Below are positions 1 to 64,000 of a DNA stretch of 64,000 nucleotides, one piece after another. Made by a program: the position numbers and the translations under genes. How positions within the stretch are numbered: the first letter of the stretch is position 1; the number at the start of each line of letters is the position of its first letter. Source of the DNA: Nocardia xishanensis NBRC 101358 (lineage in GTDB: Bacteria > Actinomycetota > Actinomycetes > Mycobacteriales > Mycobacteriaceae); the NCBI RefSeq assembly GCF_001613365.1, contig NZ_BDCF01000008.1, positions 186,001-250,000 on the forward strand. Reading direction: 5' to 3'. The notes under the pieces were generated by a model. The model searched no databases. It saw nothing but the letters and a program-made list of their open reading frames with translations, and was not told where the DNA came from.

Positions 1-851
1 TCCAGGAAACGGCCCGCGACCCCGGTCGCGTTGGCGCCCAACGCCAATGCGCGGGCGATGTCAAGCGGTGAGCGGATGCCGCCGGAGGCGAAGAGATCGA
101 TCCCGGTGACGCCCGCGCAATCCACCAGGCAGTTGGGCGTCGACTGGCCCCAGTTCTCCAGGAACGAGAAGTCCGCCGCGGGGCGCCGATCGTTCTCGAT
201 GCGCGCGAAATTGGTGCCGCCGCGGCCGCCGACATCGGCCACCGCGACGCCCGCGTCGCGCAACCAGGCGACGGTGGGCCTGCTGAGACCGAACCCGACC
301 TCCTTGACGATCACCGGCACCGGTGTGTTGGCGGTGATGCGCTCGATCTGGCGCGCCCAAGACCCGAAAGACCGGTCCCCCTCGGGCATGACGATCTCCT
401 GGACCGCGTTCAGGTGGATCTGGAGGGCGTCGGCTTCCAGCAGATCGATCGCTCGCCGCACCTCGTCCAGCGTCGCGGTGGCGTTGACGTTCGCCATGAC
501 GAAGCCGTGCGGATTCTCCTGTCGCAGCACACGAAAAGTGTCGGCGACAGCGGGATCGCGGAAGTAGGCGCTCATCGATCCGGATGCGATGGGGGTTCCG
601 GTTTCGCGGGCGGCGATGGCCAGTTGCCGGTTGATCTCTCCGGTGTGCTCGCTGCCTCCCGTCATGCCGTTGACGAAAAGCGGCGTCTCCCAACGCTTTC
701 CGATGACGTCGACGGCCAGCGACACGTCCTCGCCGTCGATGCCTGCGAGGGCGTGGTGGACGAAGGTCACCGAGTCGAAGTCGTTGGGGCCCGCGTCGCG
801 CTGTTGGCTCACGGCATGGCGAACATGATCGTCTTTGCGGCTGGCGGTCAT
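1..851 (-). CDS. fni: Type 2 isopentenyl-diphosphate isomerase (partial, C-terminus beyond window)
   Basis: Interconverts IPP and DMAPP using FMN and NADPH in the cytosol, the last step that feeds prenyl synthases. The reading frame starts with ATG at 851, encoding MTASRKDDHVRHA, which carries the RKDDHV N-terminal signature of this family. Further typical segments follow: FVNGMTGGS, the QIHLN motif, and a GGRGGTNFARIE flavin-binding stretch. Its ATG overlaps the TGA of the upstream phosphomevalonate kinase by 4 bp, so the two are translationally coupled. The frame is open to position 1. In Streptomyces mevalonate clusters HMG-CoA reductase and HMG-CoA synthase follow next; here they would lie outside the window. 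Confidence 0.95.
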   Translation of the reverse strand, partial: MTASRKDDHVRHAVSQQRDAGPNDFDSVTFVHHALAGIDGEDVSLAVDVIGKRWETPLFVNGMTGGSEHTGEINRQLAIAARETGTPIASGSMSAYFRDPAVADTFRVLRQENPHGFVMANVNATATLDEVRRAIDLLEADALQIHLNAVQEIVMPEGDRSFGSWARQIERITANTPVPVIVKEVGFGLSRPTVAWLRDAGVAVADVGGRGGTNFARIENDRRPAADFSFLENWGQSTPNCLVDCAGVTGIDLFASGGIRSPLDIARALALGANATGVAGRFL

Positions 852-1930
852 CGGCGATCCCCTTCGAATGGATGTGTTCGCAACGACAGCGGCCGGATGC
901 CCGCGGCGACCCAGCGGCCGGTGAGTTCGGTGATCGCCGCGCGGCGAGTGCGTTCGATGAGCGCGATGCCGCAGTCGCCGCCGCCCGCACCGGAGGGTTT
1001 CGCCGCGGCGCCGACCGCCTCGCCCGCCTCGCACAGCGCACGCAGCGAAGGCGTCATGATGCCGAGCCGCGCTTTGCTATCGAGGGTGACGAGAAGTTCC
1101 CGGGCACAGTTGATTTCGGCCCGGATGCCGAGCGAGTCGTCGGCCTCCAGCGCGGCGGTGAGTCGCTGGACGCAGCGGTCGCTGCGCGACACGAAGTCGG
1201 CATCCGCGCCGCCGAGCCCCGCGACCATTTTCGGTGTCGACGCGGGCTTCGCGGTCCAGCCGACCTGCATCGCGAGACCCGTCGGCGTGGGCAGCGGGCG
1301 CACCGACAGCCCGGGCCATGGCGCACGGAGTGCGGCGTCCACCCCGCTCTCCCCCGCCAGCTCGGCTACTCGCTGCCGGTCGGGGGAACAGTAGGCGATC
1401 CAGCCACCCCAGGTACTCGCCGCCACGTCGCCGCCGGAGGCGCGCGGGTTGATCGACACGGTGGCCAGCATCGCCAGCCGGTAGCGATCCATCGGGCTCA
1501 GGTCGAGCCCGTGAAACCGCCCCAGCGCCGCGACGGTGGCCACCGTGACGGCCGCGCTGGATCCGAGGCCGAGCTTTTTCCCGTTCTCGTCGGCGAGGTC
1601 GGTGCTGATGCTCAACCGGTAGGAACGTGCCGCGATCCCGCGCTCGGCGAGCAGCCGTTCGACGATCGCGGCCGCCGCGAAGACGTAGGTGAAGTTCGAC
1701 GGCACAACGCCATCCGCGGTCGACGGGACCAATCGGCCGCCGATGCGCCCGCAGGACAACGTCACCCCACCGTCGAGATCGGAACGCAGCGTGGTGACTT
1801 CGTCACCGGCCTCGTCCACCGTTGCGGTCGCGTAGCGGTCGACCGCGGTGAGCACCGCGTGGCGTCCAGGCTCGACGACGGCGTACTCCCCTGCGATGAA
1901 CAATTTGCCCGGGGCGCGACAGGTGATCAT
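848..1930 (-). CDS. Phosphomevalonate kinase (GHMP family)
   Basis: Phosphorylates mevalonate-5-phosphate to the diphosphate with ATP. The protein is 360 aa and begins MITCRAPGKLFIAGEYAVVE, the GHMP N-terminal motif. A GLGSSAAVTVAT phosphate-binding loop follows around residue 110 and a C-terminal PSGAGGGDCG motif near residue 320. The start at 1930 overlaps the stop of the decarboxylase gene by 4 bp (ATGA), which fixes the start. It sits between diphosphomevalonate decarboxylase and IPP isomerase, the order known from Streptomyces mevalonate clusters, which separates it from other GHMP kinases. Confidence 0.95.
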   Translation of the reverse strand: MITCRAPGKLFIAGEYAVVEPGRHAVLTAVDRYATATVDEAGDEVTTLRSDLDGGVTLSCGRIGGRLVPSTADGVVPSNFTYVFAAAAIVERLLAERGIAARSYRLSISTDLADENGKKLGLGSSAAVTVATVAALGRFHGLDLSPMDRYRLAMLATVSINPRASGGDVAASTWGGWIAYCSPDRQRVAELAGESGVDAALRAPWPGLSVRPLPTPTGLAMQVGWTAKPASTPKMVAGLGGADADFVSRSDRCVQRLTAALEADDSLGIRAEINCARELLVTLDSKARLGIMTPSLRALCEAGEAVGAAAKPSGAGGGDCGIALIERTRRAAITELTGRWVAAGIRPLSLRTHPFEGDRR

Positions 1931-2976
1931 CGTGCGCCGTCCGGGACCAGCGCGGCGCCAGGGCCGAGATGCGCCACCGGCATGTCGACGACGCCGCCGA
2001 CCTCGCGCAGGTCGGCGATCACCCGATGCTCGTCGGCGCGGGCGCACAGCACCGTGACATTCGGTCCGGCGTCGATGGTGGCGTACGCGGCGATGCCGTC
2101 CGCGCGCAGCGCCAGCACGCAATCCAGGACCTCGACCGACCGCGGCGACAGGTATCGCACCGACGGCCTGGCCAGGAGCATGCTGGCGTGCATCCCCAGG
2201 GCGTTGCGCTCCGCGATCTCTCCGACCGCGGGCAGATCGCGGCGCGCGATCGCCTTGCGCATCTCCTCGAGGTCGATCCTGGACGCGTCGGCCCACGGGA
2301 GATAGAAGGGCGACGTGTCACAGGTCCGCCGCATCGCCTCCCGGCTGGACACCGTCTTCGACGCCTTGTCGACGACGGCGACGACCAGAGCCGGATCGAG
2401 CGCGTCGCCGTCGACCGGTTCCGCGTAGGAATTCGCGTCCCCCGCTTCGCCATTGCCCTCCCCGGCGTGCCAGACCACGAAGCCGCCGAAGATGGACCGG
2501 CAAGCCGATCCCGAGCCCCGCCTGGCGAGTCGTGACAGCGCGCGGGCATCGGCGTCGAGTCCGTAGGCGGCGGCCGCCGCGACGGCGAGCGCCGCGAAGC
2601 CGCTCGCGGAGGAGGCCAGGCCCGCACCGGTCGGCCCGGCGTTGGTGGACACGACCTCGGCGTGTTCGTCGCGGCCTGCCCGCGCGCGCACCAGATCCAG
2701 GAACCGCGCCACCCTGGCGTACGCCTCGCCGACCGCGGGACGTTCGTTCAGCACGACCGTGTCGGCCGGTTCCGCACTCAACCGCACCGTTGTCGTGGTG
2801 GGGTAGATGTCGAGTGTCATCGACAGGCTTCCCGTGACGGGAAGGAAATACGACTCGTCGCGCTTGCCCCAGTACTTCACCAAGGCGATGTTCGGGTGCG
2901 CGACAGCGGTCGCCGCGTCGTCGCCGAATCGATCCGCGAGCGGATCGGCGAGTTCTGCTCCAGGTGTGAATGTCAT
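1927..2976 (-). CDS. mvaD: Diphosphomevalonate decarboxylase
   Basis: Catalyses the ATP-dependent decarboxylation of mevalonate diphosphate to IPP. The 349 aa protein has the family's N-terminal AHPNIALVKYWGKRD motif, the LPVTGSLSMTL segment, and the GLASSASGFAAL nucleotide loop. It ends with a DAGPNVTVLC region that lines the active site in known structures. Length and motifs fit the bacterial enzyme. The gene lies 43 bp after mevalonate kinase and overlaps phosphomevalonate kinase by 4 bp, so all belong to one transcript. Confidence 0.96.
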   Translation of the reverse strand: MTFTPGAELADPLADRFGDDAATAVAHPNIALVKYWGKRDESYFLPVTGSLSMTLDIYPTTTTVRLSAEPADTVVLNERPAVGEAYARVARFLDLVRARAGRDEHAEVVSTNAGPTGAGLASSASGFAALAVAAAAAYGLDADARALSRLARRGSGSACRSIFGGFVVWHAGEGNGEAGDANSYAEPVDGDALDPALVVAVVDKASKTVSSREAMRRTCDTSPFYLPWADASRIDLEEMRKAIARRDLPAVGEIAERNALGMHASMLLARPSVRYLSPRSVEVLDCVLALRADGIAAYATIDAGPNVTVLCARADEHRVIADLREVGGVVDMPVAHLGPGAALVPDGAR

Positions 2977-3019
2977 TGGCGTGTCTCGAGCTCCGGTGTC
3001 GAGGGGAATCGGGAATCGG

Positions 3020-4033
3020 TCATGGCTGTCCGTCTCGGGTCGGGACGATCCAGGTCCGCGCCGCGCCGGCCCGGCTCAGCGCCGCACGCACCCTCGCGGC
3101 GTCGTCGCCGGTGTCGGTGAGGGCGACGACGCATCCGCCGAGGCCGCCGCCGGTGAGTTTCGCGCCGTACGCGCCCGCGTCGTGCGCTGCGGTGACCAGT
3201 GCGTCGATCTCGGGTGTGCTGACGCCGAGTTCGGCCAGCAGTTCTTGGAATTCGAGCAGCGTCTTGCCCAGCGACTCGGCGTGACCGGCCGCCAGATCCG
3301 CCGCTGCCGACTCGACCAGGTCCGTCGCGTGTTCCAGCACTCGCTGAGCCGCCCGTCGATCCGACTCCAGCTTGCGGCGGACGGCCGCGACCGCGTGCTG
3401 CGTGGCGCCCGGTACCCCGGTGTCGGCGATCACCAGGGTGGCGTCCAAGCCGATGGCCAGCCCGCGCGCCGCGCCCGCCCGGAACCAGATCGGTCCGGTC
3501 GCCACCGCGGTGCTGGCGTCCACGCCGCTGGCCCGGCCGTGCGCGAACTGTTCACCGCACTGCACCAACTCGTAGAGGATGCCGGAATCGATGGACCGGT
3601 CGTAGAGATCGGCGGCCGCCCGCACCGCGGCCGCCGCGCACGCCGCACTCGACCCCAGTCCGCGCGCGGGCGGGATCTCGCAGTCGAGCGCGACCTCGAC
3701 CACCTCACCGGCCAGGCCCCACCGCCGCAACGCCTCCTCGACCGCTACGTGCGCCCCTGACGACGCGCGCTCCGCGGTACGTATGCCGCCCGCTGCGAAC
3801 CGAAAGTATTGTCCCGCAGGAGAATCGCCCTCCCACGAAACATCGGGACGATCCCGGTGGGCGACCGCGTGCGCCGACAGCGCTGGCAAGGGAAACGCGA
3901 TGGCGGGCGTGCCGTGCACCACCGTGTGCTCGCCGAGCAGGATCGCCTTGCCATGGGCGCGACCGATGCCGCGCCCTCCCTCCGCCTCCGCGGCGGTGAG
4001 TTTGCTGCCCTCGCGAACGCGATCGCTGTTCAC
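3020..4033 (-). CDS. mvk: Mevalonate kinase
   Basis: Phosphorylates mevalonate at the 5-position, the first kinase step of the pathway. The 337 aa protein shows GKAILLGEHTVVHG at residues 28-41, the ARGLGSSAACAA loop, the SGVDASTAVATG substrate-binding motif and a C-terminal LTGGGLGGCVV motif. These are specific to mevalonate kinase among GHMP kinases. The start is a GTG at 4033, preceded at proper spacing by GGAGAG. About 150 bp separate it from the methyltransferase-like gene upstream, the largest gap in the operon, so an internal promoter is possible. Confidence 0.95.
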   Translation of the reverse strand: MNSDRVREGSKLTAAEAEGGRGIGRAHGKAILLGEHTVVHGTPAIAFPLPALSAHAVAHRDRPDVSWEGDSPAGQYFRFAAGGIRTAERASSGAHVAVEEALRRWGLAGEVVEVALDCEIPPARGLGSSAACAAAAVRAAADLYDRSIDSGILYELVQCGEQFAHGRASGVDASTAVATGPIWFRAGAARGLAIGLDATLVIADTGVPGATQHAVAAVRRKLESDRRAAQRVLEHATDLVESAAADLAAGHAESLGKTLLEFQELLAELGVSTPEIDALVTAAHDAGAYGAKLTGGGLGGCVVALTDTGDDAARVRAALSRAGAARTWIVPTRDGQP

Positions 4034-4185
4034 GTCGTTTTCTCTCCAAACTCGAGCGGGGCCCGCCCGCGTTCCCGGACGGGAACGCGCGCGGCGGACG
4101 ATGCGCAGACACGTCGGCGTGCGGCGACCGTGAGACGGTCTGCGCTGTGGTGCGAAATCTGTTCAGGCCGAGAGTGAATCGACCG

Positions 4186-5022
4186 TCACAGCCGCTGATC
4201 CGAACGACGGAAGAGCGCTTGGCGGAGACTCGCCCGCGCCGAGGGGCCGAGCGGCGACGGGAAGAAGGCGGGTACCTGCGCGGCGTAGGTGCGGTAGGCC
4301 GCCCCGAAGCGAGCGACGAGGTCGCGCTCTTCCAGGAAGGTGCCAAGCAGGATGTAGCCGGTCATCCCGACCGCCCACAGCAGGTGCCCGGCCGTCATGT
4401 CGCTGGCACACCAGAAGGAGAGCAGCAGGCCGGTCATCAGCGGATGACGCACCAGTCGGTAGGGCCCGTGCACCTGGAGCCGGTCCATGGTCGCGTCGGG
4501 CACCTGGATGACGTAGTGGCGGTAAGCCTGACTGATGCCGAGCAGGTGAAAGTGGTTGAGCAGCAAGGTGGCCGCGTACACCAGCACGAAGCCGAGCCAG
4601 AATCCGGCGTCGAGCGCGATCCCGACGACGCCGTCGGCCGACCAGATCCGCTGCGGCAGCGGCTGCCAAGCCAAGCACAGCACCCACATCACCAGGCAGA
4701 CCATCACGATGTAGACGGTCCGCTCCAGGGCTTCGGGCACCCACCGGGTGATGAACGCCTTGAACGCGGGCCGCGACATACCCGAGTGCTGCAGGCCGAA
4801 CAGCGCGATCAGCAGCACGTCGATCGCGAGAGCCGGACCGGTCGCCAGGTGTGGTCCCTCGTCGACGGTCTTCGGCAGCCACCAGCCTCCGGCGAACAAC
4901 AGCATCAGGGGCACGGTCACCCCGGCGACGCCGTAGACGCCGAAGGCCAGCAGGAACGGGACGAGCCGGCGGCGATCCGTCAGCGCGCCCCGAACCGAAT
5001 GCCGCGTGGTGGTCAGATCCAT
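4186..5022 (-). CDS. MddA/NnrU-like integral membrane methyltransferase
   Basis: A 278 aa membrane protein with about six hydrophobic segments and the isoprenylcysteine-methyltransferase-type C-terminal core: PYRLVRHPLMTG, a FWCASDMTAGHLL segment, and EERDLVARFGAAYRTY. The N-terminal QHSGMSRPAFK and VPEALERTVYI segments match the methanethiol S-methyltransferase (MddA) branch well. The RHP and EERD motifs bind S-adenosylmethionine in this superfamily. The ATG at 5022 lies inside the 3' end of the desaturase gene (10 bp overlap), so the genes are translationally coupled. Placed inside a terpenoid operon, it may methylate an isoprenoid intermediate; that role is inference, and the family name does not fix the substrate. 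Confidence 0.75.
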   Translation of the reverse strand: MDLTTTRHSVRGALTDRRRLVPFLLAFGVYGVAGVTVPLMLLFAGGWWLPKTVDEGPHLATGPALAIDVLLIALFGLQHSGMSRPAFKAFITRWVPEALERTVYIVMVCLVMWVLCLAWQPLPQRIWSADGVVGIALDAGFWLGFVLVYAATLLLNHFHLLGISQAYRHYVIQVPDATMDRLQVHGPYRLVRHPLMTGLLLSFWCASDMTAGHLLWAVGMTGYILLGTFLEERDLVARFGAAYRTYAAQVPAFFPSPLGPSARASLRQALFRRSDQRL

Positions 5023-6029
5023 GCGAACCAGGGCAGGAACCGCAGGCGGACCGTGCCCTCCTCCATCCGCTTGTCCAGCTTGGTCTTCCACCGCTCGCCG
5101 TAGGGCGCGTCGAGGAAGCCGCCGGGCCGGGCCAGGCGCCACGAGGACTGGATCGTCATCCAGTAGGGCACGATGACGGCCGCGTCGACCTGCCGCATGA
5201 AGTCGAGCTTGTCGGGGATCTGGCTCCAGTGCACGCCCGGGTACCGGTGGTGCACGCTGTGGTAGCCCTGGTTGAAGATGAAGAAGTTCAGCCAGTTACC
5301 GGCCGTGTTCAGCGATTTGCTCGGGTCGTCCTCGAACACCCGCGCGGGCGCGTGGGTCAGCCAGGCGAAGTATCCGGAGTTCACCTGGGTGATCAGGAAC
5401 GGCAGACCCCAGAACAGCGCGAACCGTTCGAAGCCCGCGACGTACCAGATGCCGACCGGCAGCAGCAGGGCCAGCGTGAGGTCGAAGACGAACTGGTGGC
5501 GCCGCTTGCGCCTGCCCTCGGACGGGTTGGCGGCGAAGATCATTCGCATGGTGTGGTTCTTGACGATGGTGCCGTACCTGATCCAGTACCAGACGGCACC
5601 GAGCCCGCGCTCCATGCCCTCGGTGGAGGTGACGTCGCCCGGTCCGTCGTTGAAGCGGTGATGGTTGAGCACGTGCACCTCGCGCATCTCCGCCGACGTC
5701 AGCGTGGCAGGCAGACAGCACATGATGTCCACGACTCGGTTCAGCCTGCGCGACACGAACAGCGCCCGGTGCGTGTGCATGTGCATCACGCCGATGGTGA
5801 GCGAGAAGTTCAGCAGCGTCAGCAGGATGATCAGCGGGACCGCGAAATACCAGTTCGTGGCGAAAGGTACGAACAGGCCGAAGGACAGTAATACGACCCA
5901 GGCCACGATGTGCAGCAGCGGGCCGACGTTCGCCGGATGCTCGAGCTTGAGCACCCGGCGGCTGAACGGCGGTCGGTCGGACGCCGCCGGTGGCGTTCCG
6001 TCGCCGGGACGTGTTGGCACGGTGGTCAT
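5013..6029 (-). CDS. Membrane fatty-acid-desaturase-superfamily enzyme
   Basis: A 338 aa di-iron membrane oxygenase of the desaturase/hydroxylase superfamily. The three histidine boxes are present: H83-x3-H87, H119-x3-HH (123-124) and H257-xx-HH (260-261). Hydrophobic segments occur around residues 38-80 and 182-225. The start at 6029 is chosen because GAGGAG sits at correct spacing before this ATG; a longer frame upstream lacks such a site. It lies between a head-to-head prenyl synthase and a methyltransferase in the mevalonate operon. It could desaturate, hydroxylate or ketolate an isoprenoid chain, or a fatty acid; the substrate cannot be read from the sequence. Confidence 0.85.
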   Translation of the reverse strand: MTTVPTRPGDGTPPAASDRPPFSRRVLKLEHPANVGPLLHIVAWVVLLSFGLFVPFATNWYFAVPLIILLTLLNFSLTIGVMHMHTHRALFVSRRLNRVVDIMCCLPATLTSAEMREVHVLNHHRFNDGPGDVTSTEGMERGLGAVWYWIRYGTIVKNHTMRMIFAANPSEGRRKRRHQFVFDLTLALLLPVGIWYVAGFERFALFWGLPFLITQVNSGYFAWLTHAPARVFEDDPSKSLNTAGNWLNFFIFNQGYHSVHHRYPGVHWSQIPDKLDFMRQVDAAVIVPYWMTIQSSWRLARPGGFLDAPYGERWKTKLDKRMEEGTVRLRFLPWFAWI

Positions 6030-6087
6030 AGTCGATCTCCTCTGGTATCGGTGTCGGGCGTTCCTACGGGATGAGTTGGGGCACTCG

Positions 6088-7353
6088 TCATGGGCGATCT
6101 CCAGTGGTTGTCGTTTCGAGGGCGGCGAGTTGGAAATTCGTGGCGAGCGCACGCATCGCGTCGGCGCTGTGGGGTGGCAGCCGCTCCAGGGCGCCGAAGG
6201 CCAAGTGGTCGGCGATCATCATGGTGCGGATGTCGGCGGCGGAAAGCCGACCCGTCAACGGTTCTTCCGGCAGCGACCGCACTAGCGCGAAGGTGGTGTC
6301 GACGATCAGCGGCACCATCGAAGGCGCCAGCGTGCGTGGGTCCACCGCACCGAGCAACTCGGCCGCGGCTTCGGACCCGGCGCCGAGTTCGGGCGAGGTG
6401 TCCAGCACCCGGTGGATCGCCTCGTCGGCGGATCGCTGTACCCGCTCGACCATCTTCGTCCAGTAGGCGGATGACCAGGCGGCCAGCGCGGCCGCGCCGA
6501 CCGGCCGCCGGTAAGGCGCCGGGGCGCCGACCGCGGTGCACAGGAAGCCGGTTGTCGTGATGGTCATGTACGCCATCGCCGCACGAGCGCCCGCGCTCGG
6601 AGTGTGCGGGCCGAGCCGGGCCAGCAGGGCGAATCCACCCAGTGCGGGCGCCAGCAGCCTCAGCATGACCACTTGGGTCAGTTCCTTGCGGTCGGCGACA
6701 CCGTAGAGGTCCAGTTCGCCGTCGCGCAGGTCGTTGGCGGACTGGGCGATGACGCCGACGCATCCGGCCAGCTCGCGCAAATCGTCCTCGGCGCACGCAT
6801 CGGGGGCGACCAGGGAGCACGCGTAGTGCGTCACCCGGCCGAGCACGCCCTCGCCGTAGACGACCCGCGACAGCGAGGAATCGAGGTTGCGGGCCATCAC
6901 ATCGCCGATGTCGAGCACGAGCCCGCCCACCCGCTCGCGTCCCGCGGCAGGCAGCGCGGCCACCAGCGACCTGATGTCCTGAATGCGTTCAGCCAGAACG
7001 ATATCGACGGCCTCGCTGTCACGCATCGCGACCCGGTCCGGCGGTGGGGGCGGAGTGTCGGTGCTGCCGTTGAGATACTCGGCGGCGGCCCGCACGGCGC
7101 TACCCGCGAGCGGACGGTCGACGAGATCCTCGTAGGCGTCGAGCACCCGGCAGGCCAGCAGGGCCGCGGTGGCCTCGGCCCGCAGGGCCGGGCCGAGGAA
7201 ACCGATGGCGATGCCCATGTTCCTGGCCGCCGGGATCAGCGCGAGCCGGGCCAGTTCGTCCGGCGAGTCCGCCGCCCGCAGCGCGGCGAGGTCGGGCGCG
7301 CGGCGCAGGTTGCGCAGCCCGTGGGCGAGGATGCCGAGTCGTCCTCCGGTCAT
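6088..7353 (-). CDS. Squalene/phytoene synthase-like prenyl transferase
   Basis: A 421 aa protein of the head-to-head trans-prenyl transferase family, longer than usual bacterial squalene or phytoene synthases. The first Asp-rich motif is DAYED at residues 72-76 within a CRVLDAYEDLVDR helix. The second is NDLRDGELD at residues 207-215, preceded by QSA. Both magnesium/diphosphate-binding clusters are thus intact. The ATG at 7353 overlaps the stop of the polyprenyl synthase gene by 4 bp, implying that the GGPP-type product is its direct substrate. No phytoene desaturase (crtI) is nearby, so an ordinary carotenoid route is not evident. The C-terminal 150 residues match nothing I recognise. Confidence 0.8.
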   Translation of the reverse strand: MTGGRLGILAHGLRNLRRAPDLAALRAADSPDELARLALIPAARNMGIAIGFLGPALRAEATAALLACRVLDAYEDLVDRPLAGSAVRAAAEYLNGSTDTPPPPPDRVAMRDSEAVDIVLAERIQDIRSLVAALPAAGRERVGGLVLDIGDVMARNLDSSLSRVVYGEGVLGRVTHYACSLVAPDACAEDDLRELAGCVGVIAQSANDLRDGELDLYGVADRKELTQVVMLRLLAPALGGFALLARLGPHTPSAGARAAMAYMTITTTGFLCTAVGAPAPYRRPVGAAALAAWSSAYWTKMVERVQRSADEAIHRVLDTSPELGAGSEAAAELLGAVDPRTLAPSMVPLIVDTTFALVRSLPEEPLTGRLSAADIRTMMIADHLAFGALERLPPHSADAMRALATNFQLAALETTTTGDRP

Positions 7354-8510
7354 CGGGACACCACCTGTAGTGCTAGGTCGCGCAGGTCGTCCCGCGCGGG
7401 AGTGGGCGGGAACACTTCGAGGGCCTCGCACGCCGTCTCGGCGGCGCGGATCGCGGCGTCGTGAGCGGCCTTGGTGGCGCCGCTGCGCACCAGGTCGGCT
7501 TGCAGTTCGGCGCTGGAAGTCTCTTCGGAGAGCCACATTTCGCGGGCATCGGGCCGGATCGCCAGCCATTCGATCACCGGCCAGGTCGGTACCCTGCGGT
7601 CGAGGTCGCCGCAGGCCTCCTTGCCGAGCGCGGGGTCGCCCTCGACGTCGCGCACGTCGTCCATGATCTGGAAGGCCAGCGAGAACTGCTCGGCGTACTG
7701 CATCAGGGCTCGCAGCCGGTCGTGGTCCACGCCGCCCGCCGTGCCGCCGTACGAGCAGGCCAGCCGGAACAGCGTGCCGGTCTTCGCGCCCGCGACGACC
7801 TCGTAGTGCCTGCGCAGCGCGGCATCGTCGACGTCGGGCGCCATGGTCTCCACGAGCTGGCCTGCCGAAAGATCCGAGATGCGGTCCAGATAAGTGACGC
7901 CGGGAGCCTCACCGAGGTGCGCGCAGACCACGGGATTGTTCTCCAGTACCCGCGCCAGCACTTCCAATGCGGTACCCGCCATATGAAATCCGGCGCGTGC
8001 GGCGGTGCGGATACCGAACAACGCGGGTACCGAGGGTGAATCGCGCCGCAGCAGGGAACTGTCGCAGATGTCGTCGTGGATCAGCGACGATTCGTGGAAC
8101 ATCTCCATGGAGCAGGCCAGGTCGACGGCGTCGGCCACGGAGGTGGACACGGCCGAGGGCAGCAGGCGGTGGCAGTCCAGCACGAGGCGGGCCCGGACCC
8201 GCTTGCCGGGGGCGGCCAGGACGTGCTGGTAGATGTCGTCGAAAACGCTACCGGTGACGAGCATTTCGCGCATGCGCTCGGTGACCATCGCCGGCTGGTA
8301 GATCGGCGCGATCGGCTGGGCGTCGACCTGGTCCGCCGCGCCGGCATTCGCGCTCGCGGCGTCGGCGCTGTCGGCACGTCCGTTCGACGCGGGGGCGGTG
8401 ACGCGCGCCCGGTCGTCCACGACCGCGTGCGCGGTGCTGGACCGTCCGGACATGGCCGCCACCAGGTGCTCGTCCTGCTGATGTTCTGACGGTGACGTGG
8501 GATTGTCCAT
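7350..8510 (-). CDS. Polyprenyl (geranylgeranyl-type) diphosphate synthase
   Basis: Condenses IPP with allylic diphosphates to a long-chain prenyl diphosphate. The 386 aa protein has a low-complexity Ala/Asp-rich N-terminal extension of about 65 residues, then GKRVRARLV, the first Asp-rich motif DDICD at 146-150 and the second DDVRD at 284-288. The residues four and five positions before the first Asp are serines rather than aromatic, which by the known chain-length rule favours GGPP or longer over FPP. It is the first gene of the operon; AAGGAG lies at good spacing before ATG 8510. Confidence 0.93.
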   Translation of the reverse strand: MDNPTSPSEHQQDEHLVAAMSGRSSTAHAVVDDRARVTAPASNGRADSADAASANAGAADQVDAQPIAPIYQPAMVTERMREMLVTGSVFDDIYQHVLAAPGKRVRARLVLDCHRLLPSAVSTSVADAVDLACSMEMFHESSLIHDDICDSSLLRRDSPSVPALFGIRTAARAGFHMAGTALEVLARVLENNPVVCAHLGEAPGVTYLDRISDLSAGQLVETMAPDVDDAALRRHYEVVAGAKTGTLFRLACSYGGTAGGVDHDRLRALMQYAEQFSLAFQIMDDVRDVEGDPALGKEACGDLDRRVPTWPVIEWLAIRPDAREMWLSEETSSAELQADLVRSGATKAAHDAAIRAAETACEALEVFPPTPARDDLRDLALQVVSR

Positions 8511-8975
8511 TGGCGGGAGGGCTCCTTACGTGTCGTAACGGCGGCGGAGTCGGGCATGCGACAGGCGACGACGAGCCTGGCGGGCGTCGATTACACGGGG
8601 ATCGAAGTACTTACGAGGTGGCCGGCCGGCGGCGCGCGGCGATATCGCCACCGCGATGCCGGTGCAGGTGGTCGTCGCTTGTCCGGATAGGTGTGCAGCG
8701 CAGGCCAGAGGCGAGTTCGCACTCGCCGTCGATGTTCAATGTCAGCGGGCGCCGAGCGAGTCGCTCGCGATCCCAGCCGCCGGGAGCGCTCCATGGGCCG
8801 GTCGGCGGCGGGGTCACCGCCGAGTCGAGCATCCGCGGTCGTTCGCTTCCGAAACCGCGGCCGAGCCATGTCGATGTCTGTGAAATCTTCTGTGCGGCCA
8901 CGTGATCACGAAAGATGCCGCCTGTGGTCATCGAGGCGAACGGGCTGCGCGTGGCAGCGGCCGCACCCTCGGTAC
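8511..8975. other. Gene-free leader and eroded DNA upstream of the terpenoid operon
   Basis: No convincing gene in 465 bp. The part nearest 8510 must hold the promoter of the mevalonate/terpenoid operon. A small dyad, TTACG-TGT-CGTAA, lies at 8526-8538 directly upstream of the ribosome binding site and could be an operator or chance. Short open frames on both strands here do not resemble known proteins. Confidence 0.5.
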
Positions 8976-9201
8976 GGAGAACGCCGAGCCGACCGGGCTC
9001 GACGCGCATGAGCGCAATTCCTGAGGATCGCCGTTGTCCCCCAAGAGATTTCGTGTCGTTCTCGCACGATCCGGTCTCGTCCACAACCAGCACGCCGTCC
9101 GGATCGCCCGGGTGCTCGTTCACGTACGCGCGCAGATCGTCACGCAACCCGTAGTCGTAGCGCACAGTCTTGCCCAACAGTCGATGCGTACCGTCCATCA
9201 T
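8976..9201 (-). pseudogene. IS701-family transposase remnant
   Basis: About 75 codons on the minus strand match the catalytic core of IS701-family transposases: LRDDLRAYVNEHPGDPDG followed by VLVVDETG, which carries the first catalytic Asp, then TKSLGGQRRSSG. Intact members continue with a KKGTKS-type segment; here the corresponding residues are altered. The similarity fades on both sides, and no N-terminal domain, second or third catalytic residue or terminal repeat can be found. It is a decayed internal fragment of an insertion sequence. Confidence 0.8.
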
Positions 9202-10216
9202 TCAGCCCAGCCACCACCGCAAACCGATCTTCATCCATCGACATAGCGAAAGAGGCTACCCCACAACACAACTGATCGCTCGTTGAAAACAGCAGGAGAT
9301 TTCACAACGAGTCGCGCAGGTGCGCGAGTATGTATCACGTTGTACAACAACGCAACTCAGACAGAGAAGTGACGATACGCGGGCGAGCGGCGCAAGGACC
9401 GCTCCGATCTCGGTCGAGCAGTCCGCAGTGCGGGACTCTTGCCGACTGGGACGGTGGTCGTGCTCGAATCATCAAGTACCACAACGGTGTTACAAGACGC
9501 GAACGTCTCGAGCAAGTCTTGTGAATTGGTTTCTCACGGTGCGGGACGAGTGGTCTCATCGATGCCCACTTCTCGGATAGCAAACGGAGGTTGACCGCTA
9601 CTGTTTGGCAATTGCATTGCGGTCCAATATATTCTGGATACGTTGCCGCCGATTCGGCTATGAGTTGGTTCCAAAATTATTGGTAAATAGCAACTCTCGA
9701 GCTAGCAGATCCTTGGGCGTGATAGCGCCTACCGGACGAACCGTCGCACTGGGCGTCGAACCCGCGATGGCGTCCGCCGCGTCGACCGCCGTGGCGCCGA
9801 CTACGACCTGCCGCTGGTGCCACAGGTCCGCGACGAACTGCCTATCGCGCCCGACACCCGGACGCGGTCCGCGCGACGCGAGCCGTCCTTGCCCTGGGCG
9901 CCGCCGCGGCCACATCGGCGGCCACAGGGCCACATCGGCGGCCACAGCTACCAGGGCACATGACAGGACCGGCAGGCCGCCATAGGCGGTGGATACATGG
10001 AATGGGTCGACTGCGAGGCGCCGACGAGGTCTCCGACGTGGCGATCACGCGCAGGGCCGGCCCGTGCCGGGCGAGGCCGTCCTCGCCGAGATAGGTCGAT
10101 CGACCGATGTGGCTCCTGCGGGTCGGCGAGCATCATTGGCGGCACGGTCTCGATGAACATCGGCTTCGCAACGCGAACGTGAACGAAGTTGTCTTGTAAG
10201 CCGATTCATCGTCGCG
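9202..10216. other. Long gene-free, AT-richer stretch
   Basis: About 1 kb without a recognisable gene. The section around 9250-9720 is visibly richer in A and T than the rest of the window and has no actinomycete codon pattern in any frame. A 19 bp direct repeat (GCCACATCGGCGGCCACAG) occurs twice in tandem at 9909-9927 and 9929-9947. The stretch lies between a transposase remnant and a chimeric pseudogene, so it probably represents decayed or acquired DNA. Confidence 0.6.
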
Positions 10217-10687
10217 GTGTCGGTCAGCCACGGCGCGAACGACTGGCGGCCGATCGCGCAAGGGCAGGCGGCTCCGTCGTTCACGGGTCCGGCGCCCGAT
10301 TACGGCCGGCTGCGTAAGGAGGCGACCGCGAATCTGCCCGGCGGCGGCTCGGTCTGCGTCGGCGCCGCGGAGGACCCCTTCTTCCTCGATCCGCGCGTGT
10401 TCGATCTGCTCTACGGCGGTGATCTGTCCGAGGTCGGTACCGACACACTCACCGGGTACAACGTCGACACCATTGTTTTGCAGGTGCCGAAAAACGATCT
10501 CGCGTTGCGCAACGACCCGGCCCGCAATCCGGTGATCGGGGTGTGGAGCGACACCGAGCGCCGTTCGCTGCAACTGAGCCCTGGCGCCGCGACGTCGGGC
10601 GGTGACTTCGTGCAGGTGTCGCGGTTGGGCAACCCCCTGGTGAACGAGGTCGTCGTCCCGGTCGGGCTGAAGGACGCGTTCAGCACG
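10217..10687 (+). pseudogene. DUF4331 family protein, internal fragment
   Basis: The frame encodes about 157 residues with the DUF4331 pattern: PDYGRLRKEA, an AEDPFFLDPRVFDLL segment, TDTLTGYNVDTIVLQVPK, VIGVWSDTERR, then DFVQVSRLGNPLVNEVVVP. The family's N-terminal region (metal-site HREAP-type start) and its C-terminal third are missing. At about 10687 the similarity switches abruptly, in another frame, to an HD-GYP protein. The fragment therefore ends at a deletion or recombination junction. No function is expected. Confidence 0.85.
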
Positions 10688-11300
10688 ATATCGGCCGGGC
10701 GGCGGTGTCCTCGGCGATCTGGGATCGCCCGGGACCGCTCGGGCCCGGTGACTAGGAACGCGTTCGGCTGCATACGTATTGGACCGACCGGGTGCTGCAA
10801 CGGTGCCCCGGATTGGCGGATCTGCGCGAGATCGCGGCGGGCCACCACGAACGTCTCGACGGCAGCGGCTACCACCGCGGCGTCGGCGGCCACGGCCAGT
10901 CGAAGTCGGCCCGGATCCTCGCCGCCGCCGATGTCTTCGCGGCGCTGACCGAGCCACGACCCCACCGCCCAGCCTTCTCCGCCGACGACGCGGCACAGCT
11001 AAGCTACTCATCGCCGAAGCGACAACGGGCAGGGTGGACATATCCGCCTGCGCCGCGGTGGTGGAGGCGGCGGGTCTACGCAAGTCGCGCACCGAATTCC
11101 CCTGCGGCCTCATCGAACGCGAGGTAGAGGTACTACGGCTCGCCGCACGTGGGCTGTCGAACCGACTGATCGCGGCGGAACTGGTGTTGTCCGAGCGCAC
11201 GGTGGGGCACCACCTCGCACACATCTACGACAAGACCGGCCGCCGCACCCGCGCGGGCGCGGCCGTCTTCGCGATGGAGCACGGCTTGCTACCGGACTGA
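10688..11300 (+). pseudogene. HD-GYP domain / LuxR-type regulator, broken
   Basis: The remains of a protein combining an HD-GYP phosphohydrolase domain with a C-terminal LuxR-type helix-turn-helix. The first frame reads GRAAVSSAIWDRPGPLG, then an in-frame TAG where a Trp codon would be expected, then ERVRLHTYWTDRVLQRCPGL and HHERLDGSGYHRG with the HD-GYP core. Around 11005 the similarity changes frame to GLIEREVEVLRLAARGLSNR and SERTVGHHLAHIYDKTG, an intact LuxR HTH. It has lost its start, carries a nonsense codon and at least one frameshift, and is fused to a DUF4331 fragment. The 3' end is preserved to a normal stop at 11300. Confidence 0.85.
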
Positions 11301-11349
11301 ACCGGCTACTCGGTATTTCGCCCTTCGTGGTGGCCTGGCGAGGGAAGCA

Positions 11350-11904
11350 TCATTCGTCCCAGACTGGGTCGAGTGGCGCATTCCGGTTGAACCACACGAG
11401 TTTTCCGAACAGTTCGAGCGGGTCGAGAGCGACGACCGCCTTTTGCCTGAGGTGGAAGGCGGTGGGCGTCGTACTGTTGCGAAGATAGTGCTGCACAGCG
11501 AGAACCGGCTCGTCACCCTTCCGCGCGGTGTCGACGAGGCGGAAGATTCCGTCGACGTGTCGGCCTTGGAACCCGAGTTTCACGTCGTCGGGGTGCAGGC
11601 CGTGTTCGGAGCCGCCGAAGTCGATCACTCGCCGTGCCCGTCGAAGCTGCGTTCTGTGGGGGTCGAGTCGAACGAAGAACGAATGGATATCAAGGTCTTT
11701 GACTCGATGCTTCCCGCCCGAGGCGTAGTGCAGGGCCGCGCCTTGTGTCAGAGCCGTCATCAGGTATGCGTCCCGGTACTCGTCGAGGTGCGGATTGCGC
11801 TGGAAGAACGTGGCGACCTCGGCGCGGGCGATCGCCGCCAGCCGATGCAGGTGCTCTTCGGTGAGCTGCTCACGCGAGTACTCCGACACGTCAGTGGCTG
11901 CCAT
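11350..11904 (-). CDS. Conserved hypothetical protein, possibly nucleotidyltransferase-like
   Basis: A 184 aa protein with actinomycete codon use. The central segment TQGAALHYASGG followed by VKDLDIHSFF resembles the G-x(n)-D-x-D strand pattern of small nucleotidyltransferase-fold proteins, but this is weak. A conserved LGFQGRHVDGIFR segment follows. I do not recognise a named family. The ATG at 11904 is used because upstream codons to 11943 look non-coding; neither start has a clear ribosome binding site. It stands alone between a pseudogene and the cobalt/nickel transporter. Confidence 0.6.
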   Translation of the reverse strand: MAATDVSEYSREQLTEEHLHRLAAIARAEVATFFQRNPHLDEYRDAYLMTALTQGAALHYASGGKHRVKDLDIHSFFVRLDPHRTQLRRARRVIDFGGSEHGLHPDDVKLGFQGRHVDGIFRLVDTARKGDEPVLAVQHYLRNSTTPTAFHLRQKAVVALDPLELFGKLVWFNRNAPLDPVWDE

Positions 11905-11974
11905 TGTCGCAGTGTAGGCCCCAAGGTTGGTGGGGTCCTTCACATGTCCCGGTGGCGGAGCGGCTCGCGCGGTG

Positions 11975-12685
11975 TCAGCTGAGGCGATGGGCGGCGAGCA
12001 GGTCGGCGTCGCCGAGGATTTCGCCGATGGGGCCGTCCGCGACGATGCGTCCTGCGTCGAGGATCAGCGCGCGGTCGCAGATGCGCTGGGCGTAGGGCAG
12101 GTCGTGGGTCACCAGGACCAGGGTGGTCGGCAGGGACAGCAGGATGTCGGCGAGTTCGCGGCGGGCCACCGGGTCCAGGTTGGCGGCCGGTTCGTCGAGG
12201 ACGAGTACCTCGGGACGGCAGGCCAGGACGGTGGCGAGGGCGGCCCGGCGGCGTTCGCCCAGCGACAGGCGGGTCGGAGAACGATCGGCCCGATCCGACA
12301 TGCCGACCGCGTCGAGCGCGAAACGCACGCTCTCGGTGAGGTGTTCGCCGCGCACACCGAAATTGCCCGGCCCGAACGCGACGTCTTGTTCGACCGTCGG
12401 CATGAACAGTTGGTCGTCGGGGTCCTGGAACACCACGCCGACGCGCTGGCGTATGGCGCGCACGGTGGTGCGGTCCAGGCGGGTCGTGCCGATGTACACA
12501 TCGCCGGAGCTCGCGGTGAGCACGCCGTTGAGATGCAGCATGAGCGTGGACTTGCCCGCGCCGTTGGGCCCGAGGACCGCGACCCGCTCACCGTCGGCGA
12601 TCTCGAGATTCACCCCGTGCAGCGCACCGGTCCCGTCCGGATACGCGAACGCCAGGTCGACAAGGCGCACGGCGGACGCGTTCAC
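11975..12685 (-). CDS. cbiO: Cobalt/nickel ECF transporter ATPase
   Basis: The ABC ATPase subunit that energises metal uptake through CbiM and CbiQ. The 236 aa protein has Walker A GPNGAGKST, the Q-loop FQDPDDQLFMPTVEQDVAFGP typical of ECF ATPases, a slightly unusual signature LSLGERRR, Walker B VLVLDEP and the switch His in THDLPYA. The GTG at 12685 overlaps the cbiQ stop by 4 bp (GTGA), which supports it over the longer frame. It is the last gene of the cbiMQO operon. Confidence 0.93.
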   Translation of the reverse strand: MNASAVRLVDLAFAYPDGTGALHGVNLEIADGERVAVLGPNGAGKSTLMLHLNGVLTASSGDVYIGTTRLDRTTVRAIRQRVGVVFQDPDDQLFMPTVEQDVAFGPGNFGVRGEHLTESVRFALDAVGMSDRADRSPTRLSLGERRRAALATVLACRPEVLVLDEPAANLDPVARRELADILLSLPTTLVLVTHDLPYAQRICDRALILDAGRIVADGPIGEILGDADLLAAHRLS

Positions 12686-13443
12686 CGGGCGACCCACGCG
12701 CCGACACAGACTCCGACCGCGACCGTGGTGGGAAGGCAGGAGAGGAACCATTGCCCGCGCGTGGCCGCAGGTGTGCCGAAATCGGCTATGGTGCCGGTGA
12801 ATCCGCGCGAAAGCATGGCCGAGTGGACCCGTTCCCCTCGTTCGTAGGATCGCAGGAACAGGCTACCGACGCCGCGCGCGGTGGCGCCGATCTGGCGAAT
12901 CGTGCGTGGATCGTCGCCGCGCGAGATCCGTGCCAGGCGCATGCGCGCCGCTTCGTCGGCGATCACGTCCACGTAGCGCAGCATCAGCACCACGATCATG
13001 ACGATCATGCCCGGCACGTGCAGCCTGCTCAGGCCGCCAGGCAGTTCCCGAACGCTCGTCGTTGCCGCCACGGTCAGCGAGATACCCACTCCGAGCGACC
13101 CTTTCGCGATGATGCCCCATGCGGCGTGCAGGCCCGTCGTCGACAGCGAGAGTCCGAGCACGGTCGTCCGCGGTTCGCCTGCCGCGAAGGGCAGCAGGAT
13201 CGCCAGCACGACGAAGGGCAGCTCGATGAGCAGTCGCGGCGCGATCCACCGCGGCGGGATGCGCGCCACGCGCCAGACCGCGACCAAGCCGGCCGCGTAC
13301 AGGGCGAACGGCCACAACATCTCTCGTGGCGTCGCGACCACGGCGAAGACCGTGACCACCGCGCAGACGATCTTCACCTCGGCCGGAGTCCGATGCACCG
13401 GCGAGCTGCCGGGCAAGTGCAGCCGGTGGCTGACGGCGGACAC
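12682..13443 (-). CDS. cbiQ: Cobalt/nickel ECF transporter transmembrane subunit
   Basis: The scaffold membrane (T) component of the energy-coupling-factor transporter. The 253 aa protein has about five hydrophobic helices and the cytoplasmic coupling helices with the Ala-Arg-Gly motifs, seen here as RLARISRG and SAMLSRGF. The GTG start at 13443 directly abuts the cbiM stop, and its end overlaps cbiO. Position and motifs leave little doubt about the family; the choice between nickel and cobalt cannot be made from this subunit. Confidence 0.92.
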   Translation of the reverse strand: MSAVSHRLHLPGSSPVHRTPAEVKIVCAVVTVFAVVATPREMLWPFALYAAGLVAVWRVARIPPRWIAPRLLIELPFVVLAILLPFAAGEPRTTVLGLSLSTTGLHAAWGIIAKGSLGVGISLTVAATTSVRELPGGLSRLHVPGMIVMIVVLMLRYVDVIADEAARMRLARISRGDDPRTIRQIGATARGVGSLFLRSYERGERVHSAMLSRGFTGTIADFGTPAATRGQWFLSCLPTTVAVGVCVGAWVAR

Positions 13444-14505
13444 CTAGGTCGACTCCGATTCGGGCGACGCGCTTCCGGTCTCCGAAACATGTTCGGCCCG
13501 TCGCCGCTCCGACCGTCCGGCTCTGACGAGGCGCACGACAGCGAACAGCGTGGCGAAGGCGGCGGCTACGCCGAGGACGCCCGCGATGCCGGTCAGCCGG
13601 TCGTTGCCGCCGATCGTGTAGTCGGCCAGCGGCGAGTCGGCCAGCGTGTGACTCTCCGCGTTCTGCGCGATGCATTCGCCGTGCAGTTCCTCGGTTCCGT
13701 CGACCTCGACCACGGTGCAGCCGCGTTGCGTCGTGGCGTCGAGCCCGTCGGGTTGCGAACTCGCGGCATAGGAGAGCAAGCCCGCGACGAGGACGGCGAC
13801 GGCGGCGAAACCGAAGAGGAATCCGTTCGCCGGCAGTGCGGCGCGCGGCGTCGCAGGGCGATCGGTGGCGCGGAGCAGATACACGAGGTCGGGGCGGGCG
13901 TTGACGACGGCGATGACGGTGATCGCGGTGACGATGCCTTCGCCGATGCCGATCAATGTGTGCGTGACCAGCATGTACCAGGTGACCGCGCCGACGGTGG
14001 AGCCCGCGGCCCCGCCGATCGCGTATTGGACGACGAAACCCATTGCGGCGCTGACCGTTCCGAGCAGTGCGGCGGCGAATGCGACAGCGCCCACTACGCC
14101 GCGCCTCGGCGCGCGGGGTAGCGATCGGCGCGCGACGAGATAACCGGCCGCTACGCCGATCAACGCCATGTTCGTGATGTTCGTGCCCAGTGCCGTCAGC
14201 CCGCCGTCGGCGAAGAGCAGTGCCTGCACGATCAGCACGATGGCCACGCACAGCGCACCCACGTAGGGTCCGACGAGGATCGCGGCGACCGCTCCGCCCA
14301 GCAGATGCCCGCTCACGCCGGGCAGGATCGGGAAGTTCACCATTTGCACCGCGAAGATGAACGCGGCCACCAGACCTGCCATCGGCGCGGCCCGCTCGTC
14401 GAGTTCGGCACGCGCGCGCCGCGCCGCGAAACCCAGTGCCGCGAGGGCGATTACCGCGAACAACACGGAGGTGGGTGCGTCGACGATGCCATCGCTCATA
14501 TGCAT
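13444..14505 (-). CDS. cbiM: Cobalt/nickel substrate-binding membrane protein CbiM with CbiN-like PDGLE domain
   Basis: The metal-binding (S) component of 353 aa. It starts MHMSDGIVDAP; in this family the His at position 2 takes part in metal binding together with the free N-terminus, so the ATG at 14505 is strongly preferred over longer frames. The conserved MVNFPILPGVSGHLLGG segment follows. After about seven helices, a C-terminal region with QPDGLDATT and a periplasmic loop before a last helix corresponds to the PDGLE/CbiN module, so CbiM and CbiN functions are fused. It is divergent from an ArsR-type regulator gene, with an operator-like dyad between. Confidence 0.93.
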   Translation of the reverse strand: MHMSDGIVDAPTSVLFAVIALAALGFAARRARAELDERAAPMAGLVAAFIFAVQMVNFPILPGVSGHLLGGAVAAILVGPYVGALCVAIVLIVQALLFADGGLTALGTNITNMALIGVAAGYLVARRSLPRAPRRGVVGAVAFAAALLGTVSAAMGFVVQYAIGGAAGSTVGAVTWYMLVTHTLIGIGEGIVTAITVIAVVNARPDLVYLLRATDRPATPRAALPANGFLFGFAAVAVLVAGLLSYAASSQPDGLDATTQRGCTVVEVDGTEELHGECIAQNAESHTLADSPLADYTIGGNDRLTGIAGVLGVAAAFATLFAVVRLVRAGRSERRRAEHVSETGSASPESEST

Positions 14506-14546
14506 GGCCGAGGTGGTGTCGCTCACCTCCCGATACGATACGCGCA

Positions 14547-14572
14547 ACATATGAACAACTGGACCGATATGT
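14547..14572. promoter_or_regulatory. 12-2-12 imperfect dyad, candidate ArsR/SmtB-family metal operator
   Basis: Between the divergent cbiM and arsR-type genes lie two 12 nt half-sites separated by 2 nt: ACATATGAACAA at 14547-14558 and, on the other strand, ACATATCGGTCC from 14572 to 14561. The arrangement and the ATATGAACA core match the 12-2-12 operators known for SmtB/CzrA/NmtR-type sensors. Its position would let one regulator control both genes. Binding by the adjacent regulator is inferred. Confidence 0.65.
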
Positions 14573-14623
14573 AAGCATTGGTGACGACCGGCCCCGTCGA
14601 GGAGAGAACGGCAGAGTAGAACA

Positions 14624-14977
14624 GTGGCCCTCACTCCCCCGCTCGACCCCGAACACGCCAGGCCAGCCGCGCCCGGCCTGGATGTCGCCGGCATCGAACA
14701 CTGGGCCCACCGTTTCGATCTGCTCTCCGACGCCAATCGGCTCCGTCTGCTCGTATGCCTGCATCACACGCCGGATCAGAGCGTGACCGAGCTCGCCGCC
14801 GCCGTCGGCATGACGGCCACCGCCGCGTCGCACGCGCTGCGCCTGCTGCGCTACCAAGGTTGGGTCACCGCGTCCAAGAGCGGCCGAATCGTCCGGTATC
14901 GCCTCGCCGACGAAACGATCCATCGACTCCTGCACTGGATCGGCGCACCCCACGCCCCCGAACCGAGTCCGCTTTGA
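14624..14977 (+). CDS. ArsR/SmtB-family metal-responsive repressor
   Basis: A 117 aa winged-helix protein. The DNA-recognition region SVTELAAAVGMTATAASHALRLLRYQGWV is followed by the beta-wing with SGRIVRYRL. The C-terminal DETIHRLLHWIGAPHAPE contains His residues placed as in the alpha-5 metal site of NmtR/SmtB-type sensors, but the His-rich tail of NmtR is short here. The start is GTG 14624. Divergent orientation from cbiMQO and the 12-2-12 dyad between them suggest it represses the transporter when nickel or cobalt is sufficient. The metal specificity is inferred from context only. Confidence 0.88.
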   Translation: MALTPPLDPEHARPAAPGLDVAGIEHWAHRFDLLSDANRLRLLVCLHHTPDQSVTELAAAVGMTATAASHALRLLRYQGWVTASKSGRIVRYRLADETIHRLLHWIGAPHAPEPSPL

Positions 14978-14987
14978 GCGCAACGGA

Positions 14988-15290
14988 TTACCGGCGGCGG
15001 CCATCCCCGAATCGGTGAGGCTCATGACCCTGGTCCCACAACCCGGCGCACGGCAGCGGTGGCAGATTCGGGTCAACCCGGTCGTCGACAGTGATCACCA
15101 TGTCCTGGCTCGTGTAGTTGCAGGCGAGCAGGTCGGCGACATTCCGTGCTTGTTCCGCCGATGCCCGGTAGTTCAACGTCAAGGCGCCGGACACGATGCG
15201 GATGCGCCGGATTCCCCTCGACAGTCGAGGACCTGGGTGTTCTGGTAGGACGGGCGGAGCGGAATTCCGCCCGTCCATGCTGTCACTCAT
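14988..15290 (-). CDS. Small hypothetical ORF of doubtful reality
   Basis: About 100 codons beginning MSDSMDGRNSAPP, with a plausible central segment GALTLNYRASAEQARNVADL and ITVDDRVDPNLPPLP. The start overlaps the end of an aldehyde dehydrogenase remnant, and a 10 bp inverted repeat lies inside its 5' part. I recognise no family. The segment could be the remains of another gene in this decayed region rather than a functional protein. Confidence 0.3.
   Translation of the reverse strand: MSDSMDGRNSAPPVLPEHPGPRLSRGIRRIRIVSGALTLNYRASAEQARNVADLLACNYTSQDMVITVDDRVDPNLPPLPCAGLWDQGHEPHRFGDGRRR
15248..15276. terminator. Strong hairpin, 10 bp perfect stem
   Basis: GGACGGGCGG at 15248-15257 pairs perfectly with CCGCCCGTCC at 15267-15276 across a 9 nt loop. 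It lies just after the stop of the aldehyde dehydrogenase remnant on the minus strand. No T-run follows on either side, so this is a structural element or terminator without a clear U-tract. Confidence 0.45.
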
Positions 15291-15399
15291 AGGGCGATGT
15301 TCACGGCCTTCGTCCACTCGCCGTCGATAAGCAACTTCTTGCTGCCGGAGAGAAACTCTCGCACTCGGGGATGCGGTTGGACCTTGCTACCGCGGTCAT
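15287..15399 (-). pseudogene. Aldehyde dehydrogenase, N-terminal remnant
   Basis: After AGGAGG and ATG at 15399 the sequence shifts frame once and reads VQPHPRVREFLSGSKKLL then IDGEWTKAVNIAL followed by a stop. VQPHP, then KKLLIDGEW, is the usual N-terminus of NAD-dependent aldehyde dehydrogenases found next to AcoR-type regulators. Only about 35 residues survive of some 500. The retained ribosome binding site and start indicate a deletion inside a formerly intact gene. Confidence 0.7.
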
Positions 15400-15480
15400 C
15401 CTGATGCCTCCTGAAGGTTGCCCTGTTCGCCGTGATCTGAACAACACCAACGCTAAGGACTGCGGGCCGCTGTGAAGTGT

Positions 15481-17235
15481 TCAGGAAGTGGACAATCCGC
15501 CGTCGGTGATGCGCAATGCCTTGAGGCGGGCATACAAAGTGGTGCGGCTTATTCCGAGATCTCGCGCAGCCTTCAGTTTATTTCCCTTGTGCCGGCGCAT
15601 GGCCTCGATAATGGCGTCGAGTTCAGCACGTTCCCGGCCGGACAGGCGCCGCACACGCGAAGCCACGCGGTAGGGCGCCGGAAGATCGCCGACCGTCACG
15701 TCACCCTCGTGCCTGCGCTGCACCACATGCGCCAGGACGGCCTTGAGTTCGTGCAGATTGCCTGGCCAGGGCTGAGCGGAAAGGACCTCGATCACACTCG
15801 GCAGCAGTCGGATTCGCGCGGTGGGATCCAGTTCGCGCACAATGCGTTCCGCGATCGCCGCGAGTTCGGGGCCCCGGTTGCGCAGCAGCGGCATCTCCAC
15901 CCGGCGCAGGCAGACCGCGGCGAGTGCGGCGTGCGCGCCGGCCAGCTCCGACAGTGGCGAAGACGTGAGGATCAGCCGTGGGCCGTGCCCAGCGGAGATC
16001 GCGTCGGTGAGGATGCCAACCGGCGGTTCGGGCAGCAGGTCGATGTTCTCCACGCACAACGTGCCTATGGGTTGGCCGAGCCGCTCGCGCAGCCGCTTCA
16101 CCCACGGCTGCTCGCCCTCGACAGCGATGTCGGCGCAATCACGGAACTCCACCATGTCCTCGCGAGCGAGCCTGCGCGCCTCGGTGCTGCGCCCGGTGCC
16201 GCGCGCACCCGCGATCAAGACGGGCCCGGTGCGCGTCGTGGTCTCGATGTCTCGCCGCGGCGTGAGCCGCACGGGTCGGGCGCCGGGCGACTCGATCGGT
16301 GCGAAGTGGAACAGGGTGCCGCCGCCGGCCCCGGCGATGCGTGCCAGATGAGCGCGCACCACGACGCCGGAGTCGAGCGTGAGGTCGGTGCTGCGGGCAC
16401 CGCTGTCCAGATCGTCGGTCAGCATGCGCAGCACGGCATAGTCGGCCGGGCTCAGCAGATCGAGCGCCGACTTGTTGCTCAATATGATGTCGTCGCCGAC
16501 GGCGGCGACCGCGCGGCGCTGTCGTGAGACCGATTGGAAGGCGGCGAGCAGCGCACGTTCCGAGGCCTTCGCCTGGTCGAGCAGTCGCTGTTCGATGTCC
16601 TCCGCGGCCCGCACGAGGAACGGCGCCAGCAGCGGGTTCATCGCCGGAGACGAGCCGGTGATGTCGAGGACCCCCTCGAGCCGCCGCGTCACCGGGTGCC
16701 GGATGGGATGCCCGTAACAGGTGAACGCCTTGAGCGGTTCGATGTAGTGCTCGGCGCCGTGGACGATGATCCCCTGACGGGTTTCGATCGCCGTGCCCAA
16801 CGCATTGGTTCCGATCTTCTCCTCGGCCAGAATGGCGCCGTCCCTGATGCCCAGCGTATCCAGTGCGGATTCGAATCGTGGATCGTCGAACCAGCGATAC
16901 ACCAAACGGCAGTCACGATCAGCGAGCAAGAGACTGAACCCGGTGCCTGCGAGGGCGCCGGCTATCCGGTCCAGCACCGGCGCCGCAGCTTCGACCAGCC
17001 GGCTAGCGGGATCGAATTCGACCACGGGGAGATCGGCGAATCCGTCGAATTCGGGCTCTACCCCGCTGAGTTTCGAACGTTTCCACGACAGCTCGATTTC
17101 CGGCCGCGTCATCGGCGCTCCGGTATCGGGGCCGGGAATTGTCGACACCCTGCTCCTCACATTTTGTCGCCCCACCGATGTCAAACGCTCCGGCCTGGGA
17201 CCGGATTCATCGGCGGTCGACGCGGCGTCCTTCAT
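15481..17235 (-). CDS. AcoR-type (GAF, AAA-like, Fis HTH) transcriptional regulator
   Basis: A 584 aa activator-like protein. An N-terminal R-E-I-x-x-SW-x-RS motif (RPEIELSWKRSKLSG) and a GAF sensory domain with EEKIGTNALGTAI and CYGHPIRHP come first. A reduced AAA domain (Walker A-like GARGTGRS) and a C-terminal Fis helix-turn-helix follow, where NKLKAARDLGISRTTLYARL is the recognition part. The GAFTGA loop needed to contact sigma-54 is absent, as known for actinobacterial members. Such proteins usually activate adjacent aldehyde/alcohol dehydrogenase genes; here both neighbours of that kind are broken remnants. The ATG at 17235 is chosen over an upstream TTG; an internal ATG at 17112 has a better GGAG site. 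Confidence 0.88.
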   Translation of the reverse strand: MKDAASTADESGPRPERLTSVGRQNVRSRVSTIPGPDTGAPMTRPEIELSWKRSKLSGVEPEFDGFADLPVVEFDPASRLVEAAAPVLDRIAGALAGTGFSLLLADRDCRLVYRWFDDPRFESALDTLGIRDGAILAEEKIGTNALGTAIETRQGIIVHGAEHYIEPLKAFTCYGHPIRHPVTRRLEGVLDITGSSPAMNPLLAPFLVRAAEDIEQRLLDQAKASERALLAAFQSVSRQRRAVAAVGDDIILSNKSALDLLSPADYAVLRMLTDDLDSGARSTDLTLDSGVVVRAHLARIAGAGGGTLFHFAPIESPGARPVRLTPRRDIETTTRTGPVLIAGARGTGRSTEARRLAREDMVEFRDCADIAVEGEQPWVKRLRERLGQPIGTLCVENIDLLPEPPVGILTDAISAGHGPRLILTSSPLSELAGAHAALAAVCLRRVEMPLLRNRGPELAAIAERIVRELDPTARIRLLPSVIEVLSAQPWPGNLHELKAVLAHVVQRRHEGDVTVGDLPAPYRVASRVRRLSGRERAELDAIIEAMRRHKGNKLKAARDLGISRTTLYARLKALRITDGGLSTS

Positions 17236-17398
17236 CTGCGTATTCAAGAATACTCACCAACTTGTGCTCTGTGTCACATCGACGACCGCTGCGGGCCGCT
17301 CGATACGTTGCCTGCCCACCCATGATCGGTGACGCCGGCCACAGTCGAGTGTTCAAAAGTTGGACAGTCCGCCGCCTTGCCGAGAACCGACAAAGGGC

Positions 17399-17640
17399 TG
17401 ATGACGACATCCCGCTCGACAAGCGGTCCTGATGGGCTGTGGCGTACCCACAGGCTGGGGTTCGGCCATCTATGCCGCGAATGTCCAGGTCGGACAGACC
17501 GTCGCGATCTATGGCGTCGGCGGCCCCGGCGTGCACGCCACATCGTCGCCATCGACCCGCTGGAGAACAAACGGGCAAAGGCGATGGAGCTCGGCGCGAC
17601 GCATGCATTCGCCGACGCGGGCGAAGCCCTGAGGCCATTA
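17399..17640 (+). pseudogene. Zn-dependent alcohol dehydrogenase remnant
   Basis: Pieces of a medium-chain alcohol dehydrogenase in three frames: DDIPLDK, then CGVPTGWGSAIYAANVQVGQ with TVAIYGVGGPGVHA (the NAD-binding glycine motif), then HIVAIDPLENKRAKAMELGA with THAFADAGEA. About ten residues between the last two blocks are missing and a 1 bp shift separates the first two. The catalytic zinc domains and the C-terminus are gone. The order resembles NDMA-dependent alcohol dehydrogenases of actinomycetes. It is divergent from the AcoR-type regulator, so it was probably once its target. Confidence 0.8.
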
Positions 17641-17697
17641 GCGTCGTCGTCCACCAACACCGAGGGCGTCTGTCGACCTCGAACGGAGATCGCCATC

Positions 17698-17730
17698 GGC
17701 GCCGGTCCCGCCAGGACCGGCGCCGGTTTT
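17698..17730 (+). terminator. Rho-independent terminator
   Basis: GGCGCCGGTCC (17698-17708) pairs perfectly with GGACCGGCGCC (17714-17724) around the 5 nt loop CGCCA, followed by GGTTTT. This is a textbook intrinsic terminator on the plus strand, just after the alcohol dehydrogenase remnant. It probably ended the original transcript. Confidence 0.75.
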
Positions 17731-18161
17731 CGCCCCGCGACATCGCCGGAACGTTGTCCAAAATCTGGACAGTCGACGATCTCGGCGAGGCCATAACCTT
17801 CTTACCAAGGTGATCGGAACCGGCAACGGCGCCGAGTTTCCCGGCAACGGCGCCGGGAGTGTCAGGAGGGCGACAGCCAACCGAAGCGAGCCGCATTCGG
17901 ATACACAGCAGGCAACCTCCTGACAACCCGAACACCTGAAAATCTCCCCGAACGAGCAGCACCGAATGTCGACCACCCTCGTCGCTGACACACCTGGAGC
18001 GCTCGGATCGTGCACGGCGACAACGATCGACCGTCCTGATACCGAAAGAGAGGTTGTCCGACGGCGCTGCGGCCACTGAGGCGCACGAATCCGGCTGCGG
18101 CGGAGGTTCTTCCGGAGGATCGCGCGTGACGGGCGACGGCTCGATCGACCAGACTGGGGGC
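17731..18161. other. Gene-free stretch with short direct repeat
   Basis: No supported gene. A 15 bp repeat, CCGGCAACGGCGCCG, occurs at 17820-17834 and 17841-17855. A Cys-rich open frame on the minus strand (17638-18015) runs through the terminator and remnant above and is not considered real. Confidence 0.5.
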
Positions 18162-18485
18162 ATGGCGTACCCGGAGTTGAACGCGCGACCTCGGTGGAGC
18201 AGGACCGGGAATGCGCATTTCCCCGTCGCGGCTTCGGTCGGCGGATCGTGGTGGGTGTTGCGGCTCAACTGCTTTCCCGATCACCCGCTCTGGACTCTCT
18301 TCGTCGACGGCCTTCGCCGTTTCGACATCGATGACACGCCACCCGAGTGGGGCAAGCCGTCCGACCGTTCCGCTCCGGCTCTGGAGGTCGCGACCGTGGA
18401 GAAGATTCTGAGGCCCGTCCGGAACTCAGTCGCCTACGCCAGCGAAATCGGCGATCCCTGCGACAACCCCTTCTGCTGCGGTTGA
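18162..18485 (+). CDS. Conserved actinobacterial protein of unknown function
   Basis: A 107 aa protein with strong coding character. Visible conserved stretches are WWVLRLNCFPDHPLWTLFVDG, a PPEWGKP segment, and the Cys-rich end PCDNPFCCG. I recall this pattern from uncharacterised actinobacterial proteins but know no function. The ATG at 18162 follows a GGGGG ribosome binding stretch; the longer frame upstream looks non-coding. The terminal Cys cluster could bind a metal. Confidence 0.7.
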   Translation: MAYPELNARPRWSRTGNAHFPVAASVGGSWWVLRLNCFPDHPLWTLFVDGLRRFDIDDTPPEWGKPSDRSAPALEVATVEKILRPVRNSVAYASEIGDPCDNPFCCG

Positions 18486-18531
18486 CGCGAGAAACGAGTC
18501 TCCGGGGGGTGACCCACATCACTGGCCGATC

Positions 18532-18558
18532 TGTCAGGAATTCGGGGGCTGTCTCGTT
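18532..18558 (+). promoter_or_regulatory. Candidate ECF41 sigma-factor promoter
   Basis: TGTCAGG at 18532-18538, a spacer of exactly 16 nt, then CGTT at 18555-18558. ECF41 promoters have the consensus TGTCACA, 16 nt, CGTC, so two positions differ in the -35 and one in the -10 element. It lies 32 bp before the start of the flavoprotein gene that is followed by an ECF41 sigma factor gene, fitting autoregulation of the pair. Confidence 0.6.
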
Positions 18559-18590
18559 CAGGAAGCACGCGAACCAGACAGGAGCGAACC

Positions 18591-19781
18591 ATGAAGCACC
18601 GCATCGTCGTCCTCGGAGCCGGATACGCCGGAGCCTTCTCCGCCGGGTACCTGGCCCGTCAGCTCCACTCCGACGACTTCGAGATCACCGTCGTCAACGC
18701 CGAAACCGATTTCGTCGAGCGGCTGCGCCTGCATCAGCTCGCCGCCGGGCAGGACCTCCGCCACCGGCCGCTGGAGCAGGTGTTCGCGGGCACCGGCATC
18801 CGGCTACGACTGGCGCGGGTGACCAACGTCGACGCCGGGCACCGGACGGTCACGGTCGCCGACGGCGATGGCATCGACCGGCTCGAATACGACACCCTCC
18901 TCTACGCGCTCGGCAGCACCGCCGCCGATCACGGCGTTCCCGGCGTCCGCGAGCACGCCTTCCATGTGGCCGCGCGGCCGTCCGCGCTGCGCCTGCGCGC
19001 ACGCCTGGACGAGTTGGGCGAGAACGGGAGGGTGCTCGTGGTCGGCGGCAACCTGACCGCGATCGAGGCCGCCACCGAGATCGCCGAATCCCGCGTGGGA
19101 CTTCGGGTCGGCCTCGCCACCAGCGGCGAACTCGGCGGCTGGCTGGGTCCGAAAGCACGCCGTCACCTGCTGCGCGCCTTCGACCGGTTCGATATCACGG
19201 TTCACGAGCACACCACCATCGCGCGCGTCGAGGAGGCGGTGGCGGTCGCCGCCGACGGCACCGCTTTCGCCTCCGACGCGACCGTGTGGGCCGCCGGCTT
19301 CGCCGTCCACCCGATTGCCGCCGCCAGCGGCCTCGAGGTGGAACCCAACGGCCAGATCACGGTCGACCGTCAGATGCGGTCGGTCTCGCACCCTGATGTC
19401 TACGTTGCCGGTGACAGCGCCTTCGTCATCGGCGAGAACGGTCGGCCGCTGCCGATGTCCTGCGCTTCCGCGGGAAGCACCAGCATGCAGGCGACGGCCG
19501 CGATCATCGGCGACCGGACCGGGCGCAAGATCTCGACGACCGCGCTGTCGTATGTCGGCAACCACATCAGCCTCGGCCGGAAGGACGGGATCTTCCAGCT
19601 GGTCGACGGTGACGCGCGATCGAAGTCGTGGGCCCTGCGTGGCCGGACGGCCGCACGCGTCAAGTCGGCGATCCTCGAGACTGCCGCCTGGAGCCTTAGC
19701 CACCCGACCTTCGGAAGGCCGAGTCACAACTACCGCTTGGCCACCACTCGAGAGCGCTCGCTCGACGTGGTCGCCGCATAA
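18591..19781 (+). CDS. NDH-2-like FAD-dependent NAD(P)H oxidoreductase
   Basis: A 396 aa two-dinucleotide-binding-domain flavoprotein of the type II NADH dehydrogenase group. The FAD motif VVLGAGYAGAFSA is at the N-terminus, the NAD(P)H motif VLVVGGNLTAIEAATEIA around residues 145-160, and the second FAD motif DVYVAGDSAF near 270. No membrane-anchoring C-terminal helix is obvious. AGGAG precedes the ATG. It is followed after 10 bp by an ECF41 sigma factor gene, so it is the likely partner and target of that sigma factor. ECF41 genes usually accompany carboxymuconolactone decarboxylases, oxidoreductases or epimerases. Confidence 0.88.
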   Translation: MKHRIVVLGAGYAGAFSAGYLARQLHSDDFEITVVNAETDFVERLRLHQLAAGQDLRHRPLEQVFAGTGIRLRLARVTNVDAGHRTVTVADGDGIDRLEYDTLLYALGSTAADHGVPGVREHAFHVAARPSALRLRARLDELGENGRVLVVGGNLTAIEAATEIAESRVGLRVGLATSGELGGWLGPKARRHLLRAFDRFDITVHEHTTIARVEEAVAVAADGTAFASDATVWAAGFAVHPIAAASGLEVEPNGQITVDRQMRSVSHPDVYVAGDSAFVIGENGRPLPMSCASAGSTSMQATAAIIGDRTGRKISTTALSYVGNHISLGRKDGIFQLVDGDARSKSWALRGRTAARVKSAILETAAWSLSHPTFGRPSHNYRLATTRERSLDVVAA

Positions 19782-19791
19782 AGTCGTGCTC

Positions 19792-20733
19792 ATGGACATT
19801 GCCACCGTGGCGCGTTTCGAGGCCAGCCGGAATCGGCTGGCCTCGCTGGCCTACCGTCTGCTCGGCTCGGCGGCCGACGCCGAGGACACGGTGCAGGACG
19901 CGTTCCTGCGGTGGCAGGCCGCCGACCGCGAGTACGTCGAGGTGCCAGAGGCATGGCTGACCAAGATCGTCACCAATCTGGCGCTCGACCGGCTCCGTTC
20001 GGCGAAGGTGCGACGCGAACGCGCGGTCGGCGCCTGGATGCCCGAGCCGCTCCTCGACGGCGACCCGATGCTCGGTCCGGCCGACACCGTCGAGCAGCGC
20101 GAATCGGTGACTCTGGCGGTGCTGACCCTCATGGAGCGTCTGTCGCCGGTCGAACGGGCCGTTTACGTGCTGCGCGAGGCCTTCGCCTACAGCCACGCCG
20201 AGGTAGCCGACATTCTCGGCATCACCGAGTCCGCGAGTCAGCAACACAACCACCGAGCCCGGCGTCGAATCGCCGCCGCGGGCAACGGCACCGAGATCGA
20301 CCATGCCTCCGCGCGTCGAATCGTCGAGGCGTTCGTCGATGCCGCCTCCTCGGGCCGGACCGAACGGCTGGTCGCGCTGCTGACCGACGACGCGACCGGC
20401 ATCTCCGATGGCGCCGGGCTGGGGCTGGCCGAGAAGCTGGTCCGGTACGCGACCCCGGAGCGGATCGCCGGCGCGGTGCGGGCCGGCTTCAAACCGTCTC
20501 CGGCCAAGCGGAGACTCGCCGGTGGTTCGCCCTCGATGCACGCCGCCGTGGTCAACGGCTGCCCTGCCATGCTCGCCACGCTCGGCGATCGGGTCGTCGG
20601 CGTCCTGATCCTGGAGATCCGCGACGACAAGATCGCGGGTGTGCGCGGCATCGCCGCCCGGAGCCGACTCGGTCGCCTAACCGAGGAATGGCAGCGGCGA
20701 GAGCATGATGCCCCGCTGATCGAATCGTGGTAG
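19792..20733 (+). CDS. ECF41-family RNA polymerase sigma factor (SigJ-like)
   Basis: A 313 aa sigma factor. Sigma region 2 is in RNRLASLAYRLLGSAADAED, sigma region 4 in VAEVADILGITESASQQ-type sequence, and a C-terminal SnoaL-like domain of about 110 residues follows. That domain has SDGAGLGLAEK, a variant of the ECF41 DGGGK motif, and NGCPAML. In ECF41 proteins this extension replaces an anti-sigma factor and modulates activity. ATG 19792 lies 10 bp after the flavoprotein gene. No anti-sigma gene is present, in agreement with the family. Confidence 0.92.
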   Translation: MDIATVARFEASRNRLASLAYRLLGSAADAEDTVQDAFLRWQAADREYVEVPEAWLTKIVTNLALDRLRSAKVRRERAVGAWMPEPLLDGDPMLGPADTVEQRESVTLAVLTLMERLSPVERAVYVLREAFAYSHAEVADILGITESASQQHNHRARRRIAAAGNGTEIDHASARRIVEAFVDAASSGRTERLVALLTDDATGISDGAGLGLAEKLVRYATPERIAGAVRAGFKPSPAKRRLAGGSPSMHAAVVNGCPAMLATLGDRVVGVLILEIRDDKIAGVRGIAARSRLGRLTEEWQRREHDAPLIESW

Positions 20734-20853
20734 CAGGCTGTCCCTCGCCACCATCAGCTCCTCCTACTCCAGCCGAGACCATCAGCGAAAGGCCATGTCG
20801 CCCTACGTATCGAACCCGTCCGGCCCGTCTACCGCCGCTTGTCGAGGCGTGAT

Positions 20854-21522
20854 CTAGCTACCGACGCCGTGGTCGGTCCAGGCGACGGCCCGCAGCGGGA
20901 AGGTGCCCATGCCGTGTATCGGCGCCGGTAGTGCGACGAGCCGGGCGCCGGTGTCTGGGACCGCCTCCAGGTTCGTCATGTGTTCGATGATCGGGACTCC
21001 CGCGGCGAGGAGCGTGTGGTGGCACGGTCGCGTCGGCAGGGAGGTGTCGTCGATATCGAGCGAGTCGATGCCGACCAGCGCCACGTTCGCGGCCACCAGC
21101 GCCGCAGCGACCTCGCCCACCAGGAACGGATGGCCCGGCTCCTGGTAGGCGGGCGAACCCCACCGCGCCGACCATCCGGTGTGCACGAGCACCGCCTTGC
21201 CCCACAGTCTCGCGGGGTCGCCCAGCAGGTCGGGCCCCACCGCGCGGATCCCCGCGGCGCGGACCACCACGATCCGCACGTTGAGCAGCCGCTCCAGCGG
21301 CAGCTCGGCGATATCGGCTCCGCGCGCATGGAAATGGAACGGCGCGTCGATATGGGTCCCGGTGTTGCCGACCATATCCACGCGCGCGATGTCGTATGCC
21401 ATGTCGACCAGCGGTGACTGCTCCCGCGAGACATCCGTGGTGACTCGCGGCCCAGGCAGGCCGGGATAGGTGAGCATGCCGTCGGAGATCGGGTGGGAAA
21501 GCTCGACGATCGCCTTGCTCAT
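20854..21522 (-). CDS. Cyclase / kynurenine-formamidase-like metal hydrolase
   Basis: A 222 aa member of the cyclase family (KynB-like). The metal-binding signature GNTGTHIDAPFHFHARG is present, with an N-terminal ELSHPISDGMLTYPGLPGP segment and the later IDSLDIDD and IHGMGTFPLRA segments. The family hydrolyses N-formylkynurenine or related amides and lactones with a zinc site; no tryptophan catabolic genes are nearby, so the substrate is open. ATG 21522 is favoured by homology (MSKAIVELSHP); an ATG six codons upstream is possible. Convergent with the ECF41 gene. Confidence 0.85.
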   Translation of the reverse strand: MSKAIVELSHPISDGMLTYPGLPGPRVTTDVSREQSPLVDMAYDIARVDMVGNTGTHIDAPFHFHARGADIAELPLERLLNVRIVVVRAAGIRAVGPDLLGDPARLWGKAVLVHTGWSARWGSPAYQEPGHPFLVGEVAAALVAANVALVGIDSLDIDDTSLPTRPCHHTLLAAGVPIIEHMTNLEAVPDTGARLVALPAPIHGMGTFPLRAVAWTDHGVGS

Positions 21523-21856
21523 ACCTGGAACCGTACCCATGGGCCAGTCGCTCGATCGATCCCCAAATCACAGCTGCGACTCCGTCCGGCGGATCATCCG
21601 GACAACCGGCGGCCAGGCGTTCGTTTCGCTTCCACCGCTGTCAGCCCGATGGCAAGTCGCCCATACCGGCCGAAAAGCGTTGTGGCCCGGCCTTTGTGGA
21701 TTCTCCAAACGCTGACACCGATTGGATTCATATCCACAGTAACCATGTTACTGTACACCGCGTCGCGGCTGTGACGGGAGTCATGCCACAGGGCGCGACG
21801 CGATGCATGGGCACTCCGGCGACGGCGCCGGGGGCGGAGTTCACGGAGAGTTATCG
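21523..21856. other. Intergenic region upstream of secreted lipase
   Basis: 334 bp between divergent genes, with no gene. It carries the TetR-operator-like dyad at 21736-21754 and the GGAGAG ribosome binding site of the lipase gene. Confidence 0.6.
21736..21754. promoter_or_regulatory. TetR-operator-like dyad upstream of lipase gene
   Basis: ACAGTAAC and GTTACTGT are perfect 8 bp inverted arms separated by CAT. The dyad lies about 100 bp before the lipase start. The size fits a TetR-family operator; a TetR gene occurs 3 kb downstream at 24977. Its GTAAC/GTTAC cores recur in other dyads of this window. Confidence 0.5.
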
Positions 21857-23197
21857 ATGCTTCGACAGCATGAAGGACGTTCGCGGTCCGGTTCGCTACC
21901 GCGGGCCGGTCGGATGGCGGCGGTGGTGGCCTTGGCCTGTGCCACCGCGGTAGCCGCGGTGGGGGTGACTACGCCTGAGGCCGAGGCGGATCCGGTGAGC
22001 GCCTTCTACACTCCGCCCGACCGGATTCCGTTCGAGCCGGGCGCGGTCGTGCGGACCCAGCCGATGCCCCTGTACGCCACGGCGCCCTCGGACAAGGGCT
22101 GGCCGGGCCGAGCGCAGCACGTCATGTACACGACGCGGTTGCAGGACGGGTCCCCGGTGGCGGTGACCGGAACGTTCATCGACGCGGCGGGTCCCTGGCT
22201 CGGGGCGGGCCCGCGGCCAACGGTGGTCATCGGTCCCGGCACCTCGGGTCAGGCCGACCGCTGCGCGATGTCGGTGGCGTTCTCGACCGGGATGGCGTTG
22301 TTCGCCGAACCGTCGCCGGGCCTTTCGGCGAATCAGGAACTGCCTTCCTCGGCGGTATGGAGCGGCTTGGGCGCCCGCGTGCTGGTCACCGACTACATCG
22401 GCCTGGGCACACCTGGGATCCACACCTTCGCCAACCGCATCGAGGAAGCGCACGCCATGCTCGACGGCGCTCGCGCGGCCAACAGTCTCGCGGGCGTCGG
22501 ACCCGAAACCCCGTTGGTGTTCTGGGGTTACTCGCAGGGCGGAGGTGCGGCCGCCGCCGCGGCGGAGATGCAGCCGGACTACGCACCGGAGCTGAACCTC
22601 AAAGGCACCTGGGCCGGCGGCCCGGTCGCGGATCTGGCCAAGATCCTCGAACGCATCGACGGCGCGCTGATCGGCGGCGCCATCGGATTCGCCATCAACG
22701 GCATGCTCGCCCGCTACCCGGAACTGCAGAAGGCCGTCGACCGGGTGACCAGTCCGGCGGGCCGCGCCATGCTCGACACGCTGAGCGACGCGTGCATCGG
22801 CGATGTCATCACCGAACATCCGTTCCTGAAGACCAGCTCGATGACCATCGACGGCCGTTCGCTCACCGAACATCTGCACGCGATCCCCGAGGCGGCCCCC
22901 GCGCTGGCCGACCTGCGCGTCGGGACGCTCACCCCCGCCACGCCGGTCCTGATCACCAGCGGCCTCAACGACGACACCGTCCCCTACAACCAGGCCAGGC
23001 AACTCGCCGACGACTGGTGCGCCAAGGGCGCCACCGTCACCTTCCGCACCAACGACCTCCCGCCGATCCTGCCCGGCGCGACGCTGCCCAACCACTTCGG
23101 ACCGGAGATCATCGACGGCTTCGGGCCGGACAACGCGGTCACCTACCTGCTGGATCGCCTCGCGGACAAACCGGTTTCCGGCTGCGCCATCGACTGA
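21857..23197 (+). CDS. Secreted lipase (secretory lipase family)
   Basis: A 446 aa exported alpha/beta hydrolase. The N-terminus has Arg residues and a hydrophobic core (MAAVVALACATAVAAVGV) ending near EAEA. The nucleophile motif is GYSQGG with Ser226, inside VFWGYSQGGGAAAAAA. The charge-relay residues probably lie in LITSGLNDDTVPY (Asp) and LPNHFGPE (His). ATG 21857 follows GGAGAG. It precedes a cholesterol oxidase gene by 84 bp, suggesting a lipid/steryl-ester degradation locus. Confidence 0.9.
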   Translation: MLRQHEGRSRSGSLPRAGRMAAVVALACATAVAAVGVTTPEAEADPVSAFYTPPDRIPFEPGAVVRTQPMPLYATAPSDKGWPGRAQHVMYTTRLQDGSPVAVTGTFIDAAGPWLGAGPRPTVVIGPGTSGQADRCAMSVAFSTGMALFAEPSPGLSANQELPSSAVWSGLGARVLVTDYIGLGTPGIHTFANRIEEAHAMLDGARAANSLAGVGPETPLVFWGYSQGGGAAAAAAEMQPDYAPELNLKGTWAGGPVADLAKILERIDGALIGGAIGFAINGMLARYPELQKAVDRVTSPAGRAMLDTLSDACIGDVITEHPFLKTSSMTIDGRSLTEHLHAIPEAAPALADLRVGTLTPATPVLITSGLNDDTVPYNQARQLADDWCAKGATVTFRTNDLPPILPGATLPNHFGPEIIDGFGPDNAVTYLLDRLADKPVSGCAID

Positions 23198-23281
23198 ATT
23201 CCCTTGCGTCGCAACGATGCGGCGCACGCCGAGGGGCCGCCGCCGAACCGCGGCGGCCCACGATCATCCGAAGGTTCTGTC

Positions 23282-24877
23282 ATGAAAGCAATTTCGCGCC
23301 GGTCGATGCTGACCGGCGCCGCCGCGGCAGGCGCCATACTCTTCGGCGTTCGCTCGATCGGTGCGCCCGCTCCGGTCGCCGCCCGTGTCAACAGTGTCCC
23401 GCTCAGCTACGAAGAGCACCGCGTCGTCGTGGTCGGTTCCGGGTTCGGCGGCGGAGTCAGCGCGCTGCGCCTCGCGCGGGCGGGCGTGCCGGTGACGGTG
23501 CTGGAGCGCGGAATGCGCTGGCCCACCGGACCGAACGCGGAAACCTTCCCCCGCGCCTCCGCGCCGGACAAACGGTTGCTGTGGTGCAGGTCGAGCCCGA
23601 ACCTCTTCGGCAGGCCGCTGGCGTTCGAGCCCTACACCGGCCTGGTGGAGGCGGTGCCCGGCGTGAACATGACGGCGCTGTGCGCGGCGGGCGTCGGCGG
23701 CGGGTCGCTGGTCTACCAGGGCATGTCGCTGCAACCCGCGGAGCACGTGTTCGACGCGCATTTTCCGCAGGAGCTGGACTGGGCGACCATGAACCGCGTG
23801 CACTACCCGAGGGTGGCGCGGATGCTCGGCTTGGCGGAAGCCCCGGACGACTTGATCGCGAGCGAGAATTACCGGGCGGCAAGGGTTTTCGCCGATCGGG
23901 TGCGCGCGGCCGGAATGCCGCTGGCGAAGATCCCGATGCCGATCGACTGGGATTTCGCGCTGGCCGAGCTGCGTGGGGAGATGAAGGCCTCCTACACCAA
24001 CGGCGACGGCGCGATGGGAGTCAACAACGGCGGCAAGCATTCCGTCGACGTCACCTACATCGCCGCCGCCGAGGCCACCGGGCTGGTGCGGGTCGAGACC
24101 CTGCACGAGGTGACCGACGTGGAACGCGCACCCGACGGTCGCTGGATCGTGCACGCGCAACGCCTGGACACCACCGGCGCCGTCGTCGAGCACAAAGTCC
24201 TCACCACCGGCGCGTTGATCATGGCCGCCGGAAGCCTGAACACCACCCGATTGCTGGTGCGGGCAGGCGCCAAGGGCCTGATTCCCGATCTTCCCGACGG
24301 CCTCGGCCATGGCTGGGGCACCAACGCCGACCGCATCTACGTGTGGGCCGATCGCACCGCGGGATTCGGTGCGCCGCAGGGTGGTCCGGTGATCTACGGC
24401 AGCAAGAACTGGGACGATGCGCGGGCCGCCTACACCGTGATCCAAGCGTCCATCCCGCCGCTGTCGCTCGACGTCGGCAGCACCATGATGGTCGGCTACG
24501 GCGTCAGCGACGGGCGCGGCGTGTTCAGCTACGACGCGGCGCGCGACGACGCGATTCTGCACTGGCCGGAGCACGGTGATCGAGACATCCAGGAAAGACA
24601 CATCGGTCCGGCGGTCCACCGGATCGCCGGACCCGACGGCATCCTGCTGGACACCAACGCCATGTTCCCTTCGACCTGGCACCCGCTGGGCGGAGCGAGC
24701 ATGGGCGCGGTCTGCGACCTGGACGGCCGGGTCCACGACCAGCCGGGACTCTATGTGCTCGACGGCGCCCTGATGCCGGGCAACACCGCCGCCTGCAATC
24801 CCTCGATGACCATCGCGGCGGTCGCCGAGCGGGCGTTGGACAACCTCGTCGCCCGCGACGTGGGAACCCTCATCTGA
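23282..24877 (+). CDS. Cholesterol oxidase (GMC oxidoreductase, Tat-exported)
   Basis: Oxidises and isomerises 3-beta-hydroxysterols with FAD, releasing hydrogen peroxide. The 531 aa protein begins with a twin-arginine signal (RRSMLTGAAAAGAILFG), then the FAD motif VVVGSGFGGGVSAL. The active-site His467 in WHPLGGASMG and Asn506 in CNPSMTI correspond to the catalytic His and Asn of known cholesterol oxidases. Length matches the non-covalent GMC-type enzyme. ATG 23282 follows the lipase gene and the two are probably co-transcribed. A related 3-ketosteroid or alcohol oxidase role is possible. Confidence 0.85.
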   Translation: MKAISRRSMLTGAAAAGAILFGVRSIGAPAPVAARVNSVPLSYEEHRVVVVGSGFGGGVSALRLARAGVPVTVLERGMRWPTGPNAETFPRASAPDKRLLWCRSSPNLFGRPLAFEPYTGLVEAVPGVNMTALCAAGVGGGSLVYQGMSLQPAEHVFDAHFPQELDWATMNRVHYPRVARMLGLAEAPDDLIASENYRAARVFADRVRAAGMPLAKIPMPIDWDFALAELRGEMKASYTNGDGAMGVNNGGKHSVDVTYIAAAEATGLVRVETLHEVTDVERAPDGRWIVHAQRLDTTGAVVEHKVLTTGALIMAAGSLNTTRLLVRAGAKGLIPDLPDGLGHGWGTNADRIYVWADRTAGFGAPQGGPVIYGSKNWDDARAAYTVIQASIPPLSLDVGSTMMVGYGVSDGRGVFSYDAARDDAILHWPEHGDRDIQERHIGPAVHRIAGPDGILLDTNAMFPSTWHPLGGASMGAVCDLDGRVHDQPGLYVLDGALMPGNTAACNPSMTIAAVAERALDNLVARDVGTLI

Positions 24878-24976
24878 CACGATCCGCCGGGCCGCCCGCT
24901 CCCCGGTGCGGCGGCTCGGCGCTTCGCGGACGCCGCGGCGAGCCGAGTCGCCGGAAAACTGGATTACCGTAGCGAG

Positions 24977-25651
24977 GTGGCCACGACAGGCGAAAGCGAT
25001 CCCGCGACGAAGATCATCGATACCGTGTTGTCGTTGCTCGATTCCGACGGCTACGACGCGGTCCAGTTGCGCCCTGTCGCGAAGCAGGCGCACGTCTCGC
25101 TGGCCACGGTCTACAAGCTGTACCCGACCCGCGACGAGCTGATCCTCGCCGCGGTCGAACAGTGGATGGCCGCCAACATCTACACCGACATGCCGCCGCC
25201 GCGCGAGAACGAGTCGCTGGCCGACGGTCTCGTGCGTTTGGTCCGATACGTGTTCGAACCGTGGGAGCGCAATCCGCGGATGCTGGTTGCCTACTACCGC
25301 GCGCGTTCCGGCCCCGGGGGGCAGCGCCTCGACACTCAAGGTTTCGACGCTGTCCTGCCCGCCGCGAGCACCCTTTTCACGGGCATCGACGCCGACTACA
25401 TCGCCGACGTCGGTCTCGTGCTGAGCAACATGGTGTACGCGCTCGTCGGCCGCTTCGCGCACGACGACCTCGCGATCACCGAGATACTCCCGGCGCTCGA
25501 ACGCACGATCACCCGGCTCACCGGAAACAACGAACACCTCGCGGCGGCCGCCGGACGCCGGCTCACCCCCGGCGCACCGCCGTTCGCCTGGAGTCCGGCG
25601 ATCGTCTCGCCCTACTCCCCCGGGCCCGAAGCCACGACGGATCAGCCGTAG
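24977..25651 (+). CDS. TetR-family transcriptional regulator
   Basis: A 224 aa repressor with the N-terminal HTH: TKIIDTVLSLLDSDGYDAVQ, then RPVAKQAHVSLATVYKLYPT and RDELILAAVEQWM. The C-terminal part is a ligand-binding helical domain of unknown effector. It begins with GTG 24977. Located directly after lipase and cholesterol oxidase genes, it may control them through the dyad at 21736-21754; this is inference. It does not show clear KstR or KstR2 features beyond the general family. Confidence 0.88.
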   Translation: MATTGESDPATKIIDTVLSLLDSDGYDAVQLRPVAKQAHVSLATVYKLYPTRDELILAAVEQWMAANIYTDMPPPRENESLADGLVRLVRYVFEPWERNPRMLVAYYRARSGPGGQRLDTQGFDAVLPAASTLFTGIDADYIADVGLVLSNMVYALVGRFAHDDLAITEILPALERTITRLTGNNEHLAAAAGRRLTPGAPPFAWSPAIVSPYSPGPEATTDQP

Positions 25652-25869
25652 CCCTCAGGGCTCGATCAGGCCCGCGCGAATGGCTTGCCACGATCGTCTG
25701 CGCCGCCGACGCGGCTCGGATCACGCGTGGTGGCAACCGCGCTCTCGGACGTGGCTGTAGGTGTGGGAGCGGTATTTCCGGCGAACGGCAGCGCGCGAAC
25801 CGTCGGCGCGATAGGAACGTGTTCCAGGGTGGGGCGAGGCCCCGCCGAATCGCACCTTCGGAGGCACCC

Positions 25870-26313
25870 ATGCTGTCGTTGCAGGAGATTTCGGATCGGC
25901 TCGAGATCGAGGATCTGATGGTCCGGTATTCGCACGCGGTCGACTCCCGGCAGTGGGATCTGCTCGACGAGATCTTCACCGCCGACGCGCATATCGACTA
26001 CACCGCGATGGGCGGACCCGCGGGCGATCTGGCCTCGACCAAGGAGTTCCTGGCCGGTGTCATGCCGAATTTCCCCGCCTTCCAGCATCTGGTGAGCAAT
26101 TCCTCCATCACGGTGGACGGCGACACCGCGACCGCGCGCACCATGTGCCACAACCCGATGCTCGTCGCGGGCGAGAACGGCGCGCAGAGCCTGATGCTGT
26201 GCGGGCTCTGGTACCACGACACCTTCGCGCGCGTCGAGGGACAGTGGCGCATTCGGCAGCGTGTCGAAGAGAAGAGCTACATGTTCCTGGCGGGTCAGGC
26301 GAGCGGGCTCTGA
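25870..26313 (+). CDS. SnoaL/NTF2-like protein
   Basis: A 147 aa single-domain protein of the NTF2-like/SnoaL fold: LSLQEISDRLEIEDLMVRYS with the DSRQWDLLDEIFTADAHIDY segment, then FQHLVSNSSITVDGDTATAR and a terminal WRIRQRVEEKSYMF. Members act as ring-hydroxylating-dioxygenase beta-like subunits, ketosteroid-isomerase-like enzymes or dehydratases. A steroid-related role is conceivable next to cholesterol oxidase but not shown. The ATG follows GGAGGCACCC. Confidence 0.85.
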   Translation: MLSLQEISDRLEIEDLMVRYSHAVDSRQWDLLDEIFTADAHIDYTAMGGPAGDLASTKEFLAGVMPNFPAFQHLVSNSSITVDGDTATARTMCHNPMLVAGENGAQSLMLCGLWYHDTFARVEGQWRIRQRVEEKSYMFLAGQASGL

Positions 26314-26315
26314 CC

Positions 26316-27080
26316 TCAGCGCGGCGACCCGGGCGCGGTCGCGGCGATGATGCGGGCGACCAGGTCGTCGAGCCGCCGCTGATGCGAGCCCGCCCAGTAG
26401 ACGCGGCCGCAGTCGACGCACCGGCGGAAGACGTCGTAGTAGCGGCGAGTCAGCGGCGGGATCCGATCGACGACGTCGTCCTTGGCCACGTCGGTGACGA
26501 CGCCGCCGCAGCGCAGGCAGCGACTGAACGGCGCAAGCCGATCGGTCAGGTCGAGACGGCGGATCACCTCGATGATCTGCGCGAACGGACGATCCGCGTG
26601 CACGAACACGCCGTGCGTGACGTTGCGGCGTTCGAGCAGTCCGCGGTCGCGGGTCAGCAGGATGCGGTGCTCGGCGGCCGCGATCTCGGCCAGCACGGCG
26701 TCCTCGGCGTCCCATTCGCAGCGCACGTCCATGCCGAGCAGTCGCAGGATCCGCGCGAGCCCGCCCAGATTGACGTCGACGACGAACCGCGGATCACGCA
26801 GCGGACGGGCACGCACCCGGGTCAGCGGCCCGACGTCCAGCGTTTCGAACATCGGGTACGCGGCGAGCCGGTCGCCCGGGCTCGGATGGTGGCCGAAGTC
26901 GACCGACGCGCCGTTCACCAGCAACAGATCGACCTCGGTGTGCGGGACGCCCGCGGCCTCCACGATGTCCTTCACGGTCTGATGCGGACGCACCGGCCGC
27001 CGCTGCGCCGTGAACCGGACGTCCGGGGGCAGGAAATCGTTCAGCTCGGCGTACACGCGCAGTTCGACACCGGCGGTCAT
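26316..27080 (-). CDS. Mut7-C RNase domain protein with ubiquitin-like N-terminus
   Basis: A 254 aa protein. Residues 1-85 form the Mut7-C ubiquitin-like domain (ELRVYAELNDFLPP, HQTVKDIVEAAGVPHTEVDL, GDRLAAYPMFE). Residues 95-235 form the PIN-fold Mut7-C RNase domain with FVVDVNLGGLARILRLLGMD, the LLTRDRGLL acidic motif, and a zinc ribbon CLRCGG plus CVDCGRVYW. The family is predicted to be an RNase with DNA/RNA metabolism roles. The gene is convergent with the SnoaL gene and divergent from the CapA-like gene. Confidence 0.88.
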   Translation of the reverse strand: MTAGVELRVYAELNDFLPPDVRFTAQRRPVRPHQTVKDIVEAAGVPHTEVDLLLVNGASVDFGHHPSPGDRLAAYPMFETLDVGPLTRVRARPLRDPRFVVDVNLGGLARILRLLGMDVRCEWDAEDAVLAEIAAAEHRILLTRDRGLLERRNVTHGVFVHADRPFAQIIEVIRRLDLTDRLAPFSRCLRCGGVVTDVAKDDVVDRIPPLTRRYYDVFRRCVDCGRVYWAGSHQRRLDDLVARIIAATAPGSPR

Positions 27081-27138
27081 ACGACCATTGTCGTCCGGGG
27101 CAGAGGCGCGCGGCCGATCGGTGATCGAGAATGGGAGT

Positions 27139-28236
27139 ATGCCGACGGTGGCGCTCGGCGGCGACGTCATGCTGGGCCGCGGGGTGGACCAGATCCTGCC
27201 GCATCCCGGCGATCCGGCGCTGCGCGAACGATTCGTCGAGGACGCGCGCACCTACGTCCAGCTGGCGGAGAATACCAACGGCGCGTTCACCCGCCCCGTG
27301 GACTTCCGCGCGCCGTGGGGTGATGCCCTGCCGTTTCTCGCGCGAGCCGACGTGCGCTCGATCAATCTGGAAACCGCGATCACGGCGGGCGGGACGTTCG
27401 CTCCCGCGAAGGGCATCCACTATCGGATGAACCCGCGCAACGTGCCGGTGCTGACCGCCATCGCGCCGGTCGTCTGCTCGCTGGCCAACAATCACGTGCT
27501 GGATTTCGGCGTGGCCGGACTGACCGACACGCTCGACACGCTCGATGCGGCGGGCGTCCAGCACGCCGGAGCGGGCGTGGATCTCGAGGGCGCCCGATCC
27601 CCCGTGACAGCGGACCTCGGCGACGGGCGACGGGCGGTGATCGTGTCGGTCGCCGCGGGATCGAGTGGGGTTCCGCAATATTGGGCGGCGCAGCGCGATC
27701 GGCCGGGACTGTGGCGAATCGGTGACGAACCGAGCCTCGCCGCGGCCGACGAGGTGGCGGAGCTGGTGGCGGCGTGCACCCGCGCGCAGGATGTGGCGAT
27801 CGTCTCGATCCATTGGGGACCCAATTGGGGTTACCGGGTGACATCGAGCGAACGACGCTTCGCGCACCGGTTGATCGACGCGGGAGTCGATGTGGTGCAA
27901 GGGCATTCGGCACACCACCCGCGGCCGGTCGAGTTCTATCGTGGCAAACCGATTCTGTACGGGTGCGGCGATGTCGTCGACGACTACGAGGGCATCGGCG
28001 GCTACGAACGATATCGCACCGAACTTCGGCTGCTGTTCCTGGTCACGGTGGATTCGGAGGTCGAGGTGCGCATGATTCCGCTGCGGACGCGGCGCATGCG
28101 CCTGGAAATGGCCGGACGCGACGAAACCCGTTGGCTGTGCGAGACGATGGCCGCTATCAGCCGCGGATTCGATACCAAGGTCGCGGCGCGCCGTGACGAG
28201 CTGCCGGTGGTGTATCGATTCGCTCATCGCCGATAG
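27139..28236 (+). CDS. CapA/PGA_cap-family metallophosphatase-like protein
   Basis: A 365 aa protein of the capsule synthesis CapA family, a calcineurin-like fold. Conserved features are LGGDVMLGRGVDQ near the N-terminus, SINLETAIT, SLANNHVLDFG, IVSIHWGPNWGY and QGHSAHHPRPVEFY with RGKPILYGCGDVVDDY. No signal peptide or membrane helix is seen, so it is cytosolic. CapA in Bacillus exports poly-gamma-glutamate, but many actinobacterial members are of unknown function. The gene ends inside a strong hairpin. Confidence 0.88.
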   Translation: MPTVALGGDVMLGRGVDQILPHPGDPALRERFVEDARTYVQLAENTNGAFTRPVDFRAPWGDALPFLARADVRSINLETAITAGGTFAPAKGIHYRMNPRNVPVLTAIAPVVCSLANNHVLDFGVAGLTDTLDTLDAAGVQHAGAGVDLEGARSPVTADLGDGRRAVIVSVAAGSSGVPQYWAAQRDRPGLWRIGDEPSLAAADEVAELVAACTRAQDVAIVSIHWGPNWGYRVTSSERRFAHRLIDAGVDVVQGHSAHHPRPVEFYRGKPILYGCGDVVDDYEGIGGYERYRTELRLLFLVTVDSEVEVRMIPLRTRRMRLEMAGRDETRWLCETMAAISRGFDTKVAARRDELPVVYRFAHRR

Positions 28237-28283
28237 CCGGTCCCCGTATCGACGTGATGCGTTCGGGGACAACGGCTATCGGC
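28229..28283. terminator. Bidirectional terminator between convergent genes
   Basis: GCCGATAGCCG plus TCCCCG (28229-28246) pairs with CGGGGA plus CGGCTATCGGC (28264-28283), with a small internal mismatch and a 17 nt loop. The stop codons of both convergent genes lie within the stem arms. There is no T-run, but the position between two gene ends fits a shared terminator. Confidence 0.6.
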
Positions 28284-31179
28284 CCGGAATGCCGAGTTCG
28301 TTGAGTTGCTGCTGGAGACGGTTGAGCGCCTCGCGCATCGCGTCGATCTGCGCGTTGAGTTCGGCGATCTTGGCCTGATCCACCGGTGGCGGGCCCTGCG
28401 GTGGCGGCGGCGCCGGTCCGGGAGACGGATGCTGACCCGGTGGCAGCGGCGCTCCCGGCCCGCCGCCGGGAGCGGTGGCGAGCCTGCCCGTCGCGGGGCC
28501 GAACACCTGGTCGAGCGCCTCGGCGATGGTCGGCGCGTACCCGACGAGCACGCCGCCGGTGCCTGGTTCGCGATAACTGACCAGCACCCGCGCCAGCTGC
28601 GGGAACGTCGATCCGTCCGGCGTCGTCGAGATCCGTTCGGTGAACAGCGGTTCGACGTACAGCACGCCGCCGTCCGCGATCGGCAGCGTCAGCAGGTTGC
28701 CGTACTGGATCCGGTTCGATCGCTCCAGCAACGTTCTCTCGGACGCCACCCTGGTGTCGGAGATCATCGAGTTCTGGATCTGCTGCGGGCCCTGGGTGAT
28801 GCTGTCGGTCGGCAGCTGCAAGACGGTGATCTTGCCGTAGTTCTGCGGATCGGAATCGGCGAAGACGTAGGCGGACAGGAACTCCCTGTTGAAGCCGACC
28901 ATCGCGGTGGCGAGCCGGAACGTCGGCTTGGCGCTGTCGGCGTCACCGGCGAGGACGTAGAACGGGGGCTGGTGCGGATTCGCCTCGACGGTCGGGTCGC
29001 TCGGCACCGACCAGAAAGCGTTGGTGGTGAAGAACTCTCGCGGCTCATCCACGTGGTACTTGGCCAGCATCTCGCGCTGGATCTCGAATTGGTTCTCCGG
29101 ATAACGGAAGTGGGCCCGCAGTTCCGGGCTGATCGACGACTCGGGTTCGACCGTGCCGGGAAACACCTTCATCCACGCGGCGAGCACCGGGTCGTGCTGA
29201 TCGACCTGGTAGAGGGTGACGGTGCCGTCGTAGGCGTCGACGGCGGCCTTGATCGAGTTGCGCAAATAGGAGATGTCCCGGTGCGATCCACGACCGGCCT
29301 GCTCGCCCGGTTCGAGGGCCTCGAGGGTGGTGTGCTTGGCATAGGGGTATCCGTCGATCGTCGTGTACGCGTCCACGATCCAGACGATCCGGCCGTTCAC
29401 GACCGCGGGATAGGGGTTGTGGTCGGTCGTCAGCCACGGCGCCACCAGTTCGACGCGATGACGCGGATCCCGATTGAAGATGATCTTCGATCCTGACCCG
29501 ATCGCCTTGGAGAAGATGATGTTTCGCTCGCTGTAGCTGATCGCGAAGGCCAAGCGGTTGAACCAGTTCCCGATCGGCACCCCGCCCGCGCCGGTATAGG
29601 CGTACTTGGTCGTATCGGTGTCGTACTCACGGGGTTCGGTGCCGCCGCCGACGATGGCGTAGTCCGGATCGGCCTCGGCGATCACTTCACCGAAATAGAT
29701 GCGCGGCTGATCCACCGGAATCACCTGATGCCCGGCGGATTGCGAGGCGATGTCGCTCACGGAGTAGATCGGATATCCGCTGTTGCTGCTCGCGGCGTCG
29801 CCCGCCGCCTCGCGGACCGCGGCGTTGACGCGATTGGCGGGCGCAGCGACGAACCCGTTGCCGTGGGTGAACACGGTGTGCCGATTGACCCAGTGCCGCT
29901 GGTTGCCGCTCAGCGCGCTCGGCGTCAGCTCGCGGGCGGCCACCACGTAATCGCGCAACTGCCCCTCGATGGGATACCGATCCAGGTCGAGATGCGGGGG
30001 GAAGCTGTAGAAGTTCTTCAGCTGTTGCTGCTGGGTGAAGGTGCGCGAGAGCACGTTCGGATCGAGCAGGCGGGCATCGGCGATCGTGGTGACATCGGCG
30101 GGCACTTCCGGAGGCGGTTTGGTGCCGATTCCGGGATAGTCCTGGTATCGGACGTGATCACTGCCGATTCCGTACGCCTGCCTGGTGGCCGTGATGTTGC
30201 GCTCTATATAGACGCGCTCCATATCGGCGGCGTTCGGACGCACCGAGAATTGCTCCACCACGAGGGGCCAGACGGCGCCGACCAGAATCGAGGACAACAG
30301 CAGCAGCGCCGCGGCCATCGCCGGGATGCGCAGATCGCGGACCACGACGGCGGCGAAGAACGCGGCGGCGCAGATGACGGCGATCGCGAAGAGAATGAGC
30401 CGGGCGGGGAGCACCGCGTTGATGTCGGTGTAGCCGGGGCCCGCGAAGGTGGGTTCCTTGCTGCGGGTCGAGAGCAGCGAGTAGCGGTCGAGCCAGTACG
30501 CGGCCGCCTTCAACAGGACGAATGTGCCTGCGAGCACCGCCAGTTGGACGCGAGCCTGATGGGCCAGCCCCGGCGAGCTGCCCGCCAGCCGCAGCCCCCC
30601 GAACAGGTAGTGCGTGGCGAGGCAGGCCAGGAACGCGAGGATGACGGCGACGAACAGCCAGTTCACCAGCAGCCGGTAGAAGGGCAGGTCGAAGACGTAA
30701 AAGCCGACGTCGTGGCCGAATTGGGGATCCGAGATGCCGAAGGACCCGCCGTGCAGGAACAGCTGCACGGTCACCCAGCCGGATTGTCCGATGAGACCGC
30801 ACAGCACGCCCAGCGCGGCGGCGATGCCGACGCCGAACAGCCGTGGCCGCCGGAACACCATGTCGCGGTAGGGACGGAGGACGTCTTCCTCCTCGGAGAT
30901 CGGCACCACGAGGGGTCGGGACCGGAACGCGAGCCACATGGCCACGAAGAGGGCCCCGCCGATGAGCAGACCGACGACGACGAACAGCGACAACCGGGTC
31001 AGCAGCACGGTGAGCCAGACGCCGCGGAATCCGACTTCGCCGAACCACAGCCAGTTGACGTAGACGCCGACCAATCGAGGGAGTATCAGCAACGTCGCGA
31101 CGAACAGCGCGGCGATGATCAGCAGTACCCGAATCCCATGCGGCAACCGCCGCATACCGAGGCCGTCGCGTGCGCTCAT
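28276..31179 (-). CDS. UPF0182 family large membrane protein
   Basis: A 967 aa protein. Seven hydrophobic segments occupy the first 330 residues (for example VLLIIAALFVATLLILPRL). A large extracytoplasmic domain follows with the family stretches VNRHTVFTHGNGFVAAPAN, YFGEVIAEADPDYAIVG and NPYPAVVNGRIVWIVDAYTT. The end is Pro-rich (GPAPPPPQGPPP) followed by a short coiled coil, AELNAQIDAMREALNRLQQQ. UPF0182 proteins are conserved in mycobacteria and relatives without known function. ATG 31179 has a GGGAG site; a longer frame upstream is not supported. Confidence 0.95.
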   Translation of the reverse strand: MSARDGLGMRRLPHGIRVLLIIAALFVATLLILPRLVGVYVNWLWFGEVGFRGVWLTVLLTRLSLFVVVGLLIGGALFVAMWLAFRSRPLVVPISEEEDVLRPYRDMVFRRPRLFGVGIAAALGVLCGLIGQSGWVTVQLFLHGGSFGISDPQFGHDVGFYVFDLPFYRLLVNWLFVAVILAFLACLATHYLFGGLRLAGSSPGLAHQARVQLAVLAGTFVLLKAAAYWLDRYSLLSTRSKEPTFAGPGYTDINAVLPARLILFAIAVICAAAFFAAVVVRDLRIPAMAAALLLLSSILVGAVWPLVVEQFSVRPNAADMERVYIERNITATRQAYGIGSDHVRYQDYPGIGTKPPPEVPADVTTIADARLLDPNVLSRTFTQQQQLKNFYSFPPHLDLDRYPIEGQLRDYVVAARELTPSALSGNQRHWVNRHTVFTHGNGFVAAPANRVNAAVREAAGDAASSNSGYPIYSVSDIASQSAGHQVIPVDQPRIYFGEVIAEADPDYAIVGGGTEPREYDTDTTKYAYTGAGGVPIGNWFNRLAFAISYSERNIIFSKAIGSGSKIIFNRDPRHRVELVAPWLTTDHNPYPAVVNGRIVWIVDAYTTIDGYPYAKHTTLEALEPGEQAGRGSHRDISYLRNSIKAAVDAYDGTVTLYQVDQHDPVLAAWMKVFPGTVEPESSISPELRAHFRYPENQFEIQREMLAKYHVDEPREFFTTNAFWSVPSDPTVEANPHQPPFYVLAGDADSAKPTFRLATAMVGFNREFLSAYVFADSDPQNYGKITVLQLPTDSITQGPQQIQNSMISDTRVASERTLLERSNRIQYGNLLTLPIADGGVLYVEPLFTERISTTPDGSTFPQLARVLVSYREPGTGGVLVGYAPTIAEALDQVFGPATGRLATAPGGGPGAPLPPGQHPSPGPAPPPPQGPPPVDQAKIAELNAQIDAMREALNRLQQQLNELGIPGR

Positions 31180-31317
31180 CTCCCACTCTCCCGTGGTTGC
31201 GCAGGCCGAAGGGCGCCCGGCCGACGCGTGACCGACTGGTCCGATTCTACCGGGGCCGACGTGCGAAATAGCAGGAGCTCCAGACATAGTCTGAGGTCAG
31301 CGCGGTAACCTACCCAC

Positions 31318-32478
31318 ATGGACGTGGACTCGTCTACGGTCGGAGTCGAGGAGGAATTCCTCCTCGCGGATCCGCGTACCGGGGCGCCAACCGCCAAGAA
31401 CGACGCGGTCGCCCGAACCGCCGAGGACCTCGGGCTCGATCTCCAGCTGGAGCTGACGCGCTGTCAGATCGAGACGAACACCGGCGTCCACACCCGCACC
31501 GGCGATCTCGCCCAGCAGCTTCGCGAGCTGCGCCGCGGCGTCTCCTGCTGCGCCGAGATGAACGACGCGCGCCTGCTCGCCGTGGCGATCCCGCCGACGG
31601 TCCCGCTCCACTACCCCGTCACCGACACCCCGCGCTACCGGCGCATCGCCGAGGGTTTCGGGATGCTCGCCCATGAGCAGGGCCTGTGCGGCTGCCACGT
31701 GCACGTGGCCGTGCCCGATCGCGAGACCGCGGTGCAGGTGAGCAACTACCTGCGGCCGTGGCTGCCGCTGTTTCTCGCGCTCACCGCGAATTCGGCGATC
31801 TATCGCGGCGCCGATACCGGGTACAAGAGCTGGCGCAACATCCTGTGGCGGCGCTGGCCGAGCGCGGGACCGCCGCCGTACTTCCATTGCGCGGACGACT
31901 ACGACGACCTGGTCTCGATGATGCTGTCCAGCGGCATCATGCTCGACGAGAAGATGGTCTATTGGGACGTGCGCCGGTCGATCACCTATCCGACCGTGGA
32001 AGTCCGGGTCAGCGATGTGCCCGCGACGGTGGCCGAGACGACTCTGCTCGCCACCCTGGTGCGCGCGACGGTGATCATGGCGCGCGAGTCCCTCGACCAG
32101 GGCAGAACGGCCCCACCCGTCGCCGCGGAGATGCTGCGGGCGGCCTATTGGAAGGCGGCGCGAAGCGGCATCGACGGCGACGCGGTCGCGCCGATGGACG
32201 GGCGTGTGCTGCCCGCCCGTGAGCTGCTGGCCGAACTGGTGGAACACGTCGAGCCCGCCCTGAAGGAACTCGGTGATCGCGAGTTCGTCACCGACACCAT
32301 CGCCGCGGTGCTCGAGCGCGGCAACGGCGCGACGCGTCAGCTGCGCGCCTTCGGCGCAGGCGGTGACGTCGCCGCGGTGATCGCCGAACTGTCCGAGGCG
32401 ACCCTGGAGGGCTGTGCGCTGCCGGAGGAGCCGCCGCTCGGTTTCGGCGAGGCGGGCGCGGGTAGTCCGCTCAGGTAA
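31318..32478 (+). CDS. Carboxylate-amine ligase, GCS2/YbdK family
   Basis: A 386 aa ATP-grasp-like glutamate-cysteine ligase type 2 family protein. It begins TVGVEEEFLLADP, the typical GCS2 metal-binding start. CQIETNTGVHT, GCHVHVAVPDRE and RRSITYPTVEVRVSDVPATV follow. In E. coli YbdK shows weak glutamate-cysteine ligase activity. Actinomycetes make mycothiol rather than glutathione, so the physiological substrate is uncertain. The gene is divergent from UPF0182 and followed 29 bp later by udgX, suggesting co-transcription. Confidence 0.92.
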   Translation: MDVDSSTVGVEEEFLLADPRTGAPTAKNDAVARTAEDLGLDLQLELTRCQIETNTGVHTRTGDLAQQLRELRRGVSCCAEMNDARLLAVAIPPTVPLHYPVTDTPRYRRIAEGFGMLAHEQGLCGCHVHVAVPDRETAVQVSNYLRPWLPLFLALTANSAIYRGADTGYKSWRNILWRRWPSAGPPPYFHCADDYDDLVSMMLSSGIMLDEKMVYWDVRRSITYPTVEVRVSDVPATVAETTLLATLVRATVIMARESLDQGRTAPPVAAEMLRAAYWKAARSGIDGDAVAPMDGRVLPARELLAELVEHVEPALKELGDREFVTDTIAAVLERGNGATRQLRAFGAGGDVAAVIAELSEATLEGCALPEEPPLGFGEAGAGSPLR

Positions 32479-32507
32479 GTGCCGATCGTCGGCGGAGGGA
32501 GCCGCTG

Positions 32508-33134
32508 ATGGCTGCCGGAAAAGCGCCGGGCGCCGAGGAATTCGTCCCCGAGGGCGCGGACCTGGACACACTGCGTGCGGCCTCGTGTGGCTGCCACGGC
32601 TGTCTGCTGTATCGCGACGCGACCCAAACCGTTTTCGGTGAAGGTCCCGCGGACGCGTCCGTCTTCGTGGTGGGTGAACAACCAGGCGATCGGGAGGACA
32701 TCGAAGGACACCCCTTCGTCGGCCCGGCGGGACGGTTGCTGGACAAGGCGCTGGACGAGGTCGGCATCGCTCGCGACACCGTCTACCTGACCAACGCGGT
32801 CAAGCATTTCAAGTTCGAGGAACGCGGCAAGCGGCGAATCCACAAGACGCCGGGGCGCACCGAGGTGGTCGCCTGCACGCCGTGGCTGACCGCCGAGCTG
32901 GACGCGGTGCGGCCCGAGCTCGTGGTCTGCCTCGGCGCGGTCGCGGCCAAGGCGGTGCTCGGTCCTTCGTTCAAGGTGAGCGAGGAACGCGGCCGGGTGG
33001 TGTTCGCCGACGACTATCGAGTCGTCGCCACGGTGCATCCCTCGTCGGTGTTGCGTGCGCCCGACCGCACGACGGCCTACAAGGGTTTCGTCGAGGATCT
33101 GCGGACGGTGCGCGCCGCGATCGACGCGGGCTGA
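32508..33134 (+). CDS. UdgX-type uracil-DNA glycosylase/crosslinker
   Basis: A 208 aa family-4-like uracil-DNA glycosylase. It has motif A GEQPGDREDIEGHPFVGPAG (residues 56-75), motif B HPSSVLR near the C-terminus and Cys29, Cys32, Cys123 and Cys139 placed for the iron-sulfur cluster. The insertion KRRIH at 108-112 is the hallmark of UdgX, in which this His forms a covalent bond with the abasic sugar after uracil excision. The protein thus should bind uracil-DNA irreversibly. Distinguished from ordinary UDG4 by the KRRIH loop. Confidence 0.93.
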   Translation: MAAGKAPGAEEFVPEGADLDTLRAASCGCHGCLLYRDATQTVFGEGPADASVFVVGEQPGDREDIEGHPFVGPAGRLLDKALDEVGIARDTVYLTNAVKHFKFEERGKRRIHKTPGRTEVVACTPWLTAELDAVRPELVVCLGAVAAKAVLGPSFKVSEERGRVVFADDYRVVATVHPSSVLRAPDRTTAYKGFVEDLRTVRAAIDAG

Positions 33135-33176
33135 GCGCGGGTCGTCCGCACCCAGCCCGCCGCTCGAACCGCCGCG

Positions 33177-33410
33177 TCAGGCGTGGTCGACGAGTTCCTT
33201 GATGCCCGCGACACGCGCGCAGTGAGCGCAGCAGAAGATCCGATCGCCGGCCTGCACGCCGTGGCCGAGAATCCGGCACGAGCAGTGCTCGCAGGTGGGC
33301 GCCAGCGCGGTGACCGCGCATTCGAAGCTGTCGAACGTCGCCGACGAGCCGTTCCTGGTGACCGTGAACGTCTGGTCGTAGTCGTTGCCGCAGGTGTCGC
33401 ATACCGGCAT
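33177..33410 (-). CDS. Small Cys-rich metallothionein-like / zinc-binding protein
   Basis: A 77 aa protein with eight Cys: CDTC near the N-terminus, FECAV in the middle, then CEHCSCR and CCAHC. The C-terminal pattern APTCEHCSCRILGHG followed by DRIFCCAHCA resembles prokaryotic metallothioneins (SmtA-type), while the N-terminal CxxC with FECA resembles a zinc ribbon. It may store or sense metal. ATG 33410 is preferred because AGGAGG lies 8 nt upstream; a GTG three codons earlier is too close to that site. A SigF-type promoter precedes the gene. Confidence 0.75.
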   Translation of the reverse strand: MPVCDTCGNDYDQTFTVTRNGSSATFDSFECAVTALAPTCEHCSCRILGHGVQAGDRIFCCAHCARVAGIKELVDHA

Positions 33411-33457
33411 CGAGCTCACCTCCTGGTTGTCGTGGTAGGGCGTGATCTGCTGGCGCG

Positions 33458-33482
33458 GTACCCGACGTCCGCCCGGCGAAAC
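33458..33482 (-). promoter_or_regulatory. SigF-type promoter of the metallothionein-like gene
   Basis: On the minus strand GTTT (33482-33479), a 15 nt spacer, then GGGTAC (33463-33458). This matches the SigF/SigB consensus GTTT, 14-17 nt, GGGTAT. The expected transcription start is about 40 nt before ATG 33410, leaving room for the AGGAGG site. Confidence 0.65.
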
Positions 33483-33505
33483 CGGGAACCTGGTAGGAAG
33501 GGCAG

Positions 33506-33898
33506 GTGAGCCCAGACGATTCCGATGCGGACAAAGTGATCGAACTGGCGAGCAAGGTCTTCGACTTGGCGCGCAACGGCGACGCCGACGCGCTGGCCGC
33601 TTACGTCGACGCCGGAGTACCCGCCGACCTCACCAACGACCACGGCGACAGTCTCGTCATGCTCGCCAGCTACCACGGCCACCGCGACGTGGTCGCGATG
33701 CTGCTCGTACGCGGCGCCGACCCCGATCGCGCCAACGACAAGGGCCAGACGCCGCTGGCGGGCGCGGTGTTCAAAGGCGAGGACGAGATCGTCCGCCTGC
33801 TGGTCGCGGCGGGCGCCGATCCGGACGCGGGCACCCCGTCGGCCAGGGACGCGGCGACCATGTTCGGTAAGACCGCCCTGCTCGACGCGCTCGACTGA
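33506..33898 (+). CDS. Ankyrin-repeat protein
   Basis: A 130 aa protein made almost entirely of ankyrin repeats: ALAAYVDAGVPADLTNDHGDS, LVMLASYHGHRDVVAMLLVR with GADPDRANDKGQTPLAGAVF, then KGEDEIVRLLVAAGADPDAG. Such proteins act in protein-protein contacts; no target can be named. The start is GTG 33506 behind a GGAAGGGCAG site. Divergent from the metallothionein-like gene. Confidence 0.9.
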   Translation: MSPDDSDADKVIELASKVFDLARNGDADALAAYVDAGVPADLTNDHGDSLVMLASYHGHRDVVAMLLVRGADPDRANDKGQTPLAGAVFKGEDEIVRLLVAAGADPDAGTPSARDAATMFGKTALLDALD

Positions 33899-33962
33899 AC
33901 CGGGCGGAATTTCCACGGCCGACCTGAGGTTGGTCGTGGAGCAACCGCGACCGAGGAACGAG

Positions 33963-34376
33963 ATGAGCGACTTCAACGCACAGGTGATCGAGGAATTCCG
34001 CGCCAACGGCGGCCGCGTCGGCGGCATGTTCGAGGGCAGGACCAACATGGTCGTGATCACCACCACCGGAGCCAAGTCGGGACGGCAGGTCACCAATCCC
34101 CTGGTGTATCTGCCCGACGGCGACCGGATGGTGCTCATCGCGTCCAACGGTGGCGCCGATCGCCACCCCGCCTGGTATCACAATCTACGGGCGACGCCCG
34201 AGCTCACCGTCGAGGTCGGGACCGAAAAGTTCCGCGCCACAGCAGAGTTCGTAACCGGACCCGAGCGCGACGAACTGTACGACCGGATGGTGGAGCTCAT
34301 GCCCGCCTTCGGCGAGTACCGCGCAAAGACCACCCGCGTGATCCCGGTGGTCGCCGTCCGGCGCGACGCGGCCTGA
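33963..34376 (+). CDS. Deazaflavin (F420)-dependent nitroreductase family protein (Ddn-like)
   Basis: A 137 aa protein of the FDOR-B/Ddn family that uses F420H2 or binds related cofactors. It shows FNAQVIEEFRANGGRVGG, the TTTGAKSGRQVTNPLVYLPD stretch and SNGGADRHPAWYHNLRATPE, all typical of the split beta-barrel fold. Members reduce nitroimidazoles or quinones in mycobacteria. ATG 33963 is preceded by GAGGAACGAG. The gene is convergent with the CoA-disulfide-reductase-like gene. Confidence 0.92.
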   Translation: MSDFNAQVIEEFRANGGRVGGMFEGRTNMVVITTTGAKSGRQVTNPLVYLPDGDRMVLIASNGGADRHPAWYHNLRATPELTVEVGTEKFRATAEFVTGPERDELYDRMVELMPAFGEYRAKTTRVIPVVAVRRDAA

Positions 34377-34382
34377 CTCGGC

Positions 34383-35756
34383 TCAGCCGCGCCGCCGCAC
34401 CTCCGCCGCGGCCTTGCGCGCTGCCACCAGCACCGGATCCCACACCGGCGAGAACGGCGGCGCGTAGCCGAGATCGAGGGCGGTCATCTCGTCGACGGTC
34501 ATCCGGGCGGTGAGGGCGACAGCGGCGATGTCGACCCGCTTGCCCGCGCCCTCGCGGCCGACGATCTGCACGCCGAGCAACCGTCCGGTGCGGCGTTCGG
34601 CCAGCATCTTCACGGTCATCGGCGCGGCATCGGGGTAGTAGCCCGCGCGGCTGGTCGACTCGACGGTGACGCTCACGTACTGCAATCCCGCCGCCCGCGC
34701 GTCCTTTTCGCGCAGACCGGTCCTGGCCACCTCGAGATCGCAGACCTTGCTGACGGCCGTGCCGACCACGCCGGGGAAGGTCGCGTATCCCCCGCCGACG
34801 CCCGCGCCGATGATCTGGCCGTGCTTGTTCGCGTGGGTGCCGAGCGGGATGTGGCGGTTGCGGCCCGAGACCAGGTCGAGCACCTCCACGCAGTCGCCGC
34901 CCGCCCAGATGTCCTCGTGGCCGCGCACCCGCATCGACAGATCGGTGAGCAGCCCACCGTGCTCGCCGAGCGGCAGACCGGCCGCGCTGGCCAGCGCGGT
35001 CTCGGGCCGCACGCCGATGCCGAGCACCACCACATCGGCGGGATAGTCGCCCTCGGCGGTGGCGACGGCTCGGACGCGACCCGCCTCGTCGGTGCGGATC
35101 GCGGTGACCTCCGCAGCGCCGACGATCTCGATGCCCAAGCCGCACATAGCGGTTCGGACCAGCGCACCCATGTCCGGATCGAGCGTCGACATCGGTTCGG
35201 CGCCGCGATCGAGAACGGTCACCTGATAACCACGATGGATCAGCGCCTCCGCCATCTCCACGCCGATATAGCCCGCCCCGACGACGACGGCGCGCTTGCC
35301 CTCGGTGATGGTGAGCGTATCGATGAGCGCCTGTCCGTCGTCGAGGGTCTGCACGCCGTGCACACCGGCGGCGTCGATGCCTGGCAGCGCGGGCCGGACC
35401 GGGCGGGCGCCGGTGGCGATCACGAGTTTGTCGTAGTCGAACCATGATTCGGCGCCCGACCCGAGGTCGCGGACGCGGACGCGGCGCTGAGCCACGTCGA
35501 TCTCGAGCACCTCGGTGTGCAGGCGCAGATCGATGTCGCGGGCGCGGTGCTCGTCGGCGGTCCGCGCGATGAGCGCGTCGCGTTCGGCGACCAGCCCGCC
35601 CACCCAGTACGGGATCCCGCACGCGGAATACGAGGTGAAACCGCCGCGCTCGAATACGACGATCTCCAGCTCCCGCGGACCGGCCATGCGGCGGGCCTGG
35701 GAGGCCGCGGACATACCCGTCGCGTCCGCGCCGATGACAACGAGACGTTCGCTCAT
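34383..35756 (-). CDS. CoA-disulfide reductase / NADH oxidase-like flavoprotein
   Basis: A 457 aa FAD-dependent pyridine nucleotide-disulfide oxidoreductase. The FAD motif is VVIGADATGMSAASQARR; the single redox-active Cys46 sits in SYSACGIPYW, the hallmark of CoA-disulfide reductases and NADH oxidases or peroxidases. The NADH motif is VVVGAGYIGVEMAEAL, followed by the DIWAGGDC FAD site and a C-terminal dimerisation domain. Mycobacterial relatives are active with CoA-disulfide or mycothiol-linked substrates. A function in thiol redox balance is likely. Confidence 0.88.
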   Translation of the reverse strand: MSERLVVIGADATGMSAASQARRMAGPRELEIVVFERGGFTSYSACGIPYWVGGLVAERDALIARTADEHRARDIDLRLHTEVLEIDVAQRRVRVRDLGSGAESWFDYDKLVIATGARPVRPALPGIDAAGVHGVQTLDDGQALIDTLTITEGKRAVVVGAGYIGVEMAEALIHRGYQVTVLDRGAEPMSTLDPDMGALVRTAMCGLGIEIVGAAEVTAIRTDEAGRVRAVATAEGDYPADVVVLGIGVRPETALASAAGLPLGEHGGLLTDLSMRVRGHEDIWAGGDCVEVLDLVSGRNRHIPLGTHANKHGQIIGAGVGGGYATFPGVVGTAVSKVCDLEVARTGLREKDARAAGLQYVSVTVESTSRAGYYPDAAPMTVKMLAERRTGRLLGVQIVGREGAGKRVDIAAVALTARMTVDEMTALDLGYAPPFSPVWDPVLVAARKAAAEVRRRG

Positions 35757-35912
35757 GATGATCACGCTAGTTGGCGGCCACCGCGGCTTGCGGGCCGGAT
35801 ACGGGTGCGATAGGTTGCCCGTCGCTGGGGGCGGGGTCGCCTGCGGACGGCCGCCGCCGGGGGTCGCCGCGGATTGTCCGGATTCGCCCTGACGAAACAG
35901 GGGTGACGGTCT

Positions 35913-36242
35913 ATGGACGGCGCACGGCAAGTGCTCGCGGGTGTGGGGATCCCGCTGCTGGTTTTCGCGGCGGTCGCCTTCGTGTTGGCCGCGAGCTGGC
36001 GACTGGCGAACCCGCCTGCCGCGCAGGACGATCCGACCGGGCGCTGGGACCGAAAACTGGTCGATCTCGGTCTGGCGCTCGCGGCGGTCGGCGTCGTCGC
36101 CTCCGTCGCGGGATTGGTGCCGGTGCGCTCTCCCGGCGGCGGCGAGCCGGGCGACCGGTGCCCGGTCGCCGCGGCGAAGCTCGGCTGGGAACACCGGACG
36201 GCCGGTGACTGCGCGCCAGCTGGCGGCGATCGAAATCGCTGA
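35913..36242 (+). CDS. Small membrane protein of unknown function
   Basis: A 109 aa protein with two predicted membrane helices (GIPLLVFAAVAFVLAASW and VDLGLALAAVGVVASVAGLV) separated by a polar linker with PPAAQDDPTGRWDRK. No family is recognised. It is divergent from the flavoprotein gene and lies about 120 bp before the APC permease gene. Confidence 0.5.
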   Translation: MDGARQVLAGVGIPLLVFAAVAFVLAASWRLANPPAAQDDPTGRWDRKLVDLGLALAAVGVVASVAGLVPVRSPGGGEPGDRCPVAAAKLGWEHRTAGDCAPAGGDRNR

Positions 36243-36272
36243 GCCGGCCGTCGGTTTACGCCGCGGTCATCC

Positions 36273-36298
36273 GTTTGCCCTGTGATCGACCCGGGTTT
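36273..36298 (+). promoter_or_regulatory. Weak SigF-like promoter before the APC permease
   Basis: GTTT at 36273-36276, a 16 nt spacer, then GGGTTT at 36293-36298. One base deviates from the GGGTAT -10 consensus. It lies about 65 bp before the permease start. It is the weakest of the SigF-like matches in this window. Confidence 0.3.
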
Positions 36299-36361
36299 AC
36301 TTCACACTGAGCTTCTGGCAAACGCTGTATGAGGGCAGCGTTTTTCACTTCGGGAGCGATC

Positions 36362-37915
36362 ATGACCGAAAACCCGTCCGAGGACGAACGCAGGCTCGCC
36401 GAACTCGGTTACAAACAGGATCTCGCGCGATCCTGGTCCGGATTCTCCAACTTCGCCATCAGTTTCACCATCGTCTCGATTCTGACCGGCGGATTGGCCA
36501 GTTACGGTATCGGATTGGCGAACGGCGGCCCGATCACCATGGCGTGGGGCTGGCCACTGGTGTCGATCATGGTGCTCTTCGTCGGCCTGGCCATGGCCGA
36601 ACTGGCCTCCGCCTACCCCACTTCCGGCGGGCTCTACTGGTGGGCCGCGGAATTGGGCGGGCCGGTGTGGGGCTGGTTCACCGGCTGGTTCAATCTCATC
36701 GGCCAGATCGCGGTGACCGCCGCCATCGATTACGGTGCGGCGATCTTCACCACCGTGGTGTTGAACGTGATCGGCATCGAGATCGGCACCGACCGCACGG
36801 CGATCTTCCTGGTGTTCGCGGCGATCCTGGTGCTGCACGCGGTGTTGAACGCGATCGGCCCGCACCTGTCGGCGGTGATCAACAATATTTCGGCGTGGTG
36901 GCACGTCGGCGGCGTCGCGATCTTCGTGCTGGTGCTCGGTTTCGGCGCGAAGCATCATCAAAGCGTCGGATTCGTGTTCACCGAGACGGTGGACAACAGC
37001 GCCGTCGGCTTCGGCGGCGTCGCGTTCAGCTTCCTGCTCGGCCTGCTGCACGCGCAGTACACGTTCACCGGCTACGACGCCTCCGCGCACATGTCCGAGG
37101 AAACCCACGACGCCGCGCGGGCGGCGGCCAAGGGCATCATCAACACCATTCTCGTCTCCGCTGTCGCGGGCTACCTGCTCATCATGGCCGTCACGTTCGC
37201 CATTCCGGATCTGAACGACGCGCTGGATCCGGAGCAGAACAGCGGCTATCCGGTGATCTACATTCTGGAGAATTCGCTCGACTCGTTCTGGTCCGGCTCG
37301 TTGCTCGTCATCGCGGCCGTCGCGCAACTGTTCTGCGGATACGCCTCGGTCACCTCCGCCTCGCGCATGCTGTTCGCGTTCGCCCGCGACGGCGCGGTGC
37401 CGGGCTCGGCCTACTGGTCGAAGCTTTCGGCGAAGAAGGTGCCGGTGCACGCGGTGCTGTTCATCTCGTTCTTCGCGTTCGTGCTGTTGATTCCCTCGAT
37501 GCTGGTGCCCGCGGCGAACGCTCCGACGGCCTACGCCGCGGCGACCTCGGTGGCCACCATCGGCCTCTACATCGCCTACGGAATTCCGATTCTGCTGCGC
37601 CAGCGGCACGGTGCTCGATTCCAGACCGGCCCGTGGCGACTCGGGACATGGTATCGGCCCGTCGGAATCGTCGCGTTGCTCTGGATCGCGGCGATCAGCG
37701 TGCTTTTCATCCTGCCCACCGACGACCGAGGTTATCCGTGGAACAGCGAATTCACGTGGACCACCGTCAATTACGCGCCACTGACGCTGGTCGGCGTGGT
37801 CGGCGCGATCGCGATCTGGTGGTTCGCCTCGGCCCGCCGCTGGTTCACCGGCCCGAAACGCACGGTAGGTGAGCCCACCGATCCGTCCGACGACGCGACA
37901 TCCGTCGTCGCCTGA
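36362..37915 (+). CDS. APC-superfamily amino acid/amine permease
   Basis: A 517 aa transporter with about twelve membrane helices. It begins RRLAELGYKQDLARSWSGFS and continues FAISFTIVSILTGGLASYG, the usual start of the amino acid/choline transporter family. YPTSGGLYWWAAELGG and TGYDASAHMSEETHDAARAA are also diagnostic of the group that includes GABA and choline-type permeases. ATG 36362 follows GGGAGCGATC. A hairpin terminator follows. A degraded copy of its C-terminal codons lies at 40229-40301. Confidence 0.92.
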   Translation: MTENPSEDERRLAELGYKQDLARSWSGFSNFAISFTIVSILTGGLASYGIGLANGGPITMAWGWPLVSIMVLFVGLAMAELASAYPTSGGLYWWAAELGGPVWGWFTGWFNLIGQIAVTAAIDYGAAIFTTVVLNVIGIEIGTDRTAIFLVFAAILVLHAVLNAIGPHLSAVINNISAWWHVGGVAIFVLVLGFGAKHHQSVGFVFTETVDNSAVGFGGVAFSFLLGLLHAQYTFTGYDASAHMSEETHDAARAAAKGIINTILVSAVAGYLLIMAVTFAIPDLNDALDPEQNSGYPVIYILENSLDSFWSGSLLVIAAVAQLFCGYASVTSASRMLFAFARDGAVPGSAYWSKLSAKKVPVHAVLFISFFAFVLLIPSMLVPAANAPTAYAAATSVATIGLYIAYGIPILLRQRHGARFQTGPWRLGTWYRPVGIVALLWIAAISVLFILPTDDRGYPWNSEFTWTTVNYAPLTLVGVVGAIAIWWFASARRWFTGPKRTVGEPTDPSDDATSVVA

Positions 37916-37924
37916 CGCGTCCGC

Positions 37925-37951
37925 GGCGGCGCGGGTCGAATCCGCGCCGCC
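37925..37951. terminator. Hairpin downstream of APC permease
   Basis: GGCGGCGCGG (37925-37934) pairs perfectly with CCGCGCCGCC (37942-37951) across a 7 nt loop, just after the permease stop. There is no T-run; it is a GC-rich terminator of the kind common in actinomycetes. Confidence 0.6.
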
Positions 37952-38009
37952 GTCGAGCGCCGGATCGGCCGGAAAACCGCCGTTTGAGACACAATCTTGA
38001 CTTCGCCAG

Positions 38010-39167
38010 TGTTTACTTAAGAACAGACCCATCGGTATTCTCTTCGCTGTGCCGCGTGCCGGATGGGTGAAGCCGGAGGGCGATCAGCGGTTGTCCGACC
38101 ACCTCGCGATAGGCGTCCTGACCAGGACATTTCCGCCCGATGTAGTCGACGAGGTGCTGGTCGAACGCGGACGGGTCGAACGCCGGAACCGATTGCTGCC
38201 CGCGCGAGTGGTGGTCTACTACGTGCTCGCGCTGGCTCTGTTCGCATCCTGCTCGTATCAGGAGACGATGCGGAAGCTCGTGTCCGGGCTCGAGTGGGCG
38301 TCGGGACAGGCGCCCCAGTGGACGACCCCGACGAAGGCTGCCATCTTCCAGGCCCGCAGGCGCTTGGGCTCGGAACCGCTGCGCGCGTTGTACGAGAAGG
38401 TGGCGGTGCCACTGTCCGACGCGGGGGCGCCGGGCAGCTGGTACCGGTCGTGGCGGCTGATGAGCATCCACGGATCGACCATGGATGCGCCCGCTACCGG
38501 CGCGAATATCGAGCGCTTCGGCCCGCCGCAGGCTTCTCGGGGCGGCCGGGGCGGAGCGTTCACCCGGGTGCGGCTCCTCGGGCTGGTCGAATGCGGTTCG
38601 CGCGCGATCGTCGATGCCGCGATCGGCACCTACGAGCATCGCGAGCAGGCCATGGCCGAATCGATCGTGCGGTCGCTGCGCCCCGGAATGCTGCTGCTCG
38701 CCGACCGCGCCTTCTTCGGTTACCGCCTGTGGGACCTGTGCCGATCCTCCGGCGCGGACCTGCTCTGGCGAACGCGTTACGATTCCGCGCTTCCTGTCGA
38801 AAAACGCTATCCCGATGGGTCTTTCGAGTCCCGTGTGTATCCAGGGACGCGAGCGCGCCAGAGCGACATCGACGGGATCGCTGTGCGCGTCGTCGAGTTC
38901 GTCCGCACCGCTTCCAGCGACGACGAGGGGCGAATCGACCGACTGCTGACCACCATCACCGATCCCGAGGCGGCGCCAGCGAACGAGCTGGCCCGGGTGT
39001 ATTCACGGCTATCGGAGATCGAGACCACCTTCGATGGGCTCGCGACCCTCCAACGCGGCCGCGGTGTGGTGTTGCGGTCGAAGACGCCCGATGGAGTGAT
39101 CCAGGAGGTCTACGGCCACCTGTGCGCGCACTACGCGATCCGTAGCTTGATGCGCGTTAAGTAAACA
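38010..39167 (+). mobile_element. IS4-family insertion sequence, about 1.16 kb, with matched ends
   Basis: The element is bounded by perfect 11 bp inverted repeats: TGTTTACTTAA at 38010-38020 and its complement TTAAGTAAACA at 39157-39167. The transposase gene fills the interior, and its stop codon lies inside the right repeat. Outward of the repeats CAG and CTG occur on either side, so the true ends could extend a few bases further. No convincing target-site duplication is visible, which suggests an old insertion or later rearrangement. Confidence 0.85.
38049..39164 (+). CDS. IS4-family DDE transposase
   Basis: A 371 aa transposase. The first catalytic Asp is in STMDAPATGAN, the second in LLLADRAFFGYRLWDL and the Glu in YSRLSEIETTFDGL, the Y-(2)-R-(3)-E signature of IS4. 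The N-terminal part with LPARVVVYYVLALALFASCS is typical of the actinobacterial subgroup. No frameshift or stop interrupts it. It ends within the right inverted repeat, so it is compact; relatives often run a little longer at the C-terminus. Probably competent for transposition. Confidence 0.9.
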   Translation: MPRAGWVKPEGDQRLSDHLAIGVLTRTFPPDVVDEVLVERGRVERRNRLLPARVVVYYVLALALFASCSYQETMRKLVSGLEWASGQAPQWTTPTKAAIFQARRRLGSEPLRALYEKVAVPLSDAGAPGSWYRSWRLMSIHGSTMDAPATGANIERFGPPQASRGGRGGAFTRVRLLGLVECGSRAIVDAAIGTYEHREQAMAESIVRSLRPGMLLLADRAFFGYRLWDLCRSSGADLLWRTRYDSALPVEKRYPDGSFESRVYPGTRARQSDIDGIAVRVVEFVRTASSDDEGRIDRLLTTITDPEAAPANELARVYSRLSEIETTFDGLATLQRGRGVVLRSKTPDGVIQEVYGHLCAHYAIRSLMRVK

Positions 39168-39229
39168 ACCTGCGGTTCGATGCCCGTTGCGTGAATGTGT
39201 GCGGCGTGTCACAGTTCCTCCGCCGAATC

Positions 39230-39245
39230 GTTACCGATCGGTAAC
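39230..39245. promoter_or_regulatory. 16 bp perfect palindrome, candidate TetR-type operator
   Basis: GTTACCGATCGGTAAC reads identically on both strands. Outer 8 bp inverted arms ACAGTTCC (39211-39218) and GGAACTGT (39247-39254) embrace it, so the whole forms a nested dyad ending 18 bp before the SGNH lipase start. A near-identical site, 13 of 16 matching, lies at 50336-50351 before the acyl-CoA ligase. No adjacent regulator gene exists. Confidence 0.55.
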
Positions 39246-39272
39246 CGGAACTGTTCGACACGGGAGTTTTGC

Positions 39273-40142
39273 ATGATCAAGGCCGTTCGCACGGGGATCG
39301 CTGCTGCGTTCACCATGACAATCACGGCAGGGCTTGCCCTCGCCGCGGCCCCGGCGCAGGCCGCCCCGAGCCTGAGCCCCTACGTCGCCATGGGCGACAG
39401 CTACAGCGCGGGGGCGGGCATCGTTCCTGTCGATCCGACCGTCACCCCGTTGTGCGCGCGGAGCACGCTGAACTACCCGAACCTCGTCGCCGACGCCCTC
39501 GGCGTCCAGTCGTTCACCGACGTCACCTGCTCCGACGCCGACACGCAGGACTTCTACGAGAAGCAATACCCCAGCGTGATCCCGCAGCTGGACGCCGTCA
39601 CCAAGGACACCAAGCTCGTCACCCTGACCATCGGCGGCAACAACAACGACACCCTGATCAAGGTGATCTCCGCCTGCATCAGCGCGGGGACCGGGACCGC
39701 GGGCTTCGGCAATCCCTGCGAGACCCTTTACGGCGACCAGTTCACCAACGACATCCTGAACAAGACCTACCCCGCGGTGAAGAAGGCGCTCAACGACATC
39801 CACGCCAAGGCACCGTCCGCGAAGGTGGCCATCGTGGAATACCCGCAGGTCATGCCCGAGGACAACAGCAACTGCTTCCTGACGATGCCGATCGCCAAGG
39901 GCGACGTCGCCTACATCAACCAGATCGAGGACACCCTCAACGGGGTCGTCAAGCGCGCCGCCGACGAGACAGGTACCACCTTCGTCAGCATGCAGAGCTC
40001 GATCGGCCACGACTCCTGCAAGCCCATCGGCACCCGCTGGGTCGAGCCGGCCCTGTGGGGTACGAACTTCGTGCCGATCCATCCGAACGCGCTCGGCATG
40101 CAGAAGATGGCCGCACAGACATTGGCCGCGATCGGCGGCTGA
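39273..40142 (+). CDS. Secreted SGNH/GDSL lipase
   Basis: A 289 aa exported esterase/lipase. The signal peptide (FTMTITAGLALAAAPAQA) ends near residue 31. Block I is GDSYSAGAG with nucleophile Ser43; the Gly/Asn oxyanion residues are in TLTIGGNNND; the His is in VPIHPNALG. Six Cys suggest disulfides, as in Streptomyces SGNH lipases. ATG 39273 follows ACGGGAG. The nested palindrome upstream suggests regulation by a repressor. Confidence 0.93.
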   Translation: MIKAVRTGIAAAFTMTITAGLALAAAPAQAAPSLSPYVAMGDSYSAGAGIVPVDPTVTPLCARSTLNYPNLVADALGVQSFTDVTCSDADTQDFYEKQYPSVIPQLDAVTKDTKLVTLTIGGNNNDTLIKVISACISAGTGTAGFGNPCETLYGDQFTNDILNKTYPAVKKALNDIHAKAPSAKVAIVEYPQVMPEDNSNCFLTMPIAKGDVAYINQIEDTLNGVVKRAADETGTTFVSMQSSIGHDSCKPIGTRWVEPALWGTNFVPIHPNALGMQKMAAQTLAAIGG

Positions 40143-40157
40143 CACCCGAATTCCGCA

Positions 40158-40207
40158 CGGGCGGTTCCCGACCATCGGGCCGAAAGGCCGGTCGGGAACC
40201 GCCCGTA
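40158..40207 (+). terminator. Very strong terminator hairpin after the SGNH lipase
   Basis: A 17 bp perfect stem, ACGGGCGGTTCCCGACC (40158-40174) with its complement at 40191-40207, encloses a second small hairpin GGCC-GAAA-GGCC. It begins 15 bp after the lipase stop. There is no T-run. Confidence 0.75.
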
Positions 40208-40228
40208 GGCCGCTGTCGAAACCGGACC

Positions 40229-40301
40229 TGGTTCGGGGCCGAAGCGCACGGTCGGTGCACCCACCGATCCGGCCGGTGACGTGGCATCGGTCGTCGCCTG
40301 A
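40229..40301 (+). pseudogene. Orphan C-terminal tail of an APC permease copy
   Basis: The codons GPKRTVGAPTDPAGDVASVVA followed by a stop nearly repeat the last residues of the intact permease at 36362-37915 (GPKRTVGEPTDPSDDATSVVA). Similarity continues for some tens of bases past the stop. No upstream permease sequence is present. This is a leftover of a tandem duplication or of an event that brought the SGNH lipase and IS element between two copies. Confidence 0.8.
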
Positions 40302-40375
40302 GACGCGGGCGGCAGCACCGGTCGCACCGCGGCGCCGTCGCCGATCGTCTGCGTTGCAGGGAGCTTTCCGCAGCG

Positions 40376-40690
40376 CTAGAGCCCACCGAGAAAAGGCCGG
40401 TAGTACCGAATATCTTCGGCGCGGCGAAACAAGGACTGCGCTTCTGCGTGCTCGCCCCGTTTCTGGAGCATCAATCCCAGGTTGGTCATGGCATTGGGAT
40501 CTCCCTGGGCGGCCGCGCGGCGGTACCAGTCTTCCGCTTCCGCCAGCGCGTCGCGTCGTGCGAGCACGTAGCCGAGGTCGAACATCGCGCGGGCGTAGCC
40601 GGCTTCGGCGGCACGGCGGTACCAGGTTTCAGCTTTCTCGAATTCTCCCGCCTCCTCGAGCCAGAGCGCGAGGACGGTCATCGCAACCAC
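40376..40690 (-). CDS. Sel1/TPR-repeat protein fragment
   Basis: A 104 aa frame made of Sel1-like repeats: EAGEFEKAETWYRRAAEAGY, ARAMFDLGYVLARRDALAEA, EDWYRRAAAQGDPNAMTNLG. It ends naturally in RPFLGGL. The first codons already lie within a repeat (DVVAMTVLALWLEE), so the N-terminus appears missing. A second Sel1 block begins on the opposite strand within 15 bp, head to head. The arrangement suggests an inversion inside one original gene. Confidence 0.65.
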   Translation of the reverse strand: MVAMTVLALWLEEAGEFEKAETWYRRAAEAGYARAMFDLGYVLARRDALAEAEDWYRRAAAQGDPNAMTNLGLMLQKRGEHAEAQSLFRRAEDIRYYRPFLGGL

Positions 40691-40699
40691 GTCGATGCC

Positions 40700-41356
40700 A
40701 TGTTCCGTCTCGGAGATCTATACGAGACACTGGATCGGGTCGATGACGCCGAAACCTGGTACCACCGCGCCGCGGATAGCGGTCATGCCGACGCGATGTA
40801 CAACCTTGGATGCTTGTCCGTAAAACTCGACCATGCTGTCGCGGCCACAGCTTGGTACCGCCGTGCCGCGAACAGGAATCACCCCGAAGCTGTCAAAGAT
40901 CTCGCCCGCCTGCTCAGGGTGAGGGGCGAAATCGATGAAGCACTGTCATGGTTTCGCCGCGCCGCGGACAGCGGCGACATCGACGCGATGGATAGGCTCG
41001 GACTGCTGCACGAGCAGCGAGGCGAACTCGCAGAAGCCGAATCCTGGTACCGCCGTGCGGCTGACGCGGATAGCAGCGCAATGCGTCACCTCGGATGGCT
41101 GCTGACCGCGCGAGGCGAACTCGATGAAGCGATGACCTGGTTCCAGCGCGCCGCCGACGCCGGGAATCAGTCGGCGCGGTCGCGCTCGATGATCAGCAAT
41201 GTCCGATGGATATCGTCGGAGCACCGACGGGACCGTGTCACCGATCCAATCCCAGGCGCGATCGAGGAAGTTGTCGCGGACCGGGCATTCGCACCACCGT
41301 TGCCACTTGTCAACGGTTCGACGAGCGAACTTTGCGCGGCGCTAAGGAACGTGTAA
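40700..41356 (+). CDS. Sel1/TPR-repeat protein, probably 5'-truncated
   Basis: About 218 aa with at least five Sel1-like repeats (ETLDRVDDAETWYHRAADSG, HADAMYNLGC, EIDEALSWFRRAADSGDIDA, ELAEAESWYRRAADADSSAM, ELDEAMTWFQRAADAGNQSA), then a non-repeat tail of about 60 residues. Repeat sequence is readable upstream of ATG 40700 (GHRNHVDAMFRL), so this start is probably not the original one. It stands head to head with the minus-strand Sel1 fragment. Confidence 0.65.
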   Translation: MFRLGDLYETLDRVDDAETWYHRAADSGHADAMYNLGCLSVKLDHAVAATAWYRRAANRNHPEAVKDLARLLRVRGEIDEALSWFRRAADSGDIDAMDRLGLLHEQRGELAEAESWYRRAADADSSAMRHLGWLLTARGELDEAMTWFQRAADAGNQSARSRSMISNVRWISSEHRRDRVTDPIPGAIEEVVADRAFAPPLPLVNGSTSELCAALRNV

Positions 41357-41428
41357 AAGTTTGCGGCTCCGTAGATTTCACATAATCGCGGGGGTGCGCC
41401 GGCGGCGCGGCGCGGCTAGTTTGGTTGG

Positions 41429-42121
41429 GTGAGTTACGAGTACGTCGTCGTACCCGCGGGGGTAGTCGCATCTGCGGTCGAAGTGCCGTCCTATTTCCGA
41501 TCGCAACAAGGGCGGCCCGTCGACGACGATCTGCGGATCGTCGTGCTCGCCGGGCTGGCGGCGTGGAATGCGACGATCCCCGCCTCGCGGCGGCATGCCG
41601 CCGTCCGGATCGAGGCGGCGGGCGCGGCGGTGCGGGTAACGGCCGCCGACGACCTCGACCGTCGGCGGAGCAGGGGCTCGGCGGTCGACTACGCGGCGGG
41701 ACCGGTGCGGCAGCTGCTCGAGGATCTGATCACCGGTTTCGACTACGAGATCTACGACGGGCAACAACGCACTCTCACCCCGGCACCGGAATTCCGGATC
41801 GTCGATGTCGATATCGGCGGCGAGCGCAGCTATCGCTCGATGACGAAAACCCAAGTGTTCTCGTGGATTCCGAAGCTCGCCGAACTCGCCTCGACGCCTT
41901 TTCTGATCGTCAGCCGCGCCGACGACCGGGAGACGTTCATCCAGACCTACCGCGACGCGCCGGCGAACTACACGCTGGAAATCCACGACAGCGCGCACAC
42001 CGACCATTTCTTCGCTGCGGCGTTCTCGGATCCGCGTCTTGTCGCACAGTTGATTTGGGAGTGGGCCAACGACGATTGGTCCACTCTGGACCGGGTGGAG
42101 TGGATTCGGGAAGAAAAATAG
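41429..42121 (+). CDS. Conserved hypothetical protein
   Basis: A 230 aa protein starting at GTG 41429 after GGTTGG. Visible features are a central LLEDLITGFDYEIYDGQQRT segment and a well-ordered C-terminus with TPFLIVSRADDRETFIQTYR, SAHTDHFFAAAFSDPRLVAQ and LIWEWANDDWSTLDRVEWI. No family is recognised and no signal peptide or membrane segment is present. It is convergent with the AhpD-like gene. Confidence 0.7.
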   Translation: MSYEYVVVPAGVVASAVEVPSYFRSQQGRPVDDDLRIVVLAGLAAWNATIPASRRHAAVRIEAAGAAVRVTAADDLDRRRSRGSAVDYAAGPVRQLLEDLITGFDYEIYDGQQRTLTPAPEFRIVDVDIGGERSYRSMTKTQVFSWIPKLAELASTPFLIVSRADDRETFIQTYRDAPANYTLEIHDSAHTDHFFAAAFSDPRLVAQLIWEWANDDWSTLDRVEWIREEK

Positions 42122-42128
42122 TCCGGAA

Positions 42129-42611
42129 TCAGGAGTGGCCTGGCAGCACGCAGGCGGTGTCCAGGCCGAGCACATGGTTCAGCCGCCCGAACGCCAGCCA
42201 GGACCCGATGCTCATACTGAGCTCCACGATCTCGGTCTGACTGTAGTGCGCCTTCATTCGGGCCCAGAATTCGTCGTCCAGGTTGTGGTGGTCGGTGACG
42301 TAGCGTTCGGCGTACTCCGCGGCCAGCCGGGTGCGTTCGTCGAAGGCGTCGGTGGTGCGCCACTCCGTCACCGCGTCGGCGAACCCCTCCTCGACCTTCG
42401 TGCCGTCTCGCTCGGTGCGCCAGTCCAGACAGAAGACGCAGCCGTTGATCTGGGCGACGCGCAGCCGCGCCGCCTCGAACTCGCGCAGGCCGAGCGTGCT
42501 GTGCTGGTACACCGCGAGCGAGAAGCCGGACGCGGCGACGCCGATGCCGGGGACCATCTCGCCCCACACGTAACCGATGGGATCCTTGCCCTCGGGGATG
42601 TCGACGATCAT
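42129..42611 (-). CDS. AhpD/carboxymuconolactone-decarboxylase family protein
   Basis: A 160 aa alkylhydroperoxidase-like protein with the redox motif C58-V-F-C61 in AQINGCVFCLDWRTERDG and the conserved His-containing context TEIVELSMSIGSWLAFGRLNH at the C-terminus. It probably reduces peroxides or reacts with electrophiles. ATG 42611 overlaps the stop of the upstream oxidoreductase gene by 4 bp, so both are translationally coupled and possibly act on the same substrate. Confidence 0.88.
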   Translation of the reverse strand: MIVDIPEGKDPIGYVWGEMVPGIGVAASGFSLAVYQHSTLGLREFEAARLRVAQINGCVFCLDWRTERDGTKVEEGFADAVTEWRTTDAFDERTRLAAEYAERYVTDHHNLDDEFWARMKAHYSQTEIVELSMSIGSWLAFGRLNHVLGLDTACVLPGHS

Positions 42612-43687
42612 GGGTACTTCCTTCCGAGTTTGCCGACCGCTGGGCGCAGCGGGACGTCGAGTGCGTCGTAGAGTCCTGGTTCCGCGGCGACGAGCCAGTC
42701 GATGGCGCCGACCAGCCTGCCGACCGCGGTGGCGTTGCCGCCCGCGGAGCGGTTGCCGCCTTCGTCGGTGGCCTCGACCGTCACCTCGATGCGCGGGCGG
42801 CCCTCGATGATGACCCGGTGGGCGCCGTCGCCATCGGGCGGCGCGGGCCAGTCGGGTGCGCAAGAGCCGTGGATGCGGGTGACATGCTCGACGACGATTC
42901 GCGGCTCGCCGTCGACGATGCCCTGTACCTCGAAACGCACCGCGCCCTGGGTGTCTTTGGCGAACTCGCCCATCTTCGCCGTCTGCACGGTGGTCTCCAG
43001 CGGGCGGCGGTCCAGGGTCTCGCGGATCTCGTCGAGTTCCACCCCGAGCGCGCGGGCCATCAGCCGAATCTGCCCGCCCCACACCATGGTCGGCACCGTC
43101 GGGGCCAGCATCGGCGGCTGGTAATCCATCGGCTGACCCATGCCGACCAGGTAGCGCACCGAGTCCGGCTGGTCGTAGGTGGTGTAGTCGAAGATCTCCT
43201 GGCAGCGCACCACGTCGACGGTGCTCGCCAGCCCGCTGACCAGCAGCGGCAGCACATCGTTGCCCCAGCCCGGATCGACGCCGGAGACGAACAGCGACCC
43301 GCCGCCCTCCGCGATGGCGGCCAGTACGGGATCGCGCAATTCCGGTGGGGCGCTGCGTGGGTCGTAGAGGGCGTAGAGCGCCGGGGTGACGACGACCGCG
43401 CCGGCGCGGATGGCCCGCACGATGTCGTCGAGGGCGTCGGCGGGCCGGATATCGCCCGAAGCGGCGTAGACCACCGCGCGGGGGCGAGCACCCAGCACCG
43501 CATCGATGTCGCCGGTGGCGGCGACGCCCAGTTCGCGGTCGAGATCGGCCAGCGCGCCCGCGTCGCGCCCGACCTTGGCCGGATTGTGGACGAGCACGCC
43601 GGTGAGCTCCAGCGCCGGGTGGGCATCGACGGCACGAATGGCGGCGCGGCCGACATTGCCGGTGCCCCAGACGATCGTGGGGATCAT
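42608..43687 (-). CDS. Dihydrodipicolinate-reductase-like NAD(P)-dependent oxidoreductase
   Basis: A 359 aa protein with an N-terminal Rossmann fold, TIVWGTGNVGRAAIRAV, and a DapB-like organisation: YAASGDIRPADALDDIVRAI and VVVTPALYALYDPRSAPPEL, then SLFVSGVDPGWGNDVLPLLV. This set occurs in the 2,4-diaminopentanoate-dehydrogenase-like/DapB-like group common in mycobacteria and Nocardia; the substrate is unknown. It is coupled to an AhpD-like gene. A striking dyad lies in the intergenic region upstream. Confidence 0.8.
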   Translation of the reverse strand: MIPTIVWGTGNVGRAAIRAVDAHPALELTGVLVHNPAKVGRDAGALADLDRELGVAATGDIDAVLGARPRAVVYAASGDIRPADALDDIVRAIRAGAVVVTPALYALYDPRSAPPELRDPVLAAIAEGGGSLFVSGVDPGWGNDVLPLLVSGLASTVDVVRCQEIFDYTTYDQPDSVRYLVGMGQPMDYQPPMLAPTVPTMVWGGQIRLMARALGVELDEIRETLDRRPLETTVQTAKMGEFAKDTQGAVRFEVQGIVDGEPRIVVEHVTRIHGSCAPDWPAPPDGDGAHRVIIEGRPRIEVTVEATDEGGNRSAGGNATAVGRLVGAIDWLVAAEPGLYDALDVPLRPAVGKLGRKYP

Positions 43688-44112
43688 CGCGCGAGCGTAG
43701 CAAGCGCTTGGTTCGGTGTCCGGCGGTTCGCGAGATCGCTCGGTTTCGATGTGCGCGGGCGGCGCCGATGAGGTAGCGTGATGGCCAGTCAGCGCCCGGT
43801 GATGGCGCTTCAGCCGCTCGGCATCTTCGAATCGGAAGAGATTATCTGCAACCCACGGTTACATGTAACGCTGGGTTACACGTATTCCCCTTCTCGTCCT
43901 GCACCCCGCTTTCAGATGAATTCGGCGCCGCGTTCAACATCGAAATCGCCGTCGCGAGCGGGCAAAGAACTCATCTTCGTAACAGTCCTGCGCATCAGGG
44001 CCGATCGGCGCCGGATTGGGCCGCCGACGGTGCCGCCGACTAGTACGGTATAGCCGCCGCGAGGCGCAGATGTGCGGGACAGCATCCGGCGGGAAAGGCG
44101 GGACGCCAACAT
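43688..44112. other. Intergenic region with a large dyad
   Basis: 425 bp between divergent genes, with no convincing gene. It holds the nested dyad at 43850-43877. The remaining sequence is unremarkable. Confidence 0.6.
43850..43877. promoter_or_regulatory. 28 bp nested dyad, candidate operator
   Basis: A perfect 12 bp palindrome, GTTACATGTAAC (43858-43869), is flanked by symmetric arms AACCCA (43850-43855) and TGGGTT (43872-43877). The right arm runs into a further GGTTACA copy. It lies between the divergent oxidoreductase and Sel1-protein genes, about 165 bp from the first. The size and symmetry suit a TetR- or GntR-type regulator. Confidence 0.5.
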
Positions 44113-45219
44113 ATGAACGAGCCGTATTCGCAGTGGCATGCCCAGAATTCGGCCACCGACCCACCCCTCGCCTCGCGCTACCGCAGCGCCGATCCGATTC
44201 GCTGGAACGGCAGCATGGTCTACCCGATGTACACCGAGCGGTTCGGGCATACCACCACCCTGCTCAGCATGACCCTGCTGTCCGCGGCGCCGCCCGCCGG
44301 GCTGCGCGGCCACGGCATGGGGCTCTCGGTGCTCGGCGGGTACATCGACCTCGAAGGGCGCAAGCTCGAAGGCATCGACGTCTGGAGCGACGCGCTCGCC
44401 CGCGGCACCACCGTGACGCTCACGCCGACCGGCCCCGACGCGGTGTTCACCCTCACGCCGGTGTGGGTGGACCAGTCCGGCGTGCAGCGCTCGTGGATGG
44501 GCAACTACGGCATCCTCGTCGAGGACACCCCGGACGGCCGAATCGCGCTGTGGTGCAGCGTCGGTGAGGGGCCACCCAACTTCGCCAACCTGGTCGTCGG
44601 TCTCGGCACCGCGGCCGCTCCCGTTATCGAAACACCGAAAGAAACTGTGGCAGACACGATTACGAACACCGAAATGTCGACCGCCGGAACCACGGGCTCG
44701 GTGCCGTACCCGAACGGTACGCCGGCCGGATACGCCGCGACGTCGCCCTCCGAGACCACGGTGCCGCCGAAATCCAATGCCGCACTGCGGCATTCGCCGA
44801 AGACCATAGCGGAATCACCCGCCCCCGCCGCGGCCGATCCGATCGGTGATCTCGGCGCGCGACCATCGCAGGCCGAACGCGGAGCCGAGACCGGATATCG
44901 CGGCGCGCTATACGATCTCGGCGTCGCCATGTTCGGCCGGGGCGAGGAAGACCAGGCGTGCGAACTATGGGCCCAGGCGGCCCAGGCCGGGCACTCCGGC
45001 GCGGGCTACGATCTCGGCGTCGTGCTGTTCCGGCGCGGTGATCTGGTCGCGGCCGAAGGGTGGTGGCGCACGTCCGCCGAGCTGCGCGACCTGCGCGCGA
45101 TGGCCGGACTCGCCGAACTGCTCGACCGGCGCGGTGATCACGCGGAAGCCCGCATGTGGCGCGCCCGCGCCGCCGACGAGCGAGCCGCCGAAGCCGGTCA
45201 GTCCGTGGGCCCCTACTGA
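44113..45219 (+). CDS. Hypothetical protein with C-terminal Sel1-like repeats
   Basis: A 368 aa protein. Residues 1-170 form an unrecognised, well-structured region (SMVYPMYTERFGHTTTLLSM, WCSVGEGPPNFANLVVGLG). A Thr/Ser/Pro-rich linker covers about 175-255. Residues 260-365 are Sel1-like repeats (YRGALYDLGVAMFGRGEEDQ, ACELWAQAAQAGHSGAGYDL, GDLVAAEGWWRTSAELRDLR). No signal peptide. Its last 7 bp overlap the convergent NADAR gene. Confidence 0.75.
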   Translation: MNEPYSQWHAQNSATDPPLASRYRSADPIRWNGSMVYPMYTERFGHTTTLLSMTLLSAAPPAGLRGHGMGLSVLGGYIDLEGRKLEGIDVWSDALARGTTVTLTPTGPDAVFTLTPVWVDQSGVQRSWMGNYGILVEDTPDGRIALWCSVGEGPPNFANLVVGLGTAAAPVIETPKETVADTITNTEMSTAGTTGSVPYPNGTPAGYAATSPSETTVPPKSNAALRHSPKTIAESPAPAAADPIGDLGARPSQAERGAETGYRGALYDLGVAMFGRGEEDQACELWAQAAQAGHSGAGYDLGVVLFRRGDLVAAEGWWRTSAELRDLRAMAGLAELLDRRGDHAEARMWRARAADERAAEAGQSVGPY

Positions 45220-45797
45220 ATCGAGCTCGGCCGAACCGCGCTGAGCTCGTCGTGTTTCCGGAGTTCCTCTCGTACTCGCATCAGCGCGAAACCGAGCAGG
45301 TTGGCTCCGCGCCAGCGCGTCGGCTCCGCGGCGTCGGGATGATCGGCGGCCAAACCGATCCCCCAGATCCGGTCCACCGGACTCGCCTCGACGAGCACGC
45401 GGTCGCCGGTGCCGAGCAGGAATCGGCGTATTTCGTCGTCGCTGCCGAACTTCGCCAGGTTGCCTGCCACGACGATCTCGAAACGCTCGGCTTCCCAGCG
45501 CTTCTCGTCGAAGCCGCGTACCTGGCGGCCGAGGTCTTTGGCCTGCTTGGGGTGCTCGACGGTGAGCACTCTCGCCGCGGTCTCGGTGTCGTCGAACAGC
45601 AGCGCCTTGCGCCACATCATGTAGTGCTCGGCCGTCGGGAACGACCTGCCGTCCACGTCGAACGGTGCGGGCCACCACTGACTGAAGCAGCCCTTGCCGA
45701 CACTGCCGTCGGCCTGCGGGCGATGGCCCCAGAACGGCAGGTACTTCACGGCGCCACCCGCCGCGGTGAAACGGATCAAATCGTCGACCGAACGCAT
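45213..45797 (-). CDS. NADAR/YbiA-family N-glycosidase
   Basis: A 194 aa protein of the NADAR (YbiA) superfamily. It shows YLPFWGHRPQADGSVGKGCF, then SQWWPAPFDVDGRSFPTAEH with YMMWRKALLFDD, and WEAERFEIVVAGNLAKFGSD. YbiA-type enzymes hydrolyse damaged riboflavin-pathway intermediates, and other members cleave ADP-ribose from bases. No riboflavin genes are nearby. ATG 45797 is the first in-frame Met of the family pattern. Confidence 0.9.
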   Translation of the reverse strand: MRSVDDLIRFTAAGGAVKYLPFWGHRPQADGSVGKGCFSQWWPAPFDVDGRSFPTAEHYMMWRKALLFDDTETAARVLTVEHPKQAKDLGRQVRGFDEKRWEAERFEIVVAGNLAKFGSDDEIRRFLLGTGDRVLVEASPVDRIWGIGLAADHPDAAEPTRWRGANLLGFALMRVREELRKHDELSAVRPSSIQ

Positions 45798-45974
45798 GGC
45801 CCGAGTCTGCCCGAACGGGCAGGGTGAACGCCTCCGATTATCACGGCCGGAACGGTCGACCCGGCGCGGTGGATCGCGCTGCATCGGGCCTTGTCGTGAC
45901 GCCGATGCACGGGTTCGTCGATCTCGTCGCGGAATGCGCGGGTCACCGCCCTGGCGCGGCGATAGTATGCGCAC

Positions 45975-48227
45975 ATGGCGCACCCCGCTACACCCGTACC
46001 GGGGGCGACGGTCGCGGGGGGCGCGTCGCCCGCCGCGGTGGGGCGCGGCACCGGTGTCGCCGAGGTCGTGGCCCGGTTCGCGGAGGCATGGCGGGACGGG
46101 CCGACGCCGCCGGACCTGCCCGCCTTCCTGCCCGACTCGCCCGCCATCCGCCGGGTGTCGCTGATCGAGCTGATCAAGGTCGATCTGGTGAACCGGTGGT
46201 CGCGCAACACCGGACCCAAGCGCCTCGCCGAGTACGTCGCGGAACTGCCCGAGCTGAGCACATGGCCTTTGCCGCCGGACCTCATCTACGAGGAGTTCCA
46301 CGTGCGAAGGAAAGCAGGCAGTTCGGTGCGGGTCGGCGAGTACACCGCGGCGTATCCGGCTCAGGCCCAAGAGCTTTCGGAGATGTTGGCGACCGACGAC
46401 TACCACAGCACGATGATGACGGCCGCCACCGAACCGGACCGGCTCGACGACATCGAGGTCGGCCAGCGCATCGACGACTTCGACCTGATGACCAGCCTCG
46501 GCCGCGGCGCCTTCGCCAAGGTGTTCCTGGCCAGGCAGCGGTCCATGCAGCGGTTGGTCGCGCTGAAGATCTCGCAGAACAAGGGCTCGGAGCCGCAGAC
46601 ACTGGCCCAGCTCGACCACGAGTACATCGTGCGGGTCTTCGATCAGCGGGTGCTGCCCTCTCGCCGGTTGCGCCTGCTCTACATGCAGTACGTGCCGGGC
46701 GGCACGTTGTATTCGGTGCTGGAGCGGGTGCGCGTGACGCCGACCGCCGAACGCAGCGGCGCGATGCTGCTGGAGGTCATCGACGCGGTGCTGGCGGCGA
46801 AGGGCGAGATCACGCCGGTCGAGTCGACGGTGCGCGCCGAGCTCGCCACGTTGTCGTGGCCGGAGACCATCGCCTGGCTCGGCCGCAGGCTGGCCGAGGC
46901 GCTCGACTACGCGGGCCGGTGCGGAGTGCTGCACCGCGATCTCAAACCCGCCAACGTCCTGCTGACCGCGGAGGGCATTCCGAAGCTCGCCGATTTCAAC
47001 ATCAGCTTCAGCGGCAACGTCTCCGGCGCCAGCCCGGTGGCCTACTTCGGCGGGTCGCTGGCGTACATGTCGCCGGAGCAGCTGGCGGCGGTGCATCCCG
47101 ACAAATCCACCACCGCGGCCGATCTCGACAGCCGTAGCGATCTGTACTCGCTGGCCGTGATGCTGTGGGAGCTGCTGACCGGAAACAAGCCCTTCCACGA
47201 CGAATCGGTGACCGGGGGCGACCGCACCACTCTGGACGGCATGCTGGGCCGCCGCGCCGCGGGCCCGGACGCGCTGCCCTACGAGGATCTCCCGCCGGAT
47301 TGCCCCGCCGCGCTGCGCCGCGCGCTGGTCCGGGCGCTCGAACCCGATCCCGACCGCCGGTGGGCGACCGGCGCGGACATGGCCCAGCAGTTCGACGTCT
47401 GCCTGGACGCCCGCGCCCGCGATCTGGTGGATCCGCCGCCTGGCAGCTGGCGATTGCGGGCCCGGCTCTGGATCATTCCGGTGATGGCCGTCGCCATCGG
47501 TATCCCGAACTCGCTGGCCATCTTCTACAGCTACCACCACAACCGGACGCTGATCATCGACAAGATGGACGAACAAGCCCAGCAACAATTCAGCGAGATC
47601 GCGCCGAACGCCTACGGCCTGTGCTTCCTGATCGGCTTCATCGTCACCAACGTGCTGATCGCCGGTCCCCTGGCCATCGCCTTCGGGCTGCACGGCGGCC
47701 GCGAGTACGACGCGGCCCGGCTCGCCAAGGCGCGCTCGGACACCCTGCGACTCGCGCAGCGCAACGTGCTCACCTGCTTCGCGTTGTGGGCGTTGTCCGG
47801 CGTGGTCGTGCCGGTGACGGTGACGGCTTCGGGCAGTCGGCTCACTACGGACGCCTACTTGCACTTCTTCGTCACCCAGATCGTGTGCGGCGCGATCGCG
47901 ATGGCCTACCCGTACTTCCTGGTCAGCTTCTACGCTGTACGCAGCCTGTATCCGATGTTCCTGCCGCACGGTGGACTCGGACGCGCGGACGCCGACCAGC
48001 TGAAGACGCTGGACCGGCGCAGCGACTACTTCCTCGCCATCGCGGCCGCGGTACCGCTGCTCGGCGTCGCGGGCGCGACCTTCATCCCCGCCGAGGACAT
48101 TCCGTTGGTCATCGTGGCGCTGCGGGTGCTGTGCGTCGGCAGCGCCGCGGCCTTCGTCGGCGTGTATTGGCTGTTCCGGACGCTGGAGAAGGATCTGGCG
48201 GCGTTGCGACGCATCATCGCGCGGTGA
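45975..48227 (+). CDS. Membrane Ser/Thr protein kinase with DFN instead of DFG
   Basis: A 750 aa protein. Residues 1-160 are an unrecognised N-terminal region (VVARFAEAWRDGPTPPDLPA). The kinase domain spans about 165-460: glycine loop LGRGAFAKVFLAR, Lys198 in VALKIS, H320-R-D322 with LKPANVLL, DFN at 340-342 where DFG is expected, and MSPEQL as APE motif. Residues 485-740 have about five membrane helices, so the kinase faces the cytosol at its N-terminal side. All catalytic residues except the DFG Gly are present, so activity is plausible. It has no PASTA or other known sensor domain. Confidence 0.88.
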   Translation: MAHPATPVPGATVAGGASPAAVGRGTGVAEVVARFAEAWRDGPTPPDLPAFLPDSPAIRRVSLIELIKVDLVNRWSRNTGPKRLAEYVAELPELSTWPLPPDLIYEEFHVRRKAGSSVRVGEYTAAYPAQAQELSEMLATDDYHSTMMTAATEPDRLDDIEVGQRIDDFDLMTSLGRGAFAKVFLARQRSMQRLVALKISQNKGSEPQTLAQLDHEYIVRVFDQRVLPSRRLRLLYMQYVPGGTLYSVLERVRVTPTAERSGAMLLEVIDAVLAAKGEITPVESTVRAELATLSWPETIAWLGRRLAEALDYAGRCGVLHRDLKPANVLLTAEGIPKLADFNISFSGNVSGASPVAYFGGSLAYMSPEQLAAVHPDKSTTAADLDSRSDLYSLAVMLWELLTGNKPFHDESVTGGDRTTLDGMLGRRAAGPDALPYEDLPPDCPAALRRALVRALEPDPDRRWATGADMAQQFDVCLDARARDLVDPPPGSWRLRARLWIIPVMAVAIGIPNSLAIFYSYHHNRTLIIDKMDEQAQQQFSEIAPNAYGLCFLIGFIVTNVLIAGPLAIAFGLHGGREYDAARLAKARSDTLRLAQRNVLTCFALWALSGVVVPVTVTASGSRLTTDAYLHFFVTQIVCGAIAMAYPYFLVSFYAVRSLYPMFLPHGGLGRADADQLKTLDRRSDYFLAIAAAVPLLGVAGATFIPAEDIPLVIVALRVLCVGSAAAFVGVYWLFRTLEKDLAALRRIIAR

Positions 48228-50330
48228 TCAGCCGGGCTGGACCAGAGCGCGTTTCAGGATCTTTCCGGTCGCGTTGCGTGGCAGGGCATCGAGGAACGTC
48301 ACGTCGCGCGGCACGGAGAACCGGCTGAGCCGATGCCGGATGTAGTCGCGCACCGTGTCACGGTCGAGCCGGGAACCCTCACGGGTCACCACGAACGCGG
48401 CGAGGCGCTGGCCGAACTCGCGGTCCGGCACGCCGACCACGGCCACCTCGCTGACCTGCGGCAGGCGCAGCAACGCCTCCTCCACCGGGCGCGGGAAGAC
48501 GTTCTCGCCGCCGGAGATGATCATCTCGTCGTCGCGGCCCGCGACATACACCAGGCCGTCGGCGTCGACGTACCCGAGATCGCCGGTGTCGAGCATGCCT
48601 GCGGATTCGGCGGGCGGCGCGGCATCGGTGTAGCCGTCGAAGAGCATGTGGTTGTTGACGAAGATGCGCCCGGTCACCCCGCGCGGCACCGGGCGCAGAT
48701 TCGCGTCCAGCACCGCGAGTTTCGTGCCGAGCGGCGGGCGTCCCGCGGTGGTCGGCGCGGCGCGCAGGTCGGCGGGATCGGCGATGGTCGCCCAGGACAC
48801 TTCGGTGGAGCCGTAGATGTTGTAGATGACGTCGCCGAAGGTGTCCATGAACCGCAGCACGGCCGAACCGGCGAGCGGCGCACCGCAACTGGCCACGATC
48901 CGCAGGCTCGAGGTGTCGTAGCGCGCCTTGACGTGCGCGGGCAGGTCGAGGATGCGGTTCACCATCACCGGCACCACGACCATCGCGCTGACGCGGTATT
49001 CCGCGATCAGGCGCAGGCACTCCTCGGCGTCGAAACGCTCGGTGAGCAGTACGCTCGCCCGGATCGGCGTGCTGATCTGCAATGCGGCCAGACCCCAGGT
49101 GTGGAATAGCGGCGCCGGGATGAGCATCATCTCGTCCATCCGGAACGGGATGCGCGAGAGCAGGGCGGCGATGGTGCCGAAACCCTTGGGCTGCGGGCGT
49201 CGTGCGCTCTTCGGCGCGCCGCTGGTGCCCGAGGTCAGCACGATCAGTCGTCCCGGCTGCGCGGGTCTGGTGAAGGGCGGGGTGTCCCACGCGACCAGGT
49301 CGTCGACCGTCGCTGGGCCGCCCTGATACGGGTCCGAGGTCGAATAGCGGGGTAGCTCCGGCGACACCGATCGCAGCAGCGGATCGAATTCGTCGTCGCG
49401 GAATATCGCGGCGAGCTCGTGCTTTTCGACCACGTCGCGGATCTGACGCGCCGAAAGCCCGGTGTTGATCAGCACGGCGTCGATGCCGACCTTGCCCGCC
49501 GCGACCATGCACTCGACCATCGCGGCGCTGTTGCGGCAGAGCACTCCGATCGCGCTGCCCTCCCCCATGCCCATCGCCACCAGCGCGCCCGCCAGCCGAT
49601 GGGTGCGGCCGTCCACGTCGGCGAAGCTGTAGGCGGTGCGGGCGTCGATCAGCGCCGGTCGCTTGGGAGTGTATGCCGCGGCGGCCGCATAGCCGCCCGC
49701 CAGGGTGAAGCCCCATTTGGCCAGTCCGCTCAGCTGCTTCAGCCCGCGGTCGGGCCGGTAGCTCCGCACGACGCCGGTGGTGACGAGTTGCCTGGCGATG
49801 CCGACCTGCAAGCGCGCCGGTGAGTCCTCGCCGTTGACCAGCACCGAGGTCGGCGCACCGCGCACCGCGTCGGCGATCCGGTCGAGACCCGCTTCGGTCC
49901 ACGCGATCACCTGCGACTTGTCGAACGCGCCGATGCTCGGATTCACCCGTCCCACACCGACGTACGTCACCGTCACGCGGGTGCGCCCGGCGTCGCCGCG
50001 CAGCTGCACCGAGGCGAATCCGCCCGCGCCCGGACACTGCAATTCGAGAATTTCGTGCTTCCGCGCGACAACCAGATGAATGGGCGGTACGGTGATCTCG
50101 ATGTCGGGCCCACCGGCGCGGATTATCAGAACGGTTCGCGTTTCTGATGTTTCGGCGCGCTCGCAGGATCCGACCCCCTGAAACATTCGCGCGTAGGTCT
50201 GCGTCTCGGTGAGCAGATCCCACATCGCGGTGCGGTCGACTGCGTACTCGGCATCGACGGTGATGACATCGGTAACCAACTGTGTGCATTTCTCTCCGGC
50301 CCATCCGTGTGCGCGGATGGGCGTGGTCAC
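48228..50330 (-). CDS. SRPBCC domain / acyl-CoA synthetase (FadD-type) fusion
   Basis: About 700 aa. Residues 15-165 form an SRPBCC (START-like) lipid-binding domain: TVDAEYAVDRTAMWDLLTET, then TYARMFQGVGSC and IEITVPPIHLVVARKHEILE. The rest is an ANL-type ligase with LTSGTSGAPKSARR (ATP motif), YGSTEVSWATIA, YVAGRDDEMIISGGENVFPR and the adenylation Lys in PRNATGKILKRAL. It probably activates a fatty acid captured by the SRPBCC part; the linkage is unusual. The start is uncertain: GTG 50330 has no clear site, while TTG 50279 has GGAGAG upstream. A palindrome just before GTG 50330 may be an operator. Confidence 0.85.
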   Translation of the reverse strand: MTTPIRAHGWAGEKCTQLVTDVITVDAEYAVDRTAMWDLLTETQTYARMFQGVGSCERAETSETRTVLIIRAGGPDIEITVPPIHLVVARKHEILELQCPGAGGFASVQLRGDAGRTRVTVTYVGVGRVNPSIGAFDKSQVIAWTEAGLDRIADAVRGAPTSVLVNGEDSPARLQVGIARQLVTTGVVRSYRPDRGLKQLSGLAKWGFTLAGGYAAAAAYTPKRPALIDARTAYSFADVDGRTHRLAGALVAMGMGEGSAIGVLCRNSAAMVECMVAAGKVGIDAVLINTGLSARQIRDVVEKHELAAIFRDDEFDPLLRSVSPELPRYSTSDPYQGGPATVDDLVAWDTPPFTRPAQPGRLIVLTSGTSGAPKSARRPQPKGFGTIAALLSRIPFRMDEMMLIPAPLFHTWGLAALQISTPIRASVLLTERFDAEECLRLIAEYRVSAMVVVPVMVNRILDLPAHVKARYDTSSLRIVASCGAPLAGSAVLRFMDTFGDVIYNIYGSTEVSWATIADPADLRAAPTTAGRPPLGTKLAVLDANLRPVPRGVTGRIFVNNHMLFDGYTDAAPPAESAGMLDTGDLGYVDADGLVYVAGRDDEMIISGGENVFPRPVEEALLRLPQVSEVAVVGVPDREFGQRLAAFVVTREGSRLDRDTVRDYIRHRLSRFSVPRDVTFLDALPRNATGKILKRALVQPG

Positions 50331-50683
50331 GTATTTGTACCGATAGGTAACAGTTAGGTCAAGGCCCGATGTTGCCGAGGGGATGCAGCGGCGACTTTTC
50401 GGTCGGACGTCCAATTATGCGAATACATTCCGCATTTCGCGCGGACCTGCGCAATGTGATCGAGAAAGCTTCGCGACCGTCCCCGGTCCTCGGCGAGGCG
50501 TGGGCGAAACTGCCCGCCGCGGACCGGGATACGCTCGAGCGGCGGGTTCACGAACTCCGGCTCGACACCCGTCTCGCCACCCTCACGGTCACGATGAACA
50601 TCTACGGCTGCGGCTCGCCTCGGCGGGGCGAGGGTGAACAGCGCAGCGGCGCAGTCGAAGCCGTGCCGGGCAGACGCCGTTCG
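50331..50683. other. Intergenic region between divergent genes
   Basis: About 350 bp. It contains the operator-like site at 50336-50351. An open frame continuous with the downstream gene starts at ATG 50417 and shows plausible codon use (AWAKLPAADRDTLERRVHEL), so the downstream protein may start there. Nothing else is recognised. Confidence 0.5.
50336..50351. promoter_or_regulatory. Operator-like near-palindrome upstream of the acyl-CoA ligase
   Basis: TGTACCGATAGGTAAC differs at three positions from the perfect palindrome GTTACCGATCGGTAAC found before the SGNH lipase. It lies immediately upstream of the GTG start of the SRPBCC/FadD gene, where a bound repressor would block transcription. 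This suggests one TetR-type regulator controls both lipid genes. Confidence 0.5.
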
Positions 50684-51289
50684 ATGGAGGATGTGTTGCT
50701 CTCGGACCACCAGCGACGGTTGCGCGACCACTTTCTGGCCGCCCCCGTCCTACCGGCCCCGGCGCCATGGCACCCGGTCCGGGACCGCCGAACGCCCATC
50801 GGTGGACTGCTCGGCATCGGTTTCTCTGTCCATCCCGACAGTGGACACGACCTGGTCATGGTCGTGTCCCTCGACGGCCACGGACTTTTCGACGCGGTCA
50901 CCGGAGAGAAGATCGCCCGAGAACACGAGCCCGACCCCGCGACGAGCACACCCGAGGACACACCGGATCTGGCCTGCCCCGGGCTCGGACCGATCGCGGG
51001 CACCCGGGTGCACATCGCCGGGCTCTCCGGCGGCGGTCTCCATCGCACCACCCCCGACGGCTGGGCCCTGGACACCGTCGCTCCCGAATGGCCGAACGAG
51101 CGTGTGCTGCTCTCCTCCGACGGCGACATCTACCGAGACCCACCGGGCCGGGGCTGGTGGCACATCTTCCACTCCGACTACTCCACCTTCCGCGCGGCCG
51201 GGTTCTCCCCATCCGGGCTCACTCTGGCGATCGCCACCAGCAGCGACCTCACCCTCTGGCGCCGGCCGACCCTCGATGGCCGCACATGA
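50684..51289 (+). CDS. Conserved actinobacterial protein of unknown function
   Basis: A 201 aa protein from ATG 50684 (MEDVLLSDHQRRLRDHFLAA), or up to 290 aa if ATG 50417 is used. Conserved-looking stretches are PDLACPGLGPIAGTRVHIAG, LSGGGLHRTTPDGWALD, WPNERVLLSSDGDIY and GWWHIFHSDYSTFRAAGFSP with a terminal SGLTLAIATSSDLTLWRRP. I have seen this pattern in uncharacterised actinobacterial proteins; no function is known. No signal peptide. Confidence 0.75.
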   Translation: MEDVLLSDHQRRLRDHFLAAPVLPAPAPWHPVRDRRTPIGGLLGIGFSVHPDSGHDLVMVVSLDGHGLFDAVTGEKIAREHEPDPATSTPEDTPDLACPGLGPIAGTRVHIAGLSGGGLHRTTPDGWALDTVAPEWPNERVLLSSDGDIYRDPPGRGWWHIFHSDYSTFRAAGFSPSGLTLAIATSSDLTLWRRPTLDGRT

Positions 51290-51411
51290 CCGTCGAATTC
51301 GGGCCGACAGCCGATGACTTACCGCCGGGCGCGGCTGCGGTTACCGTGAAAACCTCCGCTGAGGCCGCCGCTCGCGCGAGGCGAGGGTGAATACCGAAGC
51401 GGCGCAAAAGA

Positions 51412-51458
51412 ACGCCGTGCCGCCCGCCCCCTCGGATGGGACGCGCGCGGCACGGCGT
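51412..51458 (-). terminator. Intrinsic terminator of the ectABCD operon
   Basis: A 12 bp perfect stem: ACGCCGTGCCGC (51412-51423) with GCGGCACGGCGT (51447-51458). Read on the minus strand it is followed by TCTTTTG, a T-rich tract, about 55 bp after the ectD stop. This is a good rho-independent terminator for the ectoine operon. Confidence 0.8.
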
Positions 51459-51513
51459 GCGTGGGATGGCCGCGCCCGGAGCCGAACCACGCCGTGCGCG
51501 GCGGCGGAACCGC

Positions 51514-52410
51514 CTACACCGGCGTGAAATCCCGGCTGCCGATGTAGGTGGGTCGCCGCCCCGGTGCGGCGAACGGCTCCTCCAAGGTGTTCTCGACGCT
51601 GTTGAACACCAGGAAGATGTTCGAGCGCGGGAACGGGGTGATGTTGTTCGACGAGCCGTGCATGATGTTCGAGTCGAACAGCAGCGCCGATCCCGCGCGG
51701 CCGGTGAACTGCACGATGCCGTGCTTTCTCGCCAGCGTGCCGATATCGTCGGTGGTCGGCACCCCGATCTCCTGCTCCTGCAACGACTCCCGGTAGTGCT
51801 CGGCGGGCGTGCTGCCCTGACACGGCACGAAGGTGCGGTGCGAGCCCGGCATCACCATCAGACTCCCGTTGACGGGATGATTGTCCGTCAACGCGATGGA
51901 CAGGCTCACCGCGCGCGGGCTCGGCATGCCGTCCTCGGCGTGCCAGGTCTCGAAATCCGAATGCCAGTAGAAGCCGGTGCCACGAAAGCCCGGCATGTAG
52001 TTGATCCGACTCTGATGCAGGTAGACATCGGAACCGAGCACCTGCCTCGCCAGCCCGGCCACCCGCGATTCGCGCACCAGATCGGCCACCGCGCCGCTGA
52101 GCTTGTGCACCTCGAAGATGGACCTGACCCGCTGTGAGGCCTTCTCGACGATGAGACGGTCGTCCTCGGCCAGCGCCGGATCGGCGGCGAGCCTGCCGAT
52201 CTCGGCGCTGAACAACGCCACCTCGTCCGGGGTGAGCAGATCCTCGACGACCGCGAAGCCGTCGCGGTCGAACGTGGTCAGCTCAGCGGACTCGATCGCG
52301 CCCCACACCGTCGGATCGGGTCGCTCGATGTGCGCGGTGCGCGCACCGGTGCGGGTGGGGTACCGATCGATGCGCTCGACCTCGTCGCGCTCGATGGTCT
52401 GTGGCAACAC
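51514..52410 (-). CDS. ectD: Ectoine 5-hydroxylase
   Basis: An Fe(II)/2-oxoglutarate dioxygenase that converts ectoine to 5-hydroxyectoine. The 298 aa protein has the iron ligands H150 and D152 in FYWHSDFETWH and H251 in SNIMHGSSNN, together with the EctD-specific block QSRINYMPGFRGTGF. GSLMVMPGSHRTFVPC precedes the distal His. It is the last gene of ectABCD, 15 bp after ectC. Confidence 0.97.
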   Translation of the reverse strand: MLPQTIERDEVERIDRYPTRTGARTAHIERPDPTVWGAIESAELTTFDRDGFAVVEDLLTPDEVALFSAEIGRLAADPALAEDDRLIVEKASQRVRSIFEVHKLSGAVADLVRESRVAGLARQVLGSDVYLHQSRINYMPGFRGTGFYWHSDFETWHAEDGMPSPRAVSLSIALTDNHPVNGSLMVMPGSHRTFVPCQGSTPAEHYRESLQEQEIGVPTTDDIGTLARKHGIVQFTGRAGSALLFDSNIMHGSSNNITPFPRSNIFLVFNSVENTLEEPFAAPGRRPTYIGSRDFTPV

Positions 52411-52425
52411 TTCTCGCCGCTCCTT

Positions 52426-52821
52426 TCAGCCGATCGGCGCCGCGACAAGCGGATAGACGCCGTTGCTGTCGTGAACCTCCTGCCCGGTGACCGGCGGATT
52501 GAACACGCACATCATCCGCATGGCGCTGCGCACCTCGAGGCGATGGCGTTCGTGGCCGTCGAGCAGGTACATGGAACCGGGGGCGAGCTCGTAGGTGACG
52601 TCGTTGTCCAGGTCCGTGAGCGTTCCCTCGCCCTCGATCAACCACACCGCCTCCACGTGGTGGCGGTAGTGGAACTCGTGCACGGTCCCTTCCTCGATGG
52701 TGGTCTCGTGGAAGGAGAAACCGACGCCGTCGCCGCCGAGCACGATCCGCTTGCTACGCCAGCCGTCGCCCGCGACGTCGCGGTCGGTGCCGGTGATCCC
52801 CGCGGTGGTGCGCACGATCAC
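52426..52821 (-). CDS. ectC: L-ectoine synthase
   Basis: A small cupin enzyme that cyclises N-gamma-acetyl-diaminobutyrate to ectoine. The 131 aa protein shows GVGFSFHETTIEEGTVHEFH, YRHHVEAVWLIEGEGTL, YLLDGHERHRL and the C-terminal CVFNPPVTGQEVHDSNGVYP signature. ATG 52821 overlaps the ectB stop by 4 bp. Confidence 0.97.
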   Translation of the reverse strand: MIVRTTAGITGTDRDVAGDGWRSKRIVLGGDGVGFSFHETTIEEGTVHEFHYRHHVEAVWLIEGEGTLTDLDNDVTYELAPGSMYLLDGHERHRLEVRSAMRMMCVFNPPVTGQEVHDSNGVYPLVAAPIG

Positions 52822-54128
52822 CGCAGCTCACCTCCCTCGGCCGGGCCGCGGTGGTGCAGACGGCCCCAGCCGGTGCAGACGGTGTCGATGGCGCCGGTGA
52901 GCAGCTGCAGACCGTGGTCGAGTTCCTCGTCGGTGATCGTCAACGGCGGCAACAGCTTCACCACCTCGTCGGTGGAACCGGAGGTCTCGACCAGCAGGCC
53001 GCGTTCGAAGGCCACCTGGCAGACCTTGCCCGCCTGCGACGGGTCGTCGAAGGCGATGCCGTGCACCAGGCCGCGGCCGCGGGTCGACAGGCCGGGGAAG
53101 TGATCGGCGACCTCGCCGAGCGCGTGCGCGATTCGGGTGCCCTTGGCCTGCGTCGCGTTCTCCAGCGTGTCGTCGGACCAGTAGTGCTGTAGCGCGGTCT
53201 GCGCGGTGACGAAGGCGGGGTTGTTGCCGCGGAAGGTGCCGTTGTGCTCGCCGGGCGCCCACTGGTCCAGCTCGGACTTGAAAAGCACCAGCGCCATGGG
53301 CAATCCGTAGCCGCCGATCGACTTTGACAGCGTCACGATGTCGGGGGTGATCCCGGCGATCTCGAAGGAGAAGAACGGACCGGTGCGGCCGCAGCCCATC
53401 TGCACGTCGTCGACGATCAGCAGGATCTCGCGCTCCTCGCACAGCTTCGCGAGGTGCCGAAGCCATTCCGCGCGAGCGACGTTCACGCCGCCCTCGCCCT
53501 GCACCGTCTCCACGATTACCGCGGCGGGACGGTCGAAGCCGGAGGACGTGTCGTCGAGCACCCGCTCCATCCACTGGAAGTCGGCGGTGGTGTTGTCGAA
53601 GTAGCCGTCGTAGGGCATGTGCGCCGCGTGCACCAGCGGCACGCCCGCACCGGCGCGCTTGGCGGCGTTGCCGGTCACCGACAGCGCGCCGAGGGTCATG
53701 CCGTGGAAGGCGTTGGTGAAGCTCAGGATGGTCTCCCTGCCGGTCACCTTGCGGGCCAGCTTGAGCGCGGCCTCGACGGCGTTCGCTCCGGTCGGGCCAG
53801 GGAACTGCACCTTGTAATCCAGATCGCGGGGAGCGAAGACGGTGTCGCGCAGGGTCTCGAGCAGCTTGCGCTTGGCCGCGGTGGACATGTCGAGGCCGTG
53901 GGTGATGCCGTCGCTCGCGATGTAGTCCAGCAGAGGCTGCTTGAGGATCGGGTTGTTGTGGCCGTAGTTCAACGCGCCCGCGCCCGCGAAGAAGTCGAGG
54001 TAGTCCTTGCCGTCCTCGTCGCGCAGCCAGGCGCCCTTCGCGGTGGTGAACACAGTGGGCCAGGCGCGGCAGTAACCGCGCACATTCGACTCCAGTGACT
54101 CGAAGACGGTGGTTTCGGCGGTGATCAT
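52818..54128 (-). CDS. ectB: L-2,4-diaminobutyrate transaminase
   Basis: A PLP-dependent aminotransferase that makes L-2,4-diaminobutyrate from aspartate semialdehyde. The 436 aa protein has the EctB N-terminal ESNVRGYCRAWPTVFTTAKG motif, FPGPTGANAVEAALKLARK, the DDVQMGCGRTGPFFSFE segment and the PLP Lys269 in TLSKSIGGYGLPMAL. Its start overlaps ectA and its stop overlaps ectC by 4 bp each. Confidence 0.97.
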   Translation of the reverse strand: MITAETTVFESLESNVRGYCRAWPTVFTTAKGAWLRDEDGKDYLDFFAGAGALNYGHNNPILKQPLLDYIASDGITHGLDMSTAAKRKLLETLRDTVFAPRDLDYKVQFPGPTGANAVEAALKLARKVTGRETILSFTNAFHGMTLGALSVTGNAAKRAGAGVPLVHAAHMPYDGYFDNTTADFQWMERVLDDTSSGFDRPAAVIVETVQGEGGVNVARAEWLRHLAKLCEEREILLIVDDVQMGCGRTGPFFSFEIAGITPDIVTLSKSIGGYGLPMALVLFKSELDQWAPGEHNGTFRGNNPAFVTAQTALQHYWSDDTLENATQAKGTRIAHALGEVADHFPGLSTRGRGLVHGIAFDDPSQAGKVCQVAFERGLLVETSGSTDEVVKLLPPLTITDEELDHGLQLLTGAIDTVCTGWGRLHHRGPAEGGELR

Positions 54129-54709
54129 CGAAGCTCCTTCTCAGGCTTTCGCTGCGCGGTCGGCGCGATGCGATAGAGGTCTTCCGCGGCGTGGTTGTCG
54201 GGGAAGACGCCAGGATCGAACAAGGGGCGCTTGGTCATTCGCGCGCCACGGCGACGGGCGACGGCCGCGAACATCGCGACCGAAGCCGGATTGTCCGGCG
54301 AGATGGTGGTTTCCAGCGCGGTCACCCCGTGCGGGGCGACGGTGTCGAGCAGGTGCTCGATCAGCGCGGTGCCGGTGCCCCGGCCGCGCTCGCTCTGCGA
54401 AACCGCCACCTGCCAGACGAATACGGTGTCCGGCGCCTGCGGGCGCAGGTAGCCGATGACGAAGCCGACGACCCTGCCGTCCACCTCGGCGACCACCGTG
54501 GTACCGGGGAAGTCCCGACACCACAGCAGGTACGCGTAGCTCGAGTTGGTGTCGAGCACGTGGGAATCCTTTGCGATCCGCCAGATCTGGGCGGCGTCAC
54601 CCAGTTGCGGCGCGCGTAGACGTGGAACACCGATGCGGTCGGATCTGCGCCATGCCGACGCGAGGTCGGCGCGATCGATCGTTTCCGTGGACAAGGTTGG
54701 CAGTGACAT
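54125..54709 (-). CDS. ectA: L-2,4-diaminobutyrate N-gamma-acetyltransferase
   Basis: A GNAT acetyltransferase that acetylates diaminobutyrate with acetyl-CoA. The 194 aa protein carries RIAKDSHVLDTNSSYAYLLW, FVIGYLRPQAPDTVFVWQVA, the acetyl-CoA loop SERGRGTGTALIEHLL and TTISPDNPASVAMF, all typical of EctA. ATG 54709 follows a GGGAG site. It begins the ectABCD operon, 118 bp after the orphan response regulator gene in the same direction. Confidence 0.96.
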   Translation of the reverse strand: MSLPTLSTETIDRADLASAWRRSDRIGVPRLRAPQLGDAAQIWRIAKDSHVLDTNSSYAYLLWCRDFPGTTVVAEVDGRVVGFVIGYLRPQAPDTVFVWQVAVSQSERGRGTGTALIEHLLDTVAPHGVTALETTISPDNPASVAMFAAVARRRGARMTKRPLFDPGVFPDNHAAEDLYRIAPTAQRKPEKELR

Positions 54710-54827
54710 ACAACTCCCAGCTCGGGTCTGCAGTACTCATCCAGATTTGCCAACCAACTTTGAGCTGAAGTGGTCGATCTCTTTGCGGTTGTATTACGAA
54801 CAGATCACGAGGCGAAACAAAATGTGA

Positions 54828-55538
54828 TCAACGTTGCACGTCGAGGCGATATCCCAGACCGCGCACAGTGACAACGACGCGCGGATCGGAGGGATCGCGC
54901 TCGATCTTGGTGCGCAGCCGGCGCATATGGACGTCTACAATGCGTTCGTCGCCGAAAAATCCGTCGTCCCACACACGTTCGAGTAGCAGCGCGCGGCTGA
55001 GCACCCGCCCCGGCGATTCCGCGAGTTCGCAGAGGAGCCGAAATTCGGTGATTGTCAGGCGAATTTCCTCGTCGCCGCGGCGTACCGCACCGCCGTCGCG
55101 GTCGAGCACCAAAGGCGCGGCCCGGTATGCGTCCAGCACTATTTCGCGCGGCGCGTCTCGTTCGGCGGCCAGCCGCGCTCTGCGGCGCAATGCGCGCATG
55201 CGGGCGGAGATTTCCTTGATTTCGAAGGGTTTGGTGACGAAGTCGTCGGCGCCCGCCTCCAGGGCGGCTACCACATCGTGGGTGTCGTCGCGCGAGCTGA
55301 TCACGATGATCGGGACGTCGTGGTCGCGGCGGATCTCTCTGATGCAGTCGAATCCGTCCATGTCGCCGAGCATCAGCTCGACGATCATCACATCGGGAGC
55401 CCCGTTGCTGCGCAGATATGTCAGCGCGTCCTCGGCTTCGTGCGCCTCGGCGACGTCGTACCCTTCGTCCTCCATGGCTATCCGCAGTGCGCCGCGGATC
55501 TGGTCGTCGTCGTCCACGATCATCAGGTTCGCGCTCAA
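54828..55538 (-). CDS. OmpR-family response regulator lacking the phosphoacceptor Asp
   Basis: A 236 aa receiver plus winged-helix protein. The receiver has the acidic pair in MIVDDDDQIR, S81 in IIVISSRDD and K103 in FVTKPFE. At the phosphorylation site, however, Glu54 stands in MIVELMLGDMDG where LLDLMLPGMDG is expected. The DNA-binding domain (ITEFRLLCELAESPGRVLSR, IVDVHMRRLRTKIERDP, VRGLGYRL) is intact. No histidine kinase gene is adjacent. TTG 55538 is chosen because AAGGGATGAGG precedes it and the receiver begins at once. It lies directly upstream of ectABCD and may control it in a phosphorylation-independent way. Confidence 0.9.
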   Translation of the reverse strand: MSANLMIVDDDDQIRGALRIAMEDEGYDVAEAHEAEDALTYLRSNGAPDVMIVELMLGDMDGFDCIREIRRDHDVPIIVISSRDDTHDVVAALEAGADDFVTKPFEIKEISARMRALRRRARLAAERDAPREIVLDAYRAAPLVLDRDGGAVRRGDEEIRLTITEFRLLCELAESPGRVLSRALLLERVWDDGFFGDERIVDVHMRRLRTKIERDPSDPRVVVTVRGLGYRLDVQR

Positions 55539-55637
55539 GACCTCATCCCTTGCAGACAGGCGGAAGCGCGGCGTGATGCGGAAATCGCATGCCCAACGAC
55601 GCGACAGTCCGCTTCGAGCAGCTTGCCGAACACACGA

Positions 55638-55663
55638 GTACCCGTAGCGACCGCTCGGTAAAC
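55638..55663 (-). promoter_or_regulatory. SigF-type promoter upstream of the response regulator
   Basis: On the minus strand GTTT (55663-55660), a 16 nt spacer, then GGGTAC (55643-55638). The expected transcript starts about 95 nt before TTG 55538. It links the regulator, and by read-through possibly ectABCD, to SigF. Confidence 0.6.
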
Positions 55664-55722
55664 ATCGGGTAGCCGGCCCGCGCCGCTCCTGACGTATCGC
55701 GAGGACCGTGTGTGAGCCGGTC

Positions 55723-55914
55723 CTACGGGACCGCTGCTCCCACCGGGGGAGGCGCGGTGACCTCGCCGGAGACGCCCGCTTCGGCCTGCTCGAGGTCGAC
55801 GCGAGTGCCGTCCGGAACGGGATTCGCCGCGATCGCCGAGGCGGCTCCCGCGCCCAGGGTGAGCGCGACACCGGCCGCGGCCAGTGTCGACAGCGTGGTC
55901 ACCGTTCCACGCAT
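55723..55914 (-). CDS. Small secreted protein
   Basis: A 63 aa peptide: MRGTVTTLSTLAAAGVALTL followed by GAGAASAIAANP, a clear signal peptide, then a short acidic mature part (VDLEQAEAGVSGEVTAPPPV). ATG 55914 has GGGAG at good spacing. No family is recognised. It is divergent from the P-type ATPase gene. Confidence 0.55.
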   Translation of the reverse strand: MRGTVTTLSTLAAAGVALTLGAGAASAIAANPVPDGTRVDLEQAEAGVSGEVTAPPPVGAAVP

Positions 55915-56100
55915 CCGCGGCTCCCGTTCCATGCCCGGATTGCCGGGCTTCTGGTGTGCGTCCGGTTTTCCACCCTTGCCTGTACGGGCGGCGATCGCAA
56001 ATCGGCGGTGATCTACGACACGTTCGACCCGCCCCGATGAGGCCCGCCGATACGCGCGGCGCGACCGCCGCGAACAGCGGCGGGACGGCCTCCGGTAGCT

Positions 56101-56125
56101 GTTTGCCGGGTCCCCTGCGGGGTAG
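56101..56125 (+). promoter_or_regulatory. SigF-type promoter of the P-type ATPase, leaderless
   Basis: GTTT at 56101-56104, a 15 nt spacer, then GGGTAG at 56120-56125. The ATG of the ATPase lies at 56135, about where transcription should start, so the mRNA would be leaderless. No ribosome binding site is seen before this ATG, in keeping with that. Confidence 0.55.
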
Positions 56126-56134
56126 CTGTCCGGT

Positions 56135-59100
56135 ATGGGCTTATCGGTGCGAGGAATCGTCTTCAATCCGCTGGTCTCCGCTGTCGCGGGCACGGCGGTC
56201 GATGTCGCCCGGTCCGGAGCCGGGTTGGCCTTCGATGCCGGGCTGAAGGTCGCCACCGTACCGGTCCGCGTCGCAGAGACCGGCGTGCGCGCTGCCGTCG
56301 CTGGCGCCGAACTGGTGCTGCCCGACGCCGCAGGCCACCTGGGAGACGATCTGGCCGACCTCGTCGATCCGCACGCGGGACGGACCCAGCGGCGGATCGC
56401 CGTCTGCGAGAACCGCGCGACCGTCGAGGTGCGCGGGCTCACCGACGAGCACAACCCGGACATCACGCGGGCGCTCGCCAAACGACTCGATCGGCTGCGC
56501 GCGGTGCGCTGGTGGGAGGTCAACGCGGTCACCGGACGGCTGGTCGCCGCACTCGCCGACGGCGCGGCCGACCTGCCGACCCTGCTCGCCGCGGTCGAGC
56601 GGACAGAGAGCGACGCCGATGTCGCCGACCGCGAGTGGAGCCGCCGCGAAGAGTTTCCCGCGGATCGAGAACCGTTGCTGGTCGCAGGCATTCAGGTCGC
56701 CGGGGATCTGTGCGCGATGGCCGTCACGAGCGCTTCCTGGCTGCTGCCGCTCAAGCCGCCGGTGCGAGCGCTGCGTTCGGTGGCCGCGTTCACCGATTCC
56801 CAGCCGCGATTGCGACGCATGCTGGAGGATCGATTGGGACGTCCGAGGACGGATCTGGTGCTGAGCACCGCGACGGCGATCGGCAACGCACTCGGCGAAA
56901 AGCCCACCGAGGGCATGGCGAACCTGTTCGCCGACACGATGCAGCGCACGATGGTGCTCACCGAAGTGATGGCGCGACGTGCCCAGTGGCGCCGCTGGGA
57001 ATGCGAACTCACCACGCACGCGGCGCTCTCCGTCGACGAGCCACTGCCGCCGCACACCAGGCCTGCCGAGCTGCCGCGCGGACCCGTGGAACGGGTCGGC
57101 GACGAGACCTCGGCGGGCGCGTTGCTCAGCGCAGCGGCATTCGGCGTGTCCAGGAGCGGCAGCGCCGCGGCGGAGGCGCTGGAACTCGGCGCGCCCAAGG
57201 CCGCCCGCGCCACCAGGGAGGCCTACGCGGCCGCCGTGTCGACCACCATGTCGCGCGCGGGCGTGCTCACTCTGGAGCCGGCCGTCTGGCGACGGCTCGA
57301 CCGCCTCAGCGCGATCGTGGTGGACGGCGAATCCTTGCTCACTTCGCGCCGCCTGGTGCTGGCCGCCGAGGCCATCGATCCGCAGTGGCGGGATCCGCGC
57401 AGGCGGCGTCGGCCGGACCGCGCGTCGGCCGGCACCGACGAGACCACCCACGGCGGTTCCCGAGTCACGCCGGGCGACGTGGCGCGCCGATTGTCGAAAA
57501 ACGGGTCCGGCCCCGCTGAGGACGACCTGGGTGAGCGGGTGAAAGCGAACGAACAGCGCGCCGCGGCCCACGTGTGGAGCGCGGCCCAGCGTCTGCTCCG
57601 CGCCAGCGCGGACCAAGGCGGATCCGGGGCGAAAGACACAGCACAGCAGCGGAATTCGCATGGCCTGCGCTTGGTTCACCCCTCCAGCGGGATGCCGGAC
57701 CGCGGACCGACCCTGCGGCCGGTCTGGCGCGAATTGCGCGACGGCGACCGGCCGGTGGGCCGAGTCCTGATCGGGCGCGAGCTGAACCGCCGCGCCTACG
57801 CCGTGCTCGGCGCGGCACACGACGCCGGTCTGCGAGTGACTCTGGTCGGCGGCGAGGACGTCGCCGAGTTGCGTTCCCTCGCCGACGAATTCGTCTCCGC
57901 CGGGGTGTCGATGAGCAAGCTGGTGCACGGCGCGCAGCTGGACGGTCACGTCGTCGCGGTGCTGAGCCCCCGCGCGCACAAGGCGCTGGCTTGGTCCGAC
58001 GTGGCGATCGGTGTGTGCGGCGGGGACTGCGACTCGATGCGGCCATCGTGGAGCGCGGACATCCTTTGCCGCGATCTGAACCAGGCCCAGCGGGTGCTCG
58101 CCGCCGTCGCACCGGCCAGACAGGCCAGCGAACGCGGCAGGGCGCTGGCGCTCTCGGCGTGCGCGCTCGGCGGGCTGCTGCTTGCGACCGGGCCCGCCCG
58201 GCACGGGCGCTACTCACCGATGGTCACCGCACACTGCGTCGGCCTGCTCAGCGGCGCCGTCGCGGGCTGGCGGGCGGTGCGCGGCGAACCGCGCGGCAGC
58301 TCGGCGCCGCTGCTGCCCTGGCACGCGCTCGAAGCCGACGAGGTCCTCGCCAGGATGCCGCGACCACAGGCCCTGACCGAGCGGACTGCCGAAACCTCGC
58401 GCACCCCGGCGATTCTCGCGCCGTTCGCGGCAATGGTCTCGTTCGCCGGGCAGATTCGCCGCGAGCTGGCCGACCCGCTCACCCCGATCCTCGGCGTCGG
58501 CGCGATCGCCACCGCCATCCTCGGCTCGCCGTCCGACGCCGCGCTGCTCTCCTCGGTACTGACCGTCAACGCGCTGGTCTCCGCGCGGCAGCGCCAGAAG
58601 GCGGAGAACGCACTGCACCAGCTGATCGCCGACGAACAGGTGACGGCACGGCTGCTCGACCGCGCCTTGATCGGCGACGGCGGCGCCGAACTCGACGCGG
58701 ACGGCGCCGACGCACGCGTGGTGCCCGCACACCGGCTCGCGCTCGGCGATGTCGTCGCGCTGCGGGCGGGCGATATCGTGCCCGCCGACGCGCGCCTGCT
58801 GTGGCTGGACGATCTCGAGATGGACGAATCCGGATTGACCGGCGAATCGGTGACCGTGGAGAAGCAGCTGGCCGCGACGCCTGGCGCCGAACTCGGCGAC
58901 CGGACGTGCATGGTGTTCGAGGGCAGCACGGTGGTGAGCGGCGCGGCGTGCGCCGTCGTGGTCGCCGTGGGGTCCGACACCCAGGCCGGCCGCGCCACCG
59001 CGGGCGCGTTGCCCCCCGAAAAAGGCGGTGTCCAAGCGCAATTGCGGCGGTTGACCGAGCGCGCACTGCCCCTCACCTTGACCGGCGGCGGCGCGGTGAC

Positions 59101-60913
59101 GGCGCTGGGCGCGTTGCGTGGTCAAGTGCTGCGCACCGCGATCGCCGACGGCGTCGGCGTCGCCGTCGCGGCGGTGCCCGAAGGCCTGCCGCTGGTCGCC
59201 ACCGTCGCGCAGCTGGCCGCCGCGCGCAGGCTCTCCAGGTACGGCGTGCTGGTGCGGGCCAACCGCACCGTCGAGGCGCTCGGCCGGGTCGACACCCTGT
59301 GCTTCGACAAGACCGGGACGCTCACCGAAGGCAGGCTGCGGCTGACCACGCTGGCCGACCTGCACGACCAACTCCCGCCCGATGCCGAATCCGACACCGC
59401 GCGCCGTCTGCTGCGCGATGCCGCGCGTGCCTGCCCCGACCCGGACGAGGGGCCGATGCTGCACGCCACCGATCGAGCGGTCATCGATGCCGCCGACGTG
59501 CTCGGCGACGACGCGCAGTGGGATCAGATCGAGGAGATTCCTTTCGAGTCCAACCGCGGTTACGCCGCCGCGCTCGGCTACACCACCCGCAGGCTGCGTC
59601 TCGTGGTCAAGGGCGCCCCAGAGGTGGTGCTCCCGCGCTGCGCCAAGGTGCGCACGAACGGACAGGACATGCAGCCGCTCACGGACGGAAAGCGGGAACG
59701 CGCGCAGTCCGTCGTGCGGGATCTCGCCGAACAGGGCCTCCGAGTACTCGTGGTGGCCCGCCGCGATTTGACCGAGGAGCCTGCGGACGTCGAGGAAGCG
59801 GTCGAGGACCTCACCCTGCTCGGCTTCCTCGGGTTGGCCGATGCGCCGCGTCCGCAGACCCTGCCGCTGGTGAACGCTCTGCGCGAGAACGGAATCGGCA
59901 TCCGCATGATCACCGGCGATCATCCGGTGACCGCGATGGCCGTCGCGCGGCAGCTGGGCATCGACGCGGAGTCGGTGGCCACCGGCGCCGATCTCGAGCG
60001 GCTCGACGAGAGCGCGCAGACCCAGCTGATCGAGAAGACCTCGGTGTTCGCCAGGATCGCTCCGGAACAGAAAGTGCGCATCGTCGCCGCGTTGCGCCGT
60101 GCGGGACACGTCGTCGGCATGACCGGCGACGGCAGCAACGACGCGGCCGCGATCCGCAGCGCGGACGTCGGGATCGGTCTGGCGGCACACGGTTCCGCGG
60201 CCGCCCGCAATGCCGCCGACCTGGTGCTCACCGATCCGGATCCGACCGCGCTGCTGCACGCCCTCGTCGAGGGGCGCGGCATGTGGCAGCGGATCAACGA
60301 CGCAGTCGGCGTGCTGGTCGGCGGTAACGCGGGCGAGGTCGCCTTCACGCTGTACGGCACCGCGGTGAGCGGTCACGCCCCGCTCGGTACCCGTCAGTTC
60401 CTCCTGGTGAACATGCTCACCGACATGTTCCCCGCACTGGCGCTCGCCCTGTCCCCCGACCGCGACGAGCAGGACGCCGCCGATCCGCAACAGCGGGCGG
60501 CTCAGCTCGCCGAGATCCCGCCCGCGCGACTGGGGCCGGAACTCGCGCACACCATCGCGGTGCGCGGCATCGCCACCGCAGCCGGCGCGGCGACCGCGTG
60601 GACGGTCGCCCGCTACACCGGGTCGCACCGGCGCGCCGCCACCATCGGCTTGGTCGCGCTGATCGGTACCCAGCTCGGGCAGACCCTGATCTCCGGGCAC
60701 GACAGCCCGCTGGTGTGGCTCACCACCGCGGCCAGCGGCGCGGTACTCGGCGCGGTGGTCATGACACCGGGAGTGTGCAACTACTTCGGCTGCACGCCGC
60801 TGGGACCGGTCGGCTGGACCATCGCCGCCACCAGCGCCGCCGCGGCGACCGCGGGTTCGATCGTGCTTCCCCGCTTGCTGCCCGCGCCCGCCTCCGGCGA
60901 ACAACCCGAGTGA
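56135..60913 (+). CDS. ctpI: Giant cation-transporting P-type ATPase, CtpI-like
   Basis: A 1592 aa membrane ATPase, close in size to mycobacterial CtpI. The first 700 residues are an extended region with only short hydrophobic parts, one of them around 675-710. The P-type core follows: TGES near residue 901, the membrane motif PEGLP near 1014, the phosphorylated Asp1058 in CFDKTGTLTEG, KGAPE, TGDHPVTA and the hinge GDGSNDAAAI near 1330, then C-terminal helices. PEGLP rather than a CPC motif excludes the heavy-metal type, but the ion is unknown. A SigF-type promoter sits directly before the start. Confidence 0.92.
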   Translation: MGLSVRGIVFNPLVSAVAGTAVDVARSGAGLAFDAGLKVATVPVRVAETGVRAAVAGAELVLPDAAGHLGDDLADLVDPHAGRTQRRIAVCENRATVEVRGLTDEHNPDITRALAKRLDRLRAVRWWEVNAVTGRLVAALADGAADLPTLLAAVERTESDADVADREWSRREEFPADREPLLVAGIQVAGDLCAMAVTSASWLLPLKPPVRALRSVAAFTDSQPRLRRMLEDRLGRPRTDLVLSTATAIGNALGEKPTEGMANLFADTMQRTMVLTEVMARRAQWRRWECELTTHAALSVDEPLPPHTRPAELPRGPVERVGDETSAGALLSAAAFGVSRSGSAAAEALELGAPKAARATREAYAAAVSTTMSRAGVLTLEPAVWRRLDRLSAIVVDGESLLTSRRLVLAAEAIDPQWRDPRRRRRPDRASAGTDETTHGGSRVTPGDVARRLSKNGSGPAEDDLGERVKANEQRAAAHVWSAAQRLLRASADQGGSGAKDTAQQRNSHGLRLVHPSSGMPDRGPTLRPVWRELRDGDRPVGRVLIGRELNRRAYAVLGAAHDAGLRVTLVGGEDVAELRSLADEFVSAGVSMSKLVHGAQLDGHVVAVLSPRAHKALAWSDVAIGVCGGDCDSMRPSWSADILCRDLNQAQRVLAAVAPARQASERGRALALSACALGGLLLATGPARHGRYSPMVTAHCVGLLSGAVAGWRAVRGEPRGSSAPLLPWHALEADEVLARMPRPQALTERTAETSRTPAILAPFAAMVSFAGQIRRELADPLTPILGVGAIATAILGSPSDAALLSSVLTVNALVSARQRQKAENALHQLIADEQVTARLLDRALIGDGGAELDADGADARVVPAHRLALGDVVALRAGDIVPADARLLWLDDLEMDESGLTGESVTVEKQLAATPGAELGDRTCMVFEGSTVVSGAACAVVVAVGSDTQAGRATAGALPPEKGGVQAQLRRLTERALPLTLTGGGAVTALGALRGQVLRTAIADGVGVAVAAVPEGLPLVATVAQLAAARRLSRYGVLVRANRTVEALGRVDTLCFDKTGTLTEGRLRLTTLADLHDQLPPDAESDTARRLLRDAARACPDPDEGPMLHATDRAVIDAADVLGDDAQWDQIEEIPFESNRGYAAALGYTTRRLRLVVKGAPEVVLPRCAKVRTNGQDMQPLTDGKRERAQSVVRDLAEQGLRVLVVARRDLTEEPADVEEAVEDLTLLGFLGLADAPRPQTLPLVNALRENGIGIRMITGDHPVTAMAVARQLGIDAESVATGADLERLDESAQTQLIEKTSVFARIAPEQKVRIVAALRRAGHVVGMTGDGSNDAAAIRSADVGIGLAAHGSAAARNAADLVLTDPDPTALLHALVEGRGMWQRINDAVGVLVGGNAGEVAFTLYGTAVSGHAPLGTRQFLLVNMLTDMFPALALALSPDRDEQDAADPQQRAAQLAEIPPARLGPELAHTIAVRGIATAAGAATAWTVARYTGSHRRAATIGLVALIGTQLGQTLISGHDSPLVWLTTAASGAVLGAVVMTPGVCNYFGCTPLGPVGWTIAATSAAAATAGSIVLPRLLPAPASGEQPE

Positions 60914-61050
60914 TTCGGCTCGGTGAGATTCGTGCTCATAGCTATGGCAGGACTGGAATGCTTGCGACGCACAACTTTTCGATCAGGAGGCCGACAGGGT
61001 GACGATCGGCGCGGCACTGTGGCCCGCGCCGATCACTCGGCTCGCTCCGG

Positions 61051-61323
61051 TCAGGACTCGTCCGGGCCCGTGGTGAGAGGAGGCTCGTCCGGCACGACGT
61101 CCGGTTCCTCCGCGTCGAGACGCCTGCCGATCGACTCGCCCGCGCGCAGGTCGGCGGGCGACTCGGCGTAGCGTTCCGCGGCCGTCCACGCATCGGGCGG
61201 GTCCATCGCCGCCTCGAGCGGATCGGCGTCGAGTTCGTCCTCGTCGAGCTGTTCGGTGGTGGACGGGATCTCGTCGGTCCACGTCGTGTCGTCGAGCGGC
61301 TCTCCGCCTGAAGATTCGGTCAT
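61051..61323 (-). CDS. DUF5709 family protein
   Basis: A 90 aa very acidic protein: TTWTDEIPSTTEQLDEDELD, then PPDAWTAAERYAESPADLRA and GESIGRRLDAEEPDVV. This matches the DUF5709 pattern, a small actinobacterial family often found near stress genes, without known function. It lacks hydrophobic segments and is probably largely disordered. It shares direction with the gene starting at 61761 and could be co-transcribed. Confidence 0.8.
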   Translation of the reverse strand: MTESSGGEPLDDTTWTDEIPSTTEQLDEDELDADPLEAAMDPPDAWTAAERYAESPADLRAGESIGRRLDAEEPDVVPDEPPLTTGPDES

Positions 61324-61362
61324 GCTCGAGGGGTTGCCGCTGGCGGGCCGCCGAAACGGGGA

Positions 61363-61761
61363 TCAGCCGTCCTCGTACCGCGAACGCTCCAGCCGGTTGA
61401 AATTGCTCGGCGAGCCGTCGGCTCGCTGCTCCTGGTACAGGAAGCGCAGCCTGCGGTCGTCGAAGGTGGCGAACCACTCGTCCCACCCGACGGGGCGCAG
61501 CACCGCGCCGCCGTAGCCGGGAAAGTCGAAGCGCAGCACGCAAAGGCGGCCGTTGTACTCGCTGCCCGGCATGGTGGCGGGGCGAGCGCCGCGCTCCTCG
61601 GCCCACCGCCTGATCACCTCGTGGTTGCGCGTGACCAGGGTGCGGCCCGCTCTGTCCGGCCGCTGGGTGGGCGAGGTGATCTCCTGTGCCTGGTACAGCG
61701 ACCTCGCCTGCCCCGGTCCGGCGTGCGGAGGCCGGGTGGCGGGTCGTCGTTGATCGTCCAT
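61363..61761 (-). CDS. Conserved hypothetical stress-type protein
   Basis: A 132 aa basic N-terminal region followed by a compact domain: NHEVIRRWAEERGARPATMP, GSEYNGRLCVLRFDFPGYGG, WDEWFATFDDRRLRFLYQEQ. This domain recurs in actinobacterial proteins of unknown function. No catalytic motif is visible. A SigF-type promoter lies upstream at 61811-61836, and the gene is close to rsbW-sigF, so it is probably a general stress protein. Confidence 0.75.
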   Translation of the reverse strand: MDDQRRPATRPPHAGPGQARSLYQAQEITSPTQRPDRAGRTLVTRNHEVIRRWAEERGARPATMPGSEYNGRLCVLRFDFPGYGGAVLRPVGWDEWFATFDDRRLRFLYQEQRADGSPSNFNRLERSRYEDG

Positions 61762-61810
61762 GACGACTCCCTCTGCGCCCTCGTGTCTCGTTGTCCGGTT
61801 GTCTCACCAC

Positions 61811-61836
61811 GTACCCGAACCGGAACGTCGGCAAAC
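61811..61836 (-). promoter_or_regulatory. SigF-type promoter upstream of the gene starting at 61761
   Basis: On the minus strand GTTT (61836-61833), a 16 nt spacer, then GGGTAC (61816-61811). Transcription would begin roughly 45 nt before ATG 61761. Confidence 0.65.
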
Positions 61837-61956
61837 GGAAGTGAGGCGTATGCCGCAACCGATTCGGCCACTGTGCGGTGGGTATCCGCTGGATGACGAC
61901 CTTCGCCGCCGAGGTTCGCGGCGGTGCGGGTCACGGCGCCACCGAGGAGATGTCGC

Positions 61957-62268
61957 ATGGACGACCACACGCCACAGCCGATACCCGATCCCATACCCCC
62001 GAATCCGCAGCCCGACCCGGTGCCGACGCCGCCGGAACCGGAACCGATTCCGAACCCCGACCCGGCTCCGCACCCGTTCCCGCCACCGTTCCCGCCCGAT
62101 CCTGGCCCTTCCCCGCTGCCGCCGGAACCCGGGCCGGGACCGGCTCATCCCATCCCGCCGGAACCCGATCGGCCGACGCGGCCGCCCGGCCCCGACCCGC
62201 GCGAACCTGGTCCCGGTCATCCCACGCCGGGACCCGATCCCGCGCCCGCACCGCCGAATCCGCAGTGA
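61957..62268 (+). CDS. Proline-rich small protein
   Basis: A 103 aa protein composed largely of Pro with Asp, Glu and Gly in PxP and PEP arrays (IPDPIPPNPQPDPVPTPPEP, and similar). It has no signal peptide, so it would be a cytosolic or non-classically exported extended polypeptide. ATG 61957 is supported by GAGGAG 8 nt upstream, which argues that the frame is real rather than a GC-rich chance ORF. Function unknown. It is convergent with sigF, 13 bp away. Confidence 0.6.
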   Translation: MDDHTPQPIPDPIPPNPQPDPVPTPPEPEPIPNPDPAPHPFPPPFPPDPGPSPLPPEPGPGPAHPIPPEPDRPTRPPGPDPREPGPGHPTPGPDPAPAPPNPQ

Positions 62269-62281
62269 GGCGTCGCGCGGC

Positions 62282-63067
62282 TCAGTCGCGCAGCGCCTCT
62301 TCGCGCAACCAGCGCAGGGTCTTGGCCAGAATCCGGGAAACGTGCATCTGCGAGACGCCGAGCACGTCGGCGATCTGTGTCTGGGTCTTGCCCTCGAAGA
62401 ACCGCATGATCAGCACCTGCCGCTCGCGATCCGGCAGTTCGGCGATGAGCGGCTTGACGGCCATGTAGTCCTCCACCAGGTGATAGGAGGGCTCGTCGGC
62501 GCCGAGGCTTTCCAGCAGCGGCAATGGCGCGCTGTCGATATCGTCGCCCGCGACGGCGTCGATGGACGACGATTGGTAAGCGTTGCCCGCGATCAGCGCC
62601 TGGGTGACCTCGACCAGGTCGACGTCGAGCTCGTCGGCGATCTCACGGGCTCGCGGCATCCGGCCGAGCCGCTGCGACAGCGCTTCCACCGTCGCGCCGA
62701 TGCTGAGCTGGATCTCCTTGGTGCGCCGCGGCACTCGAACGGCCCAGGTGTTGTCGCGGAAGTGCCTGCGGACCTCACCCATGATGGTCGGCACCGCGAA
62801 GGCGAGGAAGGACGAGCCGCGGCTCACGTCGAACCGGTCGGCGGCCTGCACCAGGCCGAGCCGCGCGACCTGGAGCAGATCGTCGAACACCTCGCCGCGT
62901 CCGGAGAACTTGCGCGCGATGTGCTCGGCCAGCGGCAGGCAGCGCCCGATCAGCTCCTCGCGGAGGGCGGCGCGGCGCGGGTCGTCCGGGGGGAGGGCGT
63001 CGATCTTCTCGAAGAGCGGCTCGATGTTGTCGTAGCTGTCGCCCGCCGACTTCGACTCACCCGCCAT
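62282..63067 (-). CDS. sigF: Stress-response sigma factor SigF (SigB/SigF family)
   Basis: A 261 aa sigma-70 family factor of the SigB/SigF group. Region 2 is GEVFDDLLQVARLGLVQAAD with RFDVSRGSSFLAFAVPTIMG, region 3 RDNTWAVRVPRRTKEIQLSI, region 4 ERQVLIMRFFEGKTQTQIAD with VLGVSQMHVSRILAKTL. ATG 63067 overlaps rsbW by 11 bp, so both are coupled. It directs transcription of stress and stationary-phase genes when released from RsbW. Four further GTTT-15/16-GGGTA promoters in this window fit its known specificity. Confidence 0.95.
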   Translation of the reverse strand: MAGESKSAGDSYDNIEPLFEKIDALPPDDPRRAALREELIGRCLPLAEHIARKFSGRGEVFDDLLQVARLGLVQAADRFDVSRGSSFLAFAVPTIMGEVRRHFRDNTWAVRVPRRTKEIQLSIGATVEALSQRLGRMPRAREIADELDVDLVEVTQALIAGNAYQSSSIDAVAGDDIDSAPLPLLESLGADEPSYHLVEDYMAVKPLIAELPDRERQVLIMRFFEGKTQTQIADVLGVSQMHVSRILAKTLRWLREEALRD

Positions 63068-63488
63068 CGGCGCCCCCTCGCACCCAGGTGAAGTCGACAA
63101 TCGTCCGATGGCCGGACAGCTCCGCGTCGTAGGACTCCTGCTGCGCGGCGATGGATTCGGTGAGCGTCCGCACGATGTGCCATCCGAAACCAGCCTGTTC
63201 CACTATCGAGTCGGTCGTCACGATCGACGACACGTGCACGAACATGCGGTTCTCGTCGTAGGTGAACGCGCAGTCGATGTCCGAGCCGGGCACCGCGTCC
63301 AGGATCAGCACGGTGGCCACCTCGTCGAGCGCGAGCCGGATGTCGGTGACCTCGTCGATGGCGAAATCCGCGATGAGAGCCACGGTTTCGGCGAGGGCGC
63401 GCAGCATCGTCAGCTGCTCGAGCCGCGCGGGTACGCGGACACCGATGGTCGTCGTTTCTGTCGAGGACTGCGAGGTCCACTCCCCCAT
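63057..63488 (-). CDS. rsbW: Anti-sigma factor RsbW (UsfX-like)
   Basis: A 143 aa GHKL-fold serine kinase/anti-sigma factor that binds SigF. Visible are VRVPARLEQLTMLRALAETV, the Mg/ATP-binding N-box-like DIRLALDEVATVLI with Asp and Glu, and the G-box AGFGWHIVRTLTES. The N-box usually has Asn after the Glu-containing turn; here Ala-Thr occupies that place (DEVAT), as often seen in SigF anti-sigma factors with weak kinase activity. ATG 63488 is preceded by AAGGTGG. It is the first gene of the operon with sigF. Confidence 0.88.
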   Translation of the reverse strand: MGEWTSQSSTETTTIGVRVPARLEQLTMLRALAETVALIADFAIDEVTDIRLALDEVATVLILDAVPGSDIDCAFTYDENRMFVHVSSIVTTDSIVEQAGFGWHIVRTLTESIAAQQESYDAELSGHRTIVDFTWVRGGADGG

Positions 63489-63589
63489 CACCCATCACCA
63501 CCTTGTTTCGCGCGGCCGATCCGTCAGGCTACCGCGCAACAATCGCCATCACTCGTGGTCGGGCGACCGCGGCGTCCCTCATGTTGCAC

Positions 63590-63614
63590 TTACCCGTCGG
63601 ACACGAACTGAAAC
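63590..63614 (-). promoter_or_regulatory. SigF-dependent promoter of rsbW-sigF
   Basis: On the minus strand GTTT (63614-63611), a 15 nt spacer, then GGGTAA (63595-63590), close to the SigF consensus GTTT, 15-17 nt, GGGTAT. It lies about 95 nt before rsbW. This implies positive autoregulation, as known for usfX-sigF in mycobacteria. Confidence 0.75.
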
Positions 63615-63716
63615 GCCGGTCTTCGCCGACGTGATACCGAACCCTACCGTCGCACTCGCCTTCGCCTCGCCGGCGCTCGGCTCCGGCATGCGCAGGCGCG
63701 CTGTCACATTACTCGC

Positions 63717-64000
63717 TCACTGCACTCGCTCGTGCGCAGTGAGCAACAGGTGATCGAATTCCGTGCGCACTCCGACGGCCGCCTGCGTCACAGCGCTCAT
63801 CTCGGCGATCAACTGGGCGGCCAGCGAGCGCAGCTTCACGTTGGTTTCCTGGGAACGCCAGCTCAGCACGCGAAAAGCCTGTTCAGCGCTCACGCCGTAC
63901 ACCAGCATCAGCGCGCCCTTCGCCTGTTCGATGACAGCGCGCGCCTCGTACAGCTCCGGCAACGTGTCGTCCAGGGTCTCCTGCCGATGTTCCTCGAGCG
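63717..64000 (-). CDS. ANTAR-domain protein (partial, N-terminus beyond window)
   Basis: The frame is open to position 64000. It ends with an ANTAR RNA-binding antitermination domain: LPELYEARAVIEQAKGALML, VYGVSAEQAFRVLSWRSQET and NVKLRSLAAQLIAEM. These are the three helices of the domain. An N-terminal GAF or PAS sensor is usual and would lie outside. It is encoded upstream of rsbW-sigF in the same direction and may belong to the same stress-response set. Confidence 0.9.
   Translation of the reverse strand, partial: LEEHRQETLDDTLPELYEARAVIEQAKGALMLVYGVSAEQAFRVLSWRSQETNVKLRSLAAQLIAEMSAVTQAAVGVRTEFDHLLLTAHERVQ

Follow-up and report, generated by a model that had tools for sequence, protein, structure and literature searches.

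An 11-gene operon of Nocardia xishanensis NBRC 101358, running from a prenyl diphosphate synthase to a Baeyer-Villiger-type monooxygenase (BVMO), is with moderate confidence assigned to the biosynthesis of an undescribed head-to-head isoprenoid lipid, probably C40, that would be oxidised, methylated and exported; the reaction of its second enzyme, here called X, and the product of that reaction are what we infer. No activity was reported for any of the four proteins encoded at the head of the operon in the literature searched, which lay mostly outside subscription journals, and the gene set is not shown in the available portions of PMC3848822, PMC7413640, PMC9861118, PMC7839719, PMC12904073 and PMC7466098.

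A terpenoid module leading into mevalonate genes

The operon crosses the left edge of the window, the whole 64 kb stretch of DNA analyzed, and continues in the neighboring 20 kb (L003, positions 172001-192000 of contig C8). Its first four genes, predicted from the sequence to be translationally coupled and to lead into a mevalonate operon, were confirmed at the positions given in Table 1, all on the minus strand. Both predicted overlaps hold: the synthase and X genes share 4 bp (ATGA), and the desaturase and methyltransferase genes share 10 bp. Coupling is pairwise rather than continuous, since the X and desaturase genes are separated by 58 bp and the methyltransferase and mevalonate kinase genes by 152 bp. 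The lead into the mevalonate genes was borne out, with mevalonate kinase (MVK), diphosphomevalonate decarboxylase (MDD), phosphomevalonate kinase (PMK) and type 2 isopentenyl-diphosphate isomerase (IDI2) in the window and HMG-CoA reductase (HMGR), HMG-CoA synthase (HMGS) and the BVMO just outside. A promoter and terminator scan upstream returned a single promoter-like site, on the opposite strand, and an Rfam scan of the window gave no match.

Table 1. Genes of the operon in order of transcription; positions are those of the window unless L003 is given, and scores are followed by family cut-offs.
Gene product	Position	Strand	Basis or remark
Prenyl diphosphate synthase (GGPPS-type)	7350..8510	-	PF00348 158 bits, cut-off 27; first gene of the operon
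X, divergent squalene/phytoene-synthase-like enzyme	6088..7353	-	Orthologue, profile and predicted fold; 421 aa from ATG 7353
Membrane di-iron desaturase/hydroxylase	5013..6029	-	PF00487 125.3 bits, cut-off 29.7; three histidine motifs
MddA-like (PEMT/ICMT-type) integral membrane methyltransferase	4186..5022	-	NF045656 217.8 bits, cut-off 270; PF04191 24.8 bits, cut-off 25
Mevalonate kinase	3020..4033	-	TIGR00549 228.1 bits, cut-off 163
Diphosphomevalonate decarboxylase	1927..2976	-	TIGR01240 286.1 bits, cut-off 171
Phosphomevalonate kinase	848..1930	-	TIGR01220 377.2 bits, cut-off 166
Type 2 isopentenyl-diphosphate isomerase	1..851, continues past the left edge of the window	-	TIGR02151 345.8 bits, cut-off 281
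HMG-CoA reductase	L003 13772-12711		After IPP isomerase, beyond the left edge
HMG-CoA synthase	L003 about 12714-11542		After HMG-CoA reductase
FMO/Baeyer-Villiger-type monooxygenase (BVMO)	L003 11545-9935		After HMG-CoA synthase; last gene of the operon

The mevalonate set is complete in the operon. MVK, MDD, PMK, IDI2 and HMGS exceed their NCBIfam cut-offs, and HMGR scored 306 bits (E = 3e-91), under the TIGR00533 cut-off of 441.8. No sterol or hopanoid gene is found among the operon genes. HMG-CoA synthase of the operon type (80-100% identity) was detected in all 29 X-bearing Nocardia genomes and in none of the 119 genomes lacking X, 22 of which have different HMG-CoA synthases (no more than 71% identical). 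Terpenoid genes accompanied by a dedicated mevalonate operon are also known from the terpentecin/naphterpin-type clusters of Streptomyces, which use cyclases or ABBA prenyltransferases; the Nocardia operon shares the mevalonate link and differs by its squalene synthase (SQS)-like enzyme.

A divergent squalene synthase-like enzyme

The sequence of X alone matched no Pfam or NCBIfam family at E ≤ 0.01, PF00494 included, and a phmmer search of the PDB gave no match at E ≤ 1. Its Rhodococcus orthologue, 51% identical to the X of the window, was recognized by PF00494 (29.1 bits, cut-off 26), the gammaproteobacterial relative scored 13.4 bits, under the same cut-off, and an X profile matched the Trypanosoma cruzi squalene synthase (E = 4.9e-7). 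The AlphaFold model of X (pLDDT 77) aligned with human squalene synthase (PDB 3weh) with a Z score of 23.3 and an rmsd of 3.6 over 285 residues, at about 16% identity. Squalene synthase was the nearest solved fold (Z 21.8-23.3 across the 22 top entries), followed by dehydrosqualene synthase (Z about 16) and the carbazole prenyltransferases (Z 13-14). As judged from the orthologue, the profile and the predicted fold together, X falls within the squalene/phytoene synthase (SQS/PSY) superfamily as a divergent member.

Alignment A1 drew on 24 of 30 detected X rows, and alignment A2 on a chosen 21. Motif I of X reads D72xxE75D76 and motif II N207DxxD211xE213. The Asp motifs had been described as intact, which stands for D72xxE75D76 and D211, with D72, E75, D76 and D211 all kept in the 41 distinct X copies linked to a desaturase (41/41), but not for D215, the last Asp of motif II, which is present in only 4 of 54 distinct rows. 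These are the row of the window and those of the distant relatives L105, L106 and L107; the remaining 50 rows have A, E, V or T. Position 65 of X, which the HMMER alignment maps to Tyr73 of human squalene synthase, is occupied by Leu, replaced by Val in Rhodococcus and by Ile in one metagenome-assembled genome (MAG), and L105-L107 have Tyr at the equivalent position. The squalene synthases (PDB 3weh, 3wca and 7wgh) resemble X in their all-alpha fold (Z about 23), in motif I (LDxxED) and in the surroundings of the motifs, where the conserved Arg, Tyr, Gln and NxxRD correspond to R69, Y166, Q204 and N207xxR210D211 of X; they differ from it in the Tyr73 site and in the last Asp of motif II. Because of these two differences, the full two-step head-to-head reaction may fail in X.

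Both DDxxD motifs of the prenyl diphosphate synthase were found in 58/58 rows (51 distinct loci), and the residues preceding the first are small (Ser-Ser) and non-aromatic. The best NCBIfam family of the synthase was NF041169, the polyprenyl transferase cargo of family 2 encapsulins, and a role as encapsulin cargo was rejected: the score was 143.6 bits against a cut-off of 450, a second synthase of the strain, on contig C34, also matches this family (225 bits of 450), and the f2b encapsulin of the strain, which is above its cut-off, lies on contig C46, unlinked to the operon. The histidines of the desaturase motifs (HMHTH, HVLNHH and HSVHH) are invariant in 46/46 rows (41 distinct loci), the gammaproteobacterial relative included; for the desaturase, the predicted structure was of poor quality (pLDDT 68.6) and gave no fold match at E ≤ 0.001. 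The family scoring best with the methyltransferase was that of MddA, an integral membrane enzyme according to the available text of PMC12904073; the score is below the family cut-off, as is, slightly, that for PF04191, and the gene was always beside the desaturase gene in the loci examined.

Conservation of the module

X was present in 29 of the 148 Nocardia genomes sampled, and the four genes and mevalonate kinase are arranged in the same order in 28/29 other Nocardia loci. Conservation of the four genes together, whose absence had been named beforehand as able to refute the original prediction, was seen in those 28/29 Nocardia loci and in Rhodococcus and Mycobacterium loci, where the four-gene unit occurs without mevalonate genes. 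The synthase and X genes are adjacent in each locus that holds both. In a gammaproteobacterial MAG the desaturase directly follows the synthase and X, at identities of only 24, 33 and 42%, and the next gene encodes a class I SAM methyltransferase unrelated to the MddA-like one; its place in the MddA-like slot speaks for a genuine methylation step. In a phylum sample of 396 genomes, X matched only its own strain and two remote SQS/PSY relatives, and a plasmid search gave no match. Neither did 59 genomes of a further genus (g4), a set with no known positive, for which the empty answer is uninformative. The tree, from which 9 of 61 rows were omitted (7 duplicates and 2 fragments) and whose bootstrap had not settled, put the gammaproteobacterial row within Nocardia on a branch of 6.37, a placement taken as a long-branch artefact.

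We also noted X copies without a linked desaturase. Each of the eight full-length mycobacterial copies accompanied by the synthase only had lost at least one of D72, E75, D76 and D211. The site is intact in a second Nocardia copy with the synthase only (L052), whose genome also has a complete operon, and in the distant relatives L106 and L107. The copy L141 (genome G577), at a contig end and with its desaturase on another contig, retains the four residues and has Asp at position 213, and L140 is an X fragment with neither synthase nor desaturase. For complete loci, dN/dS was obtained from 6 pre-chosen pairs only, one of which (0.43) overlaps the range of the loci with synthase and X alone.

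Five mycobacterial loci have an MmpL gene adjoining the module, and in 6/29 Nocardia loci one lies divergently upstream of it, with none within the approximately 4 kb upstream covered in the other 23/29; no MmpL match was found in the window or L003. Linked MmpL genes matched PF03176 with 527.8 bits (L082) and 501.2 bits (L039), against a cut-off of 20.5. These counts exclude weak matches to MmpL, at 23-32% identity, in the vicinity of L078, L084, L093, L095, L103 and L130. In genome G011, the module MmpL was the best genome-wide match to the M. simulans MmpL (400 bits for the larger piece, versus 90 for the next gene). Derivation of the module MmpL from one of a crt locus found no support: among the MmpL matches listed for G560 and G596, not one lay within 5 kb of a PF00494 gene.

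Alternative readings

Given the atypical motif II and the changed Tyr73 position, X might instead be an enzyme of the carbazole prenyltransferase kind, attaching a single prenyl chain to an acceptor that is not an isoprenoid and would then be decorated by the oxidase and methyltransferase. CqsB4, NzsG and LvqB4 have an SQS/PSY-derived fold with Asp motifs, as X does, and the available part of PMC7466098 places NzsG and CqsB4 on a branch with squalene synthases and describes such SQS-fold enzymes as able to prenylate aromatics. We regard this as unlikely: squalene synthase (Z 23) is a closer fold match for X than CqsB4 and LvqB4 are (Z 13-14), no carbazole genes were seen, no acceptor-making gene recurred beside the module in eight loci whose neighbors were read by eye, and the dedicated mevalonate supply suggests a mostly isoprenoid product.

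Less likely still, X could be a class I terpene cyclase derived from the SQS/PSY fold, with oxidation and methylation following its cyclization of a single GGPP to a diterpene. The operon encodes only one prenyl diphosphate synthase, its BVMO has a terpenoid enzyme, PtlE, among its relatives (203.7 bits, cut-off 1100), and, beside its Asp motif, X has an N-D-x-x-D-x-E stretch that we take to resemble an NSE-like site. The motif surroundings nevertheless follow squalene synthase, and the MmpL linkage and membrane-bound tailoring enzymes better suit a large lipid. X also has no match to a terpene synthase family.

The methyltransferase could also act on a thiol, as MddA does, giving a sulphur-bearing isoprenoid or making the gene a hitchhiking methanethiol detoxifier. 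This we hold to be improbable. MddA is its best family, and MddA-like paralogues (40-45% identity) occur elsewhere in 5 of the 9 mycobacterial genomes searched, but the score falls short of the MddA cut-off, the gene overlaps that of the desaturase, an unrelated methyltransferase takes its slot in the gammaproteobacterial locus, and no sulphur-insertion gene is among the domain calls of the unit.

Actinobacterial crt clusters, as far as the available sources describe them, likewise have a prenyl diphosphate synthase near an SQS/PSY enzyme and an MmpL gene nearby, the M. kansasii cluster being crtEIBYcYd-mmpL1 in the available text of PMC9861118. The module differs from them in having no crtI, in an X that the PSY model misses, in its desaturase/hydroxylase, membrane methyltransferase and, in many loci, BVMO, and, in Nocardia, in its own mevalonate operon. 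Contig C34, away from the operon, carries the CrtI gene of the strain (TIGR02734 400 bits, cut-off 238) together with a PF00494 gene. A crtI gene beside the cluster had been named beforehand as grounds for refutation, and a search of the window and L003 with this CrtI gave nothing at E ≤ 1e-3. PF00494 matches no gene of M. gastri (genome 99% complete), in which the module is nonetheless retained with an intact X. Since the crtI and PF00494 genes are on another contig and M. gastri is without a PF00494 match, the module is most probably not a carotenoid step, and its separation from the ordinary carotenoid genes of the strain is supported. A side branch of ordinary carotenoid synthesis, with an extra crtE/crtB and a ketolase- or hydroxylase-like enzyme, is accordingly the least probable alternative, the matches of the desaturase to CrtR (NF045688, 24.3 bits, cut-off 475) and CrtW (NF045690, 19.6 bits, cut-off 350) being far under the family cut-offs and the mmpL gene of the M. 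kansasii crt locus being the other point in its favor.

Proposed pathway and significance

In the head-to-head lipid pathway that we favor, the mevalonate enzymes, assigned by homology, would supply IPP and DMAPP, from which the synthase would build an allylic diphosphate, probably GGPP. X would ionize this diphosphate and most likely couple two molecules head to head via a cyclopropylcarbinyl intermediate, giving a presumably non-aromatic C40 skeleton. The membrane di-iron enzyme would then hydroxylate or desaturate the skeleton and the membrane methyltransferase cap the new polar group as an O- or S-methyl, with further oxidation likely added by the BVMO/FMO in most Nocardia loci and in Rhodococcus. 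As suggested by its linkage in some loci, MmpL would probably move the finished lipid towards the cell envelope.

More tentatively, and with some doubt on our part, Nocardia, Rhodococcus and relatives of M. kansasii may all make one undescribed class of envelope lipid, a head-to-head C40 isoprenoid distinct from carotenoids, oxidized by the di-iron membrane enzyme, methylated by a membrane enzyme related to MddA/ICMT and exported through a dedicated MmpL. X would then form a new subfamily of the SQS fold, whose altered site, with no Tyr73 and an incomplete second Asp motif, would point to unusual coupling chemistry.

The active site of X is unusual for an SQS-fold enzyme, and its copies form a natural series in which catalytic residues are lost where the downstream enzymes are missing, useful for judging residue importance. 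If the proposed pathway is correct, one Nocardia mevalonate operon should be annotated as serving this product rather than general isoprenoid supply, and the gene set is ready for tracing the molecule. The mycobacterial and nocardial envelope, which is central to drug tolerance and to interaction with the host, would then contain a new family of surface isoprenoids.

The module heads an 11-gene mevalonate operon

In the 7.69 Mb genome of the strain, where the window covers contig C8 186001-250000, genes for a prenyl diphosphate synthase, a divergent squalene/phytoene-synthase-like protein (X), a membrane di-iron desaturase/hydroxylase and an MddA-like membrane methyltransferase are followed by mevalonate genes, as the original prediction had placed them. 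HMG-CoA reductase, HMG-CoA synthase and an FMO/Baeyer-Villiger-type monooxygenase (BVMO) gene continue leftwards in the same direction in L003, a 20-kb stretch over the window's left end. Since these three genes have short or overlapping joints, we assign an 11-gene operon with the monooxygenase gene last. The best NCBIfam relative of this monooxygenase is the terpenoid BVMO PtlE (203.7 bits, far under the cut-off of 1100); that of the prenyl synthase is encapsulin cargo polyprenyl transferase, though far under the cut-off. A family 2B encapsulin shell gene (737 bits) is also present in the strain but is not linked to the operon. Directly upstream of the first gene, this strain and a related one carry short sequences resembling one transposase, which we take to be its remnants. 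Genes elsewhere in the window resemble, judged from their translations, an energy-coupling-factor metal/vitamin transporter.

Coordinates of the module and of other features
Feature	Location	Coordinates	Strand
Four-gene module	window	8510-4186	minus
Transposase-like remnant (presumed)	window	8611-9201	
Transposase-like remnant (presumed)	L034 (related strain)	3775-4317	
Genes resembling ECF transporter (from translations)	window	11975-14736	
Family 2B encapsulin shell gene	contig C46 of the strain (L142)	20334-21680	
Synthase-X-desaturase locus, with convergent Rieske-domain gene	L105 (gammaproteobacterial MAG)	8880-14444	
Patatin-like phospholipase gene, upstream	M. simulans (L082)	5958-6953	same as module
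Patatin-like phospholipase gene, upstream	G596 (L128)	17496-18338	same as module
Patatin-like phospholipase gene, upstream	M. gastri (L086)	7835-8680	same as module

The gene set is conserved in Nocardia and beyond

X is present in 29 of 148 sampled Nocardia genomes, and we compared 29 loci besides the window's own, from 28 genomes (one with two). The order of the four genes and mevalonate kinase is the same in 28 of these loci, two of which (L044, L054) are interrupted by contig ends; the remaining locus (L052), a second copy in its genome, has synthase and X only. All six mevalonate enzymes lie downstream in 26/26 uncut loci, and the BVMO gene comes next in 22 of them, being absent at that place in L040, L043, L045 and L062. 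HMG-CoA synthase was matched in 51 of the 148 genomes. The 29 genomes whose copy shares 80-100% identity with that of the window coincide exactly with the 29 that carry X, so the window-type mevalonate operon goes with the module and other Nocardia mevalonate genes do not. The best copy in the other 22, which lack X, is 71% identical; the genus therefore has one or more additional types of mevalonate gene set.

The search of other actinomycetes that the prediction called for also recovered the four genes together outside Nocardia. A genome-contig scan gave 37 loci. Three Rhodococcus loci have the four genes followed by a BVMO gene and lack mevalonate genes over about 10 kb; in a Mycobacterium MAG an FMO gene lies downstream. 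Synthase, X and desaturase are retained in two Actinomycetota-MAG loci, one of which (L091) lacks the methyltransferase. Their order is kept at 24, 33 and 42% identity in a gammaproteobacterial MAG (L105), where an unrelated class I methyltransferase gene follows the desaturase gene instead of an MddA-like one. In the genus around genome G185, 17 of 297 genomes matched (14 strongly, three weakly over 42-65 positions), and in genus g4 none of 59 did, in a search run without a positive control.

A same-strand MmpL gene lies downstream of the four genes in M. simulans, genome G596, M. gastri, M. szulgai and M. angelicum; in three of these a patatin-like phospholipase gene lies upstream. An MmpL gene is also directly upstream and divergent in 6/29 Nocardia loci (L037, L038, L039, L046, L049, L061), giving five mycobacterial and six Nocardia loci with linked MmpL. 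At L039 the neighbouring gene is the genome-wide best match of the M. simulans MmpL (400 bits for the larger piece vs 90 for the next gene). Neither the window nor L003 gave an MmpL match. The remaining 23 Nocardia loci, covered to about 4 kb upstream, showed no adjacent MmpL gene either. Mycobacterial MmpL proteins are described as exporters of envelope lipids and siderophores (PMC9861118).

X has a predicted squalene synthase fold with a changed site

X (421 aa) has no Pfam or NCBIfam match at E<=0.01 and no PDB match by phmmer at E<=1. A Rhodococcus orthologue exceeds the squalene/phytoene synthase cut-off (29.1 vs 26 bits), and a profile built from 21 relatives of X matches the squalene synthases of T. 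cruzi (E 4.9e-7) and human (E 5.3e-5). The AlphaFold2 model (mean pLDDT 77; <50 at residues 1-3, 324-346 and 406-421) aligns with human squalene synthase at Z 23.3 (rmsd 3.6, 285 residues), with dehydrosqualene synthase at Z about 16 and with carbazole prenyltransferases at Z 13-14. Based on the orthologue score, the profile matches and the modelled fold, X is a member of the squalene/phytoene synthase superfamily, with a changed site. In the HMMER alignment, Tyr73 of human squalene synthase (numbered from that alignment and the 3wei entry title) falls at position 65 of X, which is Leu; three Rhodococcus rows have Val here, one MAG has Ile and the distant L105-L107 have Tyr. The Asp motifs, predicted to be intact, are conserved in part: D72, E75, D76 and D211 are kept in all 41 distinct copies whose locus includes a desaturase, as is E213 of the second motif, but D215 is found in only 4 of 54 rows, those of the window and L105-L107.

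The module is distinct from the carotenoid genes

As predicted, crtI is missing from the cluster: searching the window and L003 with the strain's own CrtI gave no match. The two PF00494 genes of the strain are on contigs C34 and C2. The CrtI-family gene is also on C34 (400 bits against a cut-off of 238), as is a prenyl synthase gene whose nearest model is mycobacterial farnesyl/geranyl diphosphate synthase (431 of 600 bits). An M. gastri genome (99% complete, 150 contigs) has an intact X and no PF00494 match. Given these separate contigs, the missing CrtI match in the window and L003, and the M. gastri genome, we rejected the reading of the module as carotenoid genes. The crtE-crtB-crtI family is conserved in the Nocardia genomes studied by others, with lycopene cyclase separate; that paper does not use the word "mevalonate", and its passages on these genes do not describe the window's cluster (PMC7413640).

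Catalytic residues are lost in mycobacterial pair-only copies

Eight full-length mycobacterial X copies (L131, L134, L095, L135, L136, L137, L138, L139) adjoin the synthase gene alone and form one clade (support 100/100). All eight lack one or more of D72, E75, D76 and D211 (H72; R72; N72; A75+G76; N76+N211; H72+H76; K72+R76; S76+S211), compared with none of the desaturase-linked copies. The neighbouring synthase keeps its own motifs, and the decayed X remains an open reading frame. The window's desaturase had no match anywhere in six of seven pair-only genomes searched (Mycolicibacter was covered at its locus only); the seventh, a MAG, carries a further module divided between two contigs, in which the X site is intact. 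L052, the pair-only copy from Nocardia, speaks against a strict rule: its site is intact, in a genome that also has a complete operon. Across the eight mycobacterial loci, X has pairwise dN/dS values of 0.41-0.60, versus 0.18-0.38 for their synthases; six pairs drawn from complete loci give 0.14-0.43 for X. From this we conclude that constraint is relaxed but not gone. The decayed X is possibly a retained non-catalytic partner, or in slow decay.

A proposed pathway

Head-to-head terpenoid pathways are of an already known kind; the available portions of the literature on this topic and its enzymes did not contain this gene combination with a squalene synthase-fold enzyme missed by standard family models. 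Gene content, order, families, co-occurrence and conserved catalytic residues, all established at the sequence level, frame the following proposal. In prenyl diphosphate synthases, small residues just ahead of the initial DDxxD motif point to GGPP, and with such residues in the operon's synthase, GGPP would be the substrate of X. X would couple it head to head; alternatively, X might prenylate an acceptor, or GGPP might be cyclised. Following head-to-head coupling, the product would be hydroxylated or desaturated and then methylated, unless the methyltransferase instead acts on a thiol. Oxidation by the BVMO and export would complete the pathway. Nine Nocardia loci (L041, L042, L046, L048, L050, L053, L055, L056, L061) have two tandem BVMO genes at the operon end, an arrangement that suggests multiple oxidation steps in certain strains.
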